The notes under the pieces: model-generated
Told to the model about the DNA's origin: nothing
The model's input: the letters and a program-made list of their open reading frames with translations, nothing else
Database searches by the model: none
Translations under genes and position numbers: made by a program
Shown here: positions 1-64,000 of the stretch, one piece after another
Numbering within the stretch: position 1 is the first letter of the stretch
How the letters are laid out: each line of letters begins with the position of its first letter
Origin: Sandaracinus amylolyticus
Lineage (GTDB): Bacteria > Myxococcota_A > Polyangia > Polyangiales > Sandaracinaceae
Length of the DNA: 64,000 nt
NCBI RefSeq assembly: GCF_000737325.1
Contig: NZ_CP011125.1
Span: forward strand, 8,122,001-8,186,000
Reading direction: 5' to 3'

Positions 1-731
1 ATGGGCGCTTTCACGCGCTCGAACGTGCCGCTGCGATAGCGCGGCGCGCCGAGCAAGAAGCGCGCGGCGACGCGGTTCTGCCAGGTCGGGCTCCCCTCCG
101 CGACGCGGCGGAAGCGCGGCGCGAGCTCGGGGTCCGTGAAGAATGCCTCGCCCGGCGCGCCGTACACCGCGAGGTACAGCGGGTCCGCGCCCCGCGCGCG
201 ACGCGCGAGGTCGCGCAGCGCCAGCCCGATCAGCCGCAGTGTGATCGCCGCGGTGCGCGCGCGGCTCACTCCGACGCGCTTCCGCTTCTCCTCGACGTTC
301 CCGCCCGACACCGCGTCGAGCGCGGGCATGTTCAAGATCAACGCCGCGACCTCCGGATCACCCGCCGCCGCATCGAGCGCATGGCTCCCGCCGAGCGAGG
401 TGCCCCACAGCGCGACGCGGCGCGGATCGATGCGCGCATCGCGCCGCGCGTGTGCCAGCGCCGCGCGCAGGTCCGCGCGCTGCTCGCCGACGTCGACGAT
501 CTGCCGCGGCGCTCCGCCGCTCTCACCGAGATGGCGATAGTCGAACGTCAGCGCCGCGATGCCGGCCCCGGCGAATCGCGCGCCGAAGTCCGGGAGGATC
601 CAGTCGCGTGTGCCCGAGAAGCCGTTGGCGAGCACCACGCAGGGCCAGCGCTCGCCACCACCGTCGGGCCAGTACCAGGTCGCTGCGCAGCGCTCGCCGC
701 GAGACTCGAACGACGTCGGCTCGATGCTCAT
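1..731 (-). CDS. alpha/beta hydrolase, 3' end beyond window
   Basis: The reverse strand is open from the ATG at 729-731 to the window edge, giving 243 codons with no stop, so the C-terminus is missing. The product is a cytosolic alpha/beta-hydrolase of the dienelactone-hydrolase or acyl-peptidase-like group. An oxyanion-hole segment with NGFSGT lies near residue 40, FDYRHLGES near residue 67, and the nucleophile elbow GTSLGGSHA near residue 110, with Ser as the predicted nucleophile. The later Asp and His of the triad cannot be checked fully because of truncation. There is no signal peptide. An in-frame start nearer to 745 is closed by a stop, so 731 is the best start. The substrate cannot be inferred. 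Confidence 0.85.
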   Translation of the reverse strand, partial: MSIEPTSFESRGERCAATWYWPDGGGERWPCVVLANGFSGTRDWILPDFGARFAGAGIAALTFDYRHLGESGGAPRQIVDVGEQRADLRAALAHARRDARIDPRRVALWGTSLGGSHALDAAAGDPEVAALILNMPALDAVSGGNVEEKRKRVGVSRARTAAITLRLIGLALRDLARRARGADPLYLAVYGAPGEAFFTDPELAPRFRRVAEGSPTWQNRVAARFLLGAPRYRSGTFERVKAP

Positions 732-778
732 CGCCGTCTCATACGACGGAGATGAGCCAGCGGCGACGTCGCGCGCGA

Positions 779-1921
779 TCAGAACGGATTGCCGCCGCAG
801 CAGCTCGCGCAGTCCTGCCCCTCGCACCAGCCGTTGCGGCAGCGATCGATGATCGTGCACGCGTCGCCGTCGTCGCACGCGCGGCCGTTCTGATCGCGCG
901 AGCACGCCTCGACGTCGACGCGGGTGCGGACCTGGACGCACGCGCCCGCCTGGCAGTGCGTCGACTGGCACGTTCGCTGGCGGCTCGCGTCGTCGTCGCA
1001 GTCGTCGCTGTAGTCGCACTCACCGTACGCGCCGCAATTGTCGGGCGCGCACTGGGCTCCTTCCGTCACTCGATTGCACGTCTGAGCGTCGGCGTAGGGC
1101 GCGCCCACGACGCACGCGCCTGCCGCGCAGACGCGGGCGCGGCAGGTCCGCGAGCGCGTGCCGAGGTCGTCGCACGCGTGGTCGTACGCGCACTCGGTGA
1201 ATGCGTCGCACTCGGGGTCACCGCACGAGTCGCCTTCGGTGTCGCGCACGCACTCCTGGGTCTCGGTGCGCTCGGTCACCGAGCACGCGCCGCCCGCGCA
1301 GACACTCTCGGCGCAGACGCGCGTCTGCACGCCGGTGGCGTCGCACGCGCCCTCGAACCCGCCGCACTCCGACCACGCGCCGCACCCGGCCGGCGCGCAC
1401 GCGGTCCCGTCGGTGTCGCGCGTGCACTCCTCGGACTCGATGCGCTCGTCGGGGACACACGCGCCCTGGGTGCACACGAAGCGGCGCGAGTGGCGCTCGC
1501 GCGTGCCCGCGACGTCGCACGCCTCGGCGTACTCGCAGTCGCTCCAGTCGCCCTCGGTGGCGGCGGGACAGTCGTCGTCACGCTCGCAGCCGACGCAGAG
1601 ATCGCGCTGCTCGTCGCACTCGAGCGGCGCCTCGCAGGGATCGCCCGAGTGCACGCACTCGCCGTCGACGCACTCGTCGGTGCCGTTGCAGACGATACCG
1701 TCGTCGCACGACGCATCGCGCGCGGTGTTCTCGCATCGGCCGTCGAGGCACACGTCGCGCGTGCACTCGTTGCCGTCGTCGCACTCGCTGCTCGATGCGC
1801 ACGCCCCGGTGCCGCCGTCCGCGTCGAGATCGCTGTTGTCGGCGGGCCTGCAGCCCGCGACGAGCGCGCAGAGCGCGAGAGAAGAGATCGAGACGAGCGA
1901 GAGAGCGCGACCTGTCGTCAT
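779..1921 (-). CDS. cysteine-rich repeat lipoprotein
   Basis: This 380-residue protein begins at the ATG at 1921, directly before a hydrophobic stretch ending in a lipobox (LVAGC), then an Asp/Gly-rich spacer. A longer GTG-started reading to 2050 would bury the signal peptide, so it is rejected. The mature part is almost entirely Cys-rich. First come short blocks of the form CDDG-x-x-C-T-x-D-x-C, then about four degenerate repeats of roughly 55 residues with a W/F-x-E-C, a C-D-x-x-G-x-x-x-R-x-C and a C-x-x-G-A-C element, separated by E-C-x-R-D-T-x-G. The pattern recalls thrombospondin-like or myxobacterial Cys-rich surface repeats and implies many disulfides outside the cytoplasm. The function is unknown, probably adhesion or structural surface decoration. 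Confidence 0.85.
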   Translation of the reverse strand: MTTGRALSLVSISSLALCALVAGCRPADNSDLDADGGTGACASSSECDDGNECTRDVCLDGRCENTARDASCDDGIVCNGTDECVDGECVHSGDPCEAPLECDEQRDLCVGCERDDDCPAATEGDWSDCEYAEACDVAGTRERHSRRFVCTQGACVPDERIESEECTRDTDGTACAPAGCGAWSECGGFEGACDATGVQTRVCAESVCAGGACSVTERTETQECVRDTEGDSCGDPECDAFTECAYDHACDDLGTRSRTCRARVCAAGACVVGAPYADAQTCNRVTEGAQCAPDNCGAYGECDYSDDCDDDASRQRTCQSTHCQAGACVQVRTRVDVEACSRDQNGRACDDGDACTIIDRCRNGWCEGQDCASCCGGNPF

Positions 1922-2190
1922 TCCGAACGTTCCTGTCCCGACCCCCACGGCCGGGTGCTCGCCCTCTTGGCGACGACCGCCTCGACGCAGCGTCGCGCTC
2001 GTGAGCGGCCGCACGCGCGGGCGCGCGACCGACGGAGCGCGCGCGATCACCCCGCGGGATGTTCGCGAGACGGAGCAGACGCGGGTGCCTACGCCGGCGC
2101 GCGGACTGCGGGTGCTCTCGTCCGCAGTCCTCGCCGGCGACGAGCGCGCCGAGGGCGGTCGCGCGCGCTGCGTGGCATCTTCCGCGGCGC

Positions 2191-2799
2191 ATGCTGCTGT
2201 TCCAGAAGCGCTTCCACGAGGGCCTCACGAGCGGTGCGATCACGCTCACGTTCCGCCGGTGGGACAAGCCGCACGTGAAGGTCGGCGGGCGCTATCGCTG
2301 TCATCCGATCGGCGTGCTCGAGGTCGATCGCATCGAGCGCGTGCGGGTCTCCGAGATCACCGAAGCGGACGCGACGCGCGCCGGGTTCGACTCGCGCGAC
2401 GCATTGATCGAGTACGTGCGGACCGCGCGGGACGCGACGCTCGACGCGACGAGCGAGCTCTATCGCATCGAGCTCCATCACGGCGGTGACGGCGATCGCG
2501 TGGAGCTCGCGCTCGAGGCCGAGCCGACACCCGATGAGATCGCGACGATCCGCGCGAAGCTCGCGCGCATGGACGAGGGCGGCCCGTGGACGGCGCGCAC
2601 GCTCGCGCTGATCGAGAAGCACCCGCGCGTCGCGGCGTCGCAGCTCGCGAAGAAGCTCCGGCGAGAGACGCTGCCGTTCAAGACCGACGTGCGGAAGCTG
2701 AAGAAGCTCGGGCTCACCCAGAGCTTCGAGGTCGGATACGAGATCTCGCCGCGCGGGCGCGCGTACCTCGCGGCGACGCGCCCTCGCCGGAAGAAGTGA
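2191..2799 (+). CDS. ASCH-domain-like protein
   Basis: The product has 202 residues. The N-terminal half reads like an ASCH (PUA-superfamily, RNA-binding) domain: F-x-x-x-F-H-E-G-L-x-S-G, then T-x-R-R-W-x-x-P-x-x-x-x-G-x-x-Y with V-x-V-x-x-I near residue 50. The C-terminal 80 residues resemble a small winged-helix segment ([27 protein letters not shown]), ending in a basic tail. The ATG at 2191 is chosen because the longer frame to 2059 adds only Arg-rich, low-complexity sequence. A known role of ASCH proteins is nucleic-acid or modified-base binding. A combined ASCH plus helix-turn-helix arrangement suggests a regulator or RNA/DNA-associated factor, which is inference only. Confidence 0.8.
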
Positions 2800-2846
2800 A
2801 CGCCGTAGCACCGAATGGTAGAGTCGCGGCCCACTCGCCGTCATCG

Positions 2847-5366
2847 ATGACTTCGGATCCTCACGAGCTGCTGACACGGATCGAAGAGCACGCTCGCGCG
2901 GCGCTCGACGGTCGTACCGAGGCATCGGCGGCGCTGGAGGCGATCGCCCGGCTCGCTTCGCAGTCCACGCCAGTCGCGAAGCGGGACCACGACCGCGAGA
3001 GCTCGAGCGTCCTCAAGAACATCATCGACCACATTCCGTACGTCGTGTTCTGGAAGGACGTCCGCTCCGTCTATCTCGGATGCAACGCGGCGCTGGCGCG
3101 GATCGGAGGCCTCGCGAGCCCCGACGACATCGTGGGTCGCGACGACTTCTCGATGCCGTGGACGAGGGAAGAGGCCGAGTTCTTCCGCTCCGTCGATCGC
3201 CGTGTGATGGAGTCGGGCGAGGCCGAGCTCGACATCGAAGAGACGCAGGTCCAGGCCGATGGCCGTCAGCGCGTGATTCTGACGAGCAAGGTCCCGCTGC
3301 GCGACGAGTCCAATCGGATCATCGGCATCCTCGGAATCTTCACCGACATCACCGAGCAAAAAGAGCTCGAGCAACAGCTCCGCCAGGCGAAGGACGCCGC
3401 CGAGGTCTCGGCGCGCGCGAAGTCCGACTTCCTCGCGGTCGTGAGCCACGAGCTGCGCACTCCGCTCACGCTCATCCTCAGCCCGCTCGAGTCGCTGCTG
3501 TCCGAGGCGCGAGGGGAGCTGCCGGCGCGGGTCGTCGACACGCTGGAGAGCGTCCATCGGAACGCGCAGCGCCTGCGGATCCTCACCGAGGACATCCTCG
3601 AGTTCAGCCGACGAGAAGCCGGGCACCTCGCGCTCGATCCACGACCTCTCGACGTCGCGGCGCACGTCGGACAGCTCGTGCTCGATCTCGCGCCCGCCGC
3701 CGCTGCGCGTGGGCTCGAGCTCCGCGCGACGACGCTCGATCCGGCGCTCGGCGTCGCGCTCGTCGACATCGCGAAGCTCGACAAGATCCTGATCAACCTG
3801 CTCGGGAACGCGCTGAAGTTCACGCCCGCAGGCGGCGAGATCACCGTGTCGGCAGCGCTCGTCGACGAGACGATCGTGCTCGCCGTGCGCGACACCGGCA
3901 TCGGCATCGACCCCGCCGATCACGAGCGCGTGTTCCGGCGCTTCGAGCAGATCGAAGGCGGCTCGGCGCGCGCGCACGGAGGAGTCGGGCTCGGGCTCTC
4001 GTTGGTGAAGGGGCTCGTCGACTCGATGGACGGATCAATCTCCGTCGAGAGCGAGCTCGGCCGAGGCGCGACGTTCACCGTGCGCATCCCGCGGCGCGCG
4101 GCCGATCGCGGCGCGCGCTCTCCGGTGCGCGATCTCGATCTCACGCCGCGCGCGCTGATCGTGGACGCGCCCGCCGACTCGCCTGCGTCGCCGACTTCCG
4201 CGCGCGCACCGGCGGACGCGGCGCGCGTCGTCGTGGCGGAGGACAGCAGCGATCTGCGGCAGTACCTCACGCAGCTCTTGAGCGCGGAGTTCCAGGTCGT
4301 CGCGGTCGCGAACGGACAGCTCGCGTACGAGGTGATCCGCGAGCTGAAGCCCGACGTCGTCGTGTCCGACGTGATGATGCCCGTGATGGATGGCTTCGAG
4401 CTCGTCCGACGGCTCAAGGCCGACCCCGCGCTCGCGACGATCCCCGTCGTGCTCCTCACCGCGCGCGCGGGCGCCGAAGCGGCCGCGGACGGGCTCGATC
4501 GCGGCGCCGACGACTATCTGAGCAAGCCGTTCAGCCCGCTCGATCTGCTGGCGAGGGTCCGATCCGCGCACCGCATGAAGGTGCTGCGCGATCGTCTGCT
4601 CGAGGCACATCGCCGCGCGGCCGACGCAGAGCGCGAGGAGACGCTGCGCGACACGCGCGCGGCGCTCGCCGAGCTCGGCAAGGTCGCGAGCCTCGGAGAG
4701 ATGGCGGCCGCGATCGCGCACGAGCTCAATCAGCCGCTGGCGGGCGTGGGCCTCAGCGCGCGCGCGCTCATGCGGTGGCTGCGCGCCGAGCGGCCCGACA
4801 TGGACGAAGTGCAGGCGGCCGCGGATCGGATCGTGCGCGACGTGAAGCGCGCGGCCGACGTCGTCACGCGCATCCGCGAGCTCTTCGGCAATTCCTCGGG
4901 CGCGAAGGTGCCCGTCGACGTGAACGACGCGGTGACCGAGGTCATCGCGTTGACGCGGGACCGCATGCGCGATGCGGGGGCGTCGATCCGAGCGGAGCTC
5001 GCGCCGGATCTACCGCCCGCGCTCGGCGATCGCGTGCAGCTCCAGCAGGTCATCGTGAACCTCGTGATCAACGCGGCGGACGCGATGCGCGACGTCAGCG
5101 ATCGTCCGCGCGAGGTTCGGCTCCGGACGCAGCTCGAGGCAGGGCGGGTTCGAGTCGACGTGAGCGACGTCGGCGTCGGCGTGTCGGACGACGACAAGGA
5201 TCGCATCTTCAACGCCTTCCACACGACGAAGGCCGGCGGGATGGGGATCGGGTTGTCCATCTGCAAGACGATCGTCGAGAGCCACGGCGGAAGGCTCGTG
5301 GTGTCGAGCCACGACGGACCGGGCTCCACGTTCCACTTCGCGCTTCCGCTCTTCCAGCCGGAATGA
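2847..5366 (+). CDS. hybrid sensor histidine kinase with two kinase cores (PAS-HK-REC-HK)
   Basis: This 839-residue cytosolic sensor has no membrane spans. The order is: a PAS domain with PAC tail (about residues 55-175, ending [12 protein letters not shown]); a first HisKA with SHELRTP (His near residue 201) and HATPase with N-box [15 protein letters not shown] and GVGLGLSL; a receiver domain (about residues 458-575) with acidic ED pair, phospho-Asp in VVVSDVMMP near residue 507 and the KPF lysine; a coiled linker; then a second HisKA with IAHELNQPL (His near 624) and HATPase with [16 protein letters not shown] and MGIGLSICK. The second core is of the FixL/DctB HELNQPL type. The ATG at 2847 is chosen over an upstream frame of Arg/Ala-rich sequence. 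No response regulator lies next to it, so the output partner is encoded elsewhere. Confidence 0.93.
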
Positions 5367-5394
5367 CGCTCGCGCGAGCGCGCGCACCTCGAGG

Positions 5395-6879
5395 TCAGGG
5401 CTCGCAGTCGGGCGCGGGTCCCGGCGACTCGAGCCCGAACACGTGACGGTCGAACGTGCGGAGGATCTCCGTCGAGCGCGACGCGCAGTAGAGCGCCGTG
5501 CGGAGCTCTTCGGTCGTGTAGTCGCGCCCGTGGCGTGCGACGAAGAATTCGCGGAGGAGCTGGTGCAGCGGCGCCGCGCCCAGCTCGTTCGCCCACGCGC
5601 GGAAGAGATCCGCGCCGAGGAAGTAGTGGTCGTCGTCGGCCCAGCCGCGCACCCAGCCCGTGCCCTCGAGCCGCGTCGGCGGTCGATCTCCGAGCGGCCT
5701 CGGCTCGACGTAGTTCTCGTAGTAGGTGACGAGCGCCTCGTCGATCCAGTTGTGCCGAGCGCGACGCGGGTACGCGCCGCGTCCGATCCACGAGTGCATG
5801 AGCTCGTGGCGCAGCAGGCGCGGCACGGTGAGCGTCGCGCCCGCGTGCTCCATCCCGTAGCTCTCGGGCGTGATCACCGCGAGGAACGCGGGGTGCGGAT
5901 AGGGCCCGAGGAAGCGCTCGAAGTCCGGGATCGAGGCGACCACCTCGTCGGCGAGCGGCTCGATCGCCTCCGTGTGATCGGGCATCGCGACGACGGTGAT
6001 CGCGACGTCGCCGACCGACCTCTCGACGACGCGCATGCCCTCGGACGGCGCGAGATACCAGAAGTGCGAGCTCGAGCGGAACGTCGCGGGATATCGAACG
6101 GTCCAGTCGTTCTCCGCCGACGTCTCGATCTCGCCGTTGGCGAACAAGCGGTGCGGCGCGCCCCCGACGACGACGAAGCGGATCGTCGACTCGAACGCGT
6201 CGTGCACCAGGCTCGCGGGCAGCCAGCTCTCCAGGTACATGCCCGGGCGCTGATCGGACATCCGGGGCGCCCAGATCACCGTGTCCGCCTCGGCGTCGAA
6301 GCGCGGCACGCGACGCGGCGCATCCGTCGCGCCGGCGGGGGTCGGCGCGAGCTCGTAGCGCGCGGTGACGACGTGCGTGCTGCACGGCGACACGGGCAAG
6401 AGCCTGATCGTCGACGGCGTGCTGCCGGGCAGCGTGGCGGTGCCGATCGCGTCGCCGGCGATCGTGGCTCCATCGACCTCGAGCTCGGCGGGCTGCTGGA
6501 GGAGATCGAACACGATCGGGTCCGCGCTGGGGCCGGTGCGGATCGTCCAGGTCACGTCGGCCGTCGTGCGCTGCGCCGCCACGTCGAACGTGAAGACGGC
6601 GTCGAGCGACGCGACGTCGGCCCACGCCGAAGACGGCGTCGTGCCGGGCGGCTCGAGATCGAACAGCTCGGCGCACGCCGGTGGGCCGCCGTCGGTCCCC
6701 GCATCGACGCTCTGGGAGCCCGCGTCGGGCGTGCCGCTATCGGGCGCGCCCGCGTCGACCGCGGTGCTCGGCTCGTCGCCGCAACCGGCGAGGAGCAGCA
6801 GCGCGAGCGTCGCGAGTGGTGCCGCGCCGCGGCGACGGTTCGATCGACGAATCGAGCGTTCGAGTCGGTGAGCACGCAT
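5395..6879 (-). CDS. lipoprotein gluzincin metallopeptidase (M1/M61-like)
   Basis: The protein has 494 residues. The N-terminus is Arg-rich followed by a hydrophobic stretch and lipobox (LLLAGC), then a D/A/G/S-rich spacer typical of myxobacterial lipoproteins. Around residue 360 is HELMHSW, a HExxH zinc site. About 18 residues later comes NWIDEALVTYYENY, supplying the third zinc ligand Glu, so the catalytic apparatus of M1/M61 gluzincins is present. The first part has the beta-rich look of an M1-type N-terminal domain. It is predicted to be an outer-surface or periplasmic aminopeptidase-like enzyme; its substrate is unknown. It converges with the histidine kinase upstream, with a 28-bp gap, so the two are not an operon. 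Confidence 0.85.
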   Translation of the reverse strand: MRAHRLERSIRRSNRRRGAAPLATLALLLLAGCGDEPSTAVDAGAPDSGTPDAGSQSVDAGTDGGPPACAELFDLEPPGTTPSSAWADVASLDAVFTFDVAAQRTTADVTWTIRTGPSADPIVFDLLQQPAELEVDGATIAGDAIGTATLPGSTPSTIRLLPVSPCSTHVVTARYELAPTPAGATDAPRRVPRFDAEADTVIWAPRMSDQRPGMYLESWLPASLVHDAFESTIRFVVVGGAPHRLFANGEIETSAENDWTVRYPATFRSSSHFWYLAPSEGMRVVERSVGDVAITVVAMPDHTEAIEPLADEVVASIPDFERFLGPYPHPAFLAVITPESYGMEHAGATLTVPRLLRHELMHSWIGRGAYPRRARHNWIDEALVTYYENYVEPRPLGDRPPTRLEGTGWVRGWADDDHYFLGADLFRAWANELGAAPLHQLLREFFVARHGRDYTTEELRTALYCASRSTEILRTFDRHVFGLESPGPAPDCEP

Positions 6880-7364
6880 ATGTGATTGGAGATCACCGCT
6901 TCGTCACCGAGTGGTCAAGATCCGATCACGTTCGCCCGCGTGCAGAGGACGAGTGATGGAGGACGAGACGACGTACCGTCGGTCCTGCGCAGGAGCGCGG
7001 TGAACGTCGACTGCATCGCGGCGAGCGCTGCAGCTCGACACCGAACGAGCGAGCAGACTCGAGCGCTCCGACTCACCACGACACGACTCGAATCAATCGA
7101 GCATCGCAGTCGCTCAGCGCAAGAGTCGGAGCCTCGAACACCGATGCTCGCGAAGCGGATCTCGCGTTTCCGAAAATTCCGCGCACAGCGCGCCCTGATC
7201 ACGCGCGCAGCGCGCCCGACGAAGACGTCCCAGAAAACAGGACCACGTCCGTCACGACTACGCGCTTTCCAGTGAAAGCGCGCATTCGAGCGACAGTGTC
7301 AATCACCACGAAACCGTGGTGACACGAGCAAAAACGGATGTGAGGAATCTCGTCGCTCGATGAA
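6880..7364. promoter_or_regulatory. intergenic region with two dyad-symmetric elements before the TonB operon
   Basis: This 485-bp stretch separates divergent genes. I see no convincing gene: the open frames here have no family motif or ribosome-binding site. Two strong dyads sit just before tonB. The first, 7261-7282, has 9-bp arms CGCGCTTTC/GAAAGCGCG around the loop CAGT. The second, about 7296-7325, has TCACCACG/CGTGGTGA around AAAC, with outer GTGTCA/TGACAC arms. Neither is followed by a T-tract, so they look more like operator or leader structure than terminators. The region is less GC-rich than the flanking genes, as expected for promoters. Confidence 0.5.
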
Positions 7365-8177
7365 ATGCATACCGTTAGTGAGTCGCGAGCTCGAATGCGA
7401 CACCTCGTCAATCTCACGAGCACACTGACGTCGATCGCAGTCCATGCGACGGGAGTCGTGGCGGCAATCTGGCTTTCGACTGGAATCCAGACGTCACCTC
7501 CTCTGGATGAGCCGGTCACACTGACATTCTTCGATCCCAGCCCACCGCCGCCTCCACCACCGCCGCCCGGAGGATCTCCAGCACCGCAGTCGACGGTGAG
7601 CGCAGCGCCGCAGACGCCGCGACCGGTGCGACCGCGGCGAGCCCCCGACGAGCTCGTCGCGCCGAGCGAGACGCCCGCCGAGCCGCAGCCCGCGGAGCCC
7701 GAGCCCGTCGTCGACGCGCCGGTCGAGACTCTCGCGAGCACGGAGGAAATCGGGCCTGCCGAGGGCGGCGCGGCGGGCGGCGTGCCCGGCGGAACGCCCG
7801 GCGGTGTCGCGGGCGGCGTCGTCGGAGGCGTGCACGGCGGGCAGCTCGGAGGCGTGGTCGGAGGAGCGGGCACGGGGCCCGTCACGCCCGTCTTCATGCC
7901 GAGCGACATGACTCCGCCGCGCCTCGTCTCGGGCGAGCAGCCGGGGCACACGCCGCAGGCGCTGAGCGCGCGTGTGGAAGGGACGATGATCCTGCGCATC
8001 GCCATTCGTCCCGACGGGACGGTGGGAGAGGTGCAGGTCGTGCGCGGACTGGCGCTCTTGACCGAGCACGTGGTCGCGACGGTGTCGCGGTGGCGCTTCT
8101 CGCCGCCGGTGTACCAGGGCCGTCCGATCTCGATCTACCTCACTCAACGTCTTCGATTCGAGATCACCGGGAGATAA
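7365..8177 (+). CDS. TonB-family energy transducer
   Basis: The 270-residue protein has a short cytoplasmic N-terminus, one membrane span (about residues 20-40), a poly-proline run of nine prolines near residue 62, a Pro/Glu-rich spacer, and a long Gly-Gly-Val repeat section (about residues 130-170). It ends in a TonB C-terminal fold with the VEGTMILRIAIRPDGTVG signature and a terminal VSRWRFSPPVYQGRPI motif. It would span the periplasm and pass proton-motive energy from ExbBD to the outer-membrane receptor encoded four genes downstream. An alternative start is the in-frame ATG at 7395. The Gly-rich insert replaces much of the usual Pro-Lys/Pro-Glu rod. It is the first gene of a compact operon. 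Confidence 0.92.
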   Translation: MHTVSESRARMRHLVNLTSTLTSIAVHATGVVAAIWLSTGIQTSPPLDEPVTLTFFDPSPPPPPPPPPGGSPAPQSTVSAAPQTPRPVRPRRAPDELVAPSETPAEPQPAEPEPVVDAPVETLASTEEIGPAEGGAAGGVPGGTPGGVAGGVVGGVHGGQLGGVVGGAGTGPVTPVFMPSDMTPPRLVSGEQPGHTPQALSARVEGTMILRIAIRPDGTVGEVQVVRGLALLTEHVVATVSRWRFSPPVYQGRPISIYLTQRLRFEITGR

Positions 8178-8179
8178 CC

Positions 8180-8875
8180 GTGGAAATGGGATTCGCCGAA
8201 ATCTGGGAGACGATGGGGCCGGTCGCGAAAGCGGTCATGGTCTCTCTCCTCCTGATGTCCGTCGTCGTCATGTCGATCACGATCCAGCGCGCGATCGCGC
8301 TGCTGGGGCTACGCCGCGCGAGCGGCGGATACGAAGCGCAGGTGAAGCCGCTCCTCGCGCGGGGCCAGCTCGACGAGGCCGCGACGGTGCGCGCCGCGCG
8401 CCCGAGCCCGATCGGCAACGTGATCGAGGCGGGCCTCTCCGAGTACGTCGACACGCGCGCCGACGCGCCCTCGACGACCGAATTGATCGACGTCGTGAGG
8501 TCGCGCCTCGAACAGACGGTCGGGCGCGAGATGGATCAGCTCCGGAAGGGGCTCGGAGCGCTCGCGACGATCGGATCGATCGCGCCGTTCGTCGGGCTCT
8601 TCGGCACGGTCGCGGGCATCGTCACGTCGTTCGAGGGCATCGCGGCCACGGGAGGCGGCGGGCTCACCGCGGTGTCCGCGGGCATCGCGGAGGCGCTCGT
8701 CGCGACGGCGCTGGGGATCCTCGTCGCGATCCCGGCGGTGGTGTTCTTCAATTACTTCTCGGCGAAGCTGCGCGCGATCGAGTCGTCGCTCGAGGACGCG
8801 TCGAGCCTGCTGATCAACGGCGTGCGCAAGGCCGGCTGGATCGAGGGCCGCTCACTTACGGAAGCGGCCGAATGA
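8180..8875 (+). CDS. exbB: MotA/TolQ/ExbB proton-channel protein
   Basis: The product has about 231 residues with three membrane spans: one near the N-terminus (VMVSLLLMSVVVMSITIQ) and two in the C-terminal half (GSIAPFVGLFGTVAGIV and ALVATALGILVAIPAVVFF). The GTVxGI and TALGxxVAIPA motifs are the ExbB/TolQ signatures. The GTG at 8180 is preferred because GGGAG lies six bases before it; the ATG at 8186 is the alternative. A longer frame from 8090 overlaps the TonB gene and lacks support. The start follows the tonB stop by 2 bp, and the 3' end overlaps exbD by ATGA, so translation is coupled. Confidence 0.93.
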   Translation: MEMGFAEIWETMGPVAKAVMVSLLLMSVVVMSITIQRAIALLGLRRASGGYEAQVKPLLARGQLDEAATVRAARPSPIGNVIEAGLSEYVDTRADAPSTTELIDVVRSRLEQTVGREMDQLRKGLGALATIGSIAPFVGLFGTVAGIVTSFEGIAATGGGGLTAVSAGIAEALVATALGILVAIPAVVFFNYFSAKLRAIESSLEDASSLLINGVRKAGWIEGRSLTEAAE

Positions 8876-9279
8876 GACCCCGCGCCGACGAGCCGCGTCC
8901 GGAGATCAACATCACTCCACTCGTGGACGTGGTCCTCGTCCTCCTGATCATCTTCATGGTCGTCACGCCGTATCTCGAGAACGGCGTCGAGCTCGAGCTG
9001 CCCGACGCGGATCACTCCGAGACCGCCGATCAGACCGACGAAGCGCTCTCGATCTCGATCACGCGCGACGGACGCACGTTCCTCGGGCGCGACGAGGTGT
9101 CCGAGGCGCAGCTCCACGCGGCGGTCGACGGTCACCTGCGGCAGTCGCAGAGCGCGCCGATCCTGGTGCGCGCGGACGAGCAAGTGGCCTATCGCAGCGT
9201 GCGCGAGGTGTTCGAGTCCTTGCGTGCCCGCGGCGCGCGCGCGGTCGCCCTCGCGACCGACGGGCAGGGAGCCGACTGA
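8872..9279 (+). CDS. exbD: ExbD/TolR biopolymer transport protein, first copy
   Basis: The 135-residue protein has the ExbD/TolR pattern: a short cytoplasmic N-terminus, PEINITPLVDVVLVLLIIF with the membrane-embedded Asp of the proton path, then a periplasmic domain of about 95 residues ending in the REVFESLRARGARAVALAT region. The start ATG overlaps the exbB stop (ATGA), so it is co-translated with exbB. With the neighbouring copy it would form the ExbB-ExbD channel powering TonB. Two exbD genes in tandem suggest a hetero-dimeric ExbD pair, an inference from gene order. Confidence 0.93.
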   Translation: MRPRADEPRPEINITPLVDVVLVLLIIFMVVTPYLENGVELELPDADHSETADQTDEALSISITRDGRTFLGRDEVSEAQLHAAVDGHLRQSQSAPILVRADEQVAYRSVREVFESLRARGARAVALATDGQGAD

Positions 9280-9722
9280 TGGGGATGTCGATGCAGTCGG
9301 GGGGCGGGCGCCGCGGCGAGCCGACGCCCGACATCAACATCACGCCGCTGGTCGACGTCGTCCTCGTGCTGCTGATCATCTTCATGGTGATCGCGCCGAT
9401 GCTCACGCCGGATCTCGACGTGACCCTGCCGAGCGAGCCGACCGATCACGGGCCGCCGCCCGACGCCAATCCGATCGTGGTCGAAGTGACGGAGTCGGGC
9501 GCGCTCGAGATCGACGGACAGCCCGTCGCGCGTGAGGCCGCGACGTCGACGCTGCGCGGACTGCTGGGCGCGGCACGCGAGAAGACGGTGTTCGTGCGCG
9601 TGCACGACGACGCGATGTTCCGTGACGCGATCGCCGCGATGGACATCGCCCGCGGGGCGGGCGCCGAGCAGGTCGGCACGGTGCTCGATCGTCCCGCCGC
9701 CGTCGCCGGCGACACGCACTGA
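9279..9722 (+). CDS. exbD: ExbD/TolR biopolymer transport protein, second copy
   Basis: This 147-residue paralogue of the preceding gene has a Gly-rich cytoplasmic N-terminus, then PDINITPLVDVVLVLLIIF with the conserved Asp, and a periplasmic C-terminal domain of about 90 residues. Its start overlaps the stop of the first exbD by one base. The membrane segments of the two copies are nearly identical but the periplasmic domains are clearly divergent, which fits specialised roles rather than a recent duplication. It lies 160 bp before the receptor gene. Confidence 0.92.
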   Translation: MGMSMQSGGGRRGEPTPDINITPLVDVVLVLLIIFMVIAPMLTPDLDVTLPSEPTDHGPPPDANPIVVEVTESGALEIDGQPVAREAATSTLRGLLGAAREKTVFVRVHDDAMFRDAIAAMDIARGAGAEQVGTVLDRPAAVAGDTH

Positions 9723-9882
9723 TTCCGAAGCGCGCGCGAGTCGCGCGATCCGAGAGAGATCCCGTCCAGCTCGATTCCCGCACTCGGGGCTCGGGTCGAA
9801 GGAGGCGTGTGCCCGGAAGTCCGCTCGGGGGCGCGTCGCCGCCGACTCACGCCCTCGACGTGCCTTCACCCCGGAGCCAATC

Positions 9883-12800
9883 GTGAACAGTGAATCCTCG
9901 AGTCGACGCACGGAGCAACTCCTGCTCTGTGCGCTCGTCGCATCGTCGTACGTGGCCGCCCACGCGCTCGACCCCGGTCCAGCGCTCGCCCAGCGCACGG
10001 GAGGCAGCATCCGCGGCCGCGTGCTGCGCGCCGGCGACGAGGCCGCGGTGGCCGACGTCGTCGTCTATGCGGTCAGCCCGAGCCTGCAGGGCGAGCAGAT
10101 CGCAGTGACGGAGTCGGACGGCACGTTCACGTTCACGCTCCTGCCGCCCGGCGCGTACGTGCTGCGATTCGAGGGAGACGGCTATCGCCCCGCGAGCGTG
10201 CCCGACGTCGAGGTCCGGCTCGGACAGACGACGCCCGTGCGGCTCGGGCTCGTGCCGACGAGCATCGAGGCCGAGGAGATCGTCGTGCAGAGCGAGGCGC
10301 CGACGATCAGCCGCGGCTCCGCGCAGACGAGCGCGAGCCTCGACGACGATCTGCTGCGCATCGCGCCTCAGCCGCGCCGCTTCAGCGACGCGATCGAGCA
10401 GGTCGCGCCGGGCACGACGGTCGAGCCGCGCGGCTCCGCGCGAGGCATCTCGGTGCTGGGCGCCACCGGCCTCGAGAACGCGTACATCATCGACGGGCTC
10501 AACGTGACGGGCGTCGGGTTCGGGAACGAGCCGGTCGCGCTGCCGCCCGACTTCTTCGAAGCGATCGAGCTCAAGATCGGCGGGTATATGCCCGAGTTCG
10601 GTCGCTCGACGGGCGGTATCTTCAATCTGTCGCTGCGCCGCGGAGGCAACGACTTCCACGGCAGCGTGTTCGGCAATTTCAGGCCGGGGTTCCTCCAAGC
10701 GGATCGCCTGGGTGTCTATCGCGCGGGCGAGTCCATCCTGAGGCAGGACAGCCTGCTGATGGACATGGACTTCGGCGGGAGCCTGGGCGGTCCGATCATC
10801 CGCGATCGCCTCTGGTTCTTCGTCGGCTTCAACCCGCAGATGACCTTCACCGACGTGCACCGCATCGCGCAGGCGCGCATCGACGAGGTCACGCAGGACG
10901 AGCAGGGCAACGTGACCGCGGAGACGCCGGACGGACTGCCGGACATCGCGCCGGGCAATCCGGCGGATCAGCGGTTCCGCGAGGTCGGCCGGCGCACGCT
11001 CGGTCGCGAGGTGATCACGTACAACGTCGTGGGGCGCCTGACGTTCGCGCTCGACGCGGAGAGCACGCTCTCGCTCTCGTACATCGGAAATCCGGGGAGC
11101 ATCTCGGGGGTGCGGCGCGCCGTCGGGGAGTCGCGCAGCGCGAACGGTGTCAGTGGCTCCGCGGACTACTACCTCGGTGAGCGCGAGGTCGGCACGCACA
11201 ACCTCGTGCTCAACTACCAGGGTCATTTCCTCGATCGCAGCCTTCAGGTCGAGGCGTTCGCGGGGATGCACACCGAGCGCGACGTGATCCGTCCGCGCGT
11301 CGACTCCGCGACGTTTCAGAACGTCGGATTCGAGGTCTCGCTCGACGACTACGAGCCGGGCGCGTGCCCCGACGATCCGTCCACTCCGTTCGTCGACTGC
11401 CCCGTGCGCGACTACATCTTCGGCGGCACCGGCAGCTGGTTCGACGAGACGACCGATCGCTACACCGCGGGCCTCCGGCTCACGCACCTGCTCGCAGGCC
11501 ACCAGATCCGCTACGGCGTCGACGTCGAGTACAAGCGTTATGCGTCGACGCGCGGCTATTCGGGCGGCTCTTTCGAGCAGCACTTCGCTGCCGATCCGTT
11601 CGACGCGGAGGGCGGCGCCAATTGGCAGCGTCAGTACTACGCGCGACAGGACGAAGGCGGGCCTCATCTGTACGGCGTCGACGGCAATGCGCCGTTCAGC
11701 GCGGTCGCGAGCACGGTGACGCTCTCCGCGTTCCTCCAGGACGTCTGGGAGGTCGACGAGCACCTCACGGTCAGCGGCGGTCTGCGCTGGGACTACGAGA
11801 TGATCATGGACTCGGAGGGGCGCCCCGGGATCACGATCCCCGACGAGATCGCGCCCCGGCTCGGCGTGACCGTCGATCCGACGGGCGTCGGCCGCAGCCG
11901 CATCTTCGCGTCGTACGGTTGGTTCTACGAGTCCGTCCCGCTCGACATCAACCAGCGCGCGTTCTCCGCCGAAGGCACCGCGCTCTACGACATCGGCGCG
12001 GACGGGCAGCCCGTCGGCGAGCCGCACGTGCTCGGCGGCGCGAACGCCGCGACCGTCAATCAGCTCCAGGGCCAGTACCACTCGGAGATCATCCTCGGCG
12101 CGGAGTACGAGCTGATTCCGCACCTCGTCGTCGGCGCGCAGGCCACGTATCGCAACCTCGAGCGCGCGATCGAGGACATCTCGCCCGATGACGGACAGCA
12201 CTACTTCATCGCGAACCCCGGCGTGAACGACTGCGATGTTCCCGAGGAGTACCGCGAGCCGCTCTCCGCCGCGTGCGCAGGCCCGGACGGCAGCTACGAC
12301 CCGACGAGCACGGTCTTCAGCTCGCCGGTTCGGCGCTATTACGGCGTCAGCTTCACGCTGCGAAAGGACTTCTCCGATCACTGGATGATGCGCGCCTCGT
12401 ACACGCTGTCGCGCGCCGAGGGCAACTACACCGGTCTGTTCGCGGCCGACAACGGCCAGGCGGATCCGAACATCAGCAGCCAGTACGATCTGCCGAGCCT
12501 CGTCTACAACCGCATGGGGCCGCTCCCCAACGACCGCACGCACGTCATCCGCGTCAGCGGTGGATACGAGCTCGGCGGTCTGATGCCGGAGCTGAGCGGG
12601 CTCACCGTCGGGCTCCAGTACATCGGGCGCAGCGGCACGCCGCTGAGCTACCTCGGGCGCCACGAGCTCTACGGGCGTCGTGAGGTGTTCATCCTGCCGC
12701 GCGGCGCGGCGGGACGGACTCCGTTCACCCATCAGGTCGACATGTCGGTCGGCTACGACATCCCGCTGACGCAGGGCATGGCGCTCAACCTGAGCGCGAC

Positions 12801-12996
12801 CGTGTTCAACCTCTTCAATTTCCAGGAGGCGACCGAGCTCGATCAGGAATACACGACGGGTGTCGCCCAGCCGAACCGCACGCCGGGCGCGTCGATCGAC
12901 GACGTCGAGGTCTCGAGCGTCAATCCCACCTTCGGACAGGCGCGACTGCGCCAAGAGCCGCTGCGCGTCCAGCTCAGCGCCCGACTGACCTTCTGA
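9883..12996 (+). CDS. TonB-dependent outer-membrane receptor with carboxypeptidase-regulatory-like domain
   Basis: The 1037-residue protein starts at GTG 9883, with GGAG six bases upstream. A signal peptide ends near residue 38 (ALAQ). Residues about 40-120 form a carboxypeptidase-regulatory-like beta-sandwich (GSIRGRVL, PPGAYVLRFEGDGY). The plug follows (about residues 125-250; YIIDGLNVTG, EFGRSTGGIFNLSLRRGGNDFHGSVFG in part), then a long beta-barrel ending in the terminal Phe (ARLTF) needed for outer-membrane insertion. This architecture is usual for large-substrate receptors (peptides, glycans, vitamins) rather than classical siderophore receptors. It is the terminal user of the TonB-ExbBD machinery encoded just upstream. 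The longer frame back to 9532 only overlaps exbD. The substrate is unknown; no Fur box was found before the operon. Confidence 0.93.
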   Translation: MNSESSSRRTEQLLLCALVASSYVAAHALDPGPALAQRTGGSIRGRVLRAGDEAAVADVVVYAVSPSLQGEQIAVTESDGTFTFTLLPPGAYVLRFEGDGYRPASVPDVEVRLGQTTPVRLGLVPTSIEAEEIVVQSEAPTISRGSAQTSASLDDDLLRIAPQPRRFSDAIEQVAPGTTVEPRGSARGISVLGATGLENAYIIDGLNVTGVGFGNEPVALPPDFFEAIELKIGGYMPEFGRSTGGIFNLSLRRGGNDFHGSVFGNFRPGFLQADRLGVYRAGESILRQDSLLMDMDFGGSLGGPIIRDRLWFFVGFNPQMTFTDVHRIAQARIDEVTQDEQGNVTAETPDGLPDIAPGNPADQRFREVGRRTLGREVITYNVVGRLTFALDAESTLSLSYIGNPGSISGVRRAVGESRSANGVSGSADYYLGEREVGTHNLVLNYQGHFLDRSLQVEAFAGMHTERDVIRPRVDSATFQNVGFEVSLDDYEPGACPDDPSTPFVDCPVRDYIFGGTGSWFDETTDRYTAGLRLTHLLAGHQIRYGVDVEYKRYASTRGYSGGSFEQHFAADPFDAEGGANWQRQYYARQDEGGPHLYGVDGNAPFSAVASTVTLSAFLQDVWEVDEHLTVSGGLRWDYEMIMDSEGRPGITIPDEIAPRLGVTVDPTGVGRSRIFASYGWFYESVPLDINQRAFSAEGTALYDIGADGQPVGEPHVLGGANAATVNQLQGQYHSEIILGAEYELIPHLVVGAQATYRNLERAIEDISPDDGQHYFIANPGVNDCDVPEEYREPLSAACAGPDGSYDPTSTVFSSPVRRYYGVSFTLRKDFSDHWMMRASYTLSRAEGNYTGLFAADNGQADPNISSQYDLPSLVYNRMGPLPNDRTHVIRVSGGYELGGLMPELSGLTVGLQYIGRSGTPLSYLGRHELYGRREVFILPRGAAGRTPFTHQVDMSVGYDIPLTQGMALNLSATVFNLFNFQEATELDQEYTTGVAQPNRTPGASIDDVEVSSVNPTFGQARLRQEPLRVQLSARLTF

Positions 12997-13010
12997 GGCG
13001 GAGAGAGACC

Positions 13011-13859
13011 ATGCGACTTCGTCGAATGATGGATGTGCTCGGTGTGCTGCTGTGCGTCGGCGCGAGTGGGAGCGTCGCGCGCGCCCAAGAGTCGGGGGAG
13101 GCGCCGAGGCCTCCGGTGACGATCGATGACGAGCCGTGGATGGGCACGGTGGACATCGGGATCGAGGGCGTGGTGAACGCGCCGATGAGCCGGCTGTTCT
13201 ATCCGGGCGGCAGTCTCGGCGTGGGCGTCTATCGCTCGCTCGCCGACGGTGTGGCCCTCGGCGCGCGGCTCCGCGCGGGGTTCCTGGCCGAAGGCCAGCG
13301 CATCCACGCGGAGGCCGAGCACCCGGGCGTGCTCGACTACGTGATGCTCAGCGCGGTGGTGCGACTGCGCCCGTTCCCCTCGGCGGTGGCCGATCCGCTG
13401 CGGCGCGCGACGGGCCTCTACGTCGAGCTCGCGCCGTCGATCGCAGTCGCCGACGAGCAGCTCGTGGGCGCGTACTGGATCTCGGCGGGATACGGCTTCG
13501 ACGCGGGCCCCGTCACGATCGGTCCGAGCCTGCGATTCACGCACTTCATCCAGTCGGGCGCTCAATTCGAGCGCTTCGGCGATGACCAGGTGCTCACGCT
13601 GACGGGCGGCATCGAGATCGGATTCGCGGATCGAGCACGCGAGAGCCTCGTGGTCGCGCCCCCCGAGGTCGTCGAGGAGCCGATCGCGATGGAGCCGGCC
13701 GTCACGCCGATCGAGGAGGCGCCCGCGATCGTCGAGGAGCCGATCGCGCCGGTGGAGCTGCCGGCCGAGACGGTCGCGCCGGCCGAGACGGTCGCGCCGC
13801 CCGAGGTCGAGAGCGCGCCGGAGGCACCGCCCGTCGAAGCGCCGCCGCCCGCGGAGTGA
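13011..13859 (+). CDS. outer-membrane beta-barrel-like protein with Pro/Glu-rich tail
   Basis: The product has 282 residues. A signal peptide ends near residue 25 (ARAQ). About 190 residues of alternating amphipathic beta-strand sequence follow (VGVYRSLADGVALGARLRAGF, YVELAPSIAV, YGFDAGPVTIGPSLRFTHF), consistent with a small outer-membrane barrel. The last 65 residues are a Pro/Glu/Val/Ala tail (EEPIAP, AETVAP repeats), likely extended and possibly periplasmic or surface exposed. A good ribosome-binding site (GGAGAGAG) precedes the ATG. It is 14 bp after the receptor gene, so it is probably co-transcribed and part of the same uptake complex. The function is not recognised. Confidence 0.8.
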   Translation: MRLRRMMDVLGVLLCVGASGSVARAQESGEAPRPPVTIDDEPWMGTVDIGIEGVVNAPMSRLFYPGGSLGVGVYRSLADGVALGARLRAGFLAEGQRIHAEAEHPGVLDYVMLSAVVRLRPFPSAVADPLRRATGLYVELAPSIAVADEQLVGAYWISAGYGFDAGPVTIGPSLRFTHFIQSGAQFERFGDDQVLTLTGGIEIGFADRARESLVVAPPEVVEEPIAMEPAVTPIEEAPAIVEEPIAPVELPAETVAPAETVAPPEVESAPEAPPVEAPPPAE

Positions 13860-13872
13860 GCGGATGAGCAAA

Positions 13873-13912
13873 GGAGCGCGCGTGTCGGAGCCGATCAACG
13901 CACGCGCGCTCC
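13873..13912. terminator. stem-loop between convergent genes
   Basis: There is a perfect 12-bp inverted repeat, GGAGCGCGCGTG at 13873-13884 and CACGCGCGCTCC at 13901-13912, with a 16-base loop. It overlaps the last codons of the WYL regulator and follows the outer-membrane protein gene. No T-tract follows on either strand, so it is either a weak bidirectional transcription barrier or an RNA-stabilising structure. Confidence 0.45.
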
Positions 13913-14845
13913 GCGCACCAACCGCTGGCCGATCTCGCGAATGCGCGGCGCGAGATCGCGCGGCTCGAGGAGCTCGAAGTCGACGCCCGCGAGCACGATC
14001 TGCGCGACCATCGCCTCGACGGTGTCGCCGCCCGTCGTGAAGACACAGCGCTCGTCGTCGAGCGGCTCGATCACGCCGACCCACGAAGGAACGACCTTCG
14101 CCATCTCCGCCGCGCTGCCGCGCAAGATCAGGCGCACCTGGCTGCGATACGGCGCCGCGGCGATCGATCGCGAGACGTAGGTCGCGACGTCCTCGGGCGG
14201 CTCGCGCGGCACGAAGCGCGGTCCGACGCGCAGGCCTCGCTGCGCGATGCGGTCGACGCGGAACGTGCGCCAGCCCTCGCGATCGACATCCCACGCGACG
14301 AGGTACCAGACGCGTCCGGTGTGCGCGAGACGGAGCGGCTCGACGGTGCGCGCCTTCGTGTGCCCGCGGCTGTCCTCGTAGGTGAAGAGCAGCTGCTCGC
14401 TGTCGCGGCACGCGGTGGCGATGGTCGCGAGGAGCGCGGGATCGACCTTCGGTCCGCCGGTCATCGCGATCGTCATCGAGTGCAGCGCGCGCGCGCGGCG
14501 ACGCAGGCGCGCGGGCAGGAGCTGATCGAGCTTCACGAGCACCGAGAGCGCGGTGTCCTGCAGGTGCGGGATGCTCGCCGCGACGGTGCCGAGCGCGACC
14601 TCGATCGTCACCGCTTCGTCGTCGTCGAGACGAAGCGGCGGGAGCGTCGTGCCCGCGCCGAGGCGATAGCCGCCGCCGACGCCCGACGACGCGCTGATCT
14701 CGTAGCCGAGCTCGCGCAGCCGCTCGACGTCGCGGCGCAGCGTGCGGACCTCGACCGCGAGCCGCTCCGAGAGGTCGGCGCCCGACCAGTCGCGACGCGA
14801 CTGCAGGAGCGTGAGGAGGCGGAGCAGGCGCGCGCTCGTCTTCAT
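13895..14845 (-). CDS. YafY-type HTH/WYL-domain transcriptional regulator
   Basis: This 316-residue regulator has an N-terminal DeoR-like winged helix (about residues 1-60; LLRLLTLLQSRRDWSGADLSERL, VRTLRRDVERLRELGY). A ligand-sensing WYL domain follows (about residues 145-220; EPLRLAHTGRVWYLVAWD, TFRVDRI), and a C-terminal WCX-like extension. It is divergent from the epoxide-hydrolase gene with 77 bp between starts, containing a perfect dyad. Regulators of this family commonly control the divergent neighbour and themselves, so local repression or activation of the hydrolase is likely. The effector is unknown. Confidence 0.92.
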   Translation of the reverse strand: MKTSARLLRLLTLLQSRRDWSGADLSERLAVEVRTLRRDVERLRELGYEISASSGVGGGYRLGAGTTLPPLRLDDDEAVTIEVALGTVAASIPHLQDTALSVLVKLDQLLPARLRRRARALHSMTIAMTGGPKVDPALLATIATACRDSEQLLFTYEDSRGHTKARTVEPLRLAHTGRVWYLVAWDVDREGWRTFRVDRIAQRGLRVGPRFVPREPPEDVATYVSRSIAAAPYRSQVRLILRGSAAEMAKVVPSWVGVIEPLDDERCVFTTGGDTVEAMVAQIVLAGVDFELLEPRDLAPRIREIGQRLVRGARVR

Positions 14846-14859
14846 CGCGCTCGACTATC

Positions 14860-14878
14860 GCGGACACACCCTGTCCGC
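14860..14878. promoter_or_regulatory. candidate operator for the divergent WYL regulator
   Basis: A perfect inverted repeat GCGGACA-N5-TGTCCGC lies in the 77-bp gap between the WYL regulator and the epoxide-hydrolase gene. It is 15 bp from the regulator start codon and 45 bp from the hydrolase start codon, a suitable place to act on both promoters. The dimeric winged-helix architecture of the regulator fits a 19-bp dyad. The assignment rests on position and symmetry only. Confidence 0.6.
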
Positions 14879-14922
14879 AATGCCGACTAGGTTCCTCACG
14901 AGCGATCCAAGGAGACGATGCG

Positions 14923-16065
14923 ATGACCAAGAGCGAACCGAGCCCGATCGTAGACGAGCAGATCCGACCCTTCCGGATCGCGATCCCCGACGAGGACCTC
15001 GCGGATCTGCGGGCGCGCCTCGCGCGCACACGGTGGCCTTCGGAGCTGCCCGGCATGGGCTGGTCGCGCGGCGTGCCGGGGGACTATCTGCGCGAGCTCG
15101 TGGAGCACTGGCGCACGACCTACGACTGGCGCGCGCACGAGGCCGCGCTCAACGCGTTCCCGCAGTTCGTCACGCGCATCGACGGCGAGCGCGTGCACTT
15201 CCTCCACGTGCGATCGCCCGCGCCGAGCGCGACGCCGCTGCTCCTGCTGCACGGCTGGCCGGGCTCGATCGCGGAGCTGACGCAGCTGATTCGCCCGCTC
15301 ACGGAAGGCTCGCCGGCGTTCCACGTCATCGTGCCCTCGCTGCCGGGCTTCGGCTTCTCGGGACCGACGCGCGAGGCGGGATGGAGCGTCACGCGGATGG
15401 CGCACGCGATGATCGTGCTGATGCGGCGCCTCGGCTACGAGCGCTACGCGATCCACGGCGGCGACACCGGCGCGATGATCGCGCGCGAGATGGGCGTGCA
15501 CGACGCGGCGCACGTGTCGGCGGTGCACGTGCTGCAGATCTTCTCGTTCGGCGGGCCCGACATCGAGCCCCAGGACGAGCACGAGGCGCGCAGCCTCGAA
15601 GCGCGCACGCGCTACGACAACGAGCTCTCGGCCTATATGTACGTGCAGTCGCAGACGCCGCAGACGCTCGCGTACGCGCTCGCCGACTCGCCCGTCGGGC
15701 AGCTCGCGTGGATCGTCGACATCTTCAAGAAGTGGACGGACTGCGAGGCGCGTCCCGAGGAAGCGGTCGATCGCGATCAGATGCTGACGAACGCGACGAT
15801 CTACTGGCTGACGAACACCGCGGGATCGTCGTCGCAGGTGTATGCGGAGGCCTCGGCGGCGTGGGGCGAGCCTGCGCGCTGCGAGGTGCCGATGGGTGTC
15901 GCGGTGTTCCCGCGCGACGGGTTCCTCACGGTGCGGCGCGTCGCCGAGGAGATGAACCACGTCGTGCACTTCACGGTGCTCGAGCGCGGCGGGCACTTCG
16001 CGGCGATGGAGCAGCCCGACGCGCTGGTGCGCGAGCTGCGCGCGTTCCTCGCGGGAAGGACCTGA
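14923..16065 (+). CDS. epoxide hydrolase (alpha/beta-hydrolase with EHN domain)
   Basis: The 380-residue enzyme has the N-terminal epoxide-hydrolase cap (about residues 15-115; FRIAIPDEDLADLRARLARTRWP) and an alpha/beta-hydrolase core. The oxyanion motif is HGWPGS near residue 108. The nucleophile elbow GGDTGAM near residue 183 carries Asp, not Ser, as in true epoxide hydrolases. A late catalytic His lies in RGGHFAAMEQP near residue 360. It would hydrolyse epoxides to vicinal diols in the cytosol. AAGGAGACG precedes the ATG. Divergence from a WYL regulator suggests inducible detoxification or catabolism of a small organic compound. Confidence 0.9.
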   Translation: MTKSEPSPIVDEQIRPFRIAIPDEDLADLRARLARTRWPSELPGMGWSRGVPGDYLRELVEHWRTTYDWRAHEAALNAFPQFVTRIDGERVHFLHVRSPAPSATPLLLLHGWPGSIAELTQLIRPLTEGSPAFHVIVPSLPGFGFSGPTREAGWSVTRMAHAMIVLMRRLGYERYAIHGGDTGAMIAREMGVHDAAHVSAVHVLQIFSFGGPDIEPQDEHEARSLEARTRYDNELSAYMYVQSQTPQTLAYALADSPVGQLAWIVDIFKKWTDCEARPEEAVDRDQMLTNATIYWLTNTAGSSSQVYAEASAAWGEPARCEVPMGVAVFPRDGFLTVRRVAEEMNHVVHFTVLERGGHFAAMEQPDALVRELRAFLAGRT

Positions 16066-16174
16066 CGGACGCGCGGAGCGGATCGAATCGCGGAGGGCGG
16101 GCGCGAACAGCGACAGCGGACGAGCCCAGCGTCTCTGTACACGCGGTTCGTGATTCGCTACGGTCTGTCCTCGA

Positions 16175-17152
16175 GTGACAGCTCGGCGCCCACTCGTCCC
16201 CGGCGTCTACGACGCGCCCGTCACGGCCGCGCTGCAGGGCTCGCTATCCTCGCTGCCGCCGGACCTCCACGAGACCGAGCCGCTCGACCCAGCCGACTCC
16301 CCACGCACCCTCGCGCGGTTGATCCACGGGCGGCTCGTCCACGCGCTCGCGGCGTTCTCCACCTCGCGCGACGACGCGCTCGAGCGCCAGCTCGAGCTGA
16401 CGAACCGAGTGCTCGCGGTGCTCGAAGACGTGCCGGGCTCGGGCGCCAGCGCCGACGATCACATCGTCCCGCCCGGCGCGCGCCTCCTCGCGGTGCGCGA
16501 CCCCGCGGCCACCGCGCTCGGCCGCCCCGCCTCGCCGGCGCGCCCCGAGATCCCGCTCGCCACCAGCGACCTCCTCGTCAACGGCCGCCACGACGTCTCG
16601 CTGGGGCCCGAGGTGAAGCGCGAGCTCGCGTCGGCGGATCGCGTCGACCTGCTCTGCTCGTTCCTCAAGTGGAGCGGCTACCGCCTCGTCGAGGACGCGC
16701 TGCGCGCTCACCTCCAGCGCCGCCCCGGCTCGGTGCGCGTGCTGACGACCGCGTACATGAGCGCGACCGATCGCCGCGCGCTCGACGAGCTCGCCGCGCT
16801 GGGCGTGCAGCTCAAGGTCTCGTACGACACCACGCGCACCCGCCTGCACGCCAAGGCGTGGCTCTTTCACCGCGACTCCGGCTTCTCGACCGCGTGCATC
16901 GGCAGCTCGAATCTCTCGGCCGCCGCGATGCTCGACGGGCTCGAGTGGAACGTGCGGCTCTCGCAGGTCGACAACGGCCCCATCCTCGACAAGTTCCGCG
17001 CGACCTTCGAGCAGTACTGGGAAGACCCCGAGTTCGCGCTAGCTCGTCGTCGCGCCCCGTCCGCAGCATTCGCGTGCCGGCGCGGCGTGTTACGGTCGCG
17101 CCGACGTGCTCCAATCTGCTGCAATAGGAACCGCGATGGATTTCCATTCTAG
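16175..17152 (+). pseudogene. truncated phospholipase-D/helicase (DUF3427-type) gene, N-terminal part only
   Basis: The frame starts at GTG 16175 (325 codons). Residues 1-290 read like the N-terminal region of the large PLD-nuclease/superfamily-2-helicase/DUF3427 proteins: an opening PGVYDAPVTAALQ, SADRVDLLCSFLKWSGY, then the PLD-type HAKAWLFHR motif (HxK) near residue 229 and SSNLSAAAM. Full-length relatives are normally around 1000 residues, with Walker motifs after this point. Here homologous-looking sequence stops at about 17040 (WEDPEFALA), then turns into Arg/Cys-rich nonsense that overlaps the next gene start. No helicase remainder is found downstream. I read this as a gene cut by the insertion of the defence island at its right side. 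A stand-alone PLD nuclease is the alternative. Confidence 0.6.
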
Positions 17153-18692
17153 AGAGACCCCGATCGATGAGCTTCTCACCGGCGTGGACGCCGGCCAACT
17201 CGCTCTCCCCGAGTTTCAGCGCGAGTTCATTTGGTCGCCGAGCAATGTCCTTGAACTGCTTCGGAGCATCGCGCGACGCTGGCCCACCGGCACTTTTCTG
17301 TTGCTTGAAGGACACGGCGGGCAATTCGCGACGCGACCGATTGACGGCGCCCCGCCGCCCGCAAAACGCCCAAGGATACTGGTGCTGGACGGCCAGCAGC
17401 GGATCACTGCCCTCTATCACGCCCTCCGCCCCGTCGCCGAAGAGGTGTATTTCCTCGATGTACAGAAGCTCGTAGGAGAGGAACCCGACGAAGCCTTCCG
17501 ATTTACGAAACGCAGTTCTTTTGACGCTCAGTATCCGAACACGAAGGCTCTCGCGACTGCGCTGATTCTGCCGTTCTCGGTCATGTATGACGACGATTCG
17601 TTCTACGACTGGTTGAAGCATGTCGCGGAACCTTTTCAGTCCCAGGTCCGGCGCGCACGGGACCGCGACTTCGCGGGGCTCCGTCGTCACGTCTACCGAA
17701 TGCCCTGCATCTATCTGTCCCCCGGAATCGAACTGGCGGCACTCGCAAAAATCTTCGAAACGCTGAATCGCACCACCGAACGACTTGACACGTTCGATCT
17801 CATGACCGCTTCGGTGTACTCGGAGGGCCTCAACCTCCGCAAGGAATGGAGCGACGCTACTGACGAGTATCCGCTCCTGGATCGCTTTTCTGTCGATCCT
17901 CTTGAGATCCTGAAGCTGATTGTACTCGCCGATGGACTCTTGGGGGACGGCAGACCAGGTGTCCGCCAGTCGGACGTTCTGCGACTGAGCCCAAAGATCG
18001 TGCGGGCCCGCTGGTCGCGATGCGTTCAAGCGTATGCAGACGCCCTTCGGATCGCCTCACAGCGGTTCGGAGCTATCAGCGCTGGTTTGCTCCCGTCGCG
18101 CGCGATGGTGCTGCCGCTAGCGACTGCAACCATCAGCGACCCGCTTGCATCGGATTCCGCCGCGATTGAGCGCTGGTGGTGGCGGTCTGTCTTTCGACAG
18201 TCCTACGCTCAGGGCGCAAATACTCAGGTCGTCGTCGATGCTAGGGCGCTGGTTACGCTTGAACCGCGCAGTGTTGGCGGCGTAGAGGTCACACCTGACG
18301 TCATGCTGGACTCCCGACGTCGCAACGAGATGCTGACGCGTGGCATATGTTGCATGCTGACGACCGACGGCGCTCTTACACAGGAAGGCATTCCTGTGCA
18401 CCAGTCACCGACGGGAGCGACGACAGAGCCTACACGGATCTTCCCCGTCGACTCCGAGCCTCAACTCGACGTGGTTGCGAACTATATGGTCGCAACGCGG
18501 AATGGGCCGCGACGTCGCCGTGACTACGGTGCGCGTGAAGATCTGCTCGCAGCGGGCTCCCGCGGCTCGACGATCGCTGAGTCGCAGATGATCTCGTGGC
18601 GAGCTTTGCGCCTGGACTCCGCTTCTCAACTGCTCAAAGAGCGCGCGAAACTGCTCGCTCAGCAAGCAGAAGCGAAGATGCAACGGGGCTGA
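17136..18692 (+). CDS. DUF262-domain protein (GmrSD N-terminal/ParB-like fold)
   Basis: The 518-residue protein starts at ATG 17136, with AGGAA upstream; a GTG at 17106 is possible. The N-terminal 200 residues are a DUF262 domain: ELLTGVDAGQLALPEFQREFIW, then RILVLDGQQRITALYHAL (the DGQQR motif near residue 95), and later IFETLNRTTERLDTFDLMTA. DUF262 is the ParB-related NTP-dependent half of GmrSD-type type IV restriction enzymes and of several other defence proteins. The C-terminal half has no visible HNH (DUF1524) motif, so nuclease activity, if any, must come from a partner. Codon use is clearly less GC-extreme than in flanking genes, a sign of transfer. It leads the + strand set DUF262-membrane protein-Vsr-methyltransferase. 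Confidence 0.88.
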   Translation: MDFHSRETPIDELLTGVDAGQLALPEFQREFIWSPSNVLELLRSIARRWPTGTFLLLEGHGGQFATRPIDGAPPPAKRPRILVLDGQQRITALYHALRPVAEEVYFLDVQKLVGEEPDEAFRFTKRSSFDAQYPNTKALATALILPFSVMYDDDSFYDWLKHVAEPFQSQVRRARDRDFAGLRRHVYRMPCIYLSPGIELAALAKIFETLNRTTERLDTFDLMTASVYSEGLNLRKEWSDATDEYPLLDRFSVDPLEILKLIVLADGLLGDGRPGVRQSDVLRLSPKIVRARWSRCVQAYADALRIASQRFGAISAGLLPSRAMVLPLATATISDPLASDSAAIERWWWRSVFRQSYAQGANTQVVVDARALVTLEPRSVGGVEVTPDVMLDSRRRNEMLTRGICCMLTTDGALTQEGIPVHQSPTGATTEPTRIFPVDSEPQLDVVANYMVATRNGPRRRRDYGAREDLLAAGSRGSTIAESQMISWRALRLDSASQLLKERAKLLAQQAEAKMQRG

Positions 18693-18705
18693 ACAAAGGG
18701 CTGTC

Positions 18706-19557
18706 ATGGCAGAAGAACTCAACACCCCCCCTTCCCGACGCAACTTTTGGCTCGCAGCAGTATCGATCTACGCCGTGGTCGTGGTGGCCTGGCTGGTGAC
18801 CCCGTGGGCTGTCGGCACTCAGGCGAACTCACCTGAGACGCGAGGGCAGTTCGGCGACATGTACGGCGCGCTGAACTCGTTGTTCTCGGCGCTGGGTTTT
18901 GCGACCGTGTTGGTCACACTGTGGAAGCAGAATGACGATGTCCGAGCGCAGCTTGCGGAGATGCGGCGAGCTCGCCATTTCGAAGACAAACCGATCGTGA
19001 TGCTGCAGCCCGGGGAGTACATGTCGATCAACCCCGGGCCCGCTTCGACGGGTGATGATGGTGCCGTGGAAGTACGAGCGCCGCTTGAAATCAGAGCCGC
19101 TGTTGCCAGTCTCGCAGAATCCCCGGCATTGAACGTGGTGTGTGACTGGAGCATTCAAGCGGGCATTGAGAGTCTTGGCGCGGGTTCGGTCCAGTACGGC
19201 ATGTTGGGCGGGCGGGACGCATCTCAGGAGCTCGTGATCAAGTGTCAAGTCACCGCCACTCGTCTTCGCGCGGTCCATTCGGGGCTGGTCCTCAAGCCCA
19301 GCACCGCAAGGCCGGAGCTTCACGTTACTATCGGCTATGCAAATGTCGGAACGGGACGATTCCGAACGAAACAAGTCTTCAAGCTCTCGGTGGGAGACGA
19401 GGATGACGATGCCGCCCTCGTGGCATTGGTCGAGAGCTGGGATCGCCCTACGAAGAACGGCCAGAATGGCGTCAACGTGTCTGCAGCGGACAGAAGTATC
19501 CGACTCATCGCACAGCATGATCAGTCGCGCTTTCAATGCGGTCCTTTGGGTGTCTGA
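18706..19557 (+). CDS. two-span membrane protein, possible abortive-infection type
   Basis: The 283-residue protein has a first hydrophobic helix at about residues 14-36 and a second at about residues 53-72. The second sits in the segment GDMYGALNSLFSALGFATVL followed by LWKQNDDVRAQLAEM, and a soluble domain of 190 residues follows. The short membrane module (GD-x-x-G-x-x-N-x-L-F-S-x-L-x-F) resembles the N-terminal membrane part of putative phage-abortive-infection (putAbiC-like) proteins. The soluble domain is beta-rich with no motif I recognise. It starts 13 bp after the DUF262 gene, so it is in the same operon. A membrane effector or tether for the DUF262 protein is a reasonable guess, not shown. 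Confidence 0.7.
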   Translation: MAEELNTPPSRRNFWLAAVSIYAVVVVAWLVTPWAVGTQANSPETRGQFGDMYGALNSLFSALGFATVLVTLWKQNDDVRAQLAEMRRARHFEDKPIVMLQPGEYMSINPGPASTGDDGAVEVRAPLEIRAAVASLAESPALNVVCDWSIQAGIESLGAGSVQYGMLGGRDASQELVIKCQVTATRLRAVHSGLVLKPSTARPELHVTIGYANVGTGRFRTKQVFKLSVGDEDDDAALVALVESWDRPTKNGQNGVNVSAADRSIRLIAQHDQSRFQCGPLGV

Positions 19558-19646
19558 CGAAATGGCCATGGCGGACAGCCCACGTTCCGCTGCTCAGCCC
19601 ATCGACCCACGCCGCGGCCCAACTCCTACATGCTACGTCCTCAGGC

Positions 19647-20087
19647 GTGACTGACACCTCGGACGCATGGAGGACGAAGCAGCGGATGCGAGCTGTCCGC
19701 CAGCGGGACACCGTGCCCGAGCGAATGCTCCGTCAGTTGCTCCGTCGCGCCGGCGTCCATTACCGGATCTGCCCCCGCGACCTCCCGGGACGGCCCGACG
19801 TGGCGAACAAGTCGCGGCGGTGGGCGGTCTTCGTCCACGGCTGCTTCTGGCATGGACACCGCGACTGCAAGCTGGCAACCGTGCCCAAGACGAACACGGC
19901 GTTCTGGGTGGCCAAGCTCGAAGCGAACCGGCAGCGGGATGCTCGGAAGGTGCGCGCGCTGCGGGAGCTGGGGTACAAGGTTGCGACGGTCTGGCAATGC
20001 GAACTGGAGAACGATCTCGAGGCAGTGCTGCCGCGACTACTGCGCCAGCTGGACCTGAGCAAGGGCTCGACGCAGCCGCAGAGATAG
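19647..20087 (+). CDS. vsr: very short patch repair endonuclease (Vsr)
   Basis: From GTG 19647 the product has 146 residues, the usual Vsr size. It shows RMRAVRQRDTVPERMLRQLL at the start, the catalytic Asp in LPGRPDV, the zinc and active-site segment VFVHGCFWHGH, then FWVAKLEANRQRDARKVRAL and GYKVATVWQCEL, all family hallmarks. Vsr nicks 5' to T in T:G mismatches that arise from deamination of 5-methylcytosine. Its place directly before a C5-methyltransferase, overlapping it, is the classic arrangement. The upstream extension to 19536 overlaps the previous gene and is not supported. Confidence 0.93.
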   Translation: MTDTSDAWRTKQRMRAVRQRDTVPERMLRQLLRRAGVHYRICPRDLPGRPDVANKSRRWAVFVHGCFWHGHRDCKLATVPKTNTAFWVAKLEANRQRDARKVRALRELGYKVATVWQCELENDLEAVLPRLLRQLDLSKGSTQPQR

Positions 20088-21277
20088 GCGGCGACGACCT
20101 CCTGTACCTGCTCGGCCAGCGTACGCCGGCGCGTCCGGAACGCAGTCACTCCCCACCCCTGCGCATCGTCGATCTCTTCGCGGGATGCGGCGGAATGACG
20201 GCAGGTGCCGTCGAGGGTGCAAAGGCAATCGGACGGGTCGGGGAAATCGCGCTCGCAGCCGAGATCGACAAGGCGGTGCGTGCGGTGTACCGGGATAACT
20301 TCCCGACGGCGAACGTGCATCCGCAAGGGGATGTGGTCGAGTTGTTCCCGTCTGCGCTCGGGTCCCGCCTGTCCGACGGGGAGCGGATGCTCGCGAAGTC
20401 GCTCGGGCCGATTGAGCTGCTGGTCGGGGGCCCCCCGTGTCAGGGGCACTCCAATCTTAACAACCATACACGCCGCCGGGATCCCAAGAACGCACTGTAT
20501 TCTCGAATGGTTCGCGCAGCGGAGGTTCTCGAACCGCACATGATCGTCATCGAGAACGTGCCGTCCGTACGGCGTGACCGTGGAGATGTCGTGAAGTGCG
20601 CGCTCGAGCGCCTCGTTGGCCTCGGTTACAGCGTTGCTGACGGAGTCGTCGCGATGTCTCAGATCGGCGTGCCGCAGCGCCGTTTCCGGCACCTGCTTCT
20701 TGCGACGCGAACACACGTGCCGTCGGTCGACCATCTCGTGGCGACGCATCGCCGCCCCGAACGCTCGCTGCACTGGGCGATCGCAGACCTGGAGTCCGTC
20801 GATCCGGAGCAGCCGTTCGACATGGCCGCCCGCCTCTCCGATGAGAATCTCGCTCGCGTGCGCTGGTTGCACAAGCACGATCGCTATGATCTGCCGAACT
20901 CAAAGCGTCCAACGTGTCACCGAGGCAAACCCGACCATCGATACAAGTCGATGTACGGACGCATGCGGTACGACCAGCCCGCGCAGACGATCACCACTGG
21001 CTTCGGGTCTCCGGGCCAGGGGAGATATCTTCACCCAACCCGGCTGCGTACGCTGACTCCCCACGAGGCGGCTCGGGTTCAGTTTTTTCCGGACTCTTTC
21101 ACGTTTGGACGAGCGGCGACCCGAGCGGCACTGGCGCACTGCATCGGGAATGCAGTGCCGCCCAAGCTCGGCTACGCAATCGTGCGCTATCTCGGTTCGC
21201 TTGTCGCAGGCGTGGAACTTGCGATTCAACCTTCCGACGGAACGCCTTCCAAGTCGCTCGCCGAAGCTGCCGAGTAG
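19997..21277 (+). CDS. DNA (cytosine-5-)-methyltransferase
   Basis: The frame encodes about 426 residues from ATG 19997, but the first recognisable residue block begins near 20160, so the true start may lie anywhere from 19997 to about 20115 (CTG or other weak codon). The motifs are in order: motif I VDLFAGCGG, motif IV GGPPCQGHS with the catalytic Cys, motif VI VIENV, motif VIII QRRFR, a target-recognition stretch around RPTCHRGKPDHRYKSMYGRM, motif IX/X PHEAARVQFFPD and GNAVPPKLG. It produces 5-methylcytosine at an unknown site and presumably protects host DNA from the linked nuclease genes. It overlaps vsr by 91 bp (if 19997 is correct), and its 3' end overlaps the convergent SAP-protein gene by 52 bp. 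Confidence 0.9.
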   Translation: MRTGERSRGSAAATTAPAGPEQGLDAAAEIGGDDLLYLLGQRTPARPERSHSPPLRIVDLFAGCGGMTAGAVEGAKAIGRVGEIALAAEIDKAVRAVYRDNFPTANVHPQGDVVELFPSALGSRLSDGERMLAKSLGPIELLVGGPPCQGHSNLNNHTRRRDPKNALYSRMVRAAEVLEPHMIVIENVPSVRRDRGDVVKCALERLVGLGYSVADGVVAMSQIGVPQRRFRHLLLATRTHVPSVDHLVATHRRPERSLHWAIADLESVDPEQPFDMAARLSDENLARVRWLHKHDRYDLPNSKRPTCHRGKPDHRYKSMYGRMRYDQPAQTITTGFGSPGQGRYLHPTRLRTLTPHEAARVQFFPDSFTFGRAATRAALAHCIGNAVPPKLGYAIVRYLGSLVAGVELAIQPSDGTPSKSLAEAAE

Positions 21278-22494
21278 GACCGAAGACTCGCTTCATCCGA
21301 CTGCGCGAAGTGGTCGATCGCACGCAGGATGCGCTCCTTCTTCGAGCCGGAGCTGCGCAACTTGAGCCGTTTCAGAAGCGCCTCGATGTCATCGCTCCCG
21401 AGCGCCTGGAGGAGCGACTCCTCGGCGCGATGCGACTCCCATAGCGTGCGGACCTGCGAGTCTTTCGTGCCCCAACGCCTCAGGTCGAACTCGCCGGAGA
21501 TCGCGGCGAGTTCGTGACCACGCAGTTGTGCGAACAAGAGTCCGAAGCGCTCTTCCGGGAGACGGCGCTGCTCTCGAATAGGAGGCGCCGGAGGCGGCTC
21601 CGCTTCTCCGCGCACATCCCGATCCGCCGCTACGTGCGCGATGATCCTACTGACGAGTTCCTCCTTTGCGCCCGAAGTGTTTGCGCCCATCTGCCGGCAG
21701 ATCTCGCGCAGCCGATCGACGCCGAAAGCACGACTGCGCAACAGAAGCCGGGGCTGCGCCAGATGCGCGATCAGACGTTCGACTTTCTCATCCTTCGTAC
21801 CGCTCGTGGCAGCCTGGACGAGCTGCAGTGCCTCGTGGAGCTCCGCCGAAGTTAGATAGCCGAACAGCCGGCGAGCCTGGGTCCTCGCCATGTCGACCCC
21901 CAACACCTGTCTCACCACCGGTGCGACATCATCGGCGATGACGGTTCGGCCATCGTGAACGAAGACAAGACCGGCGGAGCGGAGCGCGTGCAGAGCGCGT
22001 GCAAATCCGCCCTCCTGACCCCAGAACTCGCGAAGCTCCCGACAGTGTTCGATGAGAAAGTGCTCGACCTGAGCGATTCCAAGCTCTTGCCGCAAGACGG
22101 AGAGAATCGCAGCCTCGGAGGCATCGATCTGCATGTCGTTGCTGCGCGCCTGGTACAGAACGCGGCGATAGACGCGCAGCTGGTCGTCGCGAGCGAGTAT
22201 CGCCGACGCATCGAGAGCGTCGCAGATCCGTTTCGTCTCAGCGAGCACGCTCTCGCGAAAGCCCGCGGTAGGAAGCGAGTAGTCCGGTGCGTCGAGCAGA
22301 AGGATGAGAATCGAGAAGGCGGGAGGCTGCCGATTGAAGAGAAAGTCGTGCAAGAAGCGGTAGCTCCGCAACACGCCACCGATCGCTTCCAGCAGCTGCG
22401 GGCCGCTCAAGTGATCGTCGGTGCGGGCATGCTCGTGGGCGAGTCGCTCGATCTCCTCGGGCTGCATGCCCGCCAGCAGGTCCGCGAGTTTCAC
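21226..22494 (-). CDS. SAP-repeat protein of the Z1/DUF4420 locus, unknown function
   Basis: The protein has 422 residues and is not a family I know. Residues 1-225 are helical, with SILILLLDAPDYSLP and a DASEAAILSVLRQELGIAQVEHFLIEHCRE block that has a TerB-like look. From residue 225 on there are three SAP-like helix-extended-loop-helix units: LTSAELHEALQLVQAATSGTKDE, VDRLREICRQMGANTSGAKEE and DDIEALLKRLKLRSSGSKKE. Each has the (T/S)SG-x-K-x-E loop of SAP DNA-binding motifs. A Pro-rich linker sits before the third. It is 13 bp downstream of the DUF4420 nuclease gene, so it is the last gene of the Z1 operon, the position where AIPR-family genes are often found in related loci. A DNA-binding or targeting subunit is likely. 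Confidence 0.8.
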   Translation of the reverse strand: MKLADLLAGMQPEEIERLAHEHARTDDHLSGPQLLEAIGGVLRSYRFLHDFLFNRQPPAFSILILLLDAPDYSLPTAGFRESVLAETKRICDALDASAILARDDQLRVYRRVLYQARSNDMQIDASEAAILSVLRQELGIAQVEHFLIEHCRELREFWGQEGGFARALHALRSAGLVFVHDGRTVIADDVAPVVRQVLGVDMARTQARRLFGYLTSAELHEALQLVQAATSGTKDEKVERLIAHLAQPRLLLRSRAFGVDRLREICRQMGANTSGAKEELVSRIIAHVAADRDVRGEAEPPPAPPIREQRRLPEERFGLLFAQLRGHELAAISGEFDLRRWGTKDSQVRTLWESHRAEESLLQALGSDDIEALLKRLKLRSSGSKKERILRAIDHFAQSDEASLRSYSAASASDLEGVPSEG

Positions 22495-22507
22495 CGCTTC
22501 TGCCTCC

Positions 22508-23473
22508 TCATTCGTGTCCCCAAAAGTGCCGGCGCAAACGTTCGACTACCGTGTGCTCGGCTCGTCGCGCCTCATCCAGCGTCACCAGATACCGTAAGTG
22601 TGAGATCCCCACGTCGACCGCTCTCACCCGGGGTACGTCCGCAGCAGCGTACCACTCGGGCTCGTCAAGCAGCGTGTACCCGGTGCAGTACGCCGCGCGG
22701 TCTGCATGCGAATAGCCCGCGCGCCGTAGGCACCCGAGCAGCTCACGCGGCTCGTCGCATCGCTCGAGCAGTCGTTCGACAAGGCTCGCGACAGTCTCGT
22801 GAGAGTCTGGATCCGGCTTGAGCCACAAGGACAACAGCCACGCGTCGTGTCGTCCTGAAGGCGCATCGACTTGGGAAAGCGAGACAAAATGCTGACGACG
22901 GTTCCGGGACGCCTTTACCTCGACGCTCACGCCGTCAGCGAAGAAGTCGGCTGCATCTTTCTCGGGACCACGCCATGACGCGATGGCGCGATTCACGTCA
23001 TTGCTGTGCTCCAAGAACCAGAGCTCGCCCCAGAGCCCAATCTCCGCCTCCGAACTCGGCCGCCCGCGGCGCGCAAGCAGTGTTTGCCATTCCTCCACGA
23101 GCAAGAGGACACGCGCCCAGTCGGTTCCATGCGACGCCGCGCGCCGCAGAACGTCGCCCGCAAGGATGGAGAACGCATCGAGCAACTCCAGGTCGGTGCA
23201 GACAAGCACAGCCGCAGGGCTGGTCCACGCTCGCCGCTCGTGCTCGAAGCACAGGTTGGGATGAGCGAGTAGCTCGCAGCCGGAGGCGCGCCGGCCAACC
23301 ACGCCAGCGCCGAGAGATGGAAGCGGCAGGACGAGGGCCGGGAGGCCTTTCCTCGTCACCGCTGCGTACGCGAAGGATATCGGTTCGAGAAGCATGTAGT
23401 CTCCCCGGGCATCTGCGCCGGCGTGTCCCGCCGAGTGCCAGGCCGCGCGTAGCTGCGTCGCTTCACGCGTCAT
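22508..23473 (-). CDS. PD-(D/E)XK motif protein (DUF4420), putative restriction nuclease
   Basis: The protein has 321 residues. The centre (about residues 140-200) carries the DUF4420 signature: EIGLWGELWFLE, W-x-GPEKDAADFF and VSVEVKAS, the last giving the E-x-K of a PD-(D/E)XK nuclease core with an upstream Asp. The C-terminal part contains LDEPEWYAAADVPRVRAVDVGISHLRYLV, typical of this family. Members are found with Z1 ATPases and C5-methyltransferases in predicted restriction systems. Its start overlaps the Z1 gene stop by 11 bp, so translation is coupled. The predicted role is DNA cleavage directed by the Z1 motor. Confidence 0.88.
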   Translation of the reverse strand: MTREATQLRAAWHSAGHAGADARGDYMLLEPISFAYAAVTRKGLPALVLPLPSLGAGVVGRRASGCELLAHPNLCFEHERRAWTSPAAVLVCTDLELLDAFSILAGDVLRRAASHGTDWARVLLLVEEWQTLLARRGRPSSEAEIGLWGELWFLEHSNDVNRAIASWRGPEKDAADFFADGVSVEVKASRNRRQHFVSLSQVDAPSGRHDAWLLSLWLKPDPDSHETVASLVERLLERCDEPRELLGCLRRAGYSHADRAAYCTGYTLLDEPEWYAAADVPRVRAVDVGISHLRYLVTLDEARRAEHTVVERLRRHFWGHE

Positions 23474-25610
23474 CGGAAGTCACGTTGACGATCACGCTGG
23501 GCATCTGGCGGTCGAAGACGACCGTGGGATACCAGAACTCGTTCGCGGGCCTGTCAGCGATCTGCTTTCCATCATCGCGAAATGCAGCGAAGACCGGCCC
23601 ATCCTGATTTCGCAGCCTTTCCAGTTCTTTGCCGGAGACAGCGCCCGTCGTGAGCATGCTCCGCCTCCGGTTCATCCTGCGCGTGTACAGATACGCTCTG
23701 CCTTTGCATCGATCGCGTTGTCGCTCGAGTACTCGCCCGATCGCCGCCGGAACCCAACTACTCGACAGCTCCTTCCGGTTGTAGGGGAAGGTCTCGACGA
23801 GCTCGAGCATGACATCGAACTCGATCGGTACGAGTTGGGGCTCTGTGCTCAGGCTGTCCCCGATGAGCGCCTCGATGCGACCGGCGATCGCCTCGTACTC
23901 GGATCGCTTGAGCGTGAGATCCGGATGGATCGGATAGACCTGGTCCTCGGCGTCGAAGGCATCGATGTAGGTCGGATCCAGGACCGCATTGCGTGTTGGT
24001 CGAAGGGATCCCGTTCTCTCGATTACGATCGGCTTGCCGAGGTCAGCCGCGGCCAGCTGTCGACGCAAACGCTGTTCGATGCGATGAATCTCGTGGAACC
24101 GGACGGCGAGCTGTGGCGGAAGAAACACTCGTGTGAGATGCATGAGCGGGGAGCGATAACCGTACATTCTCGCGTGCTGCAGCATCGTATCCATCTGGCC
24201 GACCTTCGGTTGACGCAGATAGTAGGTGACAATGAGGTTATCGATCGTCACACCGCGGCCGAGGATGTTCCCCCCGATAATCAGATTCAGACCCCGGCCG
24301 GGTTCTGCGTCGGCTTCGGAGTTTACGACGATCACTTTGCGGGTGACGAGCCGACGTCGAATTTCGGTGATGACGCTGTCAACAGAAGGGACGCTGGGGA
24401 AGGTGCGCTTCAGCTCGTCGAATGCGGTGTGCAGCTTGTTCAGCCCATCGCCCGAGCCTGCATCGATGTCATCACTGACTCTGTCCACATACGTACGAAT
24501 CAGCTCTTCGAGGTTCCGATGCTGTTGTCTGAGCTGGCTCGTGTGACAGAGGAAATTCTGCCCGGAGCGCGCGGTCGCCGGATCCGTGAGAGCTTGGGCG
24601 CCAGCCGCGACGAGGAAGTAGGCGATCGCGCGCCGAAGTCCGTCGGGAGCATCTGAACTGCCTTGCGCGAGTTCCACGGACTCGTTCGGATCGACGAACA
24701 CGAGCGGTGGCTCGGGGCCGTCTACGTGATGTGACTCGAAGAAGTACTCGCCGCCTGTGTACCCGTCGCCAGGTTCGAGCAGCCGTGTGAAGCTCGGCCT
24801 CAACTCGGTCCCCACGCTCTGCAGCAGCAGCGCGTACGGCGTTGCGGTGACCTGAAGGAAGACGTGGTGACGAAGTGTCTTACGGAGTCCGTCGACGACG
24901 GCGGTATAGATCGCCGTCGGGTCTCCGGGCACCTCTCCCTTGGTTTGCTTCCGGACGTTCCTTGCAAGGTTCGCGTCCAGAGTCGCCTGGTCGGCCTCGT
25001 CGTCGAGGATCAGCGCAGGGAACTCCGGTGCACCGATTTTCTCGAGGAAGGTGATCAGTGCATCCAGTCGCGTCTTGTTCTTAGAGCAAACGAACACCAC
25101 GCCTGCCTGCGCAAGGTGCTTCCCGATGTGCTTGTGGTCGCTCGACCACGCGCTCGGATTGAGCGCATCCAGCGGGATCGGCCCTTCGAGCGCGGCAAAC
25201 CGCTTCGTCGTTTGGTCGACGAGCGTGACGTTGTCGGAGGTAAGCACGACGACAACACGGAAGCCGTTGTCGATCGCAGCCGCGACCAGCGCGATCATCG
25301 CGACGGTCTTGCCGCTCTGGATGCGACCGTAGAGCAGGCCGGTGCACGGTTTCGTCGGCGGCTGCGGGCTCGCGCAGACCGAGCCGTCAGCACCGACCTC
25401 ACCCGGCGCGACCTCGGCCTCGTACGTCTGCACGACACGGCCGAGTAGCGCGAGCGCGTCTTGACGGATCTTGTCCAGCGCGGCGCCCGACATCGGCTTC
25501 GGCCCGGCGCCGAGCGCTTGCAACGTCCCGTTCAGACATGCGCCGTCGCCGCGTAGGACTGGGGCAGGAGCGGTGGCGAGCTTCGCAATGCCAACAGGCC
25601 CGGTAGACAT
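23463..25610 (-). CDS. Z1-domain superfamily 2 ATPase/helicase
   Basis: The product has 715 residues from ATG 25610. Upstream frame sequence (to 25826) is Arg/Pro-rich and rejected. Walker A is GRIQSGKTVAMIAL near residue 100, the DEAD-like Walker B is LILDDEADQA near residue 200, and motif III is TATPYALL. The Z1 block in the middle of the C-terminal half contains GGNILGRGVTIDNLIVTYYLRQPKV in part, followed by MLQHARMYGYR, which correspond to helicase motifs V and VI. Z1 proteins are known from restriction-like neighbourhoods with GHKL/MORC ATPases, DUF4420, Vsr and Dcm methylases. It heads the - strand operon Z1-DUF4420-SAP protein. No GHKL ATPase gene is present here. Confidence 0.9.
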   Translation of the reverse strand: MSTGPVGIAKLATAPAPVLRGDGACLNGTLQALGAGPKPMSGAALDKIRQDALALLGRVVQTYEAEVAPGEVGADGSVCASPQPPTKPCTGLLYGRIQSGKTVAMIALVAAAIDNGFRVVVVLTSDNVTLVDQTTKRFAALEGPIPLDALNPSAWSSDHKHIGKHLAQAGVVFVCSKNKTRLDALITFLEKIGAPEFPALILDDEADQATLDANLARNVRKQTKGEVPGDPTAIYTAVVDGLRKTLRHHVFLQVTATPYALLLQSVGTELRPSFTRLLEPGDGYTGGEYFFESHHVDGPEPPLVFVDPNESVELAQGSSDAPDGLRRAIAYFLVAAGAQALTDPATARSGQNFLCHTSQLRQQHRNLEELIRTYVDRVSDDIDAGSGDGLNKLHTAFDELKRTFPSVPSVDSVITEIRRRLVTRKVIVVNSEADAEPGRGLNLIIGGNILGRGVTIDNLIVTYYLRQPKVGQMDTMLQHARMYGYRSPLMHLTRVFLPPQLAVRFHEIHRIEQRLRRQLAAADLGKPIVIERTGSLRPTRNAVLDPTYIDAFDAEDQVYPIHPDLTLKRSEYEAIAGRIEALIGDSLSTEPQLVPIEFDVMLELVETFPYNRKELSSSWVPAAIGRVLERQRDRCKGRAYLYTRRMNRRRSMLTTGAVSGKELERLRNQDGPVFAAFRDDGKQIADRPANEFWYPTVVFDRQMPSVIVNVTSDDA

Positions 25611-25944
25611 GCGGCGAGCGTACCGCGACCAAAGAATCTGCCGCAATGGCTGTGACTCGCGCCGATCCGTCCCCGGCGGGGGACAGGACGACGGTGCGTC
25701 GGGAACCTCGTTTCCACGGGGCGGCCTGATGCGCGAGCAGCTCAAGCGTTCAGCACGCACGACCCTCTGGGGCTCGCATACGTCAGAAACGCCTCCTACC
25801 CCGTGAACTGCGGCGCGCCTGTACACGGTTCGGTCGTGGCCTGCGTCGTCGAGACCGTTCTCCGACGCGGCGCTACCCGCGATAGACCGTCGATGGGCAC
25901 GACGCTGATCGTGCGAACGAAGCCCGCGTTCGACGCTAGCCCCC
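25611..25944. other. intergenic region between the Z1 gene and the palindrome array
   Basis: These 334 bp hold the promoter side of the Z1 operon and presumably the right border of the defence island. No gene is supported. At 25892 there is a half-conserved relative of the array palindrome (GATGGGCACGAC), 53 bp before the first full copy. A CTGTACACG-GTTCG string near 25818-25833 has a near match at about 16136-16150 left of the truncated helicase gene. Confidence 0.4.
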
Positions 25945-26380
25945 GATGGGTCCGACCCATCCCCACCGACTCCAATCTCGATCTCGATGGGTCCGACCCA
26001 TCACGACCGACTCCAATCTCGATCCCGATGGGTCCGACCCATCCCAACCGGCTCCAAGCTCGATCTCGATGGGTCCGACCCATCACGACCGACTCCAATC
26101 TCGATCTCGATGGGTCCGACCCATCACTCATCGAGAAAATTCTCGACCACCGATGGGTACGACCCATCCCTCATCGAGAAAAATCTCGGCAACCGATGGG
26201 TCCGACCCATCCCTTTCGCCCCAAAACTCGACGACCGATGGGTCCGACCCATCCCCCATCGAGAAAATTCTCGGCAACCGATGGGTCCGACCCATCCCCC
26301 ATCGAGAAAATTCTCGACCACCGATGGGTCCGACCCATCCCGATCGACTCCAAACTCGATCCCGATGGGTCCGACCCATC
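25945..26380. repeat. array of eleven 17-bp palindromes, helically phased
   Basis: The sequence GATGGGTCCGACCCATC (8-bp arms, one central base) occurs at 25945, 25986, 26027, 26068, 26109, 26152, 26195, 26237, 26280, 26323 and 26364. Only the copy at 26152 differs (A for C at position 8). Spacing is 41, 41, 41, 41, 43, 43, 42, 43, 43, 41 bp, close to four helical turns, so all copies face the same side of the duplex. Linkers fall into two families: 24-bp linkers ending in CTCGAT(C/T)C after ACTCCAA, and 25-26-bp linkers, most with a second dyad CGAGAAAATTCTCG. The linkers are therefore related to each other, unlike CRISPR spacers. All reading frames stay open through the array, which produces spurious repeat proteins. 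The likely role is a multi-site protein-binding array. Confidence 0.92.
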
Positions 26381-26499
26381 CCGCGCACCGAAAATCTCGA
26401 CCCACGTCGATTTTCGACGCAACGCCGGAACCACACGCGCCGATGAGGGGGCACTCGCGAACAAGAGCGAGTCGAACCCCGGAAGGAGTGTGTGTCCCC

Positions 26500-27366
26500 A
26501 TGCCCGAGATCATCCACGAGCCGCCCGTCATGCCCGACGGTCCCACGCTGATCGCCGCGCTCGCGGCCAAGCGCGAGATCCTCACGAACATGCCGGCGAC
26601 CGAGGTGCTCCACGCGATGCGCCTCGATGCGCGCTCGGCGGCCGGCATCGCCGGCGGCAGCCTGCCGCGGATCGCCCGGCACCGCGCCGCGCTCATCGCG
26701 GAGTTCGGCGAGCGCGCCCGCGCGCTGCTCGACGACCTGCCGACCGTCGTCTACGCGACGTACCAGGCGGCGTACGACGTCGACGCGGCCGAGGACGACA
26801 GCGACATGCGCGAGCTGCACCGCCAGGTGCTCGAGGAGCACCAGCTCATCGCCGGCGACCTCGACGCCCTCGCCAACCGCAAGATCATCGACCGCTCGCG
26901 CATCGACGCCGGGCGCTCGATCCTGGGCTACCGGACGACCGTCGACAGCACGTTCGTGCTCCTCAGCCTCACCCGCTCGCTCTGGATGACCATCCAGGGC
27001 CGGACGCTGCTCACCGAGGCCGACCTCGAGCGCATCGAGGCGAAGGCGCAGGCGATGCTCGACCGCCTGAACCAGCGCGAGCAGCGCGCGACCCGCATGC
27101 CCACGCGCGAGCTGCGCGACCGCGCGCTCACGCTGCTCGTCCGCACCTACGACGAGATCCGCCGGATGCTCACGTTCGTGCGCTGGGCGCAGGGCGACGC
27201 CGACGAGATCGCGCCGTCGCTCTACGCGCGTCGCGGCCGCAAGCACGGCGGCACCGACACCGACCCGCCCGACGAGGACGTCGAGCCGACGCCGGAGCCG
27301 GAGCCCACGCCGGCGCCGATCGTCATCGAGGGCCCGAACAACGGCGGCGGACCCTTCGCCCCGTGA
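26500..27366 (+). CDS. hypothetical helical protein with acidic proline-rich tail
   Basis: The product has 288 residues from ATG 26500, with GGAAGGAG upstream; the frame upstream of this is only the palindrome array. The first 235 residues look all-helical with heptad-like spacing (GPTLIAALAAKREIL, MRELHRQVLEEHQLIAGDLDALANRK, LTEADLERIEAKAQAMLDRL, RELRDRALTLLVRTYDEIRRML). The tail is Asp/Pro/Glu-rich (DEDVEPTPEPEPTPAP). There is no signal peptide or membrane span. I do not recognise a family. It is the first gene after the palindrome array, 119 bp from its last copy, so it could be controlled by the array or encode a protein that binds it; both are inference. Confidence 0.75.
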   Translation: MPEIIHEPPVMPDGPTLIAALAAKREILTNMPATEVLHAMRLDARSAAGIAGGSLPRIARHRAALIAEFGERARALLDDLPTVVYATYQAAYDVDAAEDDSDMRELHRQVLEEHQLIAGDLDALANRKIIDRSRIDAGRSILGYRTTVDSTFVLLSLTRSLWMTIQGRTLLTEADLERIEAKAQAMLDRLNQREQRATRMPTRELRDRALTLLVRTYDEIRRMLTFVRWAQGDADEIAPSLYARRGRKHGGTDTDPPDEDVEPTPEPEPTPAPIVIEGPNNGGGPFAP

Positions 27367-27554
27367 TCGCAGCGCGCGGCGCTGGGACAGTCGACCACGA
27401 CCACGCCCACGACCACGTCGATGCGCGCGAACCGGCTGCACGTCGGCAAGCCGCCTCGTGAACGTAGACCGGACGTGAGCGTGGGCGTGGACGAGACCGC
27501 CATCACCGCGCTCGCTGCTCTCTCCTCTCCTTCGCACCGCTCACGGAGGCGATC

Positions 27555-28958
27555 GTGGCTCCTCGACTGCACCTCGGTCAGCGCCGGTCCATCGACGGAC
27601 GCAACGACCTCGGACCGTTCCACCTGCCCACCCATCACCTGCTGACGCACGCGGTCGTCGTCGGGATGACCGGCAGCGGCAAGACCGGCCTCGTCACCGT
27701 GATGGTCGAGGAGGCGCTGCGCGCCGGCGTGCCGGTGCTGGTGATCGGCGTCAAAGGCGACCTGCCGAACCTGAAGCTCGCGTTCCCGTCGCTCGACGCG
27801 GCGCGGATGGGGCCGTGGGTGGAGCCCGAGCCCGACGACGACGACGGCGTCGCCGATGCGCACGTGGTCGAGGCGGCGCTGGCGAAGCACGCCGAGGGCC
27901 TCCGCGAGTGGTCGATCGGGGAGGCCGAGCTCGCAGCGCACGCGGCGAGCACGATGGTGCGCGTCGTGACGCCCGGCTCCGACGCCGGCGAGCCGCTGCA
28001 TCTCCTGTCGGCGCTCGAGCGCAGCTCGGACGCCTGGGCGCACGACGCCGCCGCGAAACGCGCGCGCCTGAGCGCCGCGATCTCGCTGGTGCTGCGCCTC
28101 ACCGGGCGCGACGGCGACCCCGGCAAGAGCCGCGAGCACGCGTTCCTCGCGGTGCTCGCCGAGCAGCGGGTGCGGCGCGGCGAGACCGCGGCGCTCGAGC
28201 AGCTGGTGCCCGAGATCCTCGAGCCGCCGCTCGCCGTGGTGGGCGCGCTGCCGGTCGAGCAGTTCCTCTCGGCGCGCCTCCGGGCCGAGCTCGCGGCCGA
28301 CCTCAACACGCTGATCGCGTCACCGTCGTTCGCGTCGTGGCGGACGGGCCAGGATCTCGACGTCGCTCGGTGGATGGAGAAGGCCGACGGCAAGACACCG
28401 GCGACGGTGGTGAGCGTCGCGCACCTCGACGACGACGAGCGCGCGCTGGTGCTCGGCGTGCTGCTCGAGGAGGTGCTGACGTGGACGCGCAGCCTGCCCG
28501 GGAGCAGCCGGCTCAAGGCGCTCGTCGTGTTCGACGAGGTCTACGGCTTCATCCCGCCTCATCCGGCGAGCCCCCCGACCAAGCGTCCGCTCGTCGCGCT
28601 GATGAAGCAGGCGCGCGCGTATGGCGTCGGCGTCGTGCTCGCGACGCAGAACCCGATGGACCTCGACTACCGCGCGCTGTCCAACGCCGGCACGTGGATG
28701 CTCGGGCGCCTGCAGACCGACGCCGATCGCGCGCGCGTGATGGAAGGCCTCGGCGAGGACAAGAAGAAGAGCGAGCTCGGCGCGCTCGTGAAGATGCTCG
28801 CGCCGCGCTGGTTCGTGGTGCGCGACGCGAAGACGTCGCAGGCCACGCTCCTCAACCCGCGCTGGGCGATGTCGTACCTGCGCGGCCCGATGACGCAGAG
28901 CGAGATCCGGCGCGCGACGCGGAGCGAGCAGGAGGGCGAACGCGAGCTCGCCGGATGA
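27555..28958 (+). CDS. HerA/FtsK-like ATPase
   Basis: The 467-residue protein starts at GTG 27555, with GGAGG six bases upstream. Walker A GMTGSGKTGLVTVM lies near residue 37 and Walker B LKALVVFDEVYGF near residue 335. A sensor-like stretch KQARAYGVGVVLATQNPMDLDYRALSN follows near residue 360, as in HerA/DUF853-type hexameric DNA-pumping ATPases. The N-terminal barrel is short. It has no NurA or nuclease partner beside it. Known relatives translocate DNA in recombination, conjugation or defence (for example with SIR2 or DUF4297 effectors), but here the neighbour is an unknown helical protein. Codon use matches the chromosome, so it is not clearly part of the island. Confidence 0.88.
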   Translation: MAPRLHLGQRRSIDGRNDLGPFHLPTHHLLTHAVVVGMTGSGKTGLVTVMVEEALRAGVPVLVIGVKGDLPNLKLAFPSLDAARMGPWVEPEPDDDDGVADAHVVEAALAKHAEGLREWSIGEAELAAHAASTMVRVVTPGSDAGEPLHLLSALERSSDAWAHDAAAKRARLSAAISLVLRLTGRDGDPGKSREHAFLAVLAEQRVRRGETAALEQLVPEILEPPLAVVGALPVEQFLSARLRAELAADLNTLIASPSFASWRTGQDLDVARWMEKADGKTPATVVSVAHLDDDERALVLGVLLEEVLTWTRSLPGSSRLKALVVFDEVYGFIPPHPASPPTKRPLVALMKQARAYGVGVVLATQNPMDLDYRALSNAGTWMLGRLQTDADRARVMEGLGEDKKKSELGALVKMLAPRWFVVRDAKTSQATLLNPRWAMSYLRGPMTQSEIRRATRSEQEGERELAG

Positions 28959-28980
28959 GCGCTCGCCTGGGGCGCGCGCG

Positions 28981-29730
28981 TCAGAGACCGCCGATGTGGC
29001 CGCCGCCGCCGAAGCCGCCACCGCCGAGGCGGAGGGGCGGGCCGATGCCGAGCGTCGCGCGGAAGGTCGCGGGCGCGGCGTCGGGCGGCGCGGAGAAGCG
29101 CGAGGCGCGCAGCGCGTCGACGACGCACGCGGCGGCGCGGCCGGACGGGCGGATTGCACGCGCGTCGCTCACCGCGCCGCTCGCGTCCACCGTGACCTGC
29201 ACGTCGTACGCGATCTCGCGCGCGCCGCGACGACACGCGACGAAGCGCTCCAGATCGCGCGGCCCGAGCGGGCCGTGCCACGACACGCCGGAGCTGCTGC
29301 CGCTGCCGCCGAAGGAGCCGATGCCGACGAGCGGCGCGAGCACCGAGAGCGTCACGCGCACCGTGGCGGGATGACCGTGCGGGAAGCGCGCCCCCGCGAG
29401 CGCGCCGCGCACGCACTCCGCCGACGGTCCGTCGTACGTCGCGATGGTGACGCGACCGCGCGCATCTACGTCGAGCGCGAGCGGATGCGACTCGAGCACC
29501 GGGCCCGGGCCGGCGCAGCGTGCGTTCAGCTCGGGCAGCGCCCAGTCGAGCGCCCAGCCCGCCTCGCGCGCCGTGAGGCCCTCCGCGGCGTCGACCACGA
29601 TGCTGAACACACGGTGCTGCGCGTGGTCGCCCTCGCTCGTCACCGCCGGCGCGGCGTCCTGCGCGTTCGCCGTCGCGAGCGCGCCGAGCATCACGAGCGA
29701 GAGCACGCCCGTGGTCGTCGATCTCGTCAT
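28981..29730 (-). CDS. secreted protein with TonB-C-like regions
   Basis: The protein has 249 residues from ATG 29730. A signal peptide ends at about residue 22 (TANAQ), and sequence before this ATG lacks coding character. Two similar beta-alpha-beta stretches are visible (VDARGRVTIATYDGPSAECVRGALAGARFP and VDASGAVSDARAIRPSGRAAACVVDALRASRF, quoted here only in part as family-like pattern), resembling the AgmX/TonB C-terminal fold in which a paired Cys closes the helix. The protein ends in a Gly-rich tail. A periplasmic or surface location is predicted; the function is unknown. Confidence 0.75.
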   Translation of the reverse strand: MTRSTTTGVLSLVMLGALATANAQDAAPAVTSEGDHAQHRVFSIVVDAAEGLTAREAGWALDWALPELNARCAGPGPVLESHPLALDVDARGRVTIATYDGPSAECVRGALAGARFPHGHPATVRVTLSVLAPLVGIGSFGGSGSSSGVSWHGPLGPRDLERFVACRRGAREIAYDVQVTVDASGAVSDARAIRPSGRAAACVVDALRASRFSAPPDAAPATFRATLGIGPPLRLGGGGFGGGGHIGGL

Positions 29731-29869
29731 CGCTGCGAGAATGACACGCTCGGCCGAGGCGCTCCTTCGGGAGGCAACGACGCTCACTTCGTCCTCCGGC
29801 AAGCCGAACACACCCGATCGACGGACCCGTCTCGGACGCGGCGATGCCGTCCGTGCTCCGTCGTGCGTG

Positions 29870-30064
29870 CTACGGGGATCGGTCGAGCCGTGAGGGCGCG
29901 TGCTCCATCTTCGCCTCGCGCGCGACGACCCACGCCCTCGAGCGGTTCTTCGCGGGCCCGATGTCGCGCTGGTGGTCGATCCCCGAGGCGACGACGAGCG
30001 CAGCGGCCACTGCGAGAACGGCGAGCACCGTCGTGCGCCAGCGCGAGAATCGATTCGAGGACAC
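29870..30064 (-). CDS. small single-span membrane protein
   Basis: This 64-residue frame starts with GTG at 30064, preceded by AGGAG nine bases away. It has a basic N-terminus, one hydrophobic helix (about residues 12-27; VLAVLAVAAALVVASG) and a soluble basic tail. It follows the upstream gene on the same strand by 36 bp, which supports co-transcription. The family is not recognised. The short length and strong GC bias leave doubt about whether it is expressed. Confidence 0.5.
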   Translation of the reverse strand: MSSNRFSRWRTTVLAVLAVAAALVVASGIDHQRDIGPAKNRSRAWVVAREAKMEHAPSRLDRSP

Positions 30065-30100
30065 GCGATGTTCTCCTATGCGCGCCGGCGCCGCGCATGA

Positions 30101-30787
30101 TCACTCGAAGGACGAGACGAGCAGCCCGAGGAGCGCGGACACGAGCACGACCGCGGCCAGCACGACGAGCGCGATTCCGCCGACCTTGGATGCCTCGCGT
30201 ACGCTCGGGGCGACCGGGCCGACCCGGAACGACGGCGGCTCGCGGGAGGGAAGCGACAGCGCCGCAGCGAGAGCGCGGTCGATGTGCGGGGGACATGGCC
30301 GCTGCGCGCCCTCGACGACCTTGCGCGAGGTGTATGCGCGGTGCTCGGCCGAGCTCTCGCCGAGCTCGTTGCGGAGCTCGTCTTCTCCGATTCCGGCGAA
30401 GTCATCGTCGTCGAAGAACGCTGCGGCCTCCCACGGCTGCACCTCACCGCGAGCCACGAGCCAGCCATCGCCCTCTTGGTACTGGAGCTCGCGCACGCAT
30501 GCATCGCCGCGGAACAGCGCGAGACGGAACGAGTCCCCCGCGATGCGGAGAGCGACCGCGCTGCGCCCGGGGAGCGCCGCGGCGAGGCGCGCGGCGGCGC
30601 CGTGGACGCGCTCCCACGGCAGGTCGTCGGTGAGCTCCAAACACGACCACTGTCGCGCGTCGCGACGCGCGCGCTCGGGTGCGCTGGGGACGGAGATCGT
30701 GTGACCCGGAAAGACCGATTCGAGCGTTCGCGCGATGTCGGCCTGCGCGTCCTCGCCGTCGGCCTGGATGTAGATGCGATGGATCAT
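30101..30787 (-). CDS. hypothetical protein with C-terminal membrane anchor
   Basis: The protein has 228 residues. The N-terminal 180 residues are soluble with mixed alpha/beta composition (MIHRIYIQADGEDAQADI start, GDSFRLALFRGDACVRELQYQEGDGW in the middle) and an acidic FFDDDDF segment. A single span lies at about residues 203-223 (GGIALVVLAAVVLVSALLGLL), with only a few residues after it, so it is tail-anchored. No family motif is recognised. It probably forms an operon with the small membrane protein downstream. Confidence 0.7.
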   Translation of the reverse strand: MIHRIYIQADGEDAQADIARTLESVFPGHTISVPSAPERARRDARQWSCLELTDDLPWERVHGAAARLAAALPGRSAVALRIAGDSFRLALFRGDACVRELQYQEGDGWLVARGEVQPWEAAAFFDDDDFAGIGEDELRNELGESSAEHRAYTSRKVVEGAQRPCPPHIDRALAAALSLPSREPPSFRVGPVAPSVREASKVGGIALVVLAAVVLVSALLGLLVSSFE

Positions 30788-31176
30788 GCGCGGCGACTCC
30801 GGAAGGGACTCGTCCTCGTACGCTCGCAGGATCGCGAGCGCCCCCGCAGCATCCTACGAAGGCGGCCTGCTGCTCCGTGACCGCGCGCAGCGCCTGCGCG
30901 CTCGGCGTGGCGGGCTGCCGAGGCGGCGGGCGAGGCGCTGAGCGATCGCTGACGTCGGACGCCGCGGACTGCATCGCGACTGCGTCCACCAGCGCCGGCC
31001 GCGCCTGCGCGGTGAGCAGCTGGCGGGCGTGCACGTCCTCGCGGCGGGCGCGCGCGAAGCTCAGGCCGAGCAGCGGCGACACGCGCGCGCGGCGCGGGCG
31101 CGCTCGTCGCTCCTGCCCGGCCGGCCGCGGGGTGCCGTGGACGCGCGGCACCACGCCGCGCGCCACTCGTAGGACC
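30788..31176. other. 389-bp intergenic region without a supported gene
   Basis: Open frames run through this stretch on both strands because of the base composition. None has a ribosome-binding site, family motif or plausible amino-acid composition; the - strand frame is Arg/Ala/Pro-rich. It may contain the remains of a gene downstream of the Calx-beta protein gene, and the promoter of the tail-anchored protein gene. Confidence 0.35.
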
Positions 31177-34100
31177 TCAGCGCGCGCGGCGGCGCGCGGC
31201 CAGCACGAGCGCCAGCGCGAGCATGGCCGCCGCGGCGATCGGGCTCACCGCGCGGCGATCGCCGCCGATCACGACGCAGCCGCAGCCGCCGTCCTCGCGC
31301 ATCACCACGCCGGCGTCGGGCGAGGTGCCCGCGTCGGGCGCGACGCTCGCGTCGAGCGTCTCGCCGGCGTCGGTGCCGGCGTCGGGCGCGTCGTCGTCGT
31401 CGAGGATCGTGCCCTCGGCCGAGTCCTCGTCGAGCGTCGCGTTCGTCGCGGCGCTGAGCACGAGGAGCAGCGTCTCGTCGTTCTCGACCTCGACGTCGCC
31501 GAGCACCTGCACCGTGACCGTCTGCGTCGTCTCGCCGGGCGCGAACGTGAGCGTGCCGCTCGCGGTCTCGTAGTCGCCGTCCTCGATCGTCGCGGTGCCG
31601 TCTTCGGTCGTGTAGTCGATCGTGACGGTGTCGCTGCTCGCGTGGCTCAGCGTGATCGTGAACGCGAGATCGGTGGTGCCCTCGTCGCCCTCGTCGACCT
31701 CGGCGCCCGCGACGACGACGATCGGCGCGCCCTCGTCGTCGAGGATCGTGAGCGCGCCCTCGTCGTCGGAGATCGTCGCGTTCGTCGCGCCCGACAGGCG
31801 CACGAGCACGGTCTCGTCGTCCTCGGAGGTCGTGTCGCCGGTCACGTCGATCGCGACCGGCTGCGAGACCTCGCCCGGCGCGAACGTGAGCGTGCCCGAC
31901 GCCGCGACGTAGTCGTCGCTCGTGGCGCTGCCGTCGGCGCTCGCCCACGCGACGGTGATCGGCTGCGCGCTCGGGCCCGAGAGCGTGACGCTCAGGGTCG
32001 CGGCCATCGTGCCGGTGTTGCCCTCGGGGATCGTCGCGTCGGCGATCGCGAGCGCGGGCTCGCTCTCGTCGTCGGTGATCGTGACCGTCGCGCTGCCGTC
32101 CGCGACCGTCGCGCCGCTCGGCGAGCTCAGCGTGATCGCGAAGCGCTCGACGCCCTCGTGCACGTCGTCGCCGAGCACACGAAGCGCGATCGTCTGGGTC
32201 GCGGTGCCGGCGGGGAACGTGAGCGTCCCGCTCGCGGCGTCGTAGTCGCTCCCGCTCGTCGCGCTGTCGTCCGCGGTCGCGTAGCCGACGGTGACCGGGG
32301 TCGCGGTCGTCCCCACGAGGCGCACCGTGACCGCCGCATCGAGCGCGCCATCGGTCTCGGCGACCGCGACGTCGTCGATCGCGAGCGTCGGCAGCGCGTC
32401 GTCGTTCTCGATCGTGCCGGTGCCCTCGGCGTCACCGAGCGTGCCAACCAACGGTGCGCTCAGCCGCAGCACGAAGGTCTCGTCGGGCTCGTGACGCATG
32501 TCGCCGCGCACCATCACGTTGATCGCGCGCGTCGTCTCGCCCGCGTCGATGCGCAGCATGCCCGAGGCCGCGGTGTAGTCGGCGTCGGCGATCGTCGCGG
32601 TGCCGTCGGCGGTCGCGTAGCTCACGTCGACGAACGACGAGCTGGGGTTCGAGAGCGTGACGACGAAGGTCGCGGTGGTGACCCCGGTCGTCCCTTCGAC
32701 GACCGACACGTCGTTCACCGAGATCGTCGGCGCCGCGTCGTCGTTCACGATCGTGCCGACGCCGACCGAGTCGCCGAGCGTGCCGACCACGGGCGCGCTC
32801 AGGAGGAGCGAGAACGCCTCGTCGGGCTCGTGGCGGAGGTCGCCGCGCACCGGGACGTCGACGCTGAGGCTGGTGACGCCGGGCGCGAAGGTGAGCGTGC
32901 CCATCGTCTGCGTGTAGTCGCCGTCGGCGAGCGTCGCGCTGCCCACCTGCGTCGCGTAGTTGACGCGCACCTGCGACGCGCTGGGGCGCGAGAGCGTGAC
33001 GGTGAACTGCGCGGGCGTGGTGCCGCTCGCGCCCTCGGTGACGCTGGCGTCGCTCACCGCGATCGCCGGCGCGGCGTCGTCGTTGGTGATCGTGCCGAGG
33101 CCCCTCGCGTCGGTGATGGTGGCGCCGGCGGGCGCGCTGAGGACGACCTCGAACGTCTCGTTCGGCTCGTGCTCGAGGTCGCCGCGCACCGGGACGGTGA
33201 TGTTGCGGCTGGTCGCGCCGGGCGTGAACGTCAGCGTACCGGAGCGCGCGTCGTAGTCGCTCCCCGCGGTCGCGGTGCCGTTCGTGGTCGCGTAGGCGAC
33301 GGTCACGGTCTCCGAGGTGGGCGCGCTCAGCGTGACGGCGAACGTGAGGTTGGTGGTGCCGCTGTTCCCCTCGGCGACCGATGCGTTCGCGACCGAGAGC
33401 GTGGGTCGCACGTCGTCGTTCTCGATCACGACGGAGCCTTGTGCGTCGGCGAGGGTCGCCCCGGTCGGCGCCGAGAGGTTCACCACCATCGCCTCGTCCG
33501 GCTCGAAGCGCGTGTCGCCGCGCACGGTGACCGAGACGGTGCGCGAGGTGGTGCCCGCCGGGAACATCAGCGTGCCCGAGGCCGCGACGTAGTCCGCGTC
33601 GCCCACGAGCGCGGTCCCGTTGGCGCTCGCGTAGGCGACGGTCGCGGGGACGCTCGACGCGCCCGAGAGGATCACGGTGAGCGTCGCGTTGCGGGTGCCC
33701 GTGTTGCCCTCGACCACGCTGGTGCTCGAGATGCGGAAGCACGGGCGCTGCGTGGACTCGTACGCGCCGACGTCGCGTGCGCCGCCGGCGAGCCGAGGCT
33801 GGCCGCGCTGATCGGTCGTGGGGCCGCCGCTGGTCGCGCCGGCGTCGATGCCCGGGCTGCACGCGAGCAGCGCGCGCGTCGCGGTCGGGCCGCCGTTGTC
33901 CACGAGCGGACCGAGCAGCGGCGTCGCGACCTGGTTGCCAGTGAGGACGCCGGTCGGCGCGAGCGCGGGCGCGGCGTGGAACAGGTTGTACCCCTGCGAC
34001 ACGAACGTGCCGGTGCCCGTCACGGCGGGCGCGCTCGGGGCTGAAGAGAGCAGCGAGTGTCCGATCGTGAGCGTGTCGCCGGGGGCGACGGCGAACGCGG

Positions 34101-34734
34101 GCTCGCCGCTGCCGGCGACGATCGTGCAATGCGTGAGCGTCGCGCTGCCACCGAAGCGGGCGACGATCCCGCGGTGCGGTGCGTCGATCGTCACGTTCGT
34201 CAGCTCCGCGATGCCGTGCACCGCGATGGCTCCCTCGACGCCGCCGCGGTTGCCCGCGATCGTGCTCGCAGTCGCGCGGAGGCGGCCACCTCCGCGCACC
34301 CAGATGCCGGTGCCGCCGCTCGCGGCCTCGCACCCGCGGATCGTGCTGCGCTCGAGGTCGAGCGTGCCTGCGACGTCGATGCACCCGCCGAAGGCCGGGC
34401 TGCGGCCGCGCTCGATCGTGAGGCGTCGGATCGTCGCGGTGATCCCGGCCGCGACGGTCAGCGGGACGTGCGCATCCGCGCCCGAGATCACGAGCCGGCC
34501 TTCGCCGTCGATGTCCGTGCCGCTGCGCGTGATCGTGCGCGGCCCGGGCAGGGTGATCGTGGTCGGACCGGCGCACGAGAACGTCGCGATCCCACCGGCG
34601 GCGAGGGCGGCGTCGAAGCCGGCGAGCGTGCAGGGATAAAGGACGGCGTGGGCGCGTCCTGGCGCGAGCGCGAGCGCGACGACGAACGTGAGCGCGGAGA
34701 CGAGGCGGACGATGAAGATGCGTGAAGCGTGCAT
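31177..34734 (-). CDS. Calx-beta repeat surface protein with MYXO-CTERM-like anchor
   Basis: The product has 1185 residues from ATG 34734, where a signal peptide begins (ALAPGRAHA cleavage region near residue 30); the frame to 35142 is spurious extension. Residues about 35-330 form a right-handed parallel beta-helix with a choice-of-anchor-type closing block (PLVDNGGPTATRALL, DQRGQPR). Seven Calx-beta domains of about 115 residues follow. Each opens with a V-x-E-G-(N/T/A)-x-G strand, contains Y-A-(T/S)-x-(N/D)-G-x-A and F-x-x-G, and ends in a NDD- or DDE-type calcium motif. The C-terminus has Asp-Ala-Gly linkers, GCGC, one hydrophobic helix and an RRRAR tail, the MYXO-CTERM sorting pattern. 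It is a calcium-stabilised surface adhesin-like protein. Confidence 0.92.
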   Translation of the reverse strand: MHASRIFIVRLVSALTFVVALALAPGRAHAVLYPCTLAGFDAALAAGGIATFSCAGPTTITLPGPRTITRSGTDIDGEGRLVISGADAHVPLTVAAGITATIRRLTIERGRSPAFGGCIDVAGTLDLERSTIRGCEAASGGTGIWVRGGGRLRATASTIAGNRGGVEGAIAVHGIAELTNVTIDAPHRGIVARFGGSATLTHCTIVAGSGEPAFAVAPGDTLTIGHSLLSSAPSAPAVTGTGTFVSQGYNLFHAAPALAPTGVLTGNQVATPLLGPLVDNGGPTATRALLACSPGIDAGATSGGPTTDQRGQPRLAGGARDVGAYESTQRPCFRISSTSVVEGNTGTRNATLTVILSGASSVPATVAYASANGTALVGDADYVAASGTLMFPAGTTSRTVSVTVRGDTRFEPDEAMVVNLSAPTGATLADAQGSVVIENDDVRPTLSVANASVAEGNSGTTNLTFAVTLSAPTSETVTVAYATTNGTATAGSDYDARSGTLTFTPGATSRNITVPVRGDLEHEPNETFEVVLSAPAGATITDARGLGTITNDDAAPAIAVSDASVTEGASGTTPAQFTVTLSRPSASQVRVNYATQVGSATLADGDYTQTMGTLTFAPGVTSLSVDVPVRGDLRHEPDEAFSLLLSAPVVGTLGDSVGVGTIVNDDAAPTISVNDVSVVEGTTGVTTATFVVTLSNPSSSFVDVSYATADGTATIADADYTAASGMLRIDAGETTRAINVMVRGDMRHEPDETFVLRLSAPLVGTLGDAEGTGTIENDDALPTLAIDDVAVAETDGALDAAVTVRLVGTTATPVTVGYATADDSATSGSDYDAASGTLTFPAGTATQTIALRVLGDDVHEGVERFAITLSSPSGATVADGSATVTITDDESEPALAIADATIPEGNTGTMAATLSVTLSGPSAQPITVAWASADGSATSDDYVAASGTLTFAPGEVSQPVAIDVTGDTTSEDDETVLVRLSGATNATISDDEGALTILDDEGAPIVVVAGAEVDEGDEGTTDLAFTITLSHASSDTVTIDYTTEDGTATIEDGDYETASGTLTFAPGETTQTVTVQVLGDVEVENDETLLLVLSAATNATLDEDSAEGTILDDDDAPDAGTDAGETLDASVAPDAGTSPDAGVVMREDGGCGCVVIGGDRRAVSPIAAAAMLALALVLAARRRAR

Positions 34735-34813
34735 GCGGGCGTCTCCACGATCGCAGACTGAACACGCGGTTCCAAGACCGTGCCGCGCCGCGTACGATCG
34801 CGGCCCGATCACG

Positions 34814-35959
34814 ATGCGACGCTGGATCCCGATCGCGCTGCTCGCCCTCGGCTGCAGCGAGCCGCTCACCGGGCTGCGCGCCGAGTGCGCCGAGCTCGGG
34901 CTCGACGACACCGAGTGCGAGACGATCGCGGCGTGGCGCCTGCAGGACGCGCTGCCGCCGGCGCGCGGGAACGCGTACGCCGACGATCCGCGCGCGGCCG
35001 AGCTGGGGCGCGCGATCTTCTTCGACACCGGGTTCTCGACGGTGCCCGACGTGAGCTGCGCGACGTGCCATCGCGCCGATCGCGCGTTCCAGGACGGCGT
35101 CGCGGTGTCCGAGGTGATCGCGGGATCGCCCGGCGCGCGCAACAGCCCGACGCTCTACAACGCGGCGTGGAACGACGGCTTCTTCTTCTGGGACGGGCGC
35201 GCCGACAGCCTGTGGTCGCAGCCGCTCTTCGCGTTCGAGAACGAGATCGAGATGCGCACGACGCGCCTCGCGATCGCGCATCGCATCGCGAGCGAGTACG
35301 GCGACGAGTACGAGGCGATCTTCGGCGCGCTCCCCGCGCTCGACGGTCTTCCCGCCGAGGGAAAGCCCGGCGACCCGAGCTGGGAGGCGCTGCGCGAGGA
35401 GGACCGCGACGCGGTGAACCGCGTCGTCGCGAACGTGGGCAAGGCGCTCGAGGCGTACATGCGACGCATCGTGAGCGGACCGAGCGCGCTCGATCGCTAC
35501 CTCGACGGAGATCGCGACGCGCTCGACGACGACGCGCGGCGCGGGCTCGCGCGCTTCGTGAAGTCGGGGTGCGCGACGTGCCACTCGGGGCCGATGCTCG
35601 CGGACGGCGCGTTCCGGCTGACGGCGGCGAGCGGGACCGACGGAGATCGCGGGCGCGCGGAGGGCATCGAGATCTTGCTCGCGAGCCCGTTCAGCGCGGC
35701 GGGACCCTACTTCGATCAAGACGCGGGCGAGGCGCTGACGTTGCCCGAGGGGCCGAGCGAGGACGACGAAGGCCGGTTCCGCACTCCGTCGCTGCGCAAC
35801 ATCGCGCAGACCGCGCCGTACGGGCGGAGCGGGACGCGCGATCTCGAGTCGTTCATCACGAGCAGCTTCTTTTACGAAGAGGGCGACGAGCGGGTGATCG
35901 CCGCGTTCCTCCGCGCGCTCGACGGTGCGCCGCCGCCGAGCGAGTGGACGGACCCGTAG
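34814..35959 (+). CDS. di-haem cytochrome c peroxidase/MauG-family lipoprotein
   Basis: The product has 381 residues from ATG 34814. The lipobox is LLALGC at residue 14. Two CxxCH haem sites are visible: CATCH near residue 81 and CATCH near residue 258. Family blocks include the early PRAAELGRAIFFDTGFS, the middle ARNSPTLYNAAWNDGFFFWDGRADSLWSQ stretch (cited as position about 105-135), and the late FRTPSLRNIAQTAPYGRSG. It belongs to the bacterial di-haem peroxidase group and acts in the periplasm or at the outer membrane, either reducing peroxide or oxidising a partner protein as MauG does. It is divergent from the Calx-beta protein gene with 79 bp between. Confidence 0.9.
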   Translation: MRRWIPIALLALGCSEPLTGLRAECAELGLDDTECETIAAWRLQDALPPARGNAYADDPRAAELGRAIFFDTGFSTVPDVSCATCHRADRAFQDGVAVSEVIAGSPGARNSPTLYNAAWNDGFFFWDGRADSLWSQPLFAFENEIEMRTTRLAIAHRIASEYGDEYEAIFGALPALDGLPAEGKPGDPSWEALREEDRDAVNRVVANVGKALEAYMRRIVSGPSALDRYLDGDRDALDDDARRGLARFVKSGCATCHSGPMLADGAFRLTAASGTDGDRGRAEGIEILLASPFSAAGPYFDQDAGEALTLPEGPSEDDEGRFRTPSLRNIAQTAPYGRSGTRDLESFITSSFFYEEGDERVIAAFLRALDGAPPPSEWTDP

Positions 35960-35979
35960 ATCGGATATCGTCAGCGCCG

Positions 35980-36789
35980 ATGTCGGACGAGAGCGCGCTC
36001 GAGTCGGTGATCGCGCGTGGCCGCGCGCGCTTCGCGGGCACGTCGGTGACGGCGGACGCGCTCGCGGCGTTCGTGCGGCCGCACCTCGCCGACGGAGAGA
36101 CGGTGCAGGGCGCGCTCGAGGGCGCGCACGTGCTCGACGTGTACCTCGCGTGCGCGTGCGCGGCGGGGGACGCGGCGGCGCTCGCGGCGTTCGAGAAGAG
36201 CGTGCTCGACGGAGTGGCGCCCGCGATCTCGCGGATCGACGCGTCACCGCAGCTCGCGGCGGAGATCGCGCAGGAGCTGCGCGTGAAGCTGCTGGTCGCG
36301 GAGCCCGGCGCGCCGGCGCGCATCACGCGCTACGCGGGCCGCGGGCCGCTGCGGAGCTGGGTCCAGGTCGCGGCAATCCGCGCGGCGTACGATCGCAAGC
36401 GCCGCGCGCGCGACGAGGTCGAGGCCGACGACGAGAAGCTGCTCGACGCGTCGCTCGCGGGCAGCCCCGAGCACGACGCGCTCGGCGCGGAGAGCCGCGC
36501 GCTCTTGAAAGAAGCGCTCGCGGAGGGAATGCGGGCGCTGAGCGCGCGCGAGCGCACCGTGCTGCGGATGCACTTGGTGGAGGACGTCTCGACCGAGTCG
36601 ATCGCGCGCTTCTATCGCGTGCACCGAGGCACGGTCGCGCGGTGGATCAGCGGCGCGCACGAGCAGGTGCTCGCGCACGTGAAGCGGGCGCTGCTGCGTG
36701 AGCGCGGGCTCGGGCCCGAGGCGCTCGAGAGCATGCTGCGGCTCGCGGGCAGTCAGCTCGACGTGTCGCTCAGCGTGCTGCTGCGGTGA
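35980..36789 (+). CDS. sigma-70-like RNA polymerase sigma factor
   Basis: The product has 269 residues from ATG 35980, 20 bp after the peroxidase gene. The N-terminal half is helical and weakly like sigma region 2 (GPLRSWVQVAAIRAAYDRKRRARDE). A clear region-4 helix-turn-helix lies near residues 185-230 (LSARERTVLRMHLVEDVSTESIARFYRVHRGTVARWI). This divergent sigma-like family is common in large myxobacterial genomes beside Ser/Thr kinases. The gene converges with such a kinase gene, overlapping it by 20 bp at the 3' ends. Linked regulation is plausible but not proven. Confidence 0.85.
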   Translation: MSDESALESVIARGRARFAGTSVTADALAAFVRPHLADGETVQGALEGAHVLDVYLACACAAGDAAALAAFEKSVLDGVAPAISRIDASPQLAAEIAQELRVKLLVAEPGAPARITRYAGRGPLRSWVQVAAIRAAYDRKRRARDEVEADDEKLLDASLAGSPEHDALGAESRALLKEALAEGMRALSARERTVLRMHLVEDVSTESIARFYRVHRGTVARWISGAHEQVLAHVKRALLRERGLGPEALESMLRLAGSQLDVSLSVLLR

Positions 36790-39700
36790 GCGTTCCTTCG
36801 AGGTAGCGCGCGCGCCACTCGGCGTCGCTGATGCGCGCGGCGACCGATGCGCGCTCGGCGTCGGCGCGCGCGCGGGCGCGCATCGCGTCGTCGTCGTGGC
36901 CGCACGCGGCGAGCGCGGCCGCGAGCGTCACGAAGAGCTCGACGTCGTCCTCTTCGAGCGAGCCGATCGCGTCGCGGATCGTGATCGCGCGCCGTGCGTC
37001 GTCGAGCGCGGCCTCGCGCCGATCGCACGCCAGATGCGACCTCGCGCGAGCGCCGAGGGCGAGCGCTTCGACGGGGCGCTCGGCGACGACGTGCGCGTCG
37101 TCGATCAGCGCGGTCGCGAGCGCGATCGCGTCGTGGTGGCGCGCGGCACGCGCGGTGGCGAGCACGCGATAGAGGCGTGCGTAACGGGCGAGGCGCTCCT
37201 CGCCCGCGCTCTTCGCGATGCGCTCCGCGTCGTCGAGCGTCGCGAGCGCTTCGTCGGCGCGGCCGAGCTGGAGGCGCGCATAGGCGAGGTTCGCGAGCGC
37301 GTAGCCCTCCATGAGGTGCATCGAGAGGCGGCGACAGCGCTCGAGCGCTTCGAGGAGCGCGCGCTCCGCGTCGTCGAAGGCGCGCACGCGGTTGAGCACG
37401 TCGGCGAGGTTCACGCCGGCGCCCGCGGCGAGGCGCAGATCGCCCATCTCGCGATAGAGCTCGACCGCGGCCCAGTACGCGTGGTGGCGATCGCCGAGGT
37501 CGCCGCGCGCTGCCGCGAGCTGCGCGCGCCACACCGCGGCCTCGGCGCGCAGCTGGGGCACCCGCAGCGTGACGAGGCGCTCCGCGCGCACCAGCGACGC
37601 TGCCGCCTCGTCGAGCCGCGACGCATAGACGAGCACCGCGGAGCGCTTGCCGAGCGCACGCGCGAGCGCCTCGGGATCACCGCTCTCCTCGGCCTCGACG
37701 ACCGCGGTCTCGAGCAGCGCGAGCGCGTCCTCGGAACGACCGAGGCGCTGGCGCACCACGGCGAGGAGCGTGCGCGCCGCGGCTCGCTCGCCGGCGGTGC
37801 GCGCGGCGCCGAGCGCGGCCTCGAGCGCCTCGGCCTGCGCGCTCTGTCGACCGAGCACCTCGAGCGCCTCGGCGCGCGCGAGGTGGAGCGCGTGGCGCGC
37901 GTCCTCCGCGACCCCGAGCGCGACGGCGCGCGACGCGCAGCGCTCGGTGGCCTCGACGTCGCCGCGACGCAGCGCCGCGATCGCCGCGTCGACGTACGCG
38001 CGCGACGCCCGCGCGGGCTCGCCGGCACCTTCCCAGTGGCGCGCGACGCGCTCGCTCGTCGTCTCGCCCGACGCCTCGAGCCACGCCGCGAAGCGCGCGT
38101 GTGACTCGCGCCGCGTGGTGTCGCCCAGCAGGCCCGCGATCACCTCGGCGAGCAGCGGCGTGCGGAACGCGTAGCGTGTCGCTTCGCCGGGCAGGCGCCG
38201 CAGCAGCTCGCGCCGCGCGAGCTCGTCGAGGAACGGCGCCGCGTCGGGCACGCCGAGCGCCGCGAGCTCGGGGGCGCCGAACGCGCCCTCGACGATCGAC
38301 GCGCGCCGGCAGATCTCGCGCTCGATCTCGCCGAGCGCGTCGAGCTGCGCCTGCACCGCGCCCTCGACGCTCGGCGGGAGCGCGCTCGCGCTCGGCGCAC
38401 GACCGAGCGCGGCGCACAGCTGCTGCACGAAGAACGGATTGCCGCCGCTGCGCTCGTGCAGCGCGTGGATCAGCGCGTCGGGCACGACGTCGCCGAGCTC
38501 GGCGCGCGCGAGCTGCGCGACGTCGCGACGACGAAGGCCGCGGACCCGGAGCTCGGTGATCGGCAGGCCGCGCGCGACCGCCTCGTCGAGCGGCGGCGCG
38601 TCGTCGCGCGCCGAGAGGAACACGGCGAGCGGCGCGCTCGCCGCGCGCACCGAGAGCTCGGCGAGGAGATCGAGGGACGCGACGTCGGCCCACTGCACGT
38701 CCTCGAGGACGATCGCGAGCGGCGACGCATGGGCGCGCGCGCCGAGCACGTCGAGCGCCGCGACGCGCGCGCGATCGCGGGTGGCGCGCGCCCCGCCGCC
38801 TTGCCCCGCCTGCGCGTCGAGCGTGACGTCGAGGAGCTCCCCGATCCCGCTCGCGCTGGCGTCGGGCGCGAGCGACGCGACACGGCGCGCGGCGTCGGCG
38901 AGCTCGGCGGGCGTGCGCGCGTCGCCCTCACGCCACGCCGCGAGCACGGGATCGAGGCCCGCGACGAGCCCGCCCATCGCGGCGAACGGTCGGCGCGCGC
39001 CGCGCGGATCGCAGCGCGACGAGAGCACGACGAACCCGCGCTCGGGCGCGAGCCGCGCGGCGAGCTCCTGCGTGAGCCGGGTCTTTCCGATCCCGGGTGC
39101 GCCGCGCAGCACGAACACCTCGGGGCGCGCCTCGTCGAGCACGGTGTCGAGCCAGGCGCCGAGCTGCGCGCGCTCGACGTCGCGACCGACGAGCGGCGCC
39201 GCGTCGCGCGACGCGCGCGCCCCCGCGATGCGTACGAAGCCGTCGCCCGCGTCGTCGAGCTGGTAGCGCGTGCCGAGCAGCGGCGCGAACGCGGCCGACA
39301 CGAGCACGCCGCCGCGCGCCGGCGACGCGAGATCGACGGTCGCGATCGAGATCTCACCGCCGCGCGTGAGGCGCGCGGGCGCGACGAGCAGCGACGTCGC
39401 GTACGACGCGCCGTCGAGCGCAGCGGCGATCGCGTGCGCGAGCTCGTCGCCGGTCCAGGTCTCGTGGCCGAACACGACGAGCGCGTCGTCGACGAGGCGC
39501 CCTCCGTGACGCGCCATGCTCGCGCGCAGCGCGCTCGCGTCGCGGACACCGATCACGCGCACTGCGACGACCGCGCGCCGGGTGTCGCTCGGCGGCGGCA
39601 GCGTCGCGGGCGCGCGCTCGATGCTCGTGGTCTCGGCCCAGGGCGCGAGCCCCTCCGCGAGCTGCGCCATCGACGCGTGTCGATCGGTGGGCTCACGAGA

Positions 39701-40678
39701 GAGCGCGCGATGCACGATCGCCGCGAGCCCTGCGGGGATCTGCGATGCGACGTCGCGCAGCGCGGGCGGGGCTTCGCTCGTCGCGGCGCGCGCCAGCGCG
39801 GGCAGCGTGCTCGCGTCGTGCGGAGGACGGCCCGCGAGCATGCGATAGAGGATCGCGCCGAGCGCGTAGACGTCGGCGGCGGGCCCGACGCGCGATGCAT
39901 CGACGAACTGCTCGGGCGCCATGTACTGCGGCGTGCCCATCACCGCGCCGGTGCGCGTCGCCTCGAGGCTCGCGAGCTCCGCGATCTTCGAGATGCCGAA
40001 GTCGAGCACCTTCACGCGCTCGCGCGAGCCCGCGAGGAACACGTTCGCGGGCTTCAGATCGCGATGGACGATCCCGCGCTCGTGCGCGGCGTGCACCGCG
40101 AGCGCGATGTCGCGCGCGATGCGCGCCGCGCGCGGCGGCGCGAGGATGCGCGCGTCCTGGAGCAGCGCGTCGAGGCCCTGCCCTTCGAGCTTCTCCATCA
40201 CGAGGAACGGCGCGCCGCCCTCGGTGCGCCCGAGATCGATCACCAGCGCGATGCCGGGATGACCGACTGCCGCGGCGGCGCGCGCCTCGTTGCGGAAGCG
40301 ACGCGCGATCTCGGCGCTGCGCGCGAGCTCGGGGTGCAGCACCTTGAGCGCGACCTCGCGCCCGAGGAGCACGTGCTCGGCGGCGTACACCACGCCCATC
40401 GCGCCCGCGCCGAGCCGCGATCGCACGCGGTAGCGCCCACCGATCAGCGCGCCGAGCAGCGGATCGTGGACGGTCTCGCCGAGCGCTCGCAGCGTCGCGT
40501 CCTCCTTCGCACGGGCCGCGGCGGCGGTGCCCGCGTGCTCGACATCGCGCGCGAGCTGTCCGACGATCGCGCGGCACTCGGCGCAGCGATCGAGCTCTTG
40601 CTCGACGCGCGACACCGCGTCGCCTTCGAGGCGTCCGTCGACGAACGCCGCGAGCTCTTCGAGAGGCACGTGCGACAC
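36770..40678 (-). CDS. serine/threonine protein kinase with zinc-finger, AAA-type ATPase and TPR region
   Basis: The 1302-residue protein starts at GTG 40678; a TTG at 40723 is a longer alternative that would overlap the divergent gene. The order is: an anti-sigma-like zinc finger (residues 1-45; HVPLEELAAFVDGRL, then CAEC); a Hanks-type kinase (about residues 78-350; GAGAMGVVYAAEH, HRDLKPANVFL, VLDFGISKI, GTPQYMAPEQF); a low-similarity nucleotide-cyclase-like segment; an AAA ATPase with GAPGIGKTRLTQEL near residue 525; and about 550 residues of helical TPR-like repeats. The kinase motifs look catalytically intact. This architecture resembles PknB/AfsK-like STAND-type signal integrators of myxobacteria. 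The fused anti-sigma zinc finger and the neighbouring sigma gene suggest a phosphorylation-controlled sigma circuit. Confidence 0.9.
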   Translation of the reverse strand: MSHVPLEELAAFVDGRLEGDAVSRVEQELDRCAECRAIVGQLARDVEHAGTAAAARAKEDATLRALGETVHDPLLGALIGGRYRVRSRLGAGAMGVVYAAEHVLLGREVALKVLHPELARSAEIARRFRNEARAAAAVGHPGIALVIDLGRTEGGAPFLVMEKLEGQGLDALLQDARILAPPRAARIARDIALAVHAAHERGIVHRDLKPANVFLAGSRERVKVLDFGISKIAELASLEATRTGAVMGTPQYMAPEQFVDASRVGPAADVYALGAILYRMLAGRPPHDASTLPALARAATSEAPPALRDVASQIPAGLAAIVHRALSREPTDRHASMAQLAEGLAPWAETTSIERAPATLPPPSDTRRAVVAVRVIGVRDASALRASMARHGGRLVDDALVVFGHETWTGDELAHAIAAALDGASYATSLLVAPARLTRGGEISIATVDLASPARGGVLVSAAFAPLLGTRYQLDDAGDGFVRIAGARASRDAAPLVGRDVERAQLGAWLDTVLDEARPEVFVLRGAPGIGKTRLTQELAARLAPERGFVVLSSRCDPRGARRPFAAMGGLVAGLDPVLAAWREGDARTPAELADAARRVASLAPDASASGIGELLDVTLDAQAGQGGGARATRDRARVAALDVLGARAHASPLAIVLEDVQWADVASLDLLAELSVRAASAPLAVFLSARDDAPPLDEAVARGLPITELRVRGLRRRDVAQLARAELGDVVPDALIHALHERSGGNPFFVQQLCAALGRAPSASALPPSVEGAVQAQLDALGEIEREICRRASIVEGAFGAPELAALGVPDAAPFLDELARRELLRRLPGEATRYAFRTPLLAEVIAGLLGDTTRRESHARFAAWLEASGETTSERVARHWEGAGEPARASRAYVDAAIAALRRGDVEATERCASRAVALGVAEDARHALHLARAEALEVLGRQSAQAEALEAALGAARTAGERAAARTLLAVVRQRLGRSEDALALLETAVVEAEESGDPEALARALGKRSAVLVYASRLDEAAASLVRAERLVTLRVPQLRAEAAVWRAQLAAARGDLGDRHHAYWAAVELYREMGDLRLAAGAGVNLADVLNRVRAFDDAERALLEALERCRRLSMHLMEGYALANLAYARLQLGRADEALATLDDAERIAKSAGEERLARYARLYRVLATARAARHHDAIALATALIDDAHVVAERPVEALALGARARSHLACDRREAALDDARRAITIRDAIGSLEEDDVELFVTLAAALAACGHDDDAMRARARADAERASVAARISDAEWRARYLEGTLTAAAR

Positions 40679-40722
40679 GATGAGCCCGTAGGTTATATGA
40701 GCGCTCGGTGGGCGGAGGGACA

Positions 40723-42207
40723 ATGAGGCGAGGTCTCGTCGGTGTCGCGATCGCGGTGCTGCTCGCGAGCTGCGACGGCGATGCGAGCGAGTGCGATGCG
40801 GACGCGATCCGCGCGGCGCTCGCGAGCGCTTCGAGCGGCGACGTGGTGCGCGTCGGCGCGTGCCGGGTGCGCGGGCCCTTCGTGGTCGGTCAGGGCGTCA
40901 CGCTCGAGGGCGTCGGCGCGGAGAGCGTGATCGAGGTCGCGGAGGGCGAGCTCGGCGTGGAGCTGACGGGCGGCGCGCTCGCGCGGCTGACGATCGAGTC
41001 GCGCGGTCGTGCGGGCGTGGCGATCGGCGGCGCGGGAGAGGTCGACGACGTCGAGGTCCGCGCGGCGCGCGGCATCGCGCTGGCGGTGCGTCCGGGCGCG
41101 AGCGGAGCGCTGCACGCGGTGCGCCTCGTCGGCGAGGTCACGGCGGAGAACGCGGACGACACGCGGTGGGTCCTCGTCGCGCCGGGGCCGCAGACCGCGA
41201 CCGGCTGCGCCGCCGCGACGTGCGCATGCGAGCCCGGCGCGATCGACGGTGAGCGCACCTGCGACGCGCTGGGCCGCTGGGCGACGATGACCGCGACCCA
41301 CGGCCTCGTGGTCGAAGGCACGGTCGTCGCGGACGACGTCGAGGTGCTCGGGCTCGCGCGGGTCGGCGTGCTGGTGCGCGATGCCAGCGCGACGTTCGAT
41401 GCGCTCCACGTCGCCGACACGATCGGCGCCGCGGTCGTCGCCTCGGAGAGCGAGCTCGTGTGTCGGGATTGCACGATCGAGCGCACGCGCGAGGGGCTGC
41501 GCGGCCAGCCCAGCTACGCGCTGATCACCGGCGGCGGGACGCTCACCACCGAGGCGCTGCGCCTGACCGACAACGATCGGTACGGCGCGGTCGCTGCGGG
41601 AGGTGCGATCGATCATGCGGGCCTCGTCGCGGAGCAGCAGGGAGACGTCGTGGTGTGGGCCGCGGGGGTCGAGTCGCTCGCGCTGCGCGCGCTCGAGCGC
41701 GACGAGACGATCCGCACGTCGATCGCGGACGGCGAGTTCGCAGGCGTGGTGATCTCGGACTCGGCGCACGTGTCGATCTCCGATGTGACGATCGCGAGCG
41801 TCGGCTCGTCGCGCCGCCCGGTCGGGCTCATCGGCGCGATCGAGATCGGCGACGGGCTCCACGTGATCCGCTCGCTCGAGGACGTGGTGATGGCGCGGGT
41901 CGAGGTGAGCGGCGCAGCGCGCGCCGGCATCGTGCTCGACGTGGGCGGCGCGGCGACGCTGCCGCGCTTCGAGCAGGTGAGCGTCGACGCGCGCGGGAGC
42001 GCGCTGGGCGCGGTGGCGGGCGCGCCGGTCGCGGGCACCGACACGCTCCAGGTCGCGACGCCCCCGGGAGGCTGGGACAGCGGCATCGAGCGGCTCGGCG
42101 ATGCGGTGACGAACGACGCCGCGTTCACCGGGGCGCTCGACGCCGTGCTCTCGGCGATGCCTCCCAGCGCCACCGAAGTGCTCGGCGTCGTCGCGCCGAT
42201 GTACTGA
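40723..42207 (+). CDS. lipoprotein with right-handed beta-helix repeats
   Basis: The 494-residue protein starts at ATG 40723, with GGAGG five bases upstream. A signal peptide ends in LLASC (lipobox). The mature protein is a long series of short strands with G-V-x-V-x-x-A-x-x-x-x-x-L turns typical of parallel beta-helices, plus one Cys-rich insertion (TGCAAATCACEPG) near residue 165. No catalytic motif is visible. It is divergent from the Ser/Thr kinase gene with only 44 bp between start codons, so the two promoters must overlap. Confidence 0.78.
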   Translation: MRRGLVGVAIAVLLASCDGDASECDADAIRAALASASSGDVVRVGACRVRGPFVVGQGVTLEGVGAESVIEVAEGELGVELTGGALARLTIESRGRAGVAIGGAGEVDDVEVRAARGIALAVRPGASGALHAVRLVGEVTAENADDTRWVLVAPGPQTATGCAAATCACEPGAIDGERTCDALGRWATMTATHGLVVEGTVVADDVEVLGLARVGVLVRDASATFDALHVADTIGAAVVASESELVCRDCTIERTREGLRGQPSYALITGGGTLTTEALRLTDNDRYGAVAAGGAIDHAGLVAEQQGDVVVWAAGVESLALRALERDETIRTSIADGEFAGVVISDSAHVSISDVTIASVGSSRRPVGLIGAIEIGDGLHVIRSLEDVVMARVEVSGAARAGIVLDVGGAATLPRFEQVSVDARGSALGAVAGAPVAGTDTLQVATPPGGWDSGIERLGDAVTNDAAFTGALDAVLSAMPPSATEVLGVVAPMY

Positions 42208-42213
42208 AGCGGC

Positions 42214-43629
42214 TCAGAGCCCGATGCGCGCGCGGAACTCCGGGCCGTTCGCGTAGATGCGGAACGCCGCCGTGATCAGGTGCGCGTTCTCGGGGTCGAC
42301 CACGCCCTCCCAGAGCGCAGCCGCGACGTCGACCTCCAGCGCGTAGACGTACGTCGCCTGCACCATCTCCGCGATCTGCGCGCACGTGAACGTGTTGCCC
42401 GCGCGCACGTAGCCGGCGGCGACACCGGGCTGCTGCGCGTAGACCGGCACCGCGCGGAAGTCGTCGAGCAGACCGCGGAAGCGCGCGCCGCTCATCGCCT
42501 CGCGCCGCGGCGGCGCGACCGCGACCACCGCGCCGGCGCTCGCGCCGGTGTCGTAGACCGCGAGCCGATACGGCGCGCGCTCGCTCTGCCGGTAGCTGCC
42601 GACCCACACGTAGTAGACGCCCGGCGGGAGCTCGCCCTCGATGCGCGGGTTGAGCCCGCCCGCGCCGTCGTCGTCGCACCACACGCTGCCGTCCGCGCTC
42701 ACCAGCGCGAGCGTGGTGTCACCCGCGCTCGCGGCCTCGACGCGCAGGTAGCCCATCGTCGCGTCGACCTGCAGCACGTGCGAGGGCGCGTCCGCGAAGA
42801 ACCCGCGGCAGTAGTCGGGGAAGCGCATCTGACGCGCCGAGCGATCCCCACCCGCGACTCCGTCGTACGCCATCCCGCCGTGACCGAGCGACCCGGTGAT
42901 CCGCACGGTGCCGTAGCCGGGATCGACCATGCTCTCGCGCGAGAAGCGCAGCCGCGCGACCGAGCGCCCGCCGCTCTCGCCGACGATCACCGGACGACGC
43001 GCCTCCGCCTCCGCTTCGGCGCGCCGCGTGCGCAGCCGCTCGCGCTCGAGCTCCGCCTCGCGCGTGCGATCGCGCTCGCGCGCCTCGGCATCACGCGCGT
43101 CCTGCTCGCGCTGGCGCTGCGCCTCGAGCACGGCGAGCTCGTGATCGCGCTGGCGCTGCTGGGCCTCGCGCGCTTCGCGCTCGGTGCGCTCCGCGGCCTC
43201 GCGCGCCTCGCGCTCCGGTCGCCCGACCTCGTCGTCGATGCGCGACGTCAGCTGCTGCATGCGGCGCTGATAGTTCGCGCTGATCATCACCTGACCATCG
43301 GGGCGCGTCTGCTGCGAGAGCCCGGCGCTGTCGAGGTAGACGATCTCGTAGCGCGTCGCGTCGTAGTGGATCTCGACGCGCAGGATCACGCCGCGCCGCT
43401 CGTAGCGCGCGACGATGCGGCCGGGCTCCTCGCTCTCCGCGACGTAGTCGCTCGCGGCGAGCGCGCGGATGATCGCGGCGCGCACCGCTTCTTGCTCGAA
43501 CGACGACGAGAAGAGCACGGCGCGCTGCGGCGTCAGCGGCACGAGGCGCGCGCCGCAGGCGGCGAGGACGAACGAGAGCGCGATCACGGACAACGTGCGC
43601 GCGACGGGACGACGGATCGGGAACGACAT
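42214..43629 (-). CDS. lipoprotein with coiled coil and pre-peptidase-like C-terminal domain
   Basis: The product has 471 residues from ATG 43629. The lipobox is VLAAC near residue 20. Residues 20-135 form a small globular part. A charged coiled coil (about residues 140-235) is dominated by Glu/Arg/Ala heptads (EREAREAAERTEREAREAQ). Residues 240-370 contain a beta-sandwich like bacterial pre-peptidase domains (TTLALVSADGSVWCDDDGAGG, PGVYYVWVGSY), and a helical end follows. It is a surface or periplasmic structural protein of unknown role. Its 5' leader carries one of two near-identical regulatory elements. It converges with the preceding beta-helix gene, 6 bp apart. Confidence 0.78.
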   Translation of the reverse strand: MSFPIRRPVARTLSVIALSFVLAACGARLVPLTPQRAVLFSSSFEQEAVRAAIIRALAASDYVAESEEPGRIVARYERRGVILRVEIHYDATRYEIVYLDSAGLSQQTRPDGQVMISANYQRRMQQLTSRIDDEVGRPEREAREAAERTEREAREAQQRQRDHELAVLEAQRQREQDARDAEARERDRTREAELERERLRTRRAEAEAEARRPVIVGESGGRSVARLRFSRESMVDPGYGTVRITGSLGHGGMAYDGVAGGDRSARQMRFPDYCRGFFADAPSHVLQVDATMGYLRVEAASAGDTTLALVSADGSVWCDDDGAGGLNPRIEGELPPGVYYVWVGSYRQSERAPYRLAVYDTGASAGAVVAVAPPRREAMSGARFRGLLDDFRAVPVYAQQPGVAAGYVRAGNTFTCAQIAEMVQATYVYALEVDVAAALWEGVVDPENAHLITAAFRIYANGPEFRARIGL

Positions 43630-43789
43630 CGGGAACGACCTCCTCGGTGGGCTCGCCCCGAGGACGTGCGTCACTCGCGCTCGTCGCGATTTTTTTTGCT
43701 GGAGTGCTCGTCCCGCAGGTCCCGGACGGGAGCGCGCGAAGCGCGCGGACGGCAGGGAACGGCGGGCGAGCCGGCTTTTTTTTCGCGCG
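43630..43789 (-). promoter_or_regulatory. structured 5' leader element, copy 1
   Basis: A 43-bp block at 43732-43774 matches 46712-46754 at 42 of 43 positions. It contains a GC-rich hairpin (CGCGCGCTTCGCGCG on the - strand). Further 3' on the transcript come a run of eight A, a GCGACGAGCG block, and a GTCCTCGGGGCGA block before the start codon. The ribosome-binding site (complement of 43638-43645) lies in a stem: 43642-43647 pairs with 43658-43663. The element occupies the whole gap between two - strand lipoprotein genes. Confidence 0.6.
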
Positions 43790-45799
43790 TCAGAGCGGAG
43801 GCGGCGCGGATGCGCTCATCGGCGCGGGAAATCCGGTGAAGTCGACGTTCACGTCGTTCTCCTCGTAGCGCACGCCGTCGGTCACGCGCGCCACGTCGTA
43901 GCCCTCGACCTGAAGGCACGCGCCCACGCTGCACCCGCGGATCTCACCGCCGCGCAGATCGAGCGCGCCGTCGAACGCGACCATGACGCCGCACAGCGGC
44001 GCGCCCGCGATCCGCAGCGCTTCGCCGCGCACCGCGCCCCCGCCGAGCGCGACCACGCCGACCCCGCCGGGCTGGCCCGAGCACGTCGTCGCTGCGCACG
44101 CCCGCTCGCGCACGTCGCTCACCTCGACGTCGACGAGCTCGAGCCGCGAGCCCGCCTCGTAGCTGGCCGCCGCGCTCTCGCGCGTCCCCGCGAAGCGCGC
44201 GCGCCGCACGATCGCGTGCCCGCCGACGTCGACCTCGATCGCGCGCCCGAAGTCGAACGTGCTCGTCGCGTCGATCTCTTCGATGCGCGCGTCCTCGAGG
44301 GTCAGCATCGCGCCCTCGCCCATCACGTCGACGCCGAGGACGCGCGCGCCGCGGAGATCGAGGCGCGACACGGTCGCGGTCGAGCGGCTGACGAGGACGC
44401 CGAACCCGATGTCCTCCGCGCCCACGGCGACGTCGCGGATCGTGACGTCCTCCACGTCGCCGCTCGCGCTGGAGGCCTCGTGCTCGAGGATCGACAGGCC
44501 ATACACCGCGAGCCGCGCGAGGTACGCGCGCGCCAGCTCGAGACGGCCGCCGACCACGCCGATCCCGACCGCGAACCCAGCGTCGTCCGCGACGACGTCG
44601 TGCACGACGACGTCGCGCGCCGCAATCGTCGCGCCACGCGCGGCGAGCATCCCGGAGCGCCGCGCGCCCGTGACCCGCACGCGATCCGCGTCGAGACGCC
44701 CGTCGCGCACGAGCACGCCGTACCCGTTGCTCTGCGTGGGCTCGCTCGCGACTCCGTCGATCACCACGTCGCGCACCGTCGCGCTCCCGATCGACACGAT
44801 CAGCCCGGCCTCGCGCACGTCGCGCACGACCGCGCGCTCGATCATCAGCGTCGCGCCGTCGAACACGCCGATGCCGTTGCCGAACGCGCCGCTGCCGTTG
44901 CCACGCGTGCCGATCACCGCGACGTCGCGCGCGATCAGCGACCCGCCCTCGTGCACCACCGCGATCCCGCTGTCGCCGCCGTCCTCGACGATCACGCGCT
45001 CGATCGTGCCGGTGCTGCCCGCCTCGAGATCCACGCCGCGCCCGGCGCGCCCGTCGGCGTCGCTCGACGTGTGCGGCACGTGCAGCTCGCGCGCATCGAG
45101 CCGCGCACCGGCGCCGAGCACTGCGACGCTGACGCCCGCGCCCGAGACGCGCACCCCGCGCAGCGTGAGCGCGCCACGCACCGCGATCGCCATGAGATCC
45201 GCGCTCTGCACGGTGACGTCGCGCAGCGCGATCGCGCGCCCCTCGCGCACGCCGACCACCTGCGTCGCGCCGCCGCCCGCGACGTGCGTGAGCGTCACGC
45301 GCGCGCTGCACACGCCGCGGATCTCGACGTCGACCATCGGCGCGACCACGCCCGAGTAGGTGCCCGCCGCGATCGCGATCACGTCGCCGCTCGACGCGAC
45401 CGCGAGCGCATCGGCGATGGTCGCGAACGGTGCGTCGCGCGACCCGTCTCCCGGCGCGGTCGCGCTCGCGTCGACGTGGATCGCGTCGGCCGCGAGATCG
45501 TCGGGCCACGCGCCGCTCGGACACGGCGCGCCCACCGGCGTGCACTCGGTCGCGCCGGGCCAGCGCACCGTCGCGTCGGGACACGCATCGCTCGGCGGAT
45601 CACAGACGAGCGGCCCGCCCGGCTCGAGCGCGCGCTCGCTCCACCCCGCGGGACACGGAGTGAGCGAGGGCAGCGCGGGAGCCGCGGGGCCGCTCGTCGT
45701 GCCGCCGTCGGGTGGAGGCGTCGCGGCGTCGGGATCGCGCGACGACGCTTCGCACGCCGCGAGCGAGAGGAGCGCGAGCGCGAGTCCGAGGCGCGTCAT
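43790..45799 (-). CDS. lipoprotein with parallel beta-helix domain
   Basis: The product has 669 residues. The lipobox is SLAAC at residue 16, followed by a D/P/G-rich spacer and a Cys-containing linker (PCPAGWSERALEPGGPLVCDPP region, about residues 45-100). From residue 105 to the end it has beta-helix repeats beginning with the typical AIHVDASATAPGDGSRDAPFATIADAL entry segment (about residues 105-132), as in pectate-lyase-like and DUF1565-type proteins. No lyase active-site pattern is evident. It is a large surface lipoprotein, probably carbohydrate-binding or structural. It is upstream of, and on the same strand as, the coiled-coil lipoprotein gene. Confidence 0.8.
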   Translation of the reverse strand: MTRLGLALALLSLAACEASSRDPDAATPPPDGGTTSGPAAPALPSLTPCPAGWSERALEPGGPLVCDPPSDACPDATVRWPGATECTPVGAPCPSGAWPDDLAADAIHVDASATAPGDGSRDAPFATIADALAVASSGDVIAIAAGTYSGVVAPMVDVEIRGVCSARVTLTHVAGGGATQVVGVREGRAIALRDVTVQSADLMAIAVRGALTLRGVRVSGAGVSVAVLGAGARLDARELHVPHTSSDADGRAGRGVDLEAGSTGTIERVIVEDGGDSGIAVVHEGGSLIARDVAVIGTRGNGSGAFGNGIGVFDGATLMIERAVVRDVREAGLIVSIGSATVRDVVIDGVASEPTQSNGYGVLVRDGRLDADRVRVTGARRSGMLAARGATIAARDVVVHDVVADDAGFAVGIGVVGGRLELARAYLARLAVYGLSILEHEASSASGDVEDVTIRDVAVGAEDIGFGVLVSRSTATVSRLDLRGARVLGVDVMGEGAMLTLEDARIEEIDATSTFDFGRAIEVDVGGHAIVRRARFAGTRESAAASYEAGSRLELVDVEVSDVRERACAATTCSGQPGGVGVVALGGGAVRGEALRIAGAPLCGVMVAFDGALDLRGGEIRGCSVGACLQVEGYDVARVTDGVRYEENDVNVDFTGFPAPMSASAPPPL

Positions 45800-45818
45800 C
45801 CCCGCAGGATACGCCGCG

Positions 45819-46631
45819 TCACTGCAGGAATTCGAAGCACGACTCGTCGCACGACACCGCGCGCGTCGACGCGCACGAGTCGAACTGCTCGCGGCTCGCC
45901 ATCGAGGCCGCGTCGCAGAGATCGCGGCACGTCTGGAGCCCGCCGGGCGCGAAGCACTCGAAGAAGTTGTACGCGTCGCAGTGCTCGAGACACTCCGCGA
46001 GCGTCACGTCGGTGCAGTCGCCGGGGCACGCTTCGCCCGGCTCGCACACTCCGTCGCCGCACACCGGACCGATCGCGCAGTCGGGCGGACACGACGCCGC
46101 GCTCTCGCCCGCTTCGCACACGCCGTTGCCGCACCGCGGACCGACGCCGCAGTCCGCGGCGCACGCGCCCTCGCCGGGCTCGCAGAGACCGTCGCCGCAG
46201 ACCGGCGCGCTCGCGCAGTCGGACGCGCACGACGCCGCGCTCTCGCCCGGCTCGCACGATCCGTTGCCGCACTGCGGGCCGCCCGTGCAGTCCGACGCGC
46301 AGGAGCTCGCGGTCTCGCCGCTCTCACACGAGCCGTTGCCGCAGACGGGGCACGACTGGCACGCGCCGATCGCCTCGCCGACCGGGCGCGCGCAAAACTC
46401 GTTGGGACCGCAGTTCGAGTCGCTGGTGCACCCCGGCGTGCACGTCGCGACCCCCGAGTCGTCGCAGTACTGGCCCGCGTTGCACGTCGTGACGCCGCTG
46501 CAGTCGCTGCGTCCGTCGCGGCCCGGGCTGCCGCACATACCGGGTGGGGGAGACATCGAGTCGTTGCCGCAGGCCGAGATCGAGAGCGCGAGGAGCGCGA
46601 GGACCGACGAGACGACGAGCTTGCTACACAT
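45819..46631 (-). CDS. Cys-rich lipoprotein with CGNGxCExGE repeats
   Basis: The 270-residue protein has a lipobox SISAC near residue 21. Five tandem units of 17-22 residues follow, of the form C-G-(N/D)-G-x-C-E-x-G-E-(x)n-C-x-x-D-C (about residues 95-205), a calcium- and disulfide-rich repeat common in myxobacterial surface proteins. The C-terminal 60 residues have a different Cys spacing (ECLEHCDAYNFFECF, CRDLCD, CDESCFEF). A regulatory leader element precedes the gene. It lies 19 bp upstream of the beta-helix lipoprotein gene, so the two may be co-transcribed. Confidence 0.85.
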   Translation of the reverse strand: MCSKLVVSSVLALLALSISACGNDSMSPPPGMCGSPGRDGRSDCSGVTTCNAGQYCDDSGVATCTPGCTSDSNCGPNEFCARPVGEAIGACQSCPVCGNGSCESGETASSCASDCTGGPQCGNGSCEPGESAASCASDCASAPVCGDGLCEPGEGACAADCGVGPRCGNGVCEAGESAASCPPDCAIGPVCGDGVCEPGEACPGDCTDVTLAECLEHCDAYNFFECFAPGGLQTCRDLCDAASMASREQFDSCASTRAVSCDESCFEFLQ

Positions 46632-46760
46632 GTGAGAGGAACCTCCTTCGCCCCGAGGACGCGAAGGCGCTCCGCTCGTCGCAGATTTTCTTTTTTGCCG
46701 GTCCCGAACGGGCGCGCGAAGCGCGCGGACGGGAGGGAACGGCGGGCGAGCCGGTGTCTT
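46632..46760 (-). promoter_or_regulatory. structured 5' leader element, copy 2
   Basis: This is the second copy of the element before the coiled-coil lipoprotein gene. The 43-bp core is at 46712-46754, followed on the transcript by a CCCGTTCGGG hairpin, an A-rich tract, a GCGACGAGCG block and GTCCTCGGGGCGA. The ribosome-binding site AAGGAGGT (complement of 46641-46648) overlaps a stem formed by 46646-46651 and 46661-46666. The sequence between the shared blocks differs from copy 1 but the stem over the ribosome-binding site is kept. Confidence 0.6.
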
Positions 46761-47258
46761 TCAGCTCGTCTTCGCCAGGCGCTCGCGCGCCGCCGCGGCG
46801 AGCGCGGCGTGGCTCGCCTCGGCCGTGCTGAGCGCGAAGCGCTCGGCGGCGCGACCGATCAGCGGCAGCGACGCCTTCGTCTCGCCGTCGAACCGGATCT
46901 CGGCACCGCCCTCGACGTCGACGATCTCGAACGTGCCCGACGCACGCACGCGCTCGTGGAGCACGCCGGGCACCGTCTTCCACGTCCCGCGGTGCCGCGC
47001 GAAGTCGTACTCGGTGTGCTCGTCGAAGTGGAACCCGCCGGCCGGCACCAGCGCCTGCAGCGGCGCCGGCACCGCACCTCGCGCACGCACGCGCAGCACG
47101 CGCTTCAGGTGATCGCCGTCCCGTCGGAGCTCGACGACGCTGCGCTCGTACTGGATGCGCTCGAACGCCTCGCGGTTGAAGTCGTCGTCGACGAGGTAGA
47201 GCGCCTCGACCTGCTCGCGCGTCGCGCCCTCGAACCGATGTCGGATCCGGATCTGCAT
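46761..47258 (-). CDS. DUF2505-family protein
   Basis: The product has 165 residues with no signal peptide. It begins with the family-like MQIRIRHRFEGATREQVEALYLVDDDF and contains a START/SRPBCC-like beta-rich core (HTEYDFARHRGTWKTVPG, GTFEIVDVEGGAEIRFDGETKA regions), ending in a long amphipathic helix. Proteins of DUF2505 are thought to adopt a lipid-binding SRPBCC-type fold; the biological role is unknown. It sits 13 bp after the beta-helix/MYXO-CTERM gene on the same strand. Confidence 0.8.
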   Translation of the reverse strand: MQIRIRHRFEGATREQVEALYLVDDDFNREAFERIQYERSVVELRRDGDHLKRVLRVRARGAVPAPLQALVPAGGFHFDEHTEYDFARHRGTWKTVPGVLHERVRASGTFEIVDVEGGAEIRFDGETKASLPLIGRAAERFALSTAEASHAALAAAARERLAKTS

Positions 47259-47271
47259 CTCTCCGGACGAG

Positions 47272-49113
47272 TCATAGACGCCTCCGAGCCGCGCGTCGCG
47301 CCCAGAGCCATCCGGCGAGCACGACGACGATCCACCCGGCGCGCGCGCCCGACGTCGCGCCGACCGCGCGACATCCGCAGCCGCCCTCGACGCGCCCGGT
47401 CACGACGCACGCGCCGTCCTCGCACGCGCCGTCGCAGGCGTTCCCGCATGCGCCGCAGTTCGCGCGATCGCGCGTGGTGTCGACGCACGCGCGATCACAC
47501 GCGACGAGCGATCCACCGCACTCGCTCGCGCACGCGCCCGCCGCGCACACCTCGTCGGCCTCGCACGCGACGTCGCACCCGCCGCAGTGATCGGGGCTCG
47601 AGCGCGTGTCCACACACGCGCCGCCGCACGCGCTCGCGCCGTCGTCGCACTCGCACGTGCCCGCGCTGCTGCACGCCTCGCGCGGCCCGCAGCGCCCGCA
47701 CGTCCCGCCGCAGCCGTCGGTCCCGCACTCGCGCGCGCCGCACGAGGGCACGCACGCGCTGCCGGCGTCGGGCATCGACATCGTCCCCGCGTCGGGCGTC
47801 ATCACGGGCGGCCCGGCGCCGTGCTCGAACGCGCCGATGTCGAGATCGCCCACGTCGGGCCGCGACACCTCCGCGCCCGGCGCGACGTGCGCGCGCATCC
47901 CCGGGTGATGCGTGGGCACCGCGAGCGGCCCCGGGAACGCGAAGCCCGCCGGGCTCGTAGGCGCGCGGATCGCTGCATCGATCAGCGCGCTTCCTTCGCG
48001 CGGCCGGAGGTCGTTCTCCGCGAGCGACTCGAGCCCGGGATCGCTCCCGCGGAGCGTGCCCGTCCAGCTCGTCGGCACGAACCCGAGCCCGTCCATGACC
48101 CAGTTGTTCGAGCCGTGCAGCTGCGCCGTGCCCGAGAGCCACTCCGCTTCGACGTCACGCACCACGCGCGCGGTGCTCGCGCCGCGCGACACGATCAGGT
48201 TGCCGTGCGCCTCGAGCGAGTCGAGGCCGGTGAAGACGCGGAACACGCCGCTCGAGTCGCTCGCGAGCACCATCGTGTTGTTCACGAAGCGATAGCGCCC
48301 CCACGTCTGTCCGGTGCCATCGCCGCCGATGCGCGTGATCCATCCGCCGGAGTGACCGCCGCCCTTCACGAGCACGTTCCCGACGACGTCGCTGTTCTCG
48401 ATCGCGTCGTCCTCGTCGACACCCGCGTCGTCGGGGTCCGGACCGATCAATTCGAGCTCGTGATAGAGCGCGCCCTCGATCCAGTTGAAGTGGATCTCGT
48501 TGCGCTCCGATCGGCTCTTCACGTTGTTCCCGCCGCGCCCGTCGTGGACGTAACAGAAGCGCATCCGGAACACCGACCCCGGGTGCTGCGTGGTGTCGCT
48601 CGACACGTAGATCTGGTGGTGCTGCGTGCCCTCGCCGCTCCGATAGACCTCGACGAATTCGAGCGTCAGGTCGCCGCCTCCGCCGCCGCCGCCCTCGATG
48701 CCGTGGTTCACGCAGTCGTGGATGCGCAGGTTGCGCAGCGTGAGATCGTGCGCGTGCACGAACACGCAGCGGCGCGTGCCGCCGCGGATCTCGAAGCCCT
48801 CGACGAGATAATGATCGGCGGCGAGCTCGAGCGTGTTGTCGCCGCCTTCGAGCACCGGCAGCTCGCCGGACGACGCCGGGATCCCGCGCAGCACGATCGG
48901 CGCACCGTCGGCGCCGGGCGTCTCGAACGACGCGGGCTCGTAGATCGCGCCACCATCGACCTCGACGACGTCGCCCGGCGCGAGCGCGGGCAGCTCGGAG
49001 AGCTGCCGGTACGAGCGCGAAGGCCCGACGCGATAGGTGTCGGCGCGCGCGGGTGAGCTCGCGACCGCGTGCGACGCGAGCGCGAGCACGACGACGATCG
49101 AACGGACGTGCAT
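47272..49113 (-). CDS. right-handed beta-helix protein with Cys-rich stalk and MYXO-CTERM-like anchor
   Basis: The product has 613 residues from ATG 49113; a signal peptide ends at PARA near residue 25. Residues 25-400 form a beta-helix resembling chondroitinase-B/polysaccharide-lyase-6-like surface proteins (TYRVGPSRSYRQLSELP entry, FVHAHDLTLRNLRIHDC, GGNNVKSRSERNEIHFNWIEG). The last motif resembles the Asn/Lys/Arg catalytic cluster of such lyases, so enzymatic activity is possible. Cys-rich repeats follow (about residues 450-575; CGTDGCGGTCGRCG, CGGSLVACDRACVD), then GGCGCRAV, one span and an ARRAARRRL tail, the MYXO-CTERM pattern. It is a predicted surface glycan-binding or glycan-degrading protein. 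Confidence 0.85.
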   Translation of the reverse strand: MHVRSIVVVLALASHAVASSPARADTYRVGPSRSYRQLSELPALAPGDVVEVDGGAIYEPASFETPGADGAPIVLRGIPASSGELPVLEGGDNTLELAADHYLVEGFEIRGGTRRCVFVHAHDLTLRNLRIHDCVNHGIEGGGGGGGDLTLEFVEVYRSGEGTQHHQIYVSSDTTQHPGSVFRMRFCYVHDGRGGNNVKSRSERNEIHFNWIEGALYHELELIGPDPDDAGVDEDDAIENSDVVGNVLVKGGGHSGGWITRIGGDGTGQTWGRYRFVNNTMVLASDSSGVFRVFTGLDSLEAHGNLIVSRGASTARVVRDVEAEWLSGTAQLHGSNNWVMDGLGFVPTSWTGTLRGSDPGLESLAENDLRPREGSALIDAAIRAPTSPAGFAFPGPLAVPTHHPGMRAHVAPGAEVSRPDVGDLDIGAFEHGAGPPVMTPDAGTMSMPDAGSACVPSCGARECGTDGCGGTCGRCGPREACSSAGTCECDDGASACGGACVDTRSSPDHCGGCDVACEADEVCAAGACASECGGSLVACDRACVDTTRDRANCGACGNACDGACEDGACVVTGRVEGGCGCRAVGATSGARAGWIVVVLAGWLWARRAARRRL

Positions 49114-49279
49114 GCGACGCGCGCTCAGCACGCGATGTGCCGCGCGCATCTACGCGCCGCGCCGCGCCCGGCGCGACGTCGCGTGGCCGGGTCGAGCCGA
49201 CATGGCGGTCGGAACCGAGCGCCGCGCAGTCCTCGCGCCTGGACGCTCCCGAGCGCGCCTGCTAGCTCCGCAGACAACC

Positions 49280-49294
49280 GAGAACAACTCTCAT
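49280..49294. promoter_or_regulatory. weak Fur-like box
   Basis: CGAGAACAACTCTCA fits the 7-1-7 Fur pattern TGATAAT-N-ATTATCA at 9 of 14 positions and is a partial dyad. It lies 39 bp before the start of the small iron-cluster membrane-protein genes. It is weaker than the two boxes at 52.7-52.9 kb and is listed because of that context. Confidence 0.4.
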
Positions 49295-49332
49295 CCTCGC
49301 GCCGAACCTGCTGTTCTCGAAGGGAAAACACG

Positions 49333-49638
49333 ATGTCCGAGCTCGCCGGCGCCGCCCTCGCGTGGCTCTCCTACACCGCCCTCCACGCCGGGACGACCGA
49401 GCCACGGCGCCGCACCGCGATGCGGATCACGAGCGCCGCGCTGGTCGTCGCAGCCGCGCGCGTCGCGTCGCCCGACGATCTCGCCGAAGGCGCGCTGATC
49501 GCGACGCTCGCGTGGACGGTCGCCGCGAGCGTCGTGCCGATCGCGTCGCGCATCGCGCCTCGCTCGCGCGTGCTCTCGAGCGTGGTCGCGGTCGTCGTCG
49601 CGCTCGGCGCGATCATCGCGGAGCGCTTCGATGCGTGA
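49333..49638 (+). CDS. small membrane protein, DUF3325-like
   Basis: The 101-residue protein starts at ATG 49333 (AAGGGAAAA upstream); upstream frame is Arg-rich and rejected. It has three hydrophobic segments (residues about 5-17, 33-65 and 80-95) and an early LHAGTTEP-like loop. Size and topology, together with overlap with a second small membrane gene and convergence on a PepSY membrane protein, match the DUF3325/DUF3649/PepSY clusters seen beside iron-siderophore receptors. The family call rests mainly on this context. Iron-regulated inner-membrane helper function is inferred. Confidence 0.6.
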   Translation: MSELAGAALAWLSYTALHAGTTEPRRRTAMRITSAALVVAAARVASPDDLAEGALIATLAWTVAASVVPIASRIAPRSRVLSSVVAVVVALGAIIAERFDA

Positions 49639-49894
49639 GCGGGTCCTCGCCTCGCTCCGCGCGCTGCTCGCGGTGATCGGCCCGCTGCCCGCCGCGGTGC
49701 TCGCGGGCATCGTGCTCGCGCTGTTCGTGCCGGCGCCGGAGGACGTGCGCCTCGCGATCGGCTTCGGCGCGACGGTCCCGCTCTGGGTCACCGGCGCGTC
49801 GCTCGTCTTCCTCGACGCGCGCGTGTGGCGCGCCGCGCTCGCGCTCGCCGTCTCGACCGCCGCGCTCGCGCTCGCGGTCGCAGCACGCGGCTGA
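49631..49894 (+). CDS. small membrane protein, DUF3649-like
   Basis: The 87-residue protein has three hydrophobic helices (about residues 8-33, 40-57 and 64-85) separated by short loops. The ATG overlaps the previous gene by 8 bp, so translation is coupled. The pattern VLALFVPAPEDVRLAIGFGATVPLW resembles the short iron-cluster membrane proteins that accompany PepSY proteins. Nothing catalytic is visible. It converges with the PepSY gene, 8 bp apart. Confidence 0.6.
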   Translation: MRERVLASLRALLAVIGPLPAAVLAGIVLALFVPAPEDVRLAIGFGATVPLWVTGASLVFLDARVWRAALALAVSTAALALAVAARG

Positions 49895-49902
49895 GCGCGC
49901 GC

Positions 49903-51423
49903 CTACCGCGCGCGGCGCGCGCCGCGTCGCACCAGCGCCGCGCACCCGAGCAACAACGCGCCGCACGCCGCGAGCCCGACGTCGACCGCCGCGACCACCG
50001 ACGTCGGTGCCGCGAGCAGATGCAGCGGCGTGACCGCGATGCTCACGATCGGCACGAGCAGGAACGTCGCGCCCGCCGCGACCAACGTCGCGATCGCGCA
50101 CCGCGCCTCGTCGCGCGCGACGAACGCGGCGATCGTCACGGCGATCCACACCAGCACGAACGCCGCGACCTCGCCCTCGACGTGCCACGCGAGCGACATC
50201 GGCAGCACGCGGCTCGCGAGGAACATCGCCGCGACCGCGTTCGCGATCCCGAGCCCCACGCCGAGCGTGAGCCGCGCGAGCACGCGATTGCCGCGATGCT
50301 CTCGCTTGCGATCGCGACGCGCGAGCCAGATCCAGTTCCCGCTCAGCAGCGTCGCGCAGCCCGCGATCCCGAGCAGCGCGTAGAGCAGCCTCGTGACCGC
50401 GCCGCCGGCGTACGCGTAGTGCAGCCCGTACACCCAGCGCATCAGCACGTGCGTCGCGCGCGCGCGATCGAGCACCGAGACGCGGAGCACCTCGCCGTCG
50501 CTCGCCCGCACGCGCACGCGCGCTTGGCCGAAGAGCACGCCGTGCACCGGCCCCCTGACCTCGATCGACGAGCTCGCGTCGCCGGGGCTCACGATGCGCA
50601 CCGACTCCGCTTCCATCTCCGGCAGCGCGGCGCGCGCGCGCGCGACGAGCTCGTCGATCGGCAGCCGTGGCCCCGCGACGTCGCTCGGCGGCGGCGCACG
50701 ATCGATGTCGAAGAACGTGTAGAGCGCCGCGTTCGGATCGTTCGCGAACACCGGCCCTTGCCACGCGCGCGCGAGCGGGGCCGCGAAGCAGATGATCGTG
50801 CCGGTGAGCGCGACCATCGTCTGGAACGGCAGCCCCATCACGCCGAGCACCTTGTGCAGATCCGAGAACAGCACCCGCACGCCGTGCGCGTCGTCGCGAT
50901 AACGATGCAGCTGCCGCGCGAGGTCCTTCAGGTGGATCAGCACGCCGCTCACGATCGCGAGCAGCAGCACGAGCCCGAGCAGCCCCGCGACGTACATGCC
51001 CCACGCGACGTCGGGGTGATAGAGGAAGTGGAAGTAGAAGAGGAACGTCGCGACGTTCGATCGCTCGTCGAGCACCTCACCGCTCCGCACGTCGCCGATC
51101 ACGATGCGACGCTGCTGCGCCTCCGCGCCTCTCAGGTCGATCGTGATCGGCGCGCACGCTCCCTCGTGCAGCGTGACGAACGCGTTGCGCGCCGCGAAGG
51201 GCGCGTCCTCGAGCGCGCGCGCGACGAGCGGCTCGAGCGACGCGTCGCGACACGTCGTGCCCGGCGCGTGATGCGCGCGCGTCTCCTGCCAGAGCGCGAT
51301 CTCTTCGTGGAAGAGCGCGAACACGCCCGCGAAGAACATCGCGCTCAGCACGATCGCCGCGATCGCGCCCGACCACGCGTGCACGTCCCAGTACGTCTGG
51401 AACGCGTGACGAGGGAGCTTCAC
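49903..51423 (-). CDS. PepSY-associated membrane protein (PiuB-type)
   Basis: The 506-residue inner-membrane protein has the PepSY_TM architecture: a first span with WDVHAWSGAIAAIVLSAMFFAGVFALFHEEI (residues about 12-42), a periplasmic loop, a helix pair with FYFHFLYHP and GVLIHLKDL, a span with LHKVLGVMGLPFQTMVALTG (residues about 205-230), then a cluster of hydrophobic helices to the end. Conserved His residues in these spans suggest haem or metal handling. Family members act in siderophore or haem iron release at the inner membrane. It is 10 bp downstream of the Fur-controlled lipoprotein gene, so it is probably the second gene of that operon. Confidence 0.88.
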   Translation of the reverse strand: MKLPRHAFQTYWDVHAWSGAIAAIVLSAMFFAGVFALFHEEIALWQETRAHHAPGTTCRDASLEPLVARALEDAPFAARNAFVTLHEGACAPITIDLRGAEAQQRRIVIGDVRSGEVLDERSNVATFLFYFHFLYHPDVAWGMYVAGLLGLVLLLAIVSGVLIHLKDLARQLHRYRDDAHGVRVLFSDLHKVLGVMGLPFQTMVALTGTIICFAAPLARAWQGPVFANDPNAALYTFFDIDRAPPPSDVAGPRLPIDELVARARAALPEMEAESVRIVSPGDASSSIEVRGPVHGVLFGQARVRVRASDGEVLRVSVLDRARATHVLMRWVYGLHYAYAGGAVTRLLYALLGIAGCATLLSGNWIWLARRDRKREHRGNRVLARLTLGVGLGIANAVAAMFLASRVLPMSLAWHVEGEVAAFVLVWIAVTIAAFVARDEARCAIATLVAAGATFLLVPIVSIAVTPLHLLAAPTSVVAAVDVGLAACGALLLGCAALVRRGARRAR

Positions 51424-51433
51424 TGCGCGTGCC

Positions 51434-52705
51434 TCAGCGCGCGCGGGCGACGTCGAGCGCGAAGCCCGGGAACGTGATGCCCGGCGCCGGCGTCCCGCTG
51501 CTCAGATCGAGGAGCGTCGTCTCCGAGTAGTCCGCCTCGGTCTGCGACACGAAGAAGCGCGTGCCGTCGACCACGGTGAACCCGCTGTACGCGCCCGGCT
51601 CGCCCGCGATGCGCACGAGGTCGCCGACCGTCGCGAGATCGAGGCTCACCCAGCGCCAGCCCGCCGCGTACCACTCGTTGTAGGTCGAGCCCGGCGTGCT
51701 CGGCGCGACGGTCGTGTCGACGACCTGCGCCCACGCGCGACCGTCGCCCGTCACCGCGATCACGGTGCCGATCTCGTCCTCGCCCAGCGCGCTCGAGATC
51801 GTCCCGGCGTAGCTGGCGTCGAACACGTTCTGGCCCGGGAGCACGCGCAGCATGCAGTCCTGCTGGCCGCCGTCGTCGGGATAGACCGCGTGGCCGAAGC
51901 CGTTGATCACGCCGCTGAAGAAGTAGAGCGAGTCACCGACCACGCCGGTCTTGTTGAGATCGCGGCAGCGCGAGTCGTTCGTGACGGTGAAGGCGTTCGT
52001 CGTCGTGTCGATGCGCACGAGCGCGCTGCCCGCGTCGACGCGGTCGTACTCCAGCGTGGTCCAGCCCACCGCGAAGTACGCCTCGCCGGGCCGGCTCGCC
52101 CACGCGCTGAACCCGGTCACGCGTCCGTCGCGGATCAGCTCCGCGGGCAGCTCGATCACCTCGTCGACCTCCATCGAGGTCGGGTTCCACACGATGATCT
52201 GCGCCTGCCCGGCGTCCTTGTAGTAAGCGCGCGTCGGGCTGACGAAGAGCACGGCCTGCGCGCCCATCGACGTCACGCCGAAGGGCTGGAACGAGAGGCG
52301 CGCGCCCTCTTCGAACGTGCCGTCGTCGTTCAGCGTGTAGCGCGTGACGCTGGTGTCCTCGCCATCGCCGATCGCGAAGAAGCCGATGCCGGGCTCGGCG
52401 TACAGACGCGCGCGACCGGGCAGCTCGATCGACGACGAGTAGTCGATGTCCGCGACCTCCGCGAGCGAGCTCACCGCGGTGAAGTAGTTCGTGCGGCCCT
52501 CGGTGCTCTGCACGGCCGAGTGGAGGACGAAGAGCGGATCTTCGACGGGCTCGGAGGCGTCGGCGAGCGCCGCGTCGATGGCGCCCGCGTCGGGCTGCGT
52601 GCCCGCGTCGGTGTCGTCGGCTGGGGAGTCGTCGTCACCGCACGCGACGAGCGTGAGCGCGAGGAGCGAGGCGAGGAAGGTTCGGAGCGAAGCGGGATAC
52701 GGCAT
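51434..52705 (-). CDS. iron-cluster lipoprotein with beta-propeller-like repeats
   Basis: The product has 423 residues. The lipobox is LTLVAC near residue 21, with a D/A/G spacer. The mature part has repeating beta-strand blocks (GIGFFAIGDGEDTSVTRYTL, EVDEVIELPAELIRDGRVTGFSAW, VYPDDGGQQDCMLRVLPG), consistent with a propeller. It is paralogous to the divergent gene at 52914: both share the x-x-GDGE-x-x-x-(V/L)TRY, DxxGTFxE(G/S)xRxSF and PD/RVPxx blocks at corresponding positions. A Fur-like box overlaps the promoter area. It recalls lipoproteins encoded in myxochelin-type iron regulons; a role in ferric-siderophore handling at the cell surface is inferred. Confidence 0.8.
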   Translation of the reverse strand: MPYPASLRTFLASLLALTLVACGDDDSPADDTDAGTQPDAGAIDAALADASEPVEDPLFVLHSAVQSTEGRTNYFTAVSSLAEVADIDYSSSIELPGRARLYAEPGIGFFAIGDGEDTSVTRYTLNDDGTFEEGARLSFQPFGVTSMGAQAVLFVSPTRAYYKDAGQAQIIVWNPTSMEVDEVIELPAELIRDGRVTGFSAWASRPGEAYFAVGWTTLEYDRVDAGSALVRIDTTTNAFTVTNDSRCRDLNKTGVVGDSLYFFSGVINGFGHAVYPDDGGQQDCMLRVLPGQNVFDASYAGTISSALGEDEIGTVIAVTGDGRAWAQVVDTTVAPSTPGSTYNEWYAAGWRWVSLDLATVGDLVRIAGEPGAYSGFTVVDGTRFFVSQTEADYSETTLLDLSSGTPAPGITFPGFALDVARAR

Positions 52706-52721
52706 GAGATCCTCTCAGGGG

Positions 52722-52741
52722 TGAGAGTCACTATCATTCTC
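52722..52741. promoter_or_regulatory. Fur-like box before the lipoprotein-PepSY operon
   Basis: TGAGAGTCACTATCA (52722-52736) matches the 7-1-7 Fur consensus at 11-12 of 14 positions. Read on the other strand, the overlapping 19-mer ending at 52741 (GAGAATGATAGTGACTCTC) matches the classic Fur box at 14 of 19. It sits 17 bp before the start codon at 52705. Confidence 0.7.
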
Positions 52742-52871
52742 GTGGCATTGTTCAAGGACCAGGATGGTGTTGCATCCTCGTTTGCGGCCTCGCGGGGCCC
52801 GAGAGCTCAACCTGGGTCGGTTCGGCTCACGAAATCATTCGAAAATCCGGCGCAAGCGCCGATAACGACTT

Positions 52872-52886
52872 TGACAATCGTTCTCA
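52872..52886. promoter_or_regulatory. Fur-like box before the divergent lipoprotein gene
   Basis: TGACAATCGTTCTCA fits TGATAAT-N-ATTATCA with only three or four mismatches and keeps the outer TGA/TCA dyad. It lies 28 bp before the start codon at 52914. Together with the box at 52722 it makes the whole 208-bp divergent gap look iron-controlled. Confidence 0.65.
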
Positions 52887-52913
52887 CGACACCCATCTTC
52901 GCGGTCTTCCAGC

Positions 52914-54119
52914 ATGAGGAGATCGACAGTGCGGACACGACGAGCGGTGGTGGTGATCGGCGCGCTCGCGCTCGCGGCGTGCGGCGGTGACGACGGTGGC
53001 GAGCCGCCCGCGCTCGACGCGCAGTACGCGGTCGCGAGCACGATCTTCGGCGACGAAGGGACGACGACCTACGTCGTCTTCCTCGACACGCTCGACGCAG
53101 GCGACGTCGACCTCGCGAGCGCGCGCGAGTTCGCGGGCTGGGCGACGATCGGCGGCGTCGACCGCATGCTCTTCGTCGGCGACGGCGAGTCGCCCACGCT
53201 GACGCGCTACTCCGCGGACGACCAGGGCACGTTCGCCGAGAGCGGGCGCATCAGCTTCCTCGACTACGGCGCGCGCGGCGCGCTCTATCGCAACGTGTTC
53301 GCCGGCACCTCGCGCGCGTTCATGGCGATCGACGACGTGCAGCGCGTCGCGTGGGATCCCGCGACGCTCGAGGCGATCGGCGTCGTCGAGCTCGAAGGCG
53401 TCGACGAGGCACGCGACGGGCTCGCGGTGCGCGCGAGCTTCGATCGCGCCGCGATCACGCGCGGCGATCGCGTGCTCCACCCGCACTACTTCTCGGACGA
53501 CGACTACTACCGCTTCGCGCCCGCGTCGCAGATCGCGGTGGTCGACGGCGCGAGCGGCGAGGCACGCGCGGTCCTCGAAGCGCCCTGCCCCGGGCTCGAC
53601 GTCGCGAGCGTCGACGAGGACGGCAACGCGTACTTCAGCAACTGGGTGTTCAGCGCCGCCGCGCCGCACTTCGAAGAGAGCGCGCCGCGTCCTTGCGTCG
53701 TGCGCGTGCCCGCGGACCGCGACGAGATCGACTCGACGTGGACGCGCGATCTCTCGACGCTCGTCGGCGATCGCCCGACCGCCGCGTTCCGCTACCTCGC
53801 CGACGGCGTCGGCCTCGTCGCGGTGCTGCACACCGAGGAGCTCCCCGACGACGTCGCTCCGGGCCAGGCCGCGGTCGCGACCGCGTGGCGGCTCTGGCGC
53901 GTCGACACCACGTCGTGGAGCGCCGCGCCGATCGACGAGATCGGTCTCTTCTCGGGCGGCTACTACGCGTTCCGCGTCGACGGCGATCGCACCATCGTGC
54001 TCCTGCCGACCGACGACTACGGCTCGACGTCGGCGTACGAGATCGGACCGGAGGGCGCGCCGACGCTGCGCTTCACGATCCCCGGCTGGGCGTATCAGCT
54101 CGTGCAGCTCGGCGACTGA
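52914..54119 (+). CDS. iron-cluster lipoprotein, paralogue of the divergent gene
   Basis: The product has 401 residues. The lipobox is ALAAC at residue 22, followed by GGDDGGEPP. Beta-strand repeat blocks match the divergent paralogue (MLFVGDGESPTLTRYSADDQGTFAESGRISF region, about residues 80-115, and a closing TIPGWAYQLVQL). It lacks the long D/A spacer of its partner. It is predicted to be an outer-membrane lipoprotein of the iron-uptake cluster. A tandem or divergent pair of such proteins may form a heteromeric surface complex. Confidence 0.8.
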   Translation: MRRSTVRTRRAVVVIGALALAACGGDDGGEPPALDAQYAVASTIFGDEGTTTYVVFLDTLDAGDVDLASAREFAGWATIGGVDRMLFVGDGESPTLTRYSADDQGTFAESGRISFLDYGARGALYRNVFAGTSRAFMAIDDVQRVAWDPATLEAIGVVELEGVDEARDGLAVRASFDRAAITRGDRVLHPHYFSDDDYYRFAPASQIAVVDGASGEARAVLEAPCPGLDVASVDEDGNAYFSNWVFSAAAPHFEESAPRPCVVRVPADRDEIDSTWTRDLSTLVGDRPTAAFRYLADGVGLVAVLHTEELPDDVAPGQAAVATAWRLWRVDTTSWSAAPIDEIGLFSGGYYAFRVDGDRTIVLLPTDDYGSTSAYEIGPEGAPTLRFTIPGWAYQLVQLGD

Positions 54120-54169
54120 CGCGCGCGACGAGGACGCTCCGCGATGCACGCAGCGCGTCGCGGAGCGCT

Positions 54170-54637
54170 TCAGCGGCGACGCGCGGCGTCGTCGATCGCG
54201 GCGCGCAGGCGCGCCTCTTCGAACCCGACGAGCACCTGGCCGTCGACGTCGAACGTCGGAAGGCTGCGGCGCGGGTTCAGCATCTGCAGCTGCGCGAGCG
54301 CGCCCGCGCGGCGATCGACGTCGACCTCGTGGTACGTGATGCCCTGGTCGCGCATCCACGCCTTCGCGCGGCTGCACGCCTGGCACCACGCCGCGCTGTA
54401 CATCTCGATGGAGACCACGCGGCTCGCGTCGGCGAGCGTCGCGGGCACCGCGTGAGCCTCGTGCGCTTCGTGGGCCGCATGCGCGTCGGCCTCGGGCGCG
54501 ATCGCCACCGGGTCGGTGTGTCCGCGACCGCCTCGGGTCGCTGCCGCTGCGCTGACGATCACACCGCCGATCGCGACGAGCGCGACACCGATCCAGATCG
54601 CGGGGCTGCGCCTTCCCGCCGAGGGCCCTGGGCTCAC
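54170..54637 (-). CDS. membrane-anchored glutaredoxin/thioredoxin-fold protein
   Basis: The 155-residue protein starts at GTG 54637. One membrane helix lies at about residues 13-35, then a His/Ala-rich linker (HAAHEAHEAHAV) that could bind metal. A thioredoxin-fold domain follows, with active site AAWCQACSRAKAWM near residue 85 and the cis-Pro region RRSLPTFDVDGQVLVGF. The CxxC motif is complete. The domain should face the periplasm given its N-terminal anchor. It would act in thiol-disulfide exchange, and the many Cys-rich secreted proteins in this window are conceivable clients. Confidence 0.85.
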   Translation of the reverse strand: MSPGPSAGRRSPAIWIGVALVAIGGVIVSAAAATRGGRGHTDPVAIAPEADAHAAHEAHEAHAVPATLADASRVVSIEMYSAAWCQACSRAKAWMRDQGITYHEVDVDRRAGALAQLQMLNPRRSLPTFDVDGQVLVGFEEARLRAAIDDAARRR

Positions 54638-54733
54638 GGCGGTGAGACTGACACGATGCCGAGAGCACGTCGAGATGGGTGCGCGGCGCGACGCACTGCG
54701 TCAGGCGAGCTACCCTCGCGCCCGGAGGTAGCG

Positions 54734-55234
54734 ATGAAACCGCACCGTCTTGTGCTTCTCTCGACGCTCCTGGGCCTGACGATCGCGAGCTGCGGCAACG
54801 ACCCCGAGAACGTCGCGGGCACGTACACGATCAACCTCACGAACGGCCCCAACGGCTGCATGCTCGACAACTGGGAAGAGGGAGACACGGTCACCGGCAC
54901 GACCATCGCGGTGACGCAGGACGGCGACGCGGTGACGGTGAACGTCGAAGGTCTCGCGGGCGCGTACCTCGACGTCGTGGTCGGCTCGCGGCAGTTCGTC
55001 GGGAGCGTCGACGGCAGCCACATCGACGCGCGCCTGACCGGCAACGCTGGCACCACGGGCTCGTGCGCCTACACGTTCATCGTCGACCTCGACGCCGACC
55101 TCGACGGCGACGTGCTCGAGGGGACGCTCACGTGGTTCGCGCAGACGAACGGGCTCGCCGAGTGCGGGATGTACAACACCTGCCAGAACACGCAGGCGTT
55201 CAACGGAACGCGCCCGCCCAGCAGTGGTGACTGA
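54734..55234 (+). CDS. small lipoprotein with beta-sandwich domain
   Basis: The 166-residue protein starts at ATG 54734, with CGGAGG upstream. The lipobox is TIASC near residue 20. The mature part is beta-rich with four Cys in the positions expected for two disulfides (GCML, GSCAYTF, ECGMYNTC). Repeated phrases such as GTTIAVTQDGDAVTVNVEG resemble lipocalin- or META-like folds found in myxobacterial lipoproteins. The function is unknown. The sigma-54 promoter and small-RNA candidate lie downstream. Confidence 0.78.
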   Translation: MKPHRLVLLSTLLGLTIASCGNDPENVAGTYTINLTNGPNGCMLDNWEEGDTVTGTTIAVTQDGDAVTVNVEGLAGAYLDVVVGSRQFVGSVDGSHIDARLTGNAGTTGSCAYTFIVDLDADLDGDVLEGTLTWFAQTNGLAECGMYNTCQNTQAFNGTRPPSSGD

Positions 55235-55282
55235 GCCCATGCACAGGGGACGCGCATCGCGGTCATCTCGCTGCGGACGCCC

Positions 55283-55319
55283 GCAATGCGCATTGCAGAT
55301 CTGAAATTGCAGATCTGAA
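55283..55319. promoter_or_regulatory. palindrome and tandem repeats, candidate upstream activator sites
   Basis: A perfect 14-bp palindrome GCAATGCGCATTGC (55283-55296) is followed, with 5 bp overlap, by two perfect tandem copies of ATTGCAGATCTGAA (55292-55305 and 55306-55319). Each copy contains the 8-bp palindrome CAGATCTG. The repeats lie about 80-107 bp before the start site predicted from the sigma-54-type promoter at 55373, the usual distance for enhancer-binding protein sites. Confidence 0.65.
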
Positions 55320-55372
55320 ATATGCGCGACATCGACGAGACGAAAACCTCGTGATTTCGCGACAGCGACCCC

Positions 55373-55388
55373 TGGCACGAACCTGGCT
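55373..55388 (+). promoter_or_regulatory. sigma-54 (RpoN) promoter candidate
   Basis: TGGCACGAACCTGGCT matches the -24/-12 consensus TGGCACG-N4-TTGCW at 11 of 12 defined positions, with correct spacing of the GG and GC doublets. Transcription would start near 55399 and run into the two hairpins at 55404-55487. Confidence 0.7.
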
Positions 55389-55398
55389 CTAGCGTGAA

Positions 55399-55496
55399 GG
55401 TGCGGCGGCTCGTGAAGGCGTCCCCCCCCAGCCCACGAGCCGCCCACTTTTTCTGGACCGCCCCGCTCTCGAACGAGACGGGGCGGTTCTTTTTTC
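55399..55496 (+). ncRNA. candidate sigma-54-dependent small RNA with C-rich loop
   Basis: The predicted transcript of about 98 bases has two hairpins. Hairpin 1 has a perfect 11-bp stem (GGCGGCTCGTG at 55404-55414, CACGAGCCGCC at 55434-55444) with a 19-base loop that contains eight consecutive C. A short U-rich spacer follows. Hairpin 2 (55457-55487) is a GC-rich stem ending in TTCTTTTTT, a rho-independent terminator. No open reading frame fits. The C-run loop could pair with ribosome-binding sites (GGGGG/GGAGG), as known for C-rich-loop sRNAs of Gram-positive bacteria. Pxr of Myxococcus is a sigma-54-driven sRNA precedent; homology is not claimed. The alternative is that the hairpins only terminate the upstream lipoprotein transcript. 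Confidence 0.6.
55457..55496 (+). terminator. rho-independent terminator
   Basis: The stem ACCGCCCCG-CTCTCG/CGAGA-CGGGGCGGT (one bulged C, 2-base loop) spans 55457-55487 and is followed by TTCTTTTTT. It is the clearest intrinsic terminator in the window and defines the 3' end of the small-RNA candidate. Confidence 0.85.
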
Positions 55497-55615
55497 TGCC
55501 TCGCTCTCTTTTCAGCGCCTCGCAGGACTAGGCGTTCTCTCTCGCCGTCGCCGATTTCGCGCTTCTCTCGCGAGCGGCGCGGCGCTAAGAGGATCGCTCT
55601 CCCGGAGGTCGACCT

Positions 55616-57115
55616 TTGCAGCCCAGCGAGTGGAGCGCGCTCGTCGCGCACCTCACCGAGATCGAGACGCTCGACGGCGTGATGGGCGTGCTCGGTTGGG
55701 ACGAGCAGACGTACATGCCGAAGAAGGCCGCGGAGCTCCGCGGCGCGCAGCTCGCGCTGCTCTCCCGGCTGCACCACGAGCGCACCACCGACGCGCGCAT
55801 CGGTCGCTGGATCGAGCTGCTCGAGGGTGACCGCGCGACCGCGAGCGATCCGATCCGCAGCGCGTGCCTGCGCAACCTCGGTCGCACCTATCGCCGCGAG
55901 AAGCGCGTCCCCGCGGAGCTCGTCGACAAGCTCGCGCGCGCGCGAAGCGAGGGCTTCCAGGCGTGGATCGAGGCGAAGAAGAACGCGGACTTCGCGCGCT
56001 TCGCGCCGGTGCTGCAGACGCTGCTCGATCTGTCACGGCGTCGCGCGGAGACGATCGACGAGAAGCGTCATCCGTACGAGGTCCTGCTCGAGCAGTACGA
56101 CCCCGGCACGTCGGTCGAGAGCCTGCGCTCGATGTTCGCGCGGCTGCGCGAAGGGCTCGTGCCGCTGATCGAGGCGATCAGCGCGCAGCCGCAGCAGCCC
56201 GAGCTCGGCGGCGGATGGGACGAGACGAAGCAGTGGGCGCTCTCGCGCGAGGTCGCGGCGGCGCTCGGCTACGACTTCGACGGAGGCCGTCTCGATCCGA
56301 GCGAGCATCCGTTCTCCACGGGTCAGGGCCCGGGCGACGTGCGCATCACGGCGCATCTCGACGCGAACGATCTGCTGAGCGGGCTCGGCGGCACGATCCA
56401 CGAGACCGGTCACGCGCTCTACGAGCAGGGCCTGCCGGTCGCGCACACCGGCACGACGGTGCGCGAGGCCGCGAGCTACGGCCTGCACGAGTCGCAGAGC
56501 CGCTTCTGGGAGAACTACGTCGGGCGCAGCAAGCCCTTCGCGACGTGGCTCGCGGGCGTGGTGAAGAAGCACTTCCCCGAGAAGGCACAGAGCCCGGACG
56601 CGATCTACCGCGCGAGCAATCGCGTCGAGCGCGGGCTCATCCGCGTGCAGGCCGACGAGGTCACCTACAACCTGCACGTCGTCATCCGCTTCGAGATCGA
56701 GCTCGCGCTGTTCGAGGGCACGCTCGCCGTGAAGGATCTACCGAGCGCGTGGAACACGAAGTACCGCGAGTACCTCGGCATCACGCCGCCCGACGACGCG
56801 CGCGGTGTGCTGCAGGACGTGCACTGGTCGGGCGCGGCGTTCGGCTACTTCCCGAGCTACACGCTCGGCAACCTCTACGCGGCGAGCTTCGGCGCCGCGA
56901 TGCAGCAGGCGATCCCCGATCTCTGGGCGCGCGTGGAGCGCGGTGACTTCGCGCCGATCCTCGCGTGGCTGCGCGAGAAGGTGCACGCGCAGGGGCACGT
57001 GCTCGAGGCGCCGGAGATCGTGCGCGCTGCGGTGGGCGATCGCGATCACGTCGAGGATCTGCTGGCGTACCTGTGGGGCCGTCAGGGCGCGATCTACGGC
57101 GTGAAGCGGACGTGA
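55616..57115 (+). CDS. carboxypeptidase Taq (M32 metallopeptidase)
   Basis: The 499-residue protein starts at TTG 55616, with GGAGG seven bases upstream. Length and domain layout match the M32 family: MGVLGWDEQTYMP near the N-terminus, ITAHLDANDLLSGLGGTIHETGHALYEQG with the HExxH zinc site near residue 262, HESQSRFWENYVGRSKPF following with the third-ligand Glu, then RVQADEVTYNLHVVIRFEIE and the closing PEIVRAAVGDRDHVEDLLAYL helix. It is a cytosolic, metal-dependent carboxypeptidase removing C-terminal residues in peptide turnover. Nothing is unusual apart from the TTG start. Confidence 0.95.
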   Translation: MQPSEWSALVAHLTEIETLDGVMGVLGWDEQTYMPKKAAELRGAQLALLSRLHHERTTDARIGRWIELLEGDRATASDPIRSACLRNLGRTYRREKRVPAELVDKLARARSEGFQAWIEAKKNADFARFAPVLQTLLDLSRRRAETIDEKRHPYEVLLEQYDPGTSVESLRSMFARLREGLVPLIEAISAQPQQPELGGGWDETKQWALSREVAAALGYDFDGGRLDPSEHPFSTGQGPGDVRITAHLDANDLLSGLGGTIHETGHALYEQGLPVAHTGTTVREAASYGLHESQSRFWENYVGRSKPFATWLAGVVKKHFPEKAQSPDAIYRASNRVERGLIRVQADEVTYNLHVVIRFEIELALFEGTLAVKDLPSAWNTKYREYLGITPPDDARGVLQDVHWSGAAFGYFPSYTLGNLYAASFGAAMQQAIPDLWARVERGDFAPILAWLREKVHAQGHVLEAPEIVRAAVGDRDHVEDLLAYLWGRQGAIYGVKRT

Positions 57116-57165
57116 CACGCGGCCCGGGGCCGTGTACGAGTCACGACGCGACCGGGTGAGGTGAG

Positions 57166-57894
57166 ATGCGGACGAGCGTGCGCGGGGTGATCGCGGCGGC
57201 GGTGGCGGCGGCGATCACGGGATGGTTGGTGGCGACGCCGAGCGGTGCGCAGGAGGCGGCTTCCGCGGCAGAAGCGCCGCTGCGCTGCAACGAGCAGCAG
57301 CCCGAGGCGGGCCTCATCCGCGGCAACTGGGTGGTGAAGGCCCGCATGTCGCCCGAGGAGCAGCGCGAGCGGCGCCGCCTCGCGCAGGAAGCGATCCGCG
57401 TGCGCACCCAGCGCTACGGGTTCTTCGAGGGCTTCGGGCGCAGCGAGTGGAACCCGCGCCCGCCGCTCCACTACGCGCGCGGCATCCGCGTGTTCGGCCT
57501 GCCGGTGCGCCTCCACGAGCGCGTGATCCCCGCGGTGCGCTGCGCCGAGCAGGCGATCGCGGAGTCGTGCACCGCGACGCCGTACACGCCGGTGCGCCTC
57601 AGCGGCATCCGCGATCGCAACACCTACCACAACGGCGAAGTCAGCAATCACGTCTACGGCATCGCGCTCGACGTCGATCCGCAGCGCAACTCGTGCTGCG
57701 GGTGCGTCGCGCCGTGGCCCGACCATCCGCTGTGTCGCCTCGAGACGGACGACATCTTCCAGCGCATGGCGATGCCCGAGTGCTGGGTGCGCCAGTTCCA
57801 GCGCTTCGGGTTCTACTGGCTCGGCGACGACGAGCTGCGGGACACGATGCACTTCGAGTTCCTCGGCGACCCCGATCGCATCGTCGCGCAGTGA
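57166..57894 (+). CDS. secreted M15-type peptidase (D-Ala-D-Ala carboxypeptidase-like)
   Basis: The 242-residue protein has a signal peptide ending near residue 29 (PSGAQ). The M15 zinc motif is present: SNHVYGIALDVDPQRN (H-x6-D) near residue 160 and DTMHFEFLG (MHFE) near residue 228. Several Cys residues (RCNEQQ, SCCGCV, LCRLET, ECWVRQ) suggest disulfides and a periplasmic or external location. It would trim peptidoglycan stem peptides or similar D-amino-acid peptides. A GAGGTGAG ribosome-binding site lies before the ATG. Confidence 0.87.
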   Translation: MRTSVRGVIAAAVAAAITGWLVATPSGAQEAASAAEAPLRCNEQQPEAGLIRGNWVVKARMSPEEQRERRRLAQEAIRVRTQRYGFFEGFGRSEWNPRPPLHYARGIRVFGLPVRLHERVIPAVRCAEQAIAESCTATPYTPVRLSGIRDRNTYHNGEVSNHVYGIALDVDPQRNSCCGCVAPWPDHPLCRLETDDIFQRMAMPECWVRQFQRFGFYWLGDDELRDTMHFEFLGDPDRIVAQ

Positions 57895-57956
57895 CGCGTC
57901 CGTCCGCGTGATGTGACCGGGGACGGGCGCGGGCGAGCCCGCGTAGACTCGTCGTC

Positions 57957-58979
57957 ATGCAGCCGTCGCCGTCGTTCGAGCAGCAGTTCGGGCCGCAGGG
58001 AACGCCGGGCCCCTATCGTCAGCCGGTCGAGCCCGCGTGGATGCGGCACGATCGGACCGCGGGGCACCCCGAGGACGACTTCCTCGTGCCGGTCGAGCCC
58101 GCGATCGGGCCGGTGCTCTCGGCGTGCACCAACCGCACGAAGCACGGCTGGCATCGCGCGACGAAGATCCAGCGCAACCAGCGCATCGCCGCGGGTGTGC
58201 TGGGGTTCATCTTCGGCGGCATCGCGGGCGCGATCTTCGCGCAGCTCGTGCGCGACCTCGCGCTGCAGCTCGGCTTCTTCGTCGTGGTGCAATTCGAGGG
58301 CGCGCTGACGGCGCTGCTCGGGCTCGGCGGCGCGCTCTTCGGCACCGCGCTGCTCGTCGCGATCGTGTGGTTCCTGCGCCGCCCGCAGGCGACGTTCGTC
58401 GGCAAGCAGGGCCTCATGCGCTACACGCGCGGGCTGCTCTTCGGGCCGAAGCACGAGGTCTTCCGCTTCGACGACGCGAGCGAGCTCAAGGTGCAGCGCA
58501 TCCGTCACTTCGTGAACGGCGTCTACACCGGCACGAACTTCGATTACACGTGGCGCGACGCGAACGGGAAGATCGCGTTCCGCATCGCCGGTCAGTTCCG
58601 CGACGACGGCGCGCTCGAGCCGACCGATCCCGTGCACTTCGCGTTCGCCGCGGAGAGCGCGTGGTCGGCGCACCGGATCCAGCACTTCGATCGCATGATC
58701 GCGCAGCAGGGCATCGCGCGGTTCGCGTGCGGCCGCGACTGGATCGGGATCGGGAAGGGCTTCCTCGAGATCGGCGCGAGCGGGCGCTCCGAGCAGATCC
58801 GTATCGAGGAGACGCAGGACATCCACTTCGAGCAGGGCATGCTCGTGATCAAGAAGAAGGGCGCCAAAGAGGGCCTCTTCAAGAGCGAGGGTGTCTATCG
58901 CTTCCCCGTCGCGGCGCTGACGGACTTCCAGGTGTTCCTCGTCGTGCTCGAGGAGCAGACCGGAGTGCGCTTCCGATGA
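57957..58979 (+). CDS. membrane protein with two spans, unknown function
   Basis: The 340-residue protein has a hydrophilic Pro-rich N-terminal 70 residues. Two hydrophobic helices follow (about residues 78-100, GVLGFIFGGIAGAIFAQLV, and 112-140, GALTALLGLGGALFGTALLVAIVWFL). The cytoplasmic C-terminal domain of 190 residues is beta-rich, resembling PH-like membrane-protein domains (FVGKQGLMRYTRGLLFGPKHEVFRF region, about residues 147-170). No catalytic motif is visible. Its stop overlaps the following lipoprotein gene (ATGA), so the two products are made together. Confidence 0.75.
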   Translation: MQPSPSFEQQFGPQGTPGPYRQPVEPAWMRHDRTAGHPEDDFLVPVEPAIGPVLSACTNRTKHGWHRATKIQRNQRIAAGVLGFIFGGIAGAIFAQLVRDLALQLGFFVVVQFEGALTALLGLGGALFGTALLVAIVWFLRRPQATFVGKQGLMRYTRGLLFGPKHEVFRFDDASELKVQRIRHFVNGVYTGTNFDYTWRDANGKIAFRIAGQFRDDGALEPTDPVHFAFAAESAWSAHRIQHFDRMIAQQGIARFACGRDWIGIGKGFLEIGASGRSEQIRIEETQDIHFEQGMLVIKKKGAKEGLFKSEGVYRFPVAALTDFQVFLVVLEEQTGVRFR

Positions 58980-59209
58980 GGGCGCTCCCGATGATCGCGA
59001 TCGCGCTGCTCGCGATCGGCTGCGGCTCGTCCGCGCCGCCGGCGCAGTCGAGCGACGGCTCGCCGAGCGACGACGCGTGCGCCGGGTACCACGCGGGCGA
59101 TGCGTGCATCACCGAGGAGAACCTCGCGCAGTGCCGTGAGATGGCGGCGCAGTGCGGTGGAGAGGTGCTCGTCCTCGAGAGCTGTCCGCTCCAGTTCGCC
59201 TGCCCGTGA
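58976..59209 (+). CDS. small Cys-containing lipoprotein
   Basis: The 77-residue protein starts at ATG 58976, overlapping the preceding stop. The lipobox is LLAIGC at residue 16; the mature part is short and Ser/Asp-rich with six further Cys (DACAGYHAGDACITEENLAQC, QCGGEV, SCPLQFAC). Paired Cys spacing suggests three disulfides. The role is unknown, but co-translation with the two-span membrane protein suggests a common envelope function. Confidence 0.7.
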   Translation: MRALPMIAIALLAIGCGSSAPPAQSSDGSPSDDACAGYHAGDACITEENLAQCREMAAQCGGEVLVLESCPLQFACP

Positions 59210-59211
59210 GC

Positions 59212-59245
59212 GCAGCGCGCGCGACCTCGCGAGGTCGCGCGCTGC
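59212..59245. terminator. long stem-loop between convergent genes
   Basis: A nearly perfect inverted repeat, arms GCAGCGCGCGCGACCTCG and CGAGGTCGCGCGCTGC with a two-base bulge and almost no loop, lies 2 bp after the small lipoprotein gene and 27 bp from the convergent GlsB gene. There is no T-tract on either strand. It could act as a bidirectional transcription barrier. Confidence 0.5.
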
Positions 59246-59272
59246 GATCACTGCGATCTACGAAGGGCTGCG

Positions 59273-59548
59273 TCAGGCCGTGCGGTGATAGGTCCGCCGG
59301 CCGACCATTCCGACGAGGAACAGGACGAGCAGCGCGCCCAGCACAGCGCCGATGAAGCCCGCGGGGTTCATCGCGAGCGCGTCGCGACCGGTCACCAGGT
59401 TCCCGATGAAGCCGCCGATGAACGAGCCCACGACGCCGAGGAGCGTGGTGGCGATGAGGCCCATGCCCTGCTTGCCGGGCATGATCGCGCGCGCGATCAG
59501 ACCGACGACGAGGCCGAACAGAACCCAACCGATGATCGTGACCAACAT
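59273..59548 (-). CDS. GlsB/YeaQ/YmgE-family small membrane protein
   Basis: The 91-residue protein starts at ATG 59548, with GGGAG six bases upstream. It has three membrane helices with the family pattern: a first helix IIGWVLFGLVVGLIARAIMPG with the ARAIMPG turn, a glycine-rich second helix (LGVVGSFIGGFIGNLV) and a third helix near the C-terminus (GAVLGALLVLFLVGMV) ending in basic residues. Members are associated with general and envelope stress. Its position next to the Rsb stress-signalling operon, on the same strand, agrees with this. Confidence 0.88.
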   Translation of the reverse strand: MLVTIIGWVLFGLVVGLIARAIMPGKQGMGLIATTLLGVVGSFIGGFIGNLVTGRDALAMNPAGFIGAVLGALLVLFLVGMVGRRTYHRTA

Positions 59549-59982
59549 GACGTTCTCCCACACTGCGATGCAGCGGATCGACGCCGCGCCCAATCGCGAA
59601 CGTCACCCCGGATAGAGCAATCCCGTTGCCGACGTCGCGGACCGCCGGTTCTGGCCGAAAAAGGCGGGGATTCCGTGGGAGGCGGGGCCGAATGTCGCAG
59701 ATGCGGCGAGGCCCACGGCAGAGTCGAGGCGCGATGCGTCGAGGCAGTCGCGCAACTCGCCGCGAGCACGCCTCGCCGCGGGCAGAGCGGGATCAGCTCA
59801 CGGGCAGGGAGCGCAGGTGCCGAAGCACACGGGATCGAGCGTCGCCGGCCAGCCGCGGTGTACGCGCGGTCGCGGTGTAGATGCCGTCGCCGTCGGACGG
59901 CGACGAGAACGAAGAGGCTGCGCCGAGCGCGTCGCTGCACGTCACGCCCACCGGCATCGCGGTGCGCGCGACGTTCTGACGC
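59549..59982. other. 434-bp region between glsB-like gene and rsb operon
   Basis: No gene is supported. Open frames on both strands have Arg/Ala-rich composition without ribosome-binding sites. The stretch contains the promoter of the GlsB-type gene and the 3' end of the rsb transcript. A weak frame ending near 59797 (GIYTATARTPRLAGDARSR) was considered but lacks a start and family features. Confidence 0.35.
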
Positions 59983-60375
59983 TCACCGAGCGCGCGCCCA
60001 GCGGCGCGCCAAGACGACGGTGCCGCGCGACGGGTGCGTGGTGACGCGCAGCTCGTGGCCGAGCCGTCGCACCGCCGCGAGCCCTTCGCCGAGCCCGGCG
60101 CGCGGGGACACGCCGCCGCGCAGCGCATCGCCGAGCCGCGCGATCCCGCGACCGCGATCGATCGCGACCACCTCGAGGCCGCGCTCGTCGCACCTGCGCA
60201 GGTGGATCTCCCCGCCGCCCCCGTGGTCGATCAGGTTCTGCGAGAGCTCGAGCACGATCGTCTCGAACGCACCGCGATCGCGATCGTCCCACGCGAGCGC
60301 GCGAGCGAGCTCCCGCGCGCGGTGCACCGCGAGCACACGATCCGCGTCGCTCCGCACCGCGACGATCGTGGTCAC
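59983..60375 (-). CDS. RsbT/RsbW-type ATP-binding regulatory kinase
   Basis: The 130-residue protein starts at GTG 60375, overlapping the RsbS stop (GTGA). GHKL fold motifs: N-box ETIVLELSQNLIDHGGGG, G1 DRGRGIARLGD and G2 AGLGEGLAAVRRL. Length and position after RsbS match RsbT, the kinase that phosphorylates RsbS and RsbR STAS domains and is released to activate downstream factors; an RsbW-like anti-sigma role is an alternative. It is the last gene of the rsb operon. No sigma factor gene follows. Confidence 0.85.
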   Translation of the reverse strand: MTTIVAVRSDADRVLAVHRARELARALAWDDRDRGAFETIVLELSQNLIDHGGGGEIHLRRCDERGLEVVAIDRGRGIARLGDALRGGVSPRAGLGEGLAAVRRLGHELRVTTHPSRGTVVLARRWARAR

Positions 60376-60737
60376 CGCGGCTGTGCGGCGCGCACGCGGC
60401 GCGTGTACGCGAGCGCGTCGTCGATGTCGAGCAAGCTGGTCACGTCGGGGAGCTCGAAGCCCATCTCGACCATCGTCTCCACGACCGCGTCGGAGAGGCC
60501 ACACACGACGACGCGCATGCCCATGAGGCGCGCCATCGAGACCATCGTCTCGACGAAGCGCCCGAAGAACGAGTCGCAGATCTCGACCTCGGAGAAGTCG
60601 AGGAGGAGCCAGCGCGGGCGCTCGCGCTCGATGCCCGCGAGGATCGCGCGGCGCAGCCCGAGGATCTGCGTGTCGGCGAGGTCCGCGGGCACGTTCACGA
60701 GGAGCAGATCCTCGAGCTTCTTGATGTGCGTGGACAC
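60372..60737 (-). CDS. rsbS: RsbS-type STAS-domain anti-sigma-factor antagonist
   Basis: The 121-residue single STAS domain starts at GTG 60737. The typical VNVPADLADTQILGLRRAILAGIERERPRWLLLDFSEVEICDSFFGRFV spans about residues 14-62, with the phosphorylatable Ser in CDSFFGR near residue 57. A LIHGxxxxVxxxGL-like VVVCGLSDAVVETMVEMGF follows. It acts as the scaffold STAS partner of RsbR in stressosomes and is the likely substrate of the RsbT proteins encoded on both sides. It is 2 bp downstream of the RsbX gene. Confidence 0.9.
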   Translation of the reverse strand: MSTHIKKLEDLLLVNVPADLADTQILGLRRAILAGIERERPRWLLLDFSEVEICDSFFGRFVETMVSMARLMGMRVVVCGLSDAVVETMVEMGFELPDVTSLLDIDDALAYTRRVRAAQPR

Positions 60738-60739
60738 GG

Positions 60740-61366
60740 TCAGTCCTCTGCGTGGCGGACGACGACCATCGTCGCGTCGTCGTGCTCGCGCGCGTGCGCG
60801 TCGAGCGCGGACTCGACGTACGCCGGGAGAGAGGCCCCGGGGCGCGAGAGCGCGAACGTGGATCGCACTCCGTCGGTCGTGAGCGCGAGCACGTCGCCGC
60901 GCTCCAGCGTCGAGGTGAACGCGCGCGTGGTGCGATATCGATATCCCACCGTGCCCGCGTACGAGACGCCGCGGCTCTCGCGCGCCGGCCACGATCGCAC
61001 CTCGACGTTGCCGACGCCGCAGAGCTCGACCCCGCTCGGCCCGGCGCGCAGCACGAGCAGCGCGAGCCCGACGCTCCCGAGCGCGTCGCGATGACAGCGC
61101 GCGATCACGTCGGTGAGCGCGCGCGCCGCGTCCTCGGCGATCAGCGTGCGCACCAGCGCGAGCGCGCGCGTGCTGGCCGCGTGCGCCGCATCGCCGTGGC
61201 CCACTCCGTCGGCGACCGCGAGCACCACGCCGGCTTCACCCGCGGGCATCGCGGCCCACGCGTCGCCACAACGCTCGACGCCGCGCAGCGCGCGCGCCTG
61301 CCCCGCGATCTCGAAGCGCGCGATGCTGCCCGACGCGCGCGCGTCGCTGCCGAGGCGCTCGCTCAA
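60740..61366 (-). CDS. RsbX/SpoIIE-type PP2C phosphatase
   Basis: The 208-residue protein starts at TTG 61366, overlapping the preceding stop (TTGA). It shows PP2C motifs: VVLAVADGVGHGDAAHAASTRAL (the metal-binding DG near residue 53), LCGVGNVEVRSW, then LERGDVLALTTDGVRSTF and a final HDDATMVVVRH with the metal-binding Asp. It would dephosphorylate RsbR/RsbS and reset the stressosome, as RsbX does in Bacillus. Confidence 0.9.
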   Translation of the reverse strand: MSERLGSDARASGSIARFEIAGQARALRGVERCGDAWAAMPAGEAGVVLAVADGVGHGDAAHAASTRALALVRTLIAEDAARALTDVIARCHRDALGSVGLALLVLRAGPSGVELCGVGNVEVRSWPARESRGVSYAGTVGYRYRTTRAFTSTLERGDVLALTTDGVRSTFALSRPGASLPAYVESALDAHAREHDDATMVVVRHAED

Positions 61367-62043
61367 GGCACCCTCTTGCGGCCGACGATGCGCGTGCCCG
61401 TCGGGCCCGTCTGCACGTCCATCGCGTCGAGCAGGCGCTTGCTCCCCGCGATCCCGAGCCCGAGCCCTTTGCGCGAGCGATAACGTCCGCCGAGGATCGC
61501 ATCGAGATCGGGGATGCCCGGCCCGTTGTCGACCGACTCGATCTCCACGCCGCGCGCACCGACGAGCGGACGCACCGAGATCGTGCCGGTGCCCGCGTAC
61601 ATCACGATGTTGCGCGCGAGCTCGGACACCACGGTCGCGATCTTGATCGCGTCGACGGGATCGAAGCCGACGCGCGCCGCGAGATCGCGCGCCTCGGCGC
61701 GCGCGCGGATCACGTCGTCCTCGACGCGGATGCGCGCCTCGACCGGGCGCAGCGGCGCGTCCTCGTCCGCGACCATCACTCCGCGCTCGGCGATGCGCGC
61801 GCTCGTGACCTCGCGCTGGACGATGCGGACCTTCGTCTCGTCGAGATAGAGACGCAGCGGGCGCGCGAGCGCGGTCGCGAGCGCATCGCGATCGCGCTCG
61901 GTGAGCTCGCCCGGCCGCATCCCGAGGTGGCGCGCCGCGCTCATCACGACGGTGTCGGCGTGGATCGGCCCGAGGTGCGCCGCGAGGATGCCGCGCACCA
62001 CCTGCTCGAAGGAGCGACCGCTCGCCGTGCCGGACGAGATCAC
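61363..62043 (-). CDS. RsbT-like kinase with extra N-terminal domain
   Basis: The 226-residue protein starts at GTG 62043, overlapping the RsbR stop (GTGA). The C-terminal 130 residues are an RsbT-type GHKL domain: AIKIATVVSELARNIVMYAG, SVDNGPGIPD, SRKGLGLGIAGSKRLLDAM. The N-terminal 95 residues form an additional domain with helix-rich sequence (VVRGILAAHLGPIHADTVVMSAARHLG) that normal RsbT lacks. I do not recognise it; an oligomerisation or partner-selecting domain is likely. A further in-frame extension to 62760 is a shadow of the RsbR gene. Confidence 0.87.
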   Translation of the reverse strand: MISSGTASGRSFEQVVRGILAAHLGPIHADTVVMSAARHLGMRPGELTERDRDALATALARPLRLYLDETKVRIVQREVTSARIAERGVMVADEDAPLRPVEARIRVEDDVIRARAEARDLAARVGFDPVDAIKIATVVSELARNIVMYAGTGTISVRPLVGARGVEIESVDNGPGIPDLDAILGGRYRSRKGLGLGIAGSKRLLDAMDVQTGPTGTRIVGRKRVP

Positions 62044-62924
62044 GACAGCCGCGCGTCGCGCGCCTCGGCGACGCCCTCGCGGCGGCGCAGCTCGAAGCCG
62101 ACGAGCGAGAGCGCGAGCCCGAGCCCGGTCTGCAGATCGCTGAGCGTCTCGATGCCGCTCCAGTCGATGCCCATCTCGACGATGGTCTCCGCGGCTGCGT
62201 CCGAGAGCCCCGTCACGATCGGACGCGCGCCCTTGAGCCGCGCGGCGCCGATCGCCTTCGTGAGGTGGTTCGCGACGCTGGTGTCGATCACCGCGACGCC
62301 GGTGACGTCGAGGATCACGACCTGCGCGCGGTGCTCGCGGATACCGGCGAGGAGCGCGCGCAGGATGTCGCGCGCGCGCCGCGTGTCGACGCTGCCGACG
62401 ATGGGCATGACGATGATGCGATCGAGCAGCGGGATGATCGGCGTCGACAGCTCGCGGATCGCGGCCTGCTGCGCGTCGATGACCTCTTGCTGCAGGCGCT
62501 CCTGTGCGGCGAGCGCGTCGTTGCGCTCGCGGATGCGCGCGCCGAGGTGCATGTCGAGGCTGAACGCGACGTGCTCGCTCGCGAGGAGCATCTGCTCGCA
62601 GACAGCGAGCTTCCACTGCTCGTGCGGCACCTCGGGCGCATCGCGCCACGCGAGCTGGACCGCCTGGTACATCACGCGCGCCGCTTCCGACACGCTCGCC
62701 GCTGTCGCCTGCTTCGCCGCGAGCACGCGCGTGACGAGCTCCTCGATGAAGCCGCCCCACTGCGACTCACCGCGCAGCGACGAGACCAGCTGACGGACGG
62801 TCGGCTCCATGAGCTTCTTGATCAGCTCGGGCGGTCGCGGATCGGCGTGCTCGGTTCGACGCAGCGTCGCGTAGTGATCGAGCACGACGTCGATGTGCTC
62901 CTCGATCCACCGATCCACTTCCAT
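62040..62924 (-). CDS. rsbR: RsbR-type stressosome protein
   Basis: The 294-residue protein has an N-terminal all-helical sensor domain (about residues 1-150, with VEHIDVVLDHYATLRRTEH at the start), a linker helix (ERLQQEVIDAQQAAIRELSTPIIPLLDRIIVMPIVGSVDTRRARDI spans about residues 143-190), and a C-terminal STAS domain with DVTGVAVIDTSVANHL, where the phosphorylatable Thr/Ser pair is seen. It is the first gene of the operon rsbR-rsbT-rsbX-rsbS-rsbT. Stress input reaches the RsbT kinases through it. Confidence 0.92.
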   Translation of the reverse strand: MEVDRWIEEHIDVVLDHYATLRRTEHADPRPPELIKKLMEPTVRQLVSSLRGESQWGGFIEELVTRVLAAKQATAASVSEAARVMYQAVQLAWRDAPEVPHEQWKLAVCEQMLLASEHVAFSLDMHLGARIRERNDALAAQERLQQEVIDAQQAAIRELSTPIIPLLDRIIVMPIVGSVDTRRARDILRALLAGIREHRAQVVILDVTGVAVIDTSVANHLTKAIGAARLKGARPIVTGLSDAAAETIVEMGIDWSGIETLSDLQTGLGLALSLVGFELRRREGVAEARDARLS

Positions 62925-63104
62925 CCACGCACCTCCGCACTGTCGGCTTCTTTCAGCACTGCAAAGCGCGCGTTTCGTATCTGCAGTACGCGCGCTCGAA
63001 TCACGCGCGATCTCGCCGCGCGACTCGACTGCAGCGCTCGAATGGCAAGAGCCTCGCCAGTCCGCCGCGGTGGCGATGGGGTGCGTCGCGCAGGAGGTGC
63101 GTGA

Positions 63105-64000
63105 TCAGCGCGCGACGACGACGTCGAGGCGGCACGCGCTCGCGCCGAGATGACCGTCGCGCACCACGAGCCAGAGCGCCTGCGGGCCCTCTTCGTCGGG
63201 CGCGGTCCACTCGCTCGCGCGCTCGGGCGGTCGCGTCGTGAACTCCGAGATCCCACCCGCGGTGGCGAGCCACGTGTAGTACGCGTTCTCGCGAGCAGTG
63301 GCGAGGCCGCCGGTGAAGTCGAAGATCGGAAAGGTCTCGAGCCAGGGCTCTTCGTCGAGACCGGGCGGCAGCACCGGCACGAGCTCGATCTCTGCGCCCG
63401 GCTCGACCGTGGGCACCACGCCGTCCGCGGCGGCGCACGTGAAGTCGAACGGATCGCCGGTCCCCGTGATCATCGTCGTGCCGAAGAGGAACGTCGGCGG
63501 CGGCGGGTTGGTCGTCGGCGTCTCGCGCGTCGTCATCGCGACGCGCTTGAAGCCCGCGACGACGACCTCGCCGTTCGCATCGAGCACCTGGACGTCGACG
63601 AAGAACGCGAGCCCGGTCGTCGCGAGCAGCGTCTCGAACGTCGTCAGGTCGAACCCGCCCGCGGCCGCGAGCGCGCGCAGCGTGTCGACGAGCTCCGCGG
63701 TGCGCTCGCCGCGCACGACGTAGGGCTCACCCTCGGGCAGCATCTGCTCGTCGCACTCGGGCGTGCCGGGCAGCTCGATCTCGCGGAAGCCGCTCGCGCG
63801 CAGCACCTCTTGGGCGTCGATGCACGAGAGCCAGCGCAGCGCGAGCGGGCGCGCGACGTCCTCGGGGATCGAGATCATCGCGTCGACGAGCAGGTCCTCG
63901 CCCGGCGCGGCCTCGGGCGGCTCGCCGGCGATCGCGAGGATGCGCGGCGTGCGGACGATCGTCGGGGAGTCGAGGCTCTCCGTGCACGCCGTCGCGAGCA
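63105..64000 (-). CDS. lipoprotein, 5' end beyond window
   Basis: The - strand frame runs from the stop at 63105 to the window edge without a stop (298 codons). An internal ATG at 63878 is not the start. Residues before it read ATACTESLDSPTIVRTPRILAIAGEPPEAAPGED, seen at the very edge; the Cys after ATA is a lipobox-like position, so only the signal peptide is missing. The long beta-rich mature part (GFKRVAMTTRETPTTNPPPP, GAEIELVPVLPPG, AYYTWLATAGG) resembles the myxobacterial lipoproteins that open with S-x-x-P-R-(I/V)-L-A-(I/V)-x-x-E-P-P-E. The function is unknown. Confidence 0.8.
   Translation of the reverse strand, partial: LATACTESLDSPTIVRTPRILAIAGEPPEAAPGEDLLVDAMISIPEDVARPLALRWLSCIDAQEVLRASGFREIELPGTPECDEQMLPEGEPYVVRGERTAELVDTLRALAAAGGFDLTTFETLLATTGLAFFVDVQVLDANGEVVVAGFKRVAMTTRETPTTNPPPPTFLFGTTMITGTGDPFDFTCAAADGVVPTVEPGAEIELVPVLPPGLDEEPWLETFPIFDFTGGLATARENAYYTWLATAGGISEFTTRPPERASEWTAPDEEGPQALWLVVRDGHLGASACRLDVVVAR

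Follow-up and report, generated by a model that had tools for sequence, protein, structure and literature searches.

A horizontally acquired Z1-DUF4420-SAP locus in Sandaracinus amylolyticus and its relation to ATP-dependent restriction systems

The association of Z1, DUF4420, Vsr and C5-cytosine DNA methyltransferase (C5-MTase) genes was described by Iyer et al., 2008 (PMC2292703), and a reading of the present locus from its sequence alone had pointed to this association correctly. In the 64,000 nt stretch analyzed here (the window), from the chromosome of the soil bacterium Sandaracinus amylolyticus, these four families are accompanied by a protein with SAP repeats, a DUF262 protein and a small membrane protein. 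The sequence-only reading took the locus for a MORC/GHKL-type system minus its GHKL gene, to which the latter two proteins had been added. We asked to which restriction systems the locus is related and which of its genes belong together. The comparisons below indicate that the locus is real and acquired, and that it is probably a functional restriction system of rare composition.

Gene content and insertion site

An open-frame check and scans with Pfam, PADLOC and NCBIfam profiles found all seven named genes present and intact, in two convergent sets and at the coordinates first assigned to them (Table 1). The C5-MTase and SAP open frames share 52 bp at their 3′ ends, and the start of the C5-MTase is uncertain, as the ATG at 19997 falls within vsr. 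The SAP protein occupies the last position of its operon, and no island protein matched a GHKL ATPase or AIPR (MzaE) in these scans, both as had been read from the sequence. PF13589 was not among the matches listed near the island, and the GHKL N-box motif is absent. When the SAP protein was tested against the AIPR and GHKL families, it matched neither. The Vsr protein exceeds the curated cut-off of TIGR00632 and thus belongs to the Vsr family. The best PADLOC model for the C5-MTase was DruM2, but among the island matches listed there was no Dru match besides DruM, and Druantia type II was rejected.

Table 1. Features of the locus, in window coordinates.
Feature	Position	Strand	Evidence
Truncated type IV PLD-helicase gene of SauUSI-like layout, reduced to its PLD part	16175..17152	+	PADLOC mREase_IV PDLC03659 6.5e-59, profile 13-180 of 945
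DUF262/GmrSD_N protein, DGQQR motif, no DUF1524/HNH part	17136..18692	+	PF03235 5.8e-21, aa 11-226
Small membrane protein	18706..19557	+	two predicted N-terminal transmembrane stretches, aa ~14-36 and ~53-74 (by eye)
Vsr-type T:G mismatch endonuclease	19647..20087	+	TIGR00632 3.4e-36, 124.1 bits vs cut-off 97.85
C5-cytosine DNA methyltransferase	19997..21277	+	PF00145 2.6e-46, 159 bits; motifs PPCQ, ENV, QRR
SAP protein: helical N-terminal part and SAP repeats	21226..22494	-	PF02037 2.2e-12
DUF4420, predicted PD-(D/E)XK nuclease	22508..23473	-	PF14390 2e-31
Z1, DEAD-Z1 helicase-like putative motor	23463..25610	-	PF10593 1e-35; PADLOC Helicase_II 8.6e-75
Acquired block carrying the system	17040..26100, edges approximate		flanks collinear with sister genome G002, interior different

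The GC3 of six of the seven island genes is 0.67-0.75 and that of vsr is 0.84, compared with 0.94-0.95 in the flanking genes, which bears out the earlier remark on less GC-extreme codon use. The GC content drops from ~0.73 to 0.60 at 17,000 and climbs back beyond ~27,000. The host genome is a single contig of 10,327,335 bp, and its comparison with the sister genome G002 of the same genus showed that the left flank is collinear up to window position 16670 and that the right flank resumes at 26101, with 85-94% identity. At the same site (L080, C1:10098001-10118000, 1-7900), G002 carries other cargo instead of the island, namely a PLD-DUF3427 gene without the helicase middle, a gene for a 650-aa HTH protein and one for an ATPase-domain protein. 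As different genes lie between the shared flanks, this chromosomal site is a place of gene-cargo exchange. The low-GC3 block from 17,040 to ~26,000 was horizontally acquired. Attachment-site repeats were sought at the island edges, but the longest shared word was a 10-mer, as expected by chance.

The first gene of the interval had been left unnamed. Its full-length homologue in G002 spans 1043 codons, and the similarity stops at window position 17039. The comparison identifies the gene as the truncated N-terminal PLD part of a predicted PLD-helicase-DUF3427 type IV enzyme, outside the system. Because the homology to the full-length relative ends where the island starts, this gene marks the left insertion edge.

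Just right of the island, a 41-43 bp repeat with the palindromic core GATGGGTCSGACCCATC forms an array at positions 25942-26401. This core has 45 exact sites in the host genome, in four arrays, and 14 in G002, in two arrays. It was found in neither G001 nor G007, and a reversed control pattern gave no site.

A recurrent five-part set and its variable partners

With the SAP protein as probe, we found one strong homologue in 144 related genomes (G106) and a second in 377 genomes of the phylum (G198). A search of 84,980 species with a pattern built on two conserved peptides, which more distant members may escape, returned the G106 and G198 records and one more, L067. Z1, DUF4420 and SAP have the same order at the four loci (the window, L067, L068 in G106 and L069 in G198), with the Z1 gene of G106 lying past the contig end and the G198 set being split across two contigs. 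Pairwise identities are 66-71% for Z1, 46-64% for DUF4420 and 59-66% for SAP (59-62% between the window SAP and the other three). A C5-MTase and a mismatch-repair enzyme adjoin the core in all four despite rearranged order; the latter is Vsr in the window, G106 and G198, and an HhH-GPD glycosylase in L067. Z1, DUF4420, SAP, C5-MTase and a mismatch-repair enzyme are thus a recurrent five-part set, while the complete set of seven genes is found together only in the window. The conditions under which the sequence-only reading would have failed give a mixed result, as the seven genes do not recur together but five parts do, and the SAP protein matches neither AIPR nor GHKL. No homologue of the SAP protein was found in viral contigs and plasmids, and no description of the Z1-DUF4420-SAP combination was found in the open-access literature. 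The system looks like a new combination of mostly known families, of rare composition.

None of the other three core loci encodes the DUF262 or the membrane protein, and no further instance of the pair came to light. DUF262 relatives are widespread in the phylum, where 60 of 282 genomes have them as diverged genes, and the membrane protein is nearly unique, with only short, weak relatives in these 282 genomes. No Pfam, PADLOC or NCBIfam family reached its cut-off with the membrane protein, and the 'putAbiC-like' label given to it could not be kept. Assignment of the DUF262 protein to the GmrSD type IV systems was also rejected, as only PF03235 was found and the DUF1524 HNH domain is absent. 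All seven genes could be one system, in which DUF262 would be a nucleotide-binding regulator and the membrane protein an effector or anchor, as DUF262, the membrane gene and vsr are co-directional, with gaps of 13 bp (DUF262 to membrane gene) and 89 bp (membrane gene to vsr), and all seven genes lie in the one acquired block. However, the GC3 of both genes (0.67-0.68) is lower than that of the core genes (0.73-0.75), and given their absence from the other loci we attach very little weight to a seven-gene system. Because the other core loci are without both, DUF262 and the membrane protein are treated as probable passengers rather than as added components.

The C5-MTases at the four loci are of three types: those of G106 and G198 are 61% identical, and those of the window and L067 share 25-33% with the others. 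Despite this, the identity of Z1, DUF4420 and SAP among the loci is even along the chain. Beside the MTase, G106 and G198 encode an REase-like protein (L007 6717-7589 and L043 2043-3176) with an ExK motif seen by eye and no match to a Pfam family. In L067, a 631-aa SAP and PLD nuclease-like protein (4875-6770, minus strand) is encoded directly upstream of, and divergently from, the Z1-DUF4420-SAP operon. The window island carries neither the REase-like gene nor the SAP-PLD nuclease.

The change of MTase type beside a core that stays alike could mean that Z1-DUF4420-SAP is a self-contained anti-phage module blind to methylation, with the MTase and Vsr left over from a standard type II system that moves along with it. 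The REase-like genes beside the MTase and Vsr of G106 and G198 would fit such a remnant, the REase of the window having been lost. This explanation nevertheless seems unlikely to us, since at all four loci the core has a C5-MTase and a mismatch-repair enzyme as neighbours and since a C5-MTase link is also seen in other Z1 systems such as NgoAVII.

Glycosylases of the Mig.MthI type, which act on T:G mismatches, occur beside C5-MTases in restriction-modification contexts, and the L067 glycosylase likewise adjoins a C5-MTase. In the PDB, this HhH-GPD protein of the MutY/MIG type is closest to MUTYH and to 1KEA, an enzyme for T:G mismatches, with near-equal E-values. Its chain stops past the FeS cluster and lacks a C-terminal domain like that of MutY. 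At the specificity sites A50, Y126 and L187 of Mig.MthI it has Ala, Tyr and Trp, respectively, the third residue being the difference from Mig.MthI. The L067 glycosylase is likely a T:G enzyme, while A:G specificity is also possible. The Tyr of its 'GRY' motif was not accepted as proof of T:G specificity, because human MUTYH has Tyr too and, according to one paper, this residue by itself does not settle the matter. The exchange of Vsr for a MutY/MIG-type glycosylase independently supports the notion that Vsr in such operons would be the repair partner of the MTase and not the attacking nuclease.

Three SAP repeats had been proposed for the SAP protein, which is borne out in part. Only one SAP match passes alone in the window protein, compared with three in the L042 homologue, but a counterpart of the third motif is present in the alignment of each of the four homologues. 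Distant relatives from myxobacteria of the same phylum (L044 5423-7252, L045 9613-10932, L046 13273-14946 and L047 9264-10802) have a homologous N-terminal region and SAP repeats (window residues ~49-300) and end in a FokI-like cleavage domain (FokI_cleav_dom), whereas the window protein ends in a further SAP repeat. Three of these four are not beside a Z1 gene, unlike the window SAP, and one SAP-FokI relative (G218) belongs to what looks like an operon with C5-MTase, Z1 and DUF4420 genes. A weak TerB match, not above the cut-off, was seen in three members. These SAP proteins with a FokI-like end look like an uncharacterised nuclease family. Because its distant relatives carry this nuclease domain, we propose that the window SAP protein is a DNA-targeting subunit. 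The earlier idea of a variant restriction system with its own DNA-targeting subunit thus stands as to the variant system and a SAP DNA-binding protein, and its targeting role is what we infer from the SAP-FokI relatives.

Residues D176, E185 and K187 of DUF4420 are invariant in the alignment of the four core loci. Because this D...ExK set, the basis of the nuclease prediction by Iyer et al. (PMC2292703), is kept, DUF4420 is taken as a putative nuclease. Structure models of SAP and DUF4420 from the four-sequence alignments had mean pLDDT values of 60 and 57, too poor to use, and Foldseek searches with them gave no significant match. With the SAP region, Foldseek retrieved the SAP protein DEK, a weak match (prob 0.54-0.60, E above 1) that was set aside. 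Sequence searches of the PDB with Z1 and SAP found no relative.

Position of the Z1 motor

The window Z1 has intact Walker A, DDEAD, TATP and motif VI sequences in the motif alignment. We compared 23 Z1 proteins in a tree, 15 with a neighbouring GHKL ATPase and eight without. Nine GHKL partners were recognised from their homology with annotated ATP-binding proteins or from a Pfam PF13589 match, and the other six from the N-box E[AS]xQNSWDA, carried by a gene next to Z1 or DUF4420 that PADLOC PDC-M33A matches as well. The GHKL-free proteins are those of the three SAP-type loci with Z1 (that of G198 joined from two contig ends at an inferred junction), the plasmid Z1s of Rhizobium, Calothrix and Nostoc, that of a Neisseria locus, and G316. 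The Neisseria locus was verified as the NgoAVII type, with an NgoFVII-type endonuclease carrying PLD and B3 domains (PLD-B3) and a C5-MTase.

One branch (99/98) parts all 15 GHKL-partnered Z1s from the window Z1 and the other GHKL-free Z1s, NgoAVII included, and none of 500 shuffles gave as good a split. The Rhizobium Z1 is the sister of the window group (99/98). A placement of this group on the GHKL side was rejected (p-AU 0.014), in a test chosen once an initial FastTree analysis had revealed the split and on an unrooted tree in which the NgoAVII and G316 branches are long. Motif VI reads QHxR in the Z1s of the window, Rhizobium, Calothrix, Nostoc, NgoAVII and G316 and Q[RMW]xR in the others, and the alignment of the window Z1 to NgoAVII spans query residues 59-697. 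On the Rhizobium gallicum plasmid (L062 8489-12211), Vsr, Z1 and C5-MTase genes lie together without DUF4420 or GHKL. Its Z1 is the closest plasmid relative of the window Z1 (35% over 96%), and its MTase is 47% identical to that of L067.

These results bear on the possibility that the locus derives from a MORC/MZA-type system from which the GHKL ATPase and AIPR genes disappeared and in which the SAP protein became a substitute. The shared Z1, DUF4420, Vsr and C5-MTase families (PMC2292703) and the fact that DUF4420 was otherwise found in this analysis only in GHKL loci would agree with such a loss, as would weak matches of the window Z1 to NCBIfam MzaC (4e-22) and of DUF4420 to MzaD. However, these reach 78 of 1500 bits and 44.7 of 420 bits, far below the cut-offs, and MZA membership was rejected. 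As the window Z1 lies on the GHKL-free side of the tree, the descent from a GHKL-type locus put forward by the sequence-only reading is disfavoured, and we regard it as highly unlikely.

Proposed action and comparison with known systems

ATP-dependent cleavage has been reported for both CglI and NgoAVII, and ATP-dependent translocation for CglI, whose Z1 subunit hydrolyses ATP in a DNA-dependent manner, powers the translocation and is required for the R-subunit to cleave (PMC4267653, PMC5737866). By analogy, we lean towards a multi-subunit, CglI-like, ATP-dependent restriction-modification system in which DUF4420 and SAP replace the PLD-B3 endonuclease. The C5-MTase would mark and thereby protect the host's own sites. 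Z1, as a DEAD-Z1 motor resembling the H-subunit of CglI/NgoAVII, would be activated by unmarked DNA and then track along it, and DUF4420 would cut; that Z1 moves and DUF4420 cuts is suggested by the roles of the Z1 subunit and R-subunit of CglI. The SAP protein, as a SAP-FokI relative whose nuclease domain is replaced by an extra SAP repeat, may bind DNA and keep motor and nuclease there in a complex, so that DUF4420 and SAP would jointly stand in for the PLD-B3 R-subunit. Vsr would mend the T:G mismatches left by deamination of 5-methylcytosine, and DUF262 and the membrane protein would be separate cargo of the island.

Several points count against this CglI-like model. The NgoAVII branch in the Z1 tree is long, and none of the three core proteins was seen to carry a target-recognition domain, their identity being even along the chain beside MTases of three types. 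Either the MTase gives specificity to restriction, or another protein does, or the core ignores methylation. The nuclease paired with the MTase could be another protein, because G106 and G198 have the REase-like gene and L067 the SAP-PLD protein, of which the window has neither. Alternatively, the core might be a general restriction engine that has no recognition domain itself and takes its specificity from the neighbouring C5-MTase, such that MTase exchange alone would shift the defended sites. Borrowed specificity would explain a core of 46-71% identity alongside three MTase types, but we consider it improbable.

If the CglI-like model is right, the Z1 motor is paired with at least three nuclease modules, namely PLD-B3, DUF4420 with GHKL, and DUF4420 with SAP, and the GHKL-free Z1 branch gains a second layout. 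The four loci would then be a natural set in which to ask how restriction by an ATP-dependent complex stays matched to its methyltransferase when the type of that enzyme varies.

Among known systems, the MORC/paraMORC Z1 systems (the third class of Iyer et al., 2008; MZA; PADLOC PDC-M33) share Z1, DUF4420, C5-MTase and Vsr with the window, DUF4420 being their 'novel restriction endonuclease', and the window likewise combines Z1 with a predicted E-D-ExK nuclease. In contrast to them, the island has neither GHKL ATPase nor AIPR, its Z1 comes from another branch, and SAP is present. CglI/NgoAVII, which consist of a C5-MTase, a PLD-B3 R-subunit and a DEAD-Z1 H/N-subunit, share with the window the C5-MTase, a stand-alone DEAD-Z1 ATPase on the same side of the tree, the QHxR motif VI and the lack of GHKL. 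They differ in that the island encodes DUF4420 and SAP instead of an RE_NgoFVII/B3 protein, and in that a mismatch-repair enzyme is always present at window-type loci. Because the PLD-B3 R-subunit is absent, and the truncated gene at 16175 with its PLD fragment lies outside the island, we liken the window system to CglI/NgoAVII in its presumed action and do not count it as a member. On the basis of these comparisons, the system is related by its putative motor to CglI/NgoAVII and by its putative nuclease to MORC-type loci.

Follow-up and report, generated by a model that had tools for sequence, protein, structure and literature searches.

Within a 64,000-nucleotide stretch of the Sandaracinus amylolyticus chromosome (positions 8,122,001-8,186,000 of a single 10,327,335-bp contig; hereafter the window), an array of eleven phased palindromes at 25945..26380 lies beside the gene of an all-helical protein of 288 residues (26500..27366, + strand). 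The protein belongs to an undescribed family, and family searches and array linkage lead us to propose it as the array-binding protein. Taken as a whole, the data are best explained by the array being the binding platform of the adjoining gene's protein, a reading to which we assign a probability of about one half. The helical protein family and its paired phased arrays look like an undescribed system: searches of open-licence papers turned up neither arrays of this type nor the protein family, and the passages searched in the Sandaracinus amylolyticus genome paper and in a myxobacterial CRISPR survey make no mention of them. The published genome of strain DSM 53668 comprises 10.33 Mb (PMC5010890).

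The window array consists of eleven copies of GATGGGTCCGACCCATC starting at 25945, 25986, 26027, 26068, 26109, 26152, 26195, 26237, 26280, 26323 and 26364, with successive spacings of 41, 41, 41, 41, 43, 43, 42, 43, 43 and 41 bp. Ten of the eleven copies are perfect, the copy at 26152 (GATGGGTACGACCCATC) being changed at its centre alone. The linkers form two families, one of which has its own dyad, CGAGAAAATTCTCG, centred ~21 bp from the centres of the adjoining palindromes; it is found at 26132..26145 and again in the linkers after 26237 and 26280. These data confirm the first-pass annotation, which had described eleven palindromes, ten of them perfect, at 41-43-bp spacing, and had recognized the two linker families and the additional dyad. 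No Rfam family was detected in the window. The same annotation had set CRISPR aside, and we concur: the repeat is a complete dyad, the presumptive spacers are related linker families with a dyad of their own and not unrelated unique sequences, and linked cas genes are absent, the examined neighbours encoding a Z1-domain protein, the 288-aa family and a HerA-like ATPase; the paired gene family is a non-Cas one. The system described here accounts for a class of tandem repeats which CRISPR-detection programs, when run on these genomes, may list as questionable.

The sister species, a third Sandaracinus-like genome and genomes from another family also have homologs of the 288-aa gene, and there the homologs adjoin arrays of related but different palindromes (AAGGGTCCGACCCTT, AACGGTCNGACCGTT and GGCGGTCCGACCGCC). 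For family genes and control tiles, we determined which period from 15 to 80 bp gave the highest self-match in the surrounding 900 bp, requiring a match of at least 50%. By this measure, 38 of 50 family genes carried a 41-43-bp array within 900 bp, compared to 30 of 865 control tiles (10/425 and 20/440, some of them themselves real arrays). Fisher tests returned 5e-38 for the full set and 7e-30 for the 30 of 42 genes obtained after removing the eight that had been found through arrays, values that overstate the association because the family genes share ancestry; their palindromes nonetheless vary between genes. The array pattern was also seen for ~10 of 14 distant members in other classes, and a regular-grid 1.6-Mb survey of the S. 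amylolyticus genome revealed three family genes by profile search, all three with a directly adjoining array. For 18 of 64 family genes, no clear array was present within 1.3 kb. The geometry of the gene-linked arrays proved highly uniform, with 226 spacings averaging 42.1 bp and 221 of them falling at 41-43 bp (the stacking step allowed 39-45 bp, the preceding 15-80 bp scan being unrestricted). A distance of 42 bp corresponds to four turns of B-DNA. Moreover, 13 of 46 arrays, as compared to ~4 expected (p 2e-4), had their second-best dyad at a centre-to-centre distance of 20-22 bp from the best one, and many arrays thus alternate two dyads that are two turns apart.

We then followed the window palindrome across genomes. 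Among the places listed by a genome-wide search, GATGGGTCCGACCCATC formed four arrays in the 10.33-Mb genome, and none of these places was an isolated copy at 0-2 mismatches, a distribution well outside what chance would give. Besides the window array, the window protein has three orphan arrays, at 2.05 Mb (18 units, 2.0526-2.0533 Mb), 3.33 Mb (9-10 units, 3.3301-3.3305 Mb) and 5.81 Mb (13-14 units, 5.8059-5.8064 Mb). The exact 17-mer recurred in one further genome among 183 of the order, from the same genus, and 84,980 other species genomes yielded single copies only, ~50 in number, with ~60 expected by chance as estimated from the size of the collection. Across these four arrays and two from the sister species, palindrome identity between arrays was 91-99%, almost always falling at 94-99%, and linker identity between different arrays was 53-73%. 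Perfect palindromes made up 59 of 70 units, many of the defective ones lying at array ends. The window palindrome is under strong selection, as this computation shows, while the linkers drift. Two of the orphan arrays have counterparts at orthologous positions of the sister-species genome, where the flanking sequence is 91-95% identical; their unit numbers differ (18 vs 8 and 13-14 vs 8) and the palindrome is kept. In the sister species, the array beside the ortholog of the window protein has degenerate palindromes (L138:6700-6950; GATAGGTCCGACCCTTC and similar), as opposed to its two orphan arrays, in which 14 of 16 units have the perfect palindrome.

The 1.6-Mb survey detected 21 places with a period of 41-43 bp or its double, 13 of them clearly intergenic, which extrapolates to ~85-135 arrays per genome; the three family genes found in the same survey suggest, again by extrapolation, ~20 genes per genome. 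The resulting figure of ~5 arrays per gene agrees with the palindromes that we traced, and many of the estimated 85-135 arrays probably belong to other paralogs. The first-pass annotation had named hundreds of similar arrays without protein binding as the sign of a neutral repeat family. For the window palindrome itself this does not apply, as it occupies four arrays and not hundreds, but the estimated ~85-135 arrays of the same architecture with other palindromes go some way in that direction. A neutral class of tandem repeats, generated by intergenic slippage and close to these genes by coincidence, would be in line with many arrays of different sequence genome-wide and with a copy number that varies between species, but it leaves unexplained why the palindrome is kept while linkers diverge, why the period is fixed at 41-43 bp and why linkage to one gene family is so strong. 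We regard this explanation as highly implausible. The proposal of a protein-coated array, made in the same annotation, gains strong indirect support from the helical phasing, from selection on the palindrome and not the linkers, and from phylum-wide linkage of such arrays to one gene family, binding being what we infer from these three observations.

The protein that would coat the array resembles no family covered by our searches. The 288-aa protein had no match in Pfam, NCBIfam, PADLOC, PHROG or PDB: its only hit to KfrA_N was at E 0.8, Pfam returned neither MatP nor ParB, and no toxin family was found in Pfam, NCBIfam or PADLOC. Together with 43 family members, it likewise lacked any match in Pfam and NCBIfam to Y1/HUH transposases or to any nuclease family. 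The single-sequence fold prediction was of low confidence (pLDDT 54) and had no recognisable DNA-binding domain; the PDB gave neither a sequence nor a fold match, the model being too weak for fold comparison. Arg, Leu, Ala and Pro predominate among the nearly invariant residues of the family, which do not include the acidic or His residues expected of a nuclease. Profile searches, in which at most 13 candidates per genome were scored, identified the family in 68 of the order's 183 genomes; copies were frequently numerous, with seven or more paralogs per genome. Extending the searches from the order to other classes within the phylum revealed the family there as well; relatives on plasmids, phages or viral contigs were not found.

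Each paralog appears to have its own palindrome. In S. amylolyticus, the paralog at 8.906 Mb (gene 8.905 Mb) has the dyad AATCTCCGAGATT, that at 1.047 Mb CGATTTTGAAATCG with GGGTGTCagcGACCCC, and that at 1.306 Mb CAACTCGAGTTG with TGGATTTCAAATCCA; paralog-specific palindromes of other genomes include ACCGGATCCGGT, GCTCCCGGGAGC, GCAGCCGAGCTGC and AGCCAGCTGCCT. Sister-species orthologs of three paralogs keep the same motif. Computation therefore shows that palindromes differ between paralogs and are mostly kept between orthologs. The second dyad, for its part, resembles CGATTTCAAAATCG or TGGATTTCAAATCCA in several Sandaracinus paralogs, and dyads of this type are common to the arrays of different paralogs (L230, L231, L169, L170, L171, L100), as if they were read by a common factor or by a conserved part of the protein.

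Orphan arrays are not restricted to the window palindrome. Arrays with AATCTCCGAGATT are located at 2.514, 3.262, 3.609 and 4.172 Mb and arrays with the motif CGATTyyGrnATCG at 2.308 and 5.301 Mb; for the 8.058-Mb paralog, no orphan array with its core was found in the genome. Orphan arrays were also seen in other genera, and one genome in which only one family gene was detected has ~8 arrays with the palindrome core of that gene. The genes flanking the orphan arrays of S. amylolyticus encode UvrA, a cytochrome peroxidase, a PLP enzyme, an ABC permease, kinases and disulphide oxidoreductases. We saw no shared function among these neighbours and hence no evident regulon. According to a simple third-position-GC gene caller, which is not an annotation, the orphan arrays lie mostly at gene 3' ends or in convergent gaps, five of nine between convergent genes and none of nine between divergent ones; divergent positions occur in other genera. 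On each side of the 5.81-Mb orphan array lies a copy of ~200 bp from the 3'-terminal part of a gene for a pyridine nucleotide-disulphide oxidoreductase, a duplication present in both species (L033:6850-7620, L099:6420-7300). With dnaA (9.82 Mb) as origin proxy, GC skew being too weak, the nine orphan arrays of three palindromes are ~2.6-4.7 Mb away from it, out of a maximum of 5.2 Mb. We place little weight on this distance, an after-the-fact observation that Sorangium-like genomes (genus inferred) do not bear out, the bias being absent there.

These positions bear on how the arrays may act. Of 46 gene-linked arrays, 34 lie on the 5' side of their gene, for the most part at a distance of 75-390 bp, and 12 on the 3' side. 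Because of this 5' preference, the gene-linked array probably controls its own gene, and an array located 75-390 bp upstream, as for most genes, would be an autoregulatory operator. The protein might be nothing but a repressor of this kind, with the adjoining array as its operator and the orphan arrays as operators of a small regulon. The 5' arrays would suit such a plain autoregulator well, but the 12 arrays 3' of the gene would not, nor would orphan arrays that sit mostly at gene 3' ends and in convergent gaps beside unrelated functions, and we therefore rate this possibility as unlikely. Under the binding-platform reading, orphan arrays beside unrelated genes suggest that the function is structural or one of addressing, and not the control of a regulon: mostly intergenic, they would be bridged or marked by the same protein that occupies the gene-linked array. 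A dimer of the protein may bind each dyad. All protomers would then come to lie on one face of the helix, owing to the four-turn spacing and, in many arrays, to an additional dyad at two turns. Such an arrangement should favour the formation of cooperative filaments or clusters. Several observations stand against the binding-platform reading: the family genes with no clear array, the fold model devoid of a recognisable DNA-binding domain, the 8.058-Mb paralog for which no orphan array was found, the degenerate gene-linked palindromes of the sister species and the unrelated functions beside the orphan arrays.

In its layout, the system is closest to RAYT-REP pairs and to centromere-binding systems, but for each of these a tested defining feature was not found here. 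Like RAYT (TnpA-REP)/REPIN systems, it combines a chromosomal, vertically inherited gene with cognate palindromes, each paralog having its own repeat, and the cognate repeats lie beside the gene and dispersed in extragenic DNA. Membership in this class is rejected since the Y1/HUH tyrosine transposase that should stand beside the repeats is missing from the 288-aa protein and 43 family members. Further differences are the phased arrays of ~4-18 dyads at four turns, few per palindrome, and the HerA-like ATPase of one branch in place of a Y1 transposase. It could still be that the protein maintains or mobilises a domesticated selfish repeat, with orphan arrays seeded from the gene-linked array and devoid of any structural role for the host. 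The paralog-specific repeats beside the gene and at dispersed extragenic sites, the mostly intergenic location of the arrays, the partial gene-end duplication that flanks one orphan array and the estimated 85-135 arrays of this architecture in the genome would all fit such a scenario. However, the absence of transposase or nuclease matches and of nuclease-type acidic or His residues among the invariant positions argues against it, as do the small number of exactly phased arrays per palindrome, the persistence of two of them at the same loci in two species, and the lack of flanks shared between the arrays of one genome beyond orthology, the gene module and one local duplication. Overall, we consider repeat mobilisation a rather improbable origin of the arrays.

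The centromere-binding comparison yields a similar picture. As in ParB-parS, palindromic sites occur at several chromosomal places together with a presumed oligomerising binder and a possible NTPase partner; unlike ParB-parS, there are many orthogonal paralogs per genome and no ParB or ParA homology in the system of the window. ParABS was rejected because neither a ParB-family protein nor a ParA-type ATPase was found, the ATPase being of the HerA/DUF87 type, and because the nine orphan arrays lie ~2.6-4.7 Mb from dnaA as origin proxy instead of near the origin. One could nevertheless picture partition sites of the ParB-parS kind, belonging to the chromosome or to integrated elements, given palindromic sites, a candidate site-binding protein, an ATPase gene adjoining in one branch and, in one related genome only, a ParA-like ATPase (AAA_31, 1.5e-27) near a gene-linked array (L133:7783-8802, + strand). 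Without a ParB domain, with a HerA-like and not ParA-like ATPase, with at least seven paralogs of different sites per genome, with arrays spread over the chromosome, orphan ones far from dnaA, and with no plasmid relative, such a partition function is quite improbable.

Two further site-marking systems were compared. MatP-matS similarly marks chromosomal palindromes with one protein, and the known orphan arrays of S. amylolyticus lie away from dnaA; unlike MatP-matS, no sequence relation was found and there are several paralogs. It was rejected on the grounds that Pfam gave no MatP match, that the sites are arrays and not single, and that Sorangium-like genomes have no positional bias. Iteron arrays and KfrA-type systems carry helically phased repeats beside the gene of their binding protein. 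They differ from the arrays described here by a two-turn instead of four-turn spacing and by the chromosomal location of our arrays with dispersed orphan copies, and were rejected because neither an initiator nor a KfrA domain (KfrA_N E 0.8) nor a plasmid match was found.

In an entirely different mode of action, the transcribed array would form repeated hairpins that bind and neutralise the adjoining protein; each palindrome could fold in RNA as a 7-bp hairpin. Type III toxin-antitoxin systems (ToxIN-like) likewise have ~35-45-bp tandem repeats of locus-specific sequence beside one gene, and ~42-nt repeats directly upstream of one gene would match this arrangement. Here, however, the repeats are dyads and the protein family is unrelated and, at ~290 aa, longer, with no match to a toxin family; a transcribed array upstream of a toxin RNase gene was not found, 12 of 46 arrays being 3' and orphan arrays common. 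Arrays on either side of the gene or without any gene, freely drifting linkers and a constant four-turn period across the phylum, for which RNA would offer no reason, make the antitoxin scenario very unlikely.

One branch of the family is coupled to an ATPase. The next gene in the putative operon of the window (27555..28958, + strand) encodes a HerA-like P-loop ATPase of 467 aa, which matched PF05872 (3.4e-9, 36.3 bits, cut-off 22) and PF01935 (2.3e-6, 28.3 bits, cut-off 23.2) in Pfam and HerA (5.9e-14) and mad8 (7.1e-15) in PADLOC. With its P-loop core and HerA_C similarity above the Pfam cut-off, the protein has the features by which we define the HerA/DUF87 type. The order of family gene followed by HerA-like ATPase gene recurs in 15 tabulated loci, and in the loci compared, array and ATPase are the only conserved neighbours of family genes. 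The window protein ends in the tail GPNNGGGPFAP (codons 27331..27363, + strand), whose Pro-Phe tip is common to ATPase-linked members: Pro-Phe, in one case Ala-Phe, is present near the C-terminus of 15/15 ATPase-linked members vs 6/35 others, and for two of these six the contig ends too soon for an ATPase gene to be visible. The pairing of tip and ATPase occurs in two separate clades of the tree, and we take the correlation as suggestive and not as independent evidence, because both traits cluster on the tree and independent events are few. The tip is reminiscent of the SSB C-terminal tip: in both, a tail that is rich in proline and probably flexible carries a conserved Pro-Phe close to its end, the proposed docking site of a partner enzyme. 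The family is not SSB, however, and the putative partner would be a HerA-like ATPase. In this branch, the tip might dock the ATPase and thereby load a DNA-translocating motor at the arrays. A family member at L169:5137-5982 (- strand) has the tip with no ATPase gene adjoining, and may use the ATPase of a sister locus in trans.

Extending the binding-platform reading, protein-array pairs would represent a set of orthogonal systems that address or organise the chromosome. We tentatively envisage, at somewhat less than even odds, a widespread chromosome-addressing system with ~10-20 orthogonal protein-array pairs per large genome, in which each protein coats its own dispersed, four-turn-phased arrays to bridge or mark sites, and one branch loads a HerA-type motor via a C-terminal docking tip. 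An unannotated family paired phylum-wide with arrays that are alike in geometry and not in sequence is a rare and directly testable protein-DNA code, in which numerous naturally occurring proteins can be matched to their cognate dyads and compared between orthologs and between paralogs. If the binding is true, some of the largest bacterial genomes would prove to have a further, new level at which the chromosome is organised or addressed, and the pairs would provide a large supply of orthogonal DNA-binding modules, and a HerA-type motor tied to defined chromosomal sites.

Several additional loci merit mention. On the upstream side of the window array, 23463-25610 (- strand) encodes a protein with a Z1 domain that is somewhat similar to MzaC, a component of the anti-phage system MZA; given its low third-position GC, and given that it is not beside the array in the sister species, this stretch is likely acquired DNA that abuts the array. 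Genome G068, which has the protein family, additionally contains tandem arrays of a 22-bp unit (L102, L114), and the ones inspected had no family gene in the surrounding 1.5 kb; their GGTCCGACC dyads are spaced by two helical turns. Finally, a predicted protein of 1299 aa (L131:7306-11205, + strand), encoded beside an array, clustered with the family in an all-against-all comparison.

Follow-up and report, generated by a model that had tools for sequence, protein, structure and literature searches.

A predicted sigma-54-dependent small RNA gene with a C-run hairpin loop in Sandaracinus amylolyticus and its probable kinship to Pxr

The stretch of Sandaracinus amylolyticus DNA analysed here (the window; 64,000 nucleotides, positions 8,122,001-8,186,000 of a genome of 10,327,335 bases in a single contig) almost certainly holds a real small-RNA gene, predicted from comparative evidence. 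A complete sigma-54-driven sRNA gene, from which transcription is predicted, is well supported at 55399-55495, and it belongs, as one copy, to a large family, apparently new to the literature, whose RNAs carry a C-run in a loop. The best explanation of the whole, in which we have considerable confidence, is a trans-acting sRNA that is driven by a PxrR-type activator and sigma-54, pairs through its C-loop with G-rich mRNAs, and is probably related to Pxr of Myxococcus.

The initial annotation had proposed a complete, activator-controlled sRNA gene dependent on sigma-54, and reading the sequence directly showed every listed element in place within 55283-55496 (Table 1). The -24/-12 promoter is TGGCACG-N4-TGGCT, spaced exactly as GG-N10-GC. 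The C8-loop hairpin has the 11-bp stem that had been described (55404-55414/55434-55444) and a 19-nt apical part carrying the C-run, to which can be added an inner GGC/GCC stem that narrows the loop to 11 nt (GUC8A) and a GUG/CAC pairing that lengthens the outer stem. The terminator called strong consists of a stem (55457-55465/55479-55487) followed by T6. Upstream, the 14-bp tandem repeats lie at 55292-55305 and 55306-55319, that is, at -107 to -80, and the palindrome does overlap the first of them; each repeat is in addition near-palindromic itself. The 97-nt RNA is predicted to fold into two hairpins at -60.9 kcal/mol. The fold z-score for the 104-nt stretch 55393-55496 is -7.6, with 0 of 200 shuffles equally stable, and C-runs of length seven or above are uncommon, about one per 77 kb on each strand. 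The U5 tract after hairpin 1 makes a short form of the RNA possible; a U-run directly 3' of the C-loop hairpin is seen in many relatives.

Table 1. Features of the predicted sRNA locus (window coordinates)
Feature	Position	Strand	Remarks
Perfect 14-bp palindrome GCAATGCGCATTGC	55283..55296		overlaps activator site 1; TTGC/GCAA half-sites
Candidate PxrR-like activator site 1, TTGCAGATCTGAAA	55293..55306	+	exact TTKCA-N4-TGMAA match
Candidate PxrR-like activator site 2, TTGCAGATCTGAAA	55307..55320	+	centre about -85
Sigma-54 promoter TGGCACGAACCTGGCT	55373..55388	+	GG 55374-55375, GC 55386-55387; identical in G002; kept across family
Predicted sRNA, about 97 nt	55399..55495	+	start inferred from promoter spacing; basis, fold
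Hairpin 1	55400..55447	+	outer stem (GUG/CAC + 11 bp), AA bulge, inner GGC/GCC stem; covaries in relatives
C8 run, loop of hairpin 1	55422..55429	+	presumed functional site; C6-C10 in relatives
U5 3' of hairpin 1	55448..55452	+	possible early 3' end; short form, about 54 nt
Terminator hairpin (55457-55487) and U6 (55490-55495)	55457..55495	+	sequence and fold

The window copy is one of at least three C-loop copies in the host genome. At one mismatch or less, TGCAGATCTGAAA occurs in the 10.3 Mb at the two tandem places, once at 9.82 Mb and nowhere else, and two of the three exact TTKCA-N4-TGMAA sites in 464 kb of host genome are those of the present locus. The copy at 9.82 Mb (L014, 1578-1706), likewise of the sigma-54 type, has the near-match to TGCAGATCTGAAA, then TGGCACGGCCCTCGCTA and a C7 hairpin, followed by a second C-loop hairpin that is the terminator. 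A third copy lies directly 3' of the gene for the PxrR orthologue (4.12 Mb) and comprises a palindrome and a sigma-54 promoter, CTTTCAGAGTTGAAAG and TGGCACATCACCTGCTG, and a C7 hairpin. Assignment of these two copies rests on sites and gene order because the covariance model R3, described below, detects the window copy only in this genome. Elsewhere in the window, TTTCAGCACTGCAA at 62951-62964 matches the PxrR-like palindrome exactly and lies a short way upstream of a minus-strand gene that starts at 62924 and, judged by eye, resembles an RsbR-type regulator.

Beyond the host genome, BLASTN with the element found a single related match, in the genome G002 (96% identity over 136 bases), the other short matches being unrelated sequence. 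Between G002 and the window, the activator sites (55283-55320, 38/38), the promoter (16/16) and hairpin 1 (55/55) are identical, while identity falls to 84% at the coding 3' end of the upstream gene and to 67% in the downstream spacer.

More distant relatives were found with covariance models. The model R1, built from the promoter plus hairpin 1 of just two Sandaracinus-type sequences (window and G002), matched in 19 of 317 genomes of the class at E<=0.05; three of its matches (L028, L029, L033) were discarded, having no promoter, C-loop or site. R2 matched in 27 of 377 genomes of the phylum at E<=0.01, several of them with six matches; one model match (L054) was discarded as a family member, and member counts leave out L069, L070 and L073. 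R3 matched in 21 of 32 genomes of the same order at E<=0.01, with up to 14 matches in one genome of 14,782,125 bases, which we take to be Sorangium cellulosum So0157-2, and in none of four other genomes of the class at E<=0.5. Since the search scores just a part of its candidates, all of these match counts are lower bounds, and weak matches near E=0.5 are uncertain. In other genomes the copies are dispersed, several being in tandem: one locus has three tandem copies (L052), another three C-loop hairpins (L021), and two others two copies each (L048, L018). No activator gene was found within 1.5 kb of the Polyangia copies. A C8-loop hairpin also occurs in a genome from another family of the phylum (L060, 1323-1405, minus strand), with a site two mismatches off the pattern, so that the RNA family may reach beyond the present set.

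Covariation in the stem is strong. With 13 sequences the score was 0.623 against 0.229 for shuffled alignments, and with 43 sequences it was 0.751 against 0.200; although the alignment was fitted to the model's own structure, slid controls stayed at or below 0.18. In the 43 sequences 94.1% of cells pair, and two-sided change is seen at 17 of 17 stem pairs. The stem sequence thus varies freely with pairing retained, and the loop is constant at C6-C10. Because the stem covaries while the C-run is unchanged, the loop is likely to be the working part.

The palindrome pattern TTKCA-N4-TGMAA, which was not included in the covariance models, recurs upstream of family members. Eighty members were gathered from the fetched loci by a rule of promoter, C-run and hairpin, three having been dropped by eye. 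An exact site precedes 26 of the 80 (0.06 in shuffles), and a site with at most one mismatch precedes 64 of the 80 (shuffled mean 1.4, maximum 5); since the pattern was defined after some of these sequences had been viewed, and the members are related, these statistics are optimistic, but the effect is large. The discarded model matches have no such site at one mismatch or less. Site centres concentrate near -74, -84, -96, -107, -118 and -129, a period of about 10.9 bp (R=0.71, 96 sites), as would be expected for an activator bound on one face of the helix. At the window locus the centres of the tandem sites are 14 bp apart, so both cannot sit on the favoured face. Between palindrome and promoter, an IHF-site-like element resembling CAAGTGCTTGA was noticed by eye in M. 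xanthus (L081) and at L042, L044 and L049-L052. The covarying stem, the conserved C-run loop, the promoter and the phased activator sites together support the gene as the initial annotation had proposed it. That annotation noted neither the resemblance to Pxr nor the existence of at least three copies in the host genome.

The known RNA that the window RNA most calls to mind is Pxr of Myxococcus (RF01812), whose regulators are PxrR/PxrK (= SpdR/SpdS). Both have a sigma-54 promoter, a terminator, a first hairpin with an inner stem and a C-run loop (C7 in pxr, C8 here) and upstream palindromes of the same pattern, and an ortholog of the NtrC-type activator is encoded in the host genome. They differ in that Pxr has three stem-loops, SL1-SL3, and the window RNA two hairpins, and in that the window family has dispersed copies, the window one not adjoining pxrR. 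PxrR is essential for Pxr synthesis (PMC10217877), and the SL1 loop is required, a C-to-A change there abolishing function (PMC5684412). As a positive control, pxr of M. xanthus AM003 (L081) scored 129 bits with RF01812. Its neighbours, as published, are a regulator of the PxrR type on one side and an NADH dehydrogenase gene on the other, and it has the sigma-54 promoter TGGCACGGCGACTGCT, a C7 loop and the upstream palindromes TTTCACTTATGAAA and TTGCAGTCATGAAA. PxrR orthologues could be told apart from other activators in almost every genome searched; they form a single clade (support 100/100) and have TTLWRKM in common in the recognition-helix region. A C-loop RNA lies directly downstream of PxrR both in M. 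xanthus and in the host genome, where it is a different copy from that of the window, which lies 4 Mb away from the PxrR orthologue and so is not downstream of pxrR. At two other loci, the palindrome TTGCAGATCTGCAA (L094) or TTGCAGATTTGCAA (L098) and a sigma-54-like promoter precede a response-regulator gene 3' of the pxrR orthologue, a layout that suggests that PxrR would also control this neighbour. In an Archangium MAG (L080, L084), pxr paralogues reach 51 and 57 bits with RF01812, under its gathering score of 80.

In the window, RF01812 gave no match even at E<=10, and Rfam as a whole yielded at most chance matches there, whether the threshold was the gathering score or a relaxed one. R3 scored M. 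xanthus pxr at 13 bits only. The window RNA is therefore not a member of RF01812, hence the name Pxr-like family, and because of these two results homology to Pxr rests on architecture, synteny of the other copy and shared regulation. From these, the C-loop family probably shares ancestry with Pxr by common descent. The C-loop RNAs could instead have arisen independently and come under PxrR control later, the likeness to Pxr being convergent. The failure of RF01812 and the weak R3 score would fit such an origin, as would the evolution of C-rich-loop sRNAs elsewhere (GsrN, PMC5869019; sX13, PMC3771888), but Pxr has the promoter type, the design of inner stem and C-run and the activator palindrome all in common with the family, and a C-loop RNA immediately 3' of PxrR in both Myxococcus and the host genome also argues against it; we consider independent origin unlikely.

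On the reading that we prefer, the locus would encode a trans-acting sRNA with a length of about 97 nt; should transcription stop at the first U-run, the length would be about 54 nt. The orthologue of Myxococcus PxrR (= SpdR), a response regulator of the NtrC type, would bind the palindromes and thereby activate the sigma-54 form of RNA polymerase at the -24/-12 promoter. The RNA belongs to a dispersed set, with no fewer than three copies in this genome and 14 model matches in one of Sorangium size, and would present eight cytosines in a rigid hairpin loop. Several mRNAs could then be bound by the C-run at G-rich stretches, which most likely lie close to the mRNA start, and be altered in translation or stability. 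Pairing with ribosome-binding sites, which the initial annotation had raised, would be plausible by analogy. GsrN has been shown to pair its C-rich loop with the G-rich leader of an mRNA (PMC5869019), and for sX13 a need for both C-rich loops and G-rich motifs points in the same direction (PMC3771888). Runs of five or more G at -25 to +5 are few, 10 in 225 crude gene calls of the 464-kb sample, which counts against this explanation; they are denser there than in neighbouring stretches, but that comparison is biased, starts having been chosen by Shine-Dalgarno score, and the sample is too small to decide targets. An alternative, in which the partner of the loop is a protein or another small RNA instead of mRNA, would agree with the lack of a demonstrated G-run target in the host and with the binding targets of Pxr itself being still unknown (PMC11928866); the precedents of GsrN and sX13 speak against it, and it appears improbable. 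The window RNA probably works like Pxr, and it may have a developmental role.

The sigma-54 promoter could also drive an attenuator-bearing leader of the peptidase-like gene downstream, which lies on the same strand and starts at about 55616, 120 nt past the terminator. This is very unlikely: the terminator is strong with one fold dominant, the spacer beyond it is poorly conserved, and copies elsewhere are dispersed, several in tandem. Chance assembly of promoter-like and hairpin-like sequence has a negligible probability: sites resembling a sigma-54 promoter are frequent (49 in 464 kb), but covariation, conservation and the activator sites that members have in common all speak against it. Both readings were dropped on conservation and covariation.

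Other RNAs with C-rich loops resemble the window RNA in part. GsrN of Caulobacter pairs with G-rich mRNA through the C-rich loop of a hairpin, but its promoter is of the sigma-T type and it belongs to another lineage. In sX13 of Xanthomonas, C-rich loops act on G-rich motifs near translation starts independently of Hfq; unlike the window RNA it has three such loops, and it too is from another lineage. We know of no control of sX13 by sigma-54 or PxrR. The 6C RNA (B11; RF01066) of Actinobacteria likewise has hairpins with C runs in the loop but comes from another phylum, and its Rfam model gave no match in the window.

Pxr is a rare case of a single sRNA gating bacterial multicellular development, a nutrient-dependent brake on fruiting bodies. 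The origin of pxr has been placed at the base of or within Cystobacterineae (PMC5568312, PMC8538405); the present results indicate that control of the Pxr type probably arose earlier, and occurs more widely, than the literature has it. We lean towards a history in which a PxrR-sigma-54 regulon of many C-loop sRNAs was ancestral to Myxococcia and Polyangia and grew to a dozen or more copies in genomes of the Sorangium type, with Pxr as one specialised survivor. If the origin is shared with Pxr, the switch would be far older than a recent Cystobacterineae invention (PMC5568312), some of the largest bacterial genomes would carry it in multi-copy sets, and its regulon would be definable by PxrR palindrome plus sigma-54 promoter and testable in Sorangium and Sandaracinus. 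The loop as the likely working part would bear on the unsolved question of Pxr targets.
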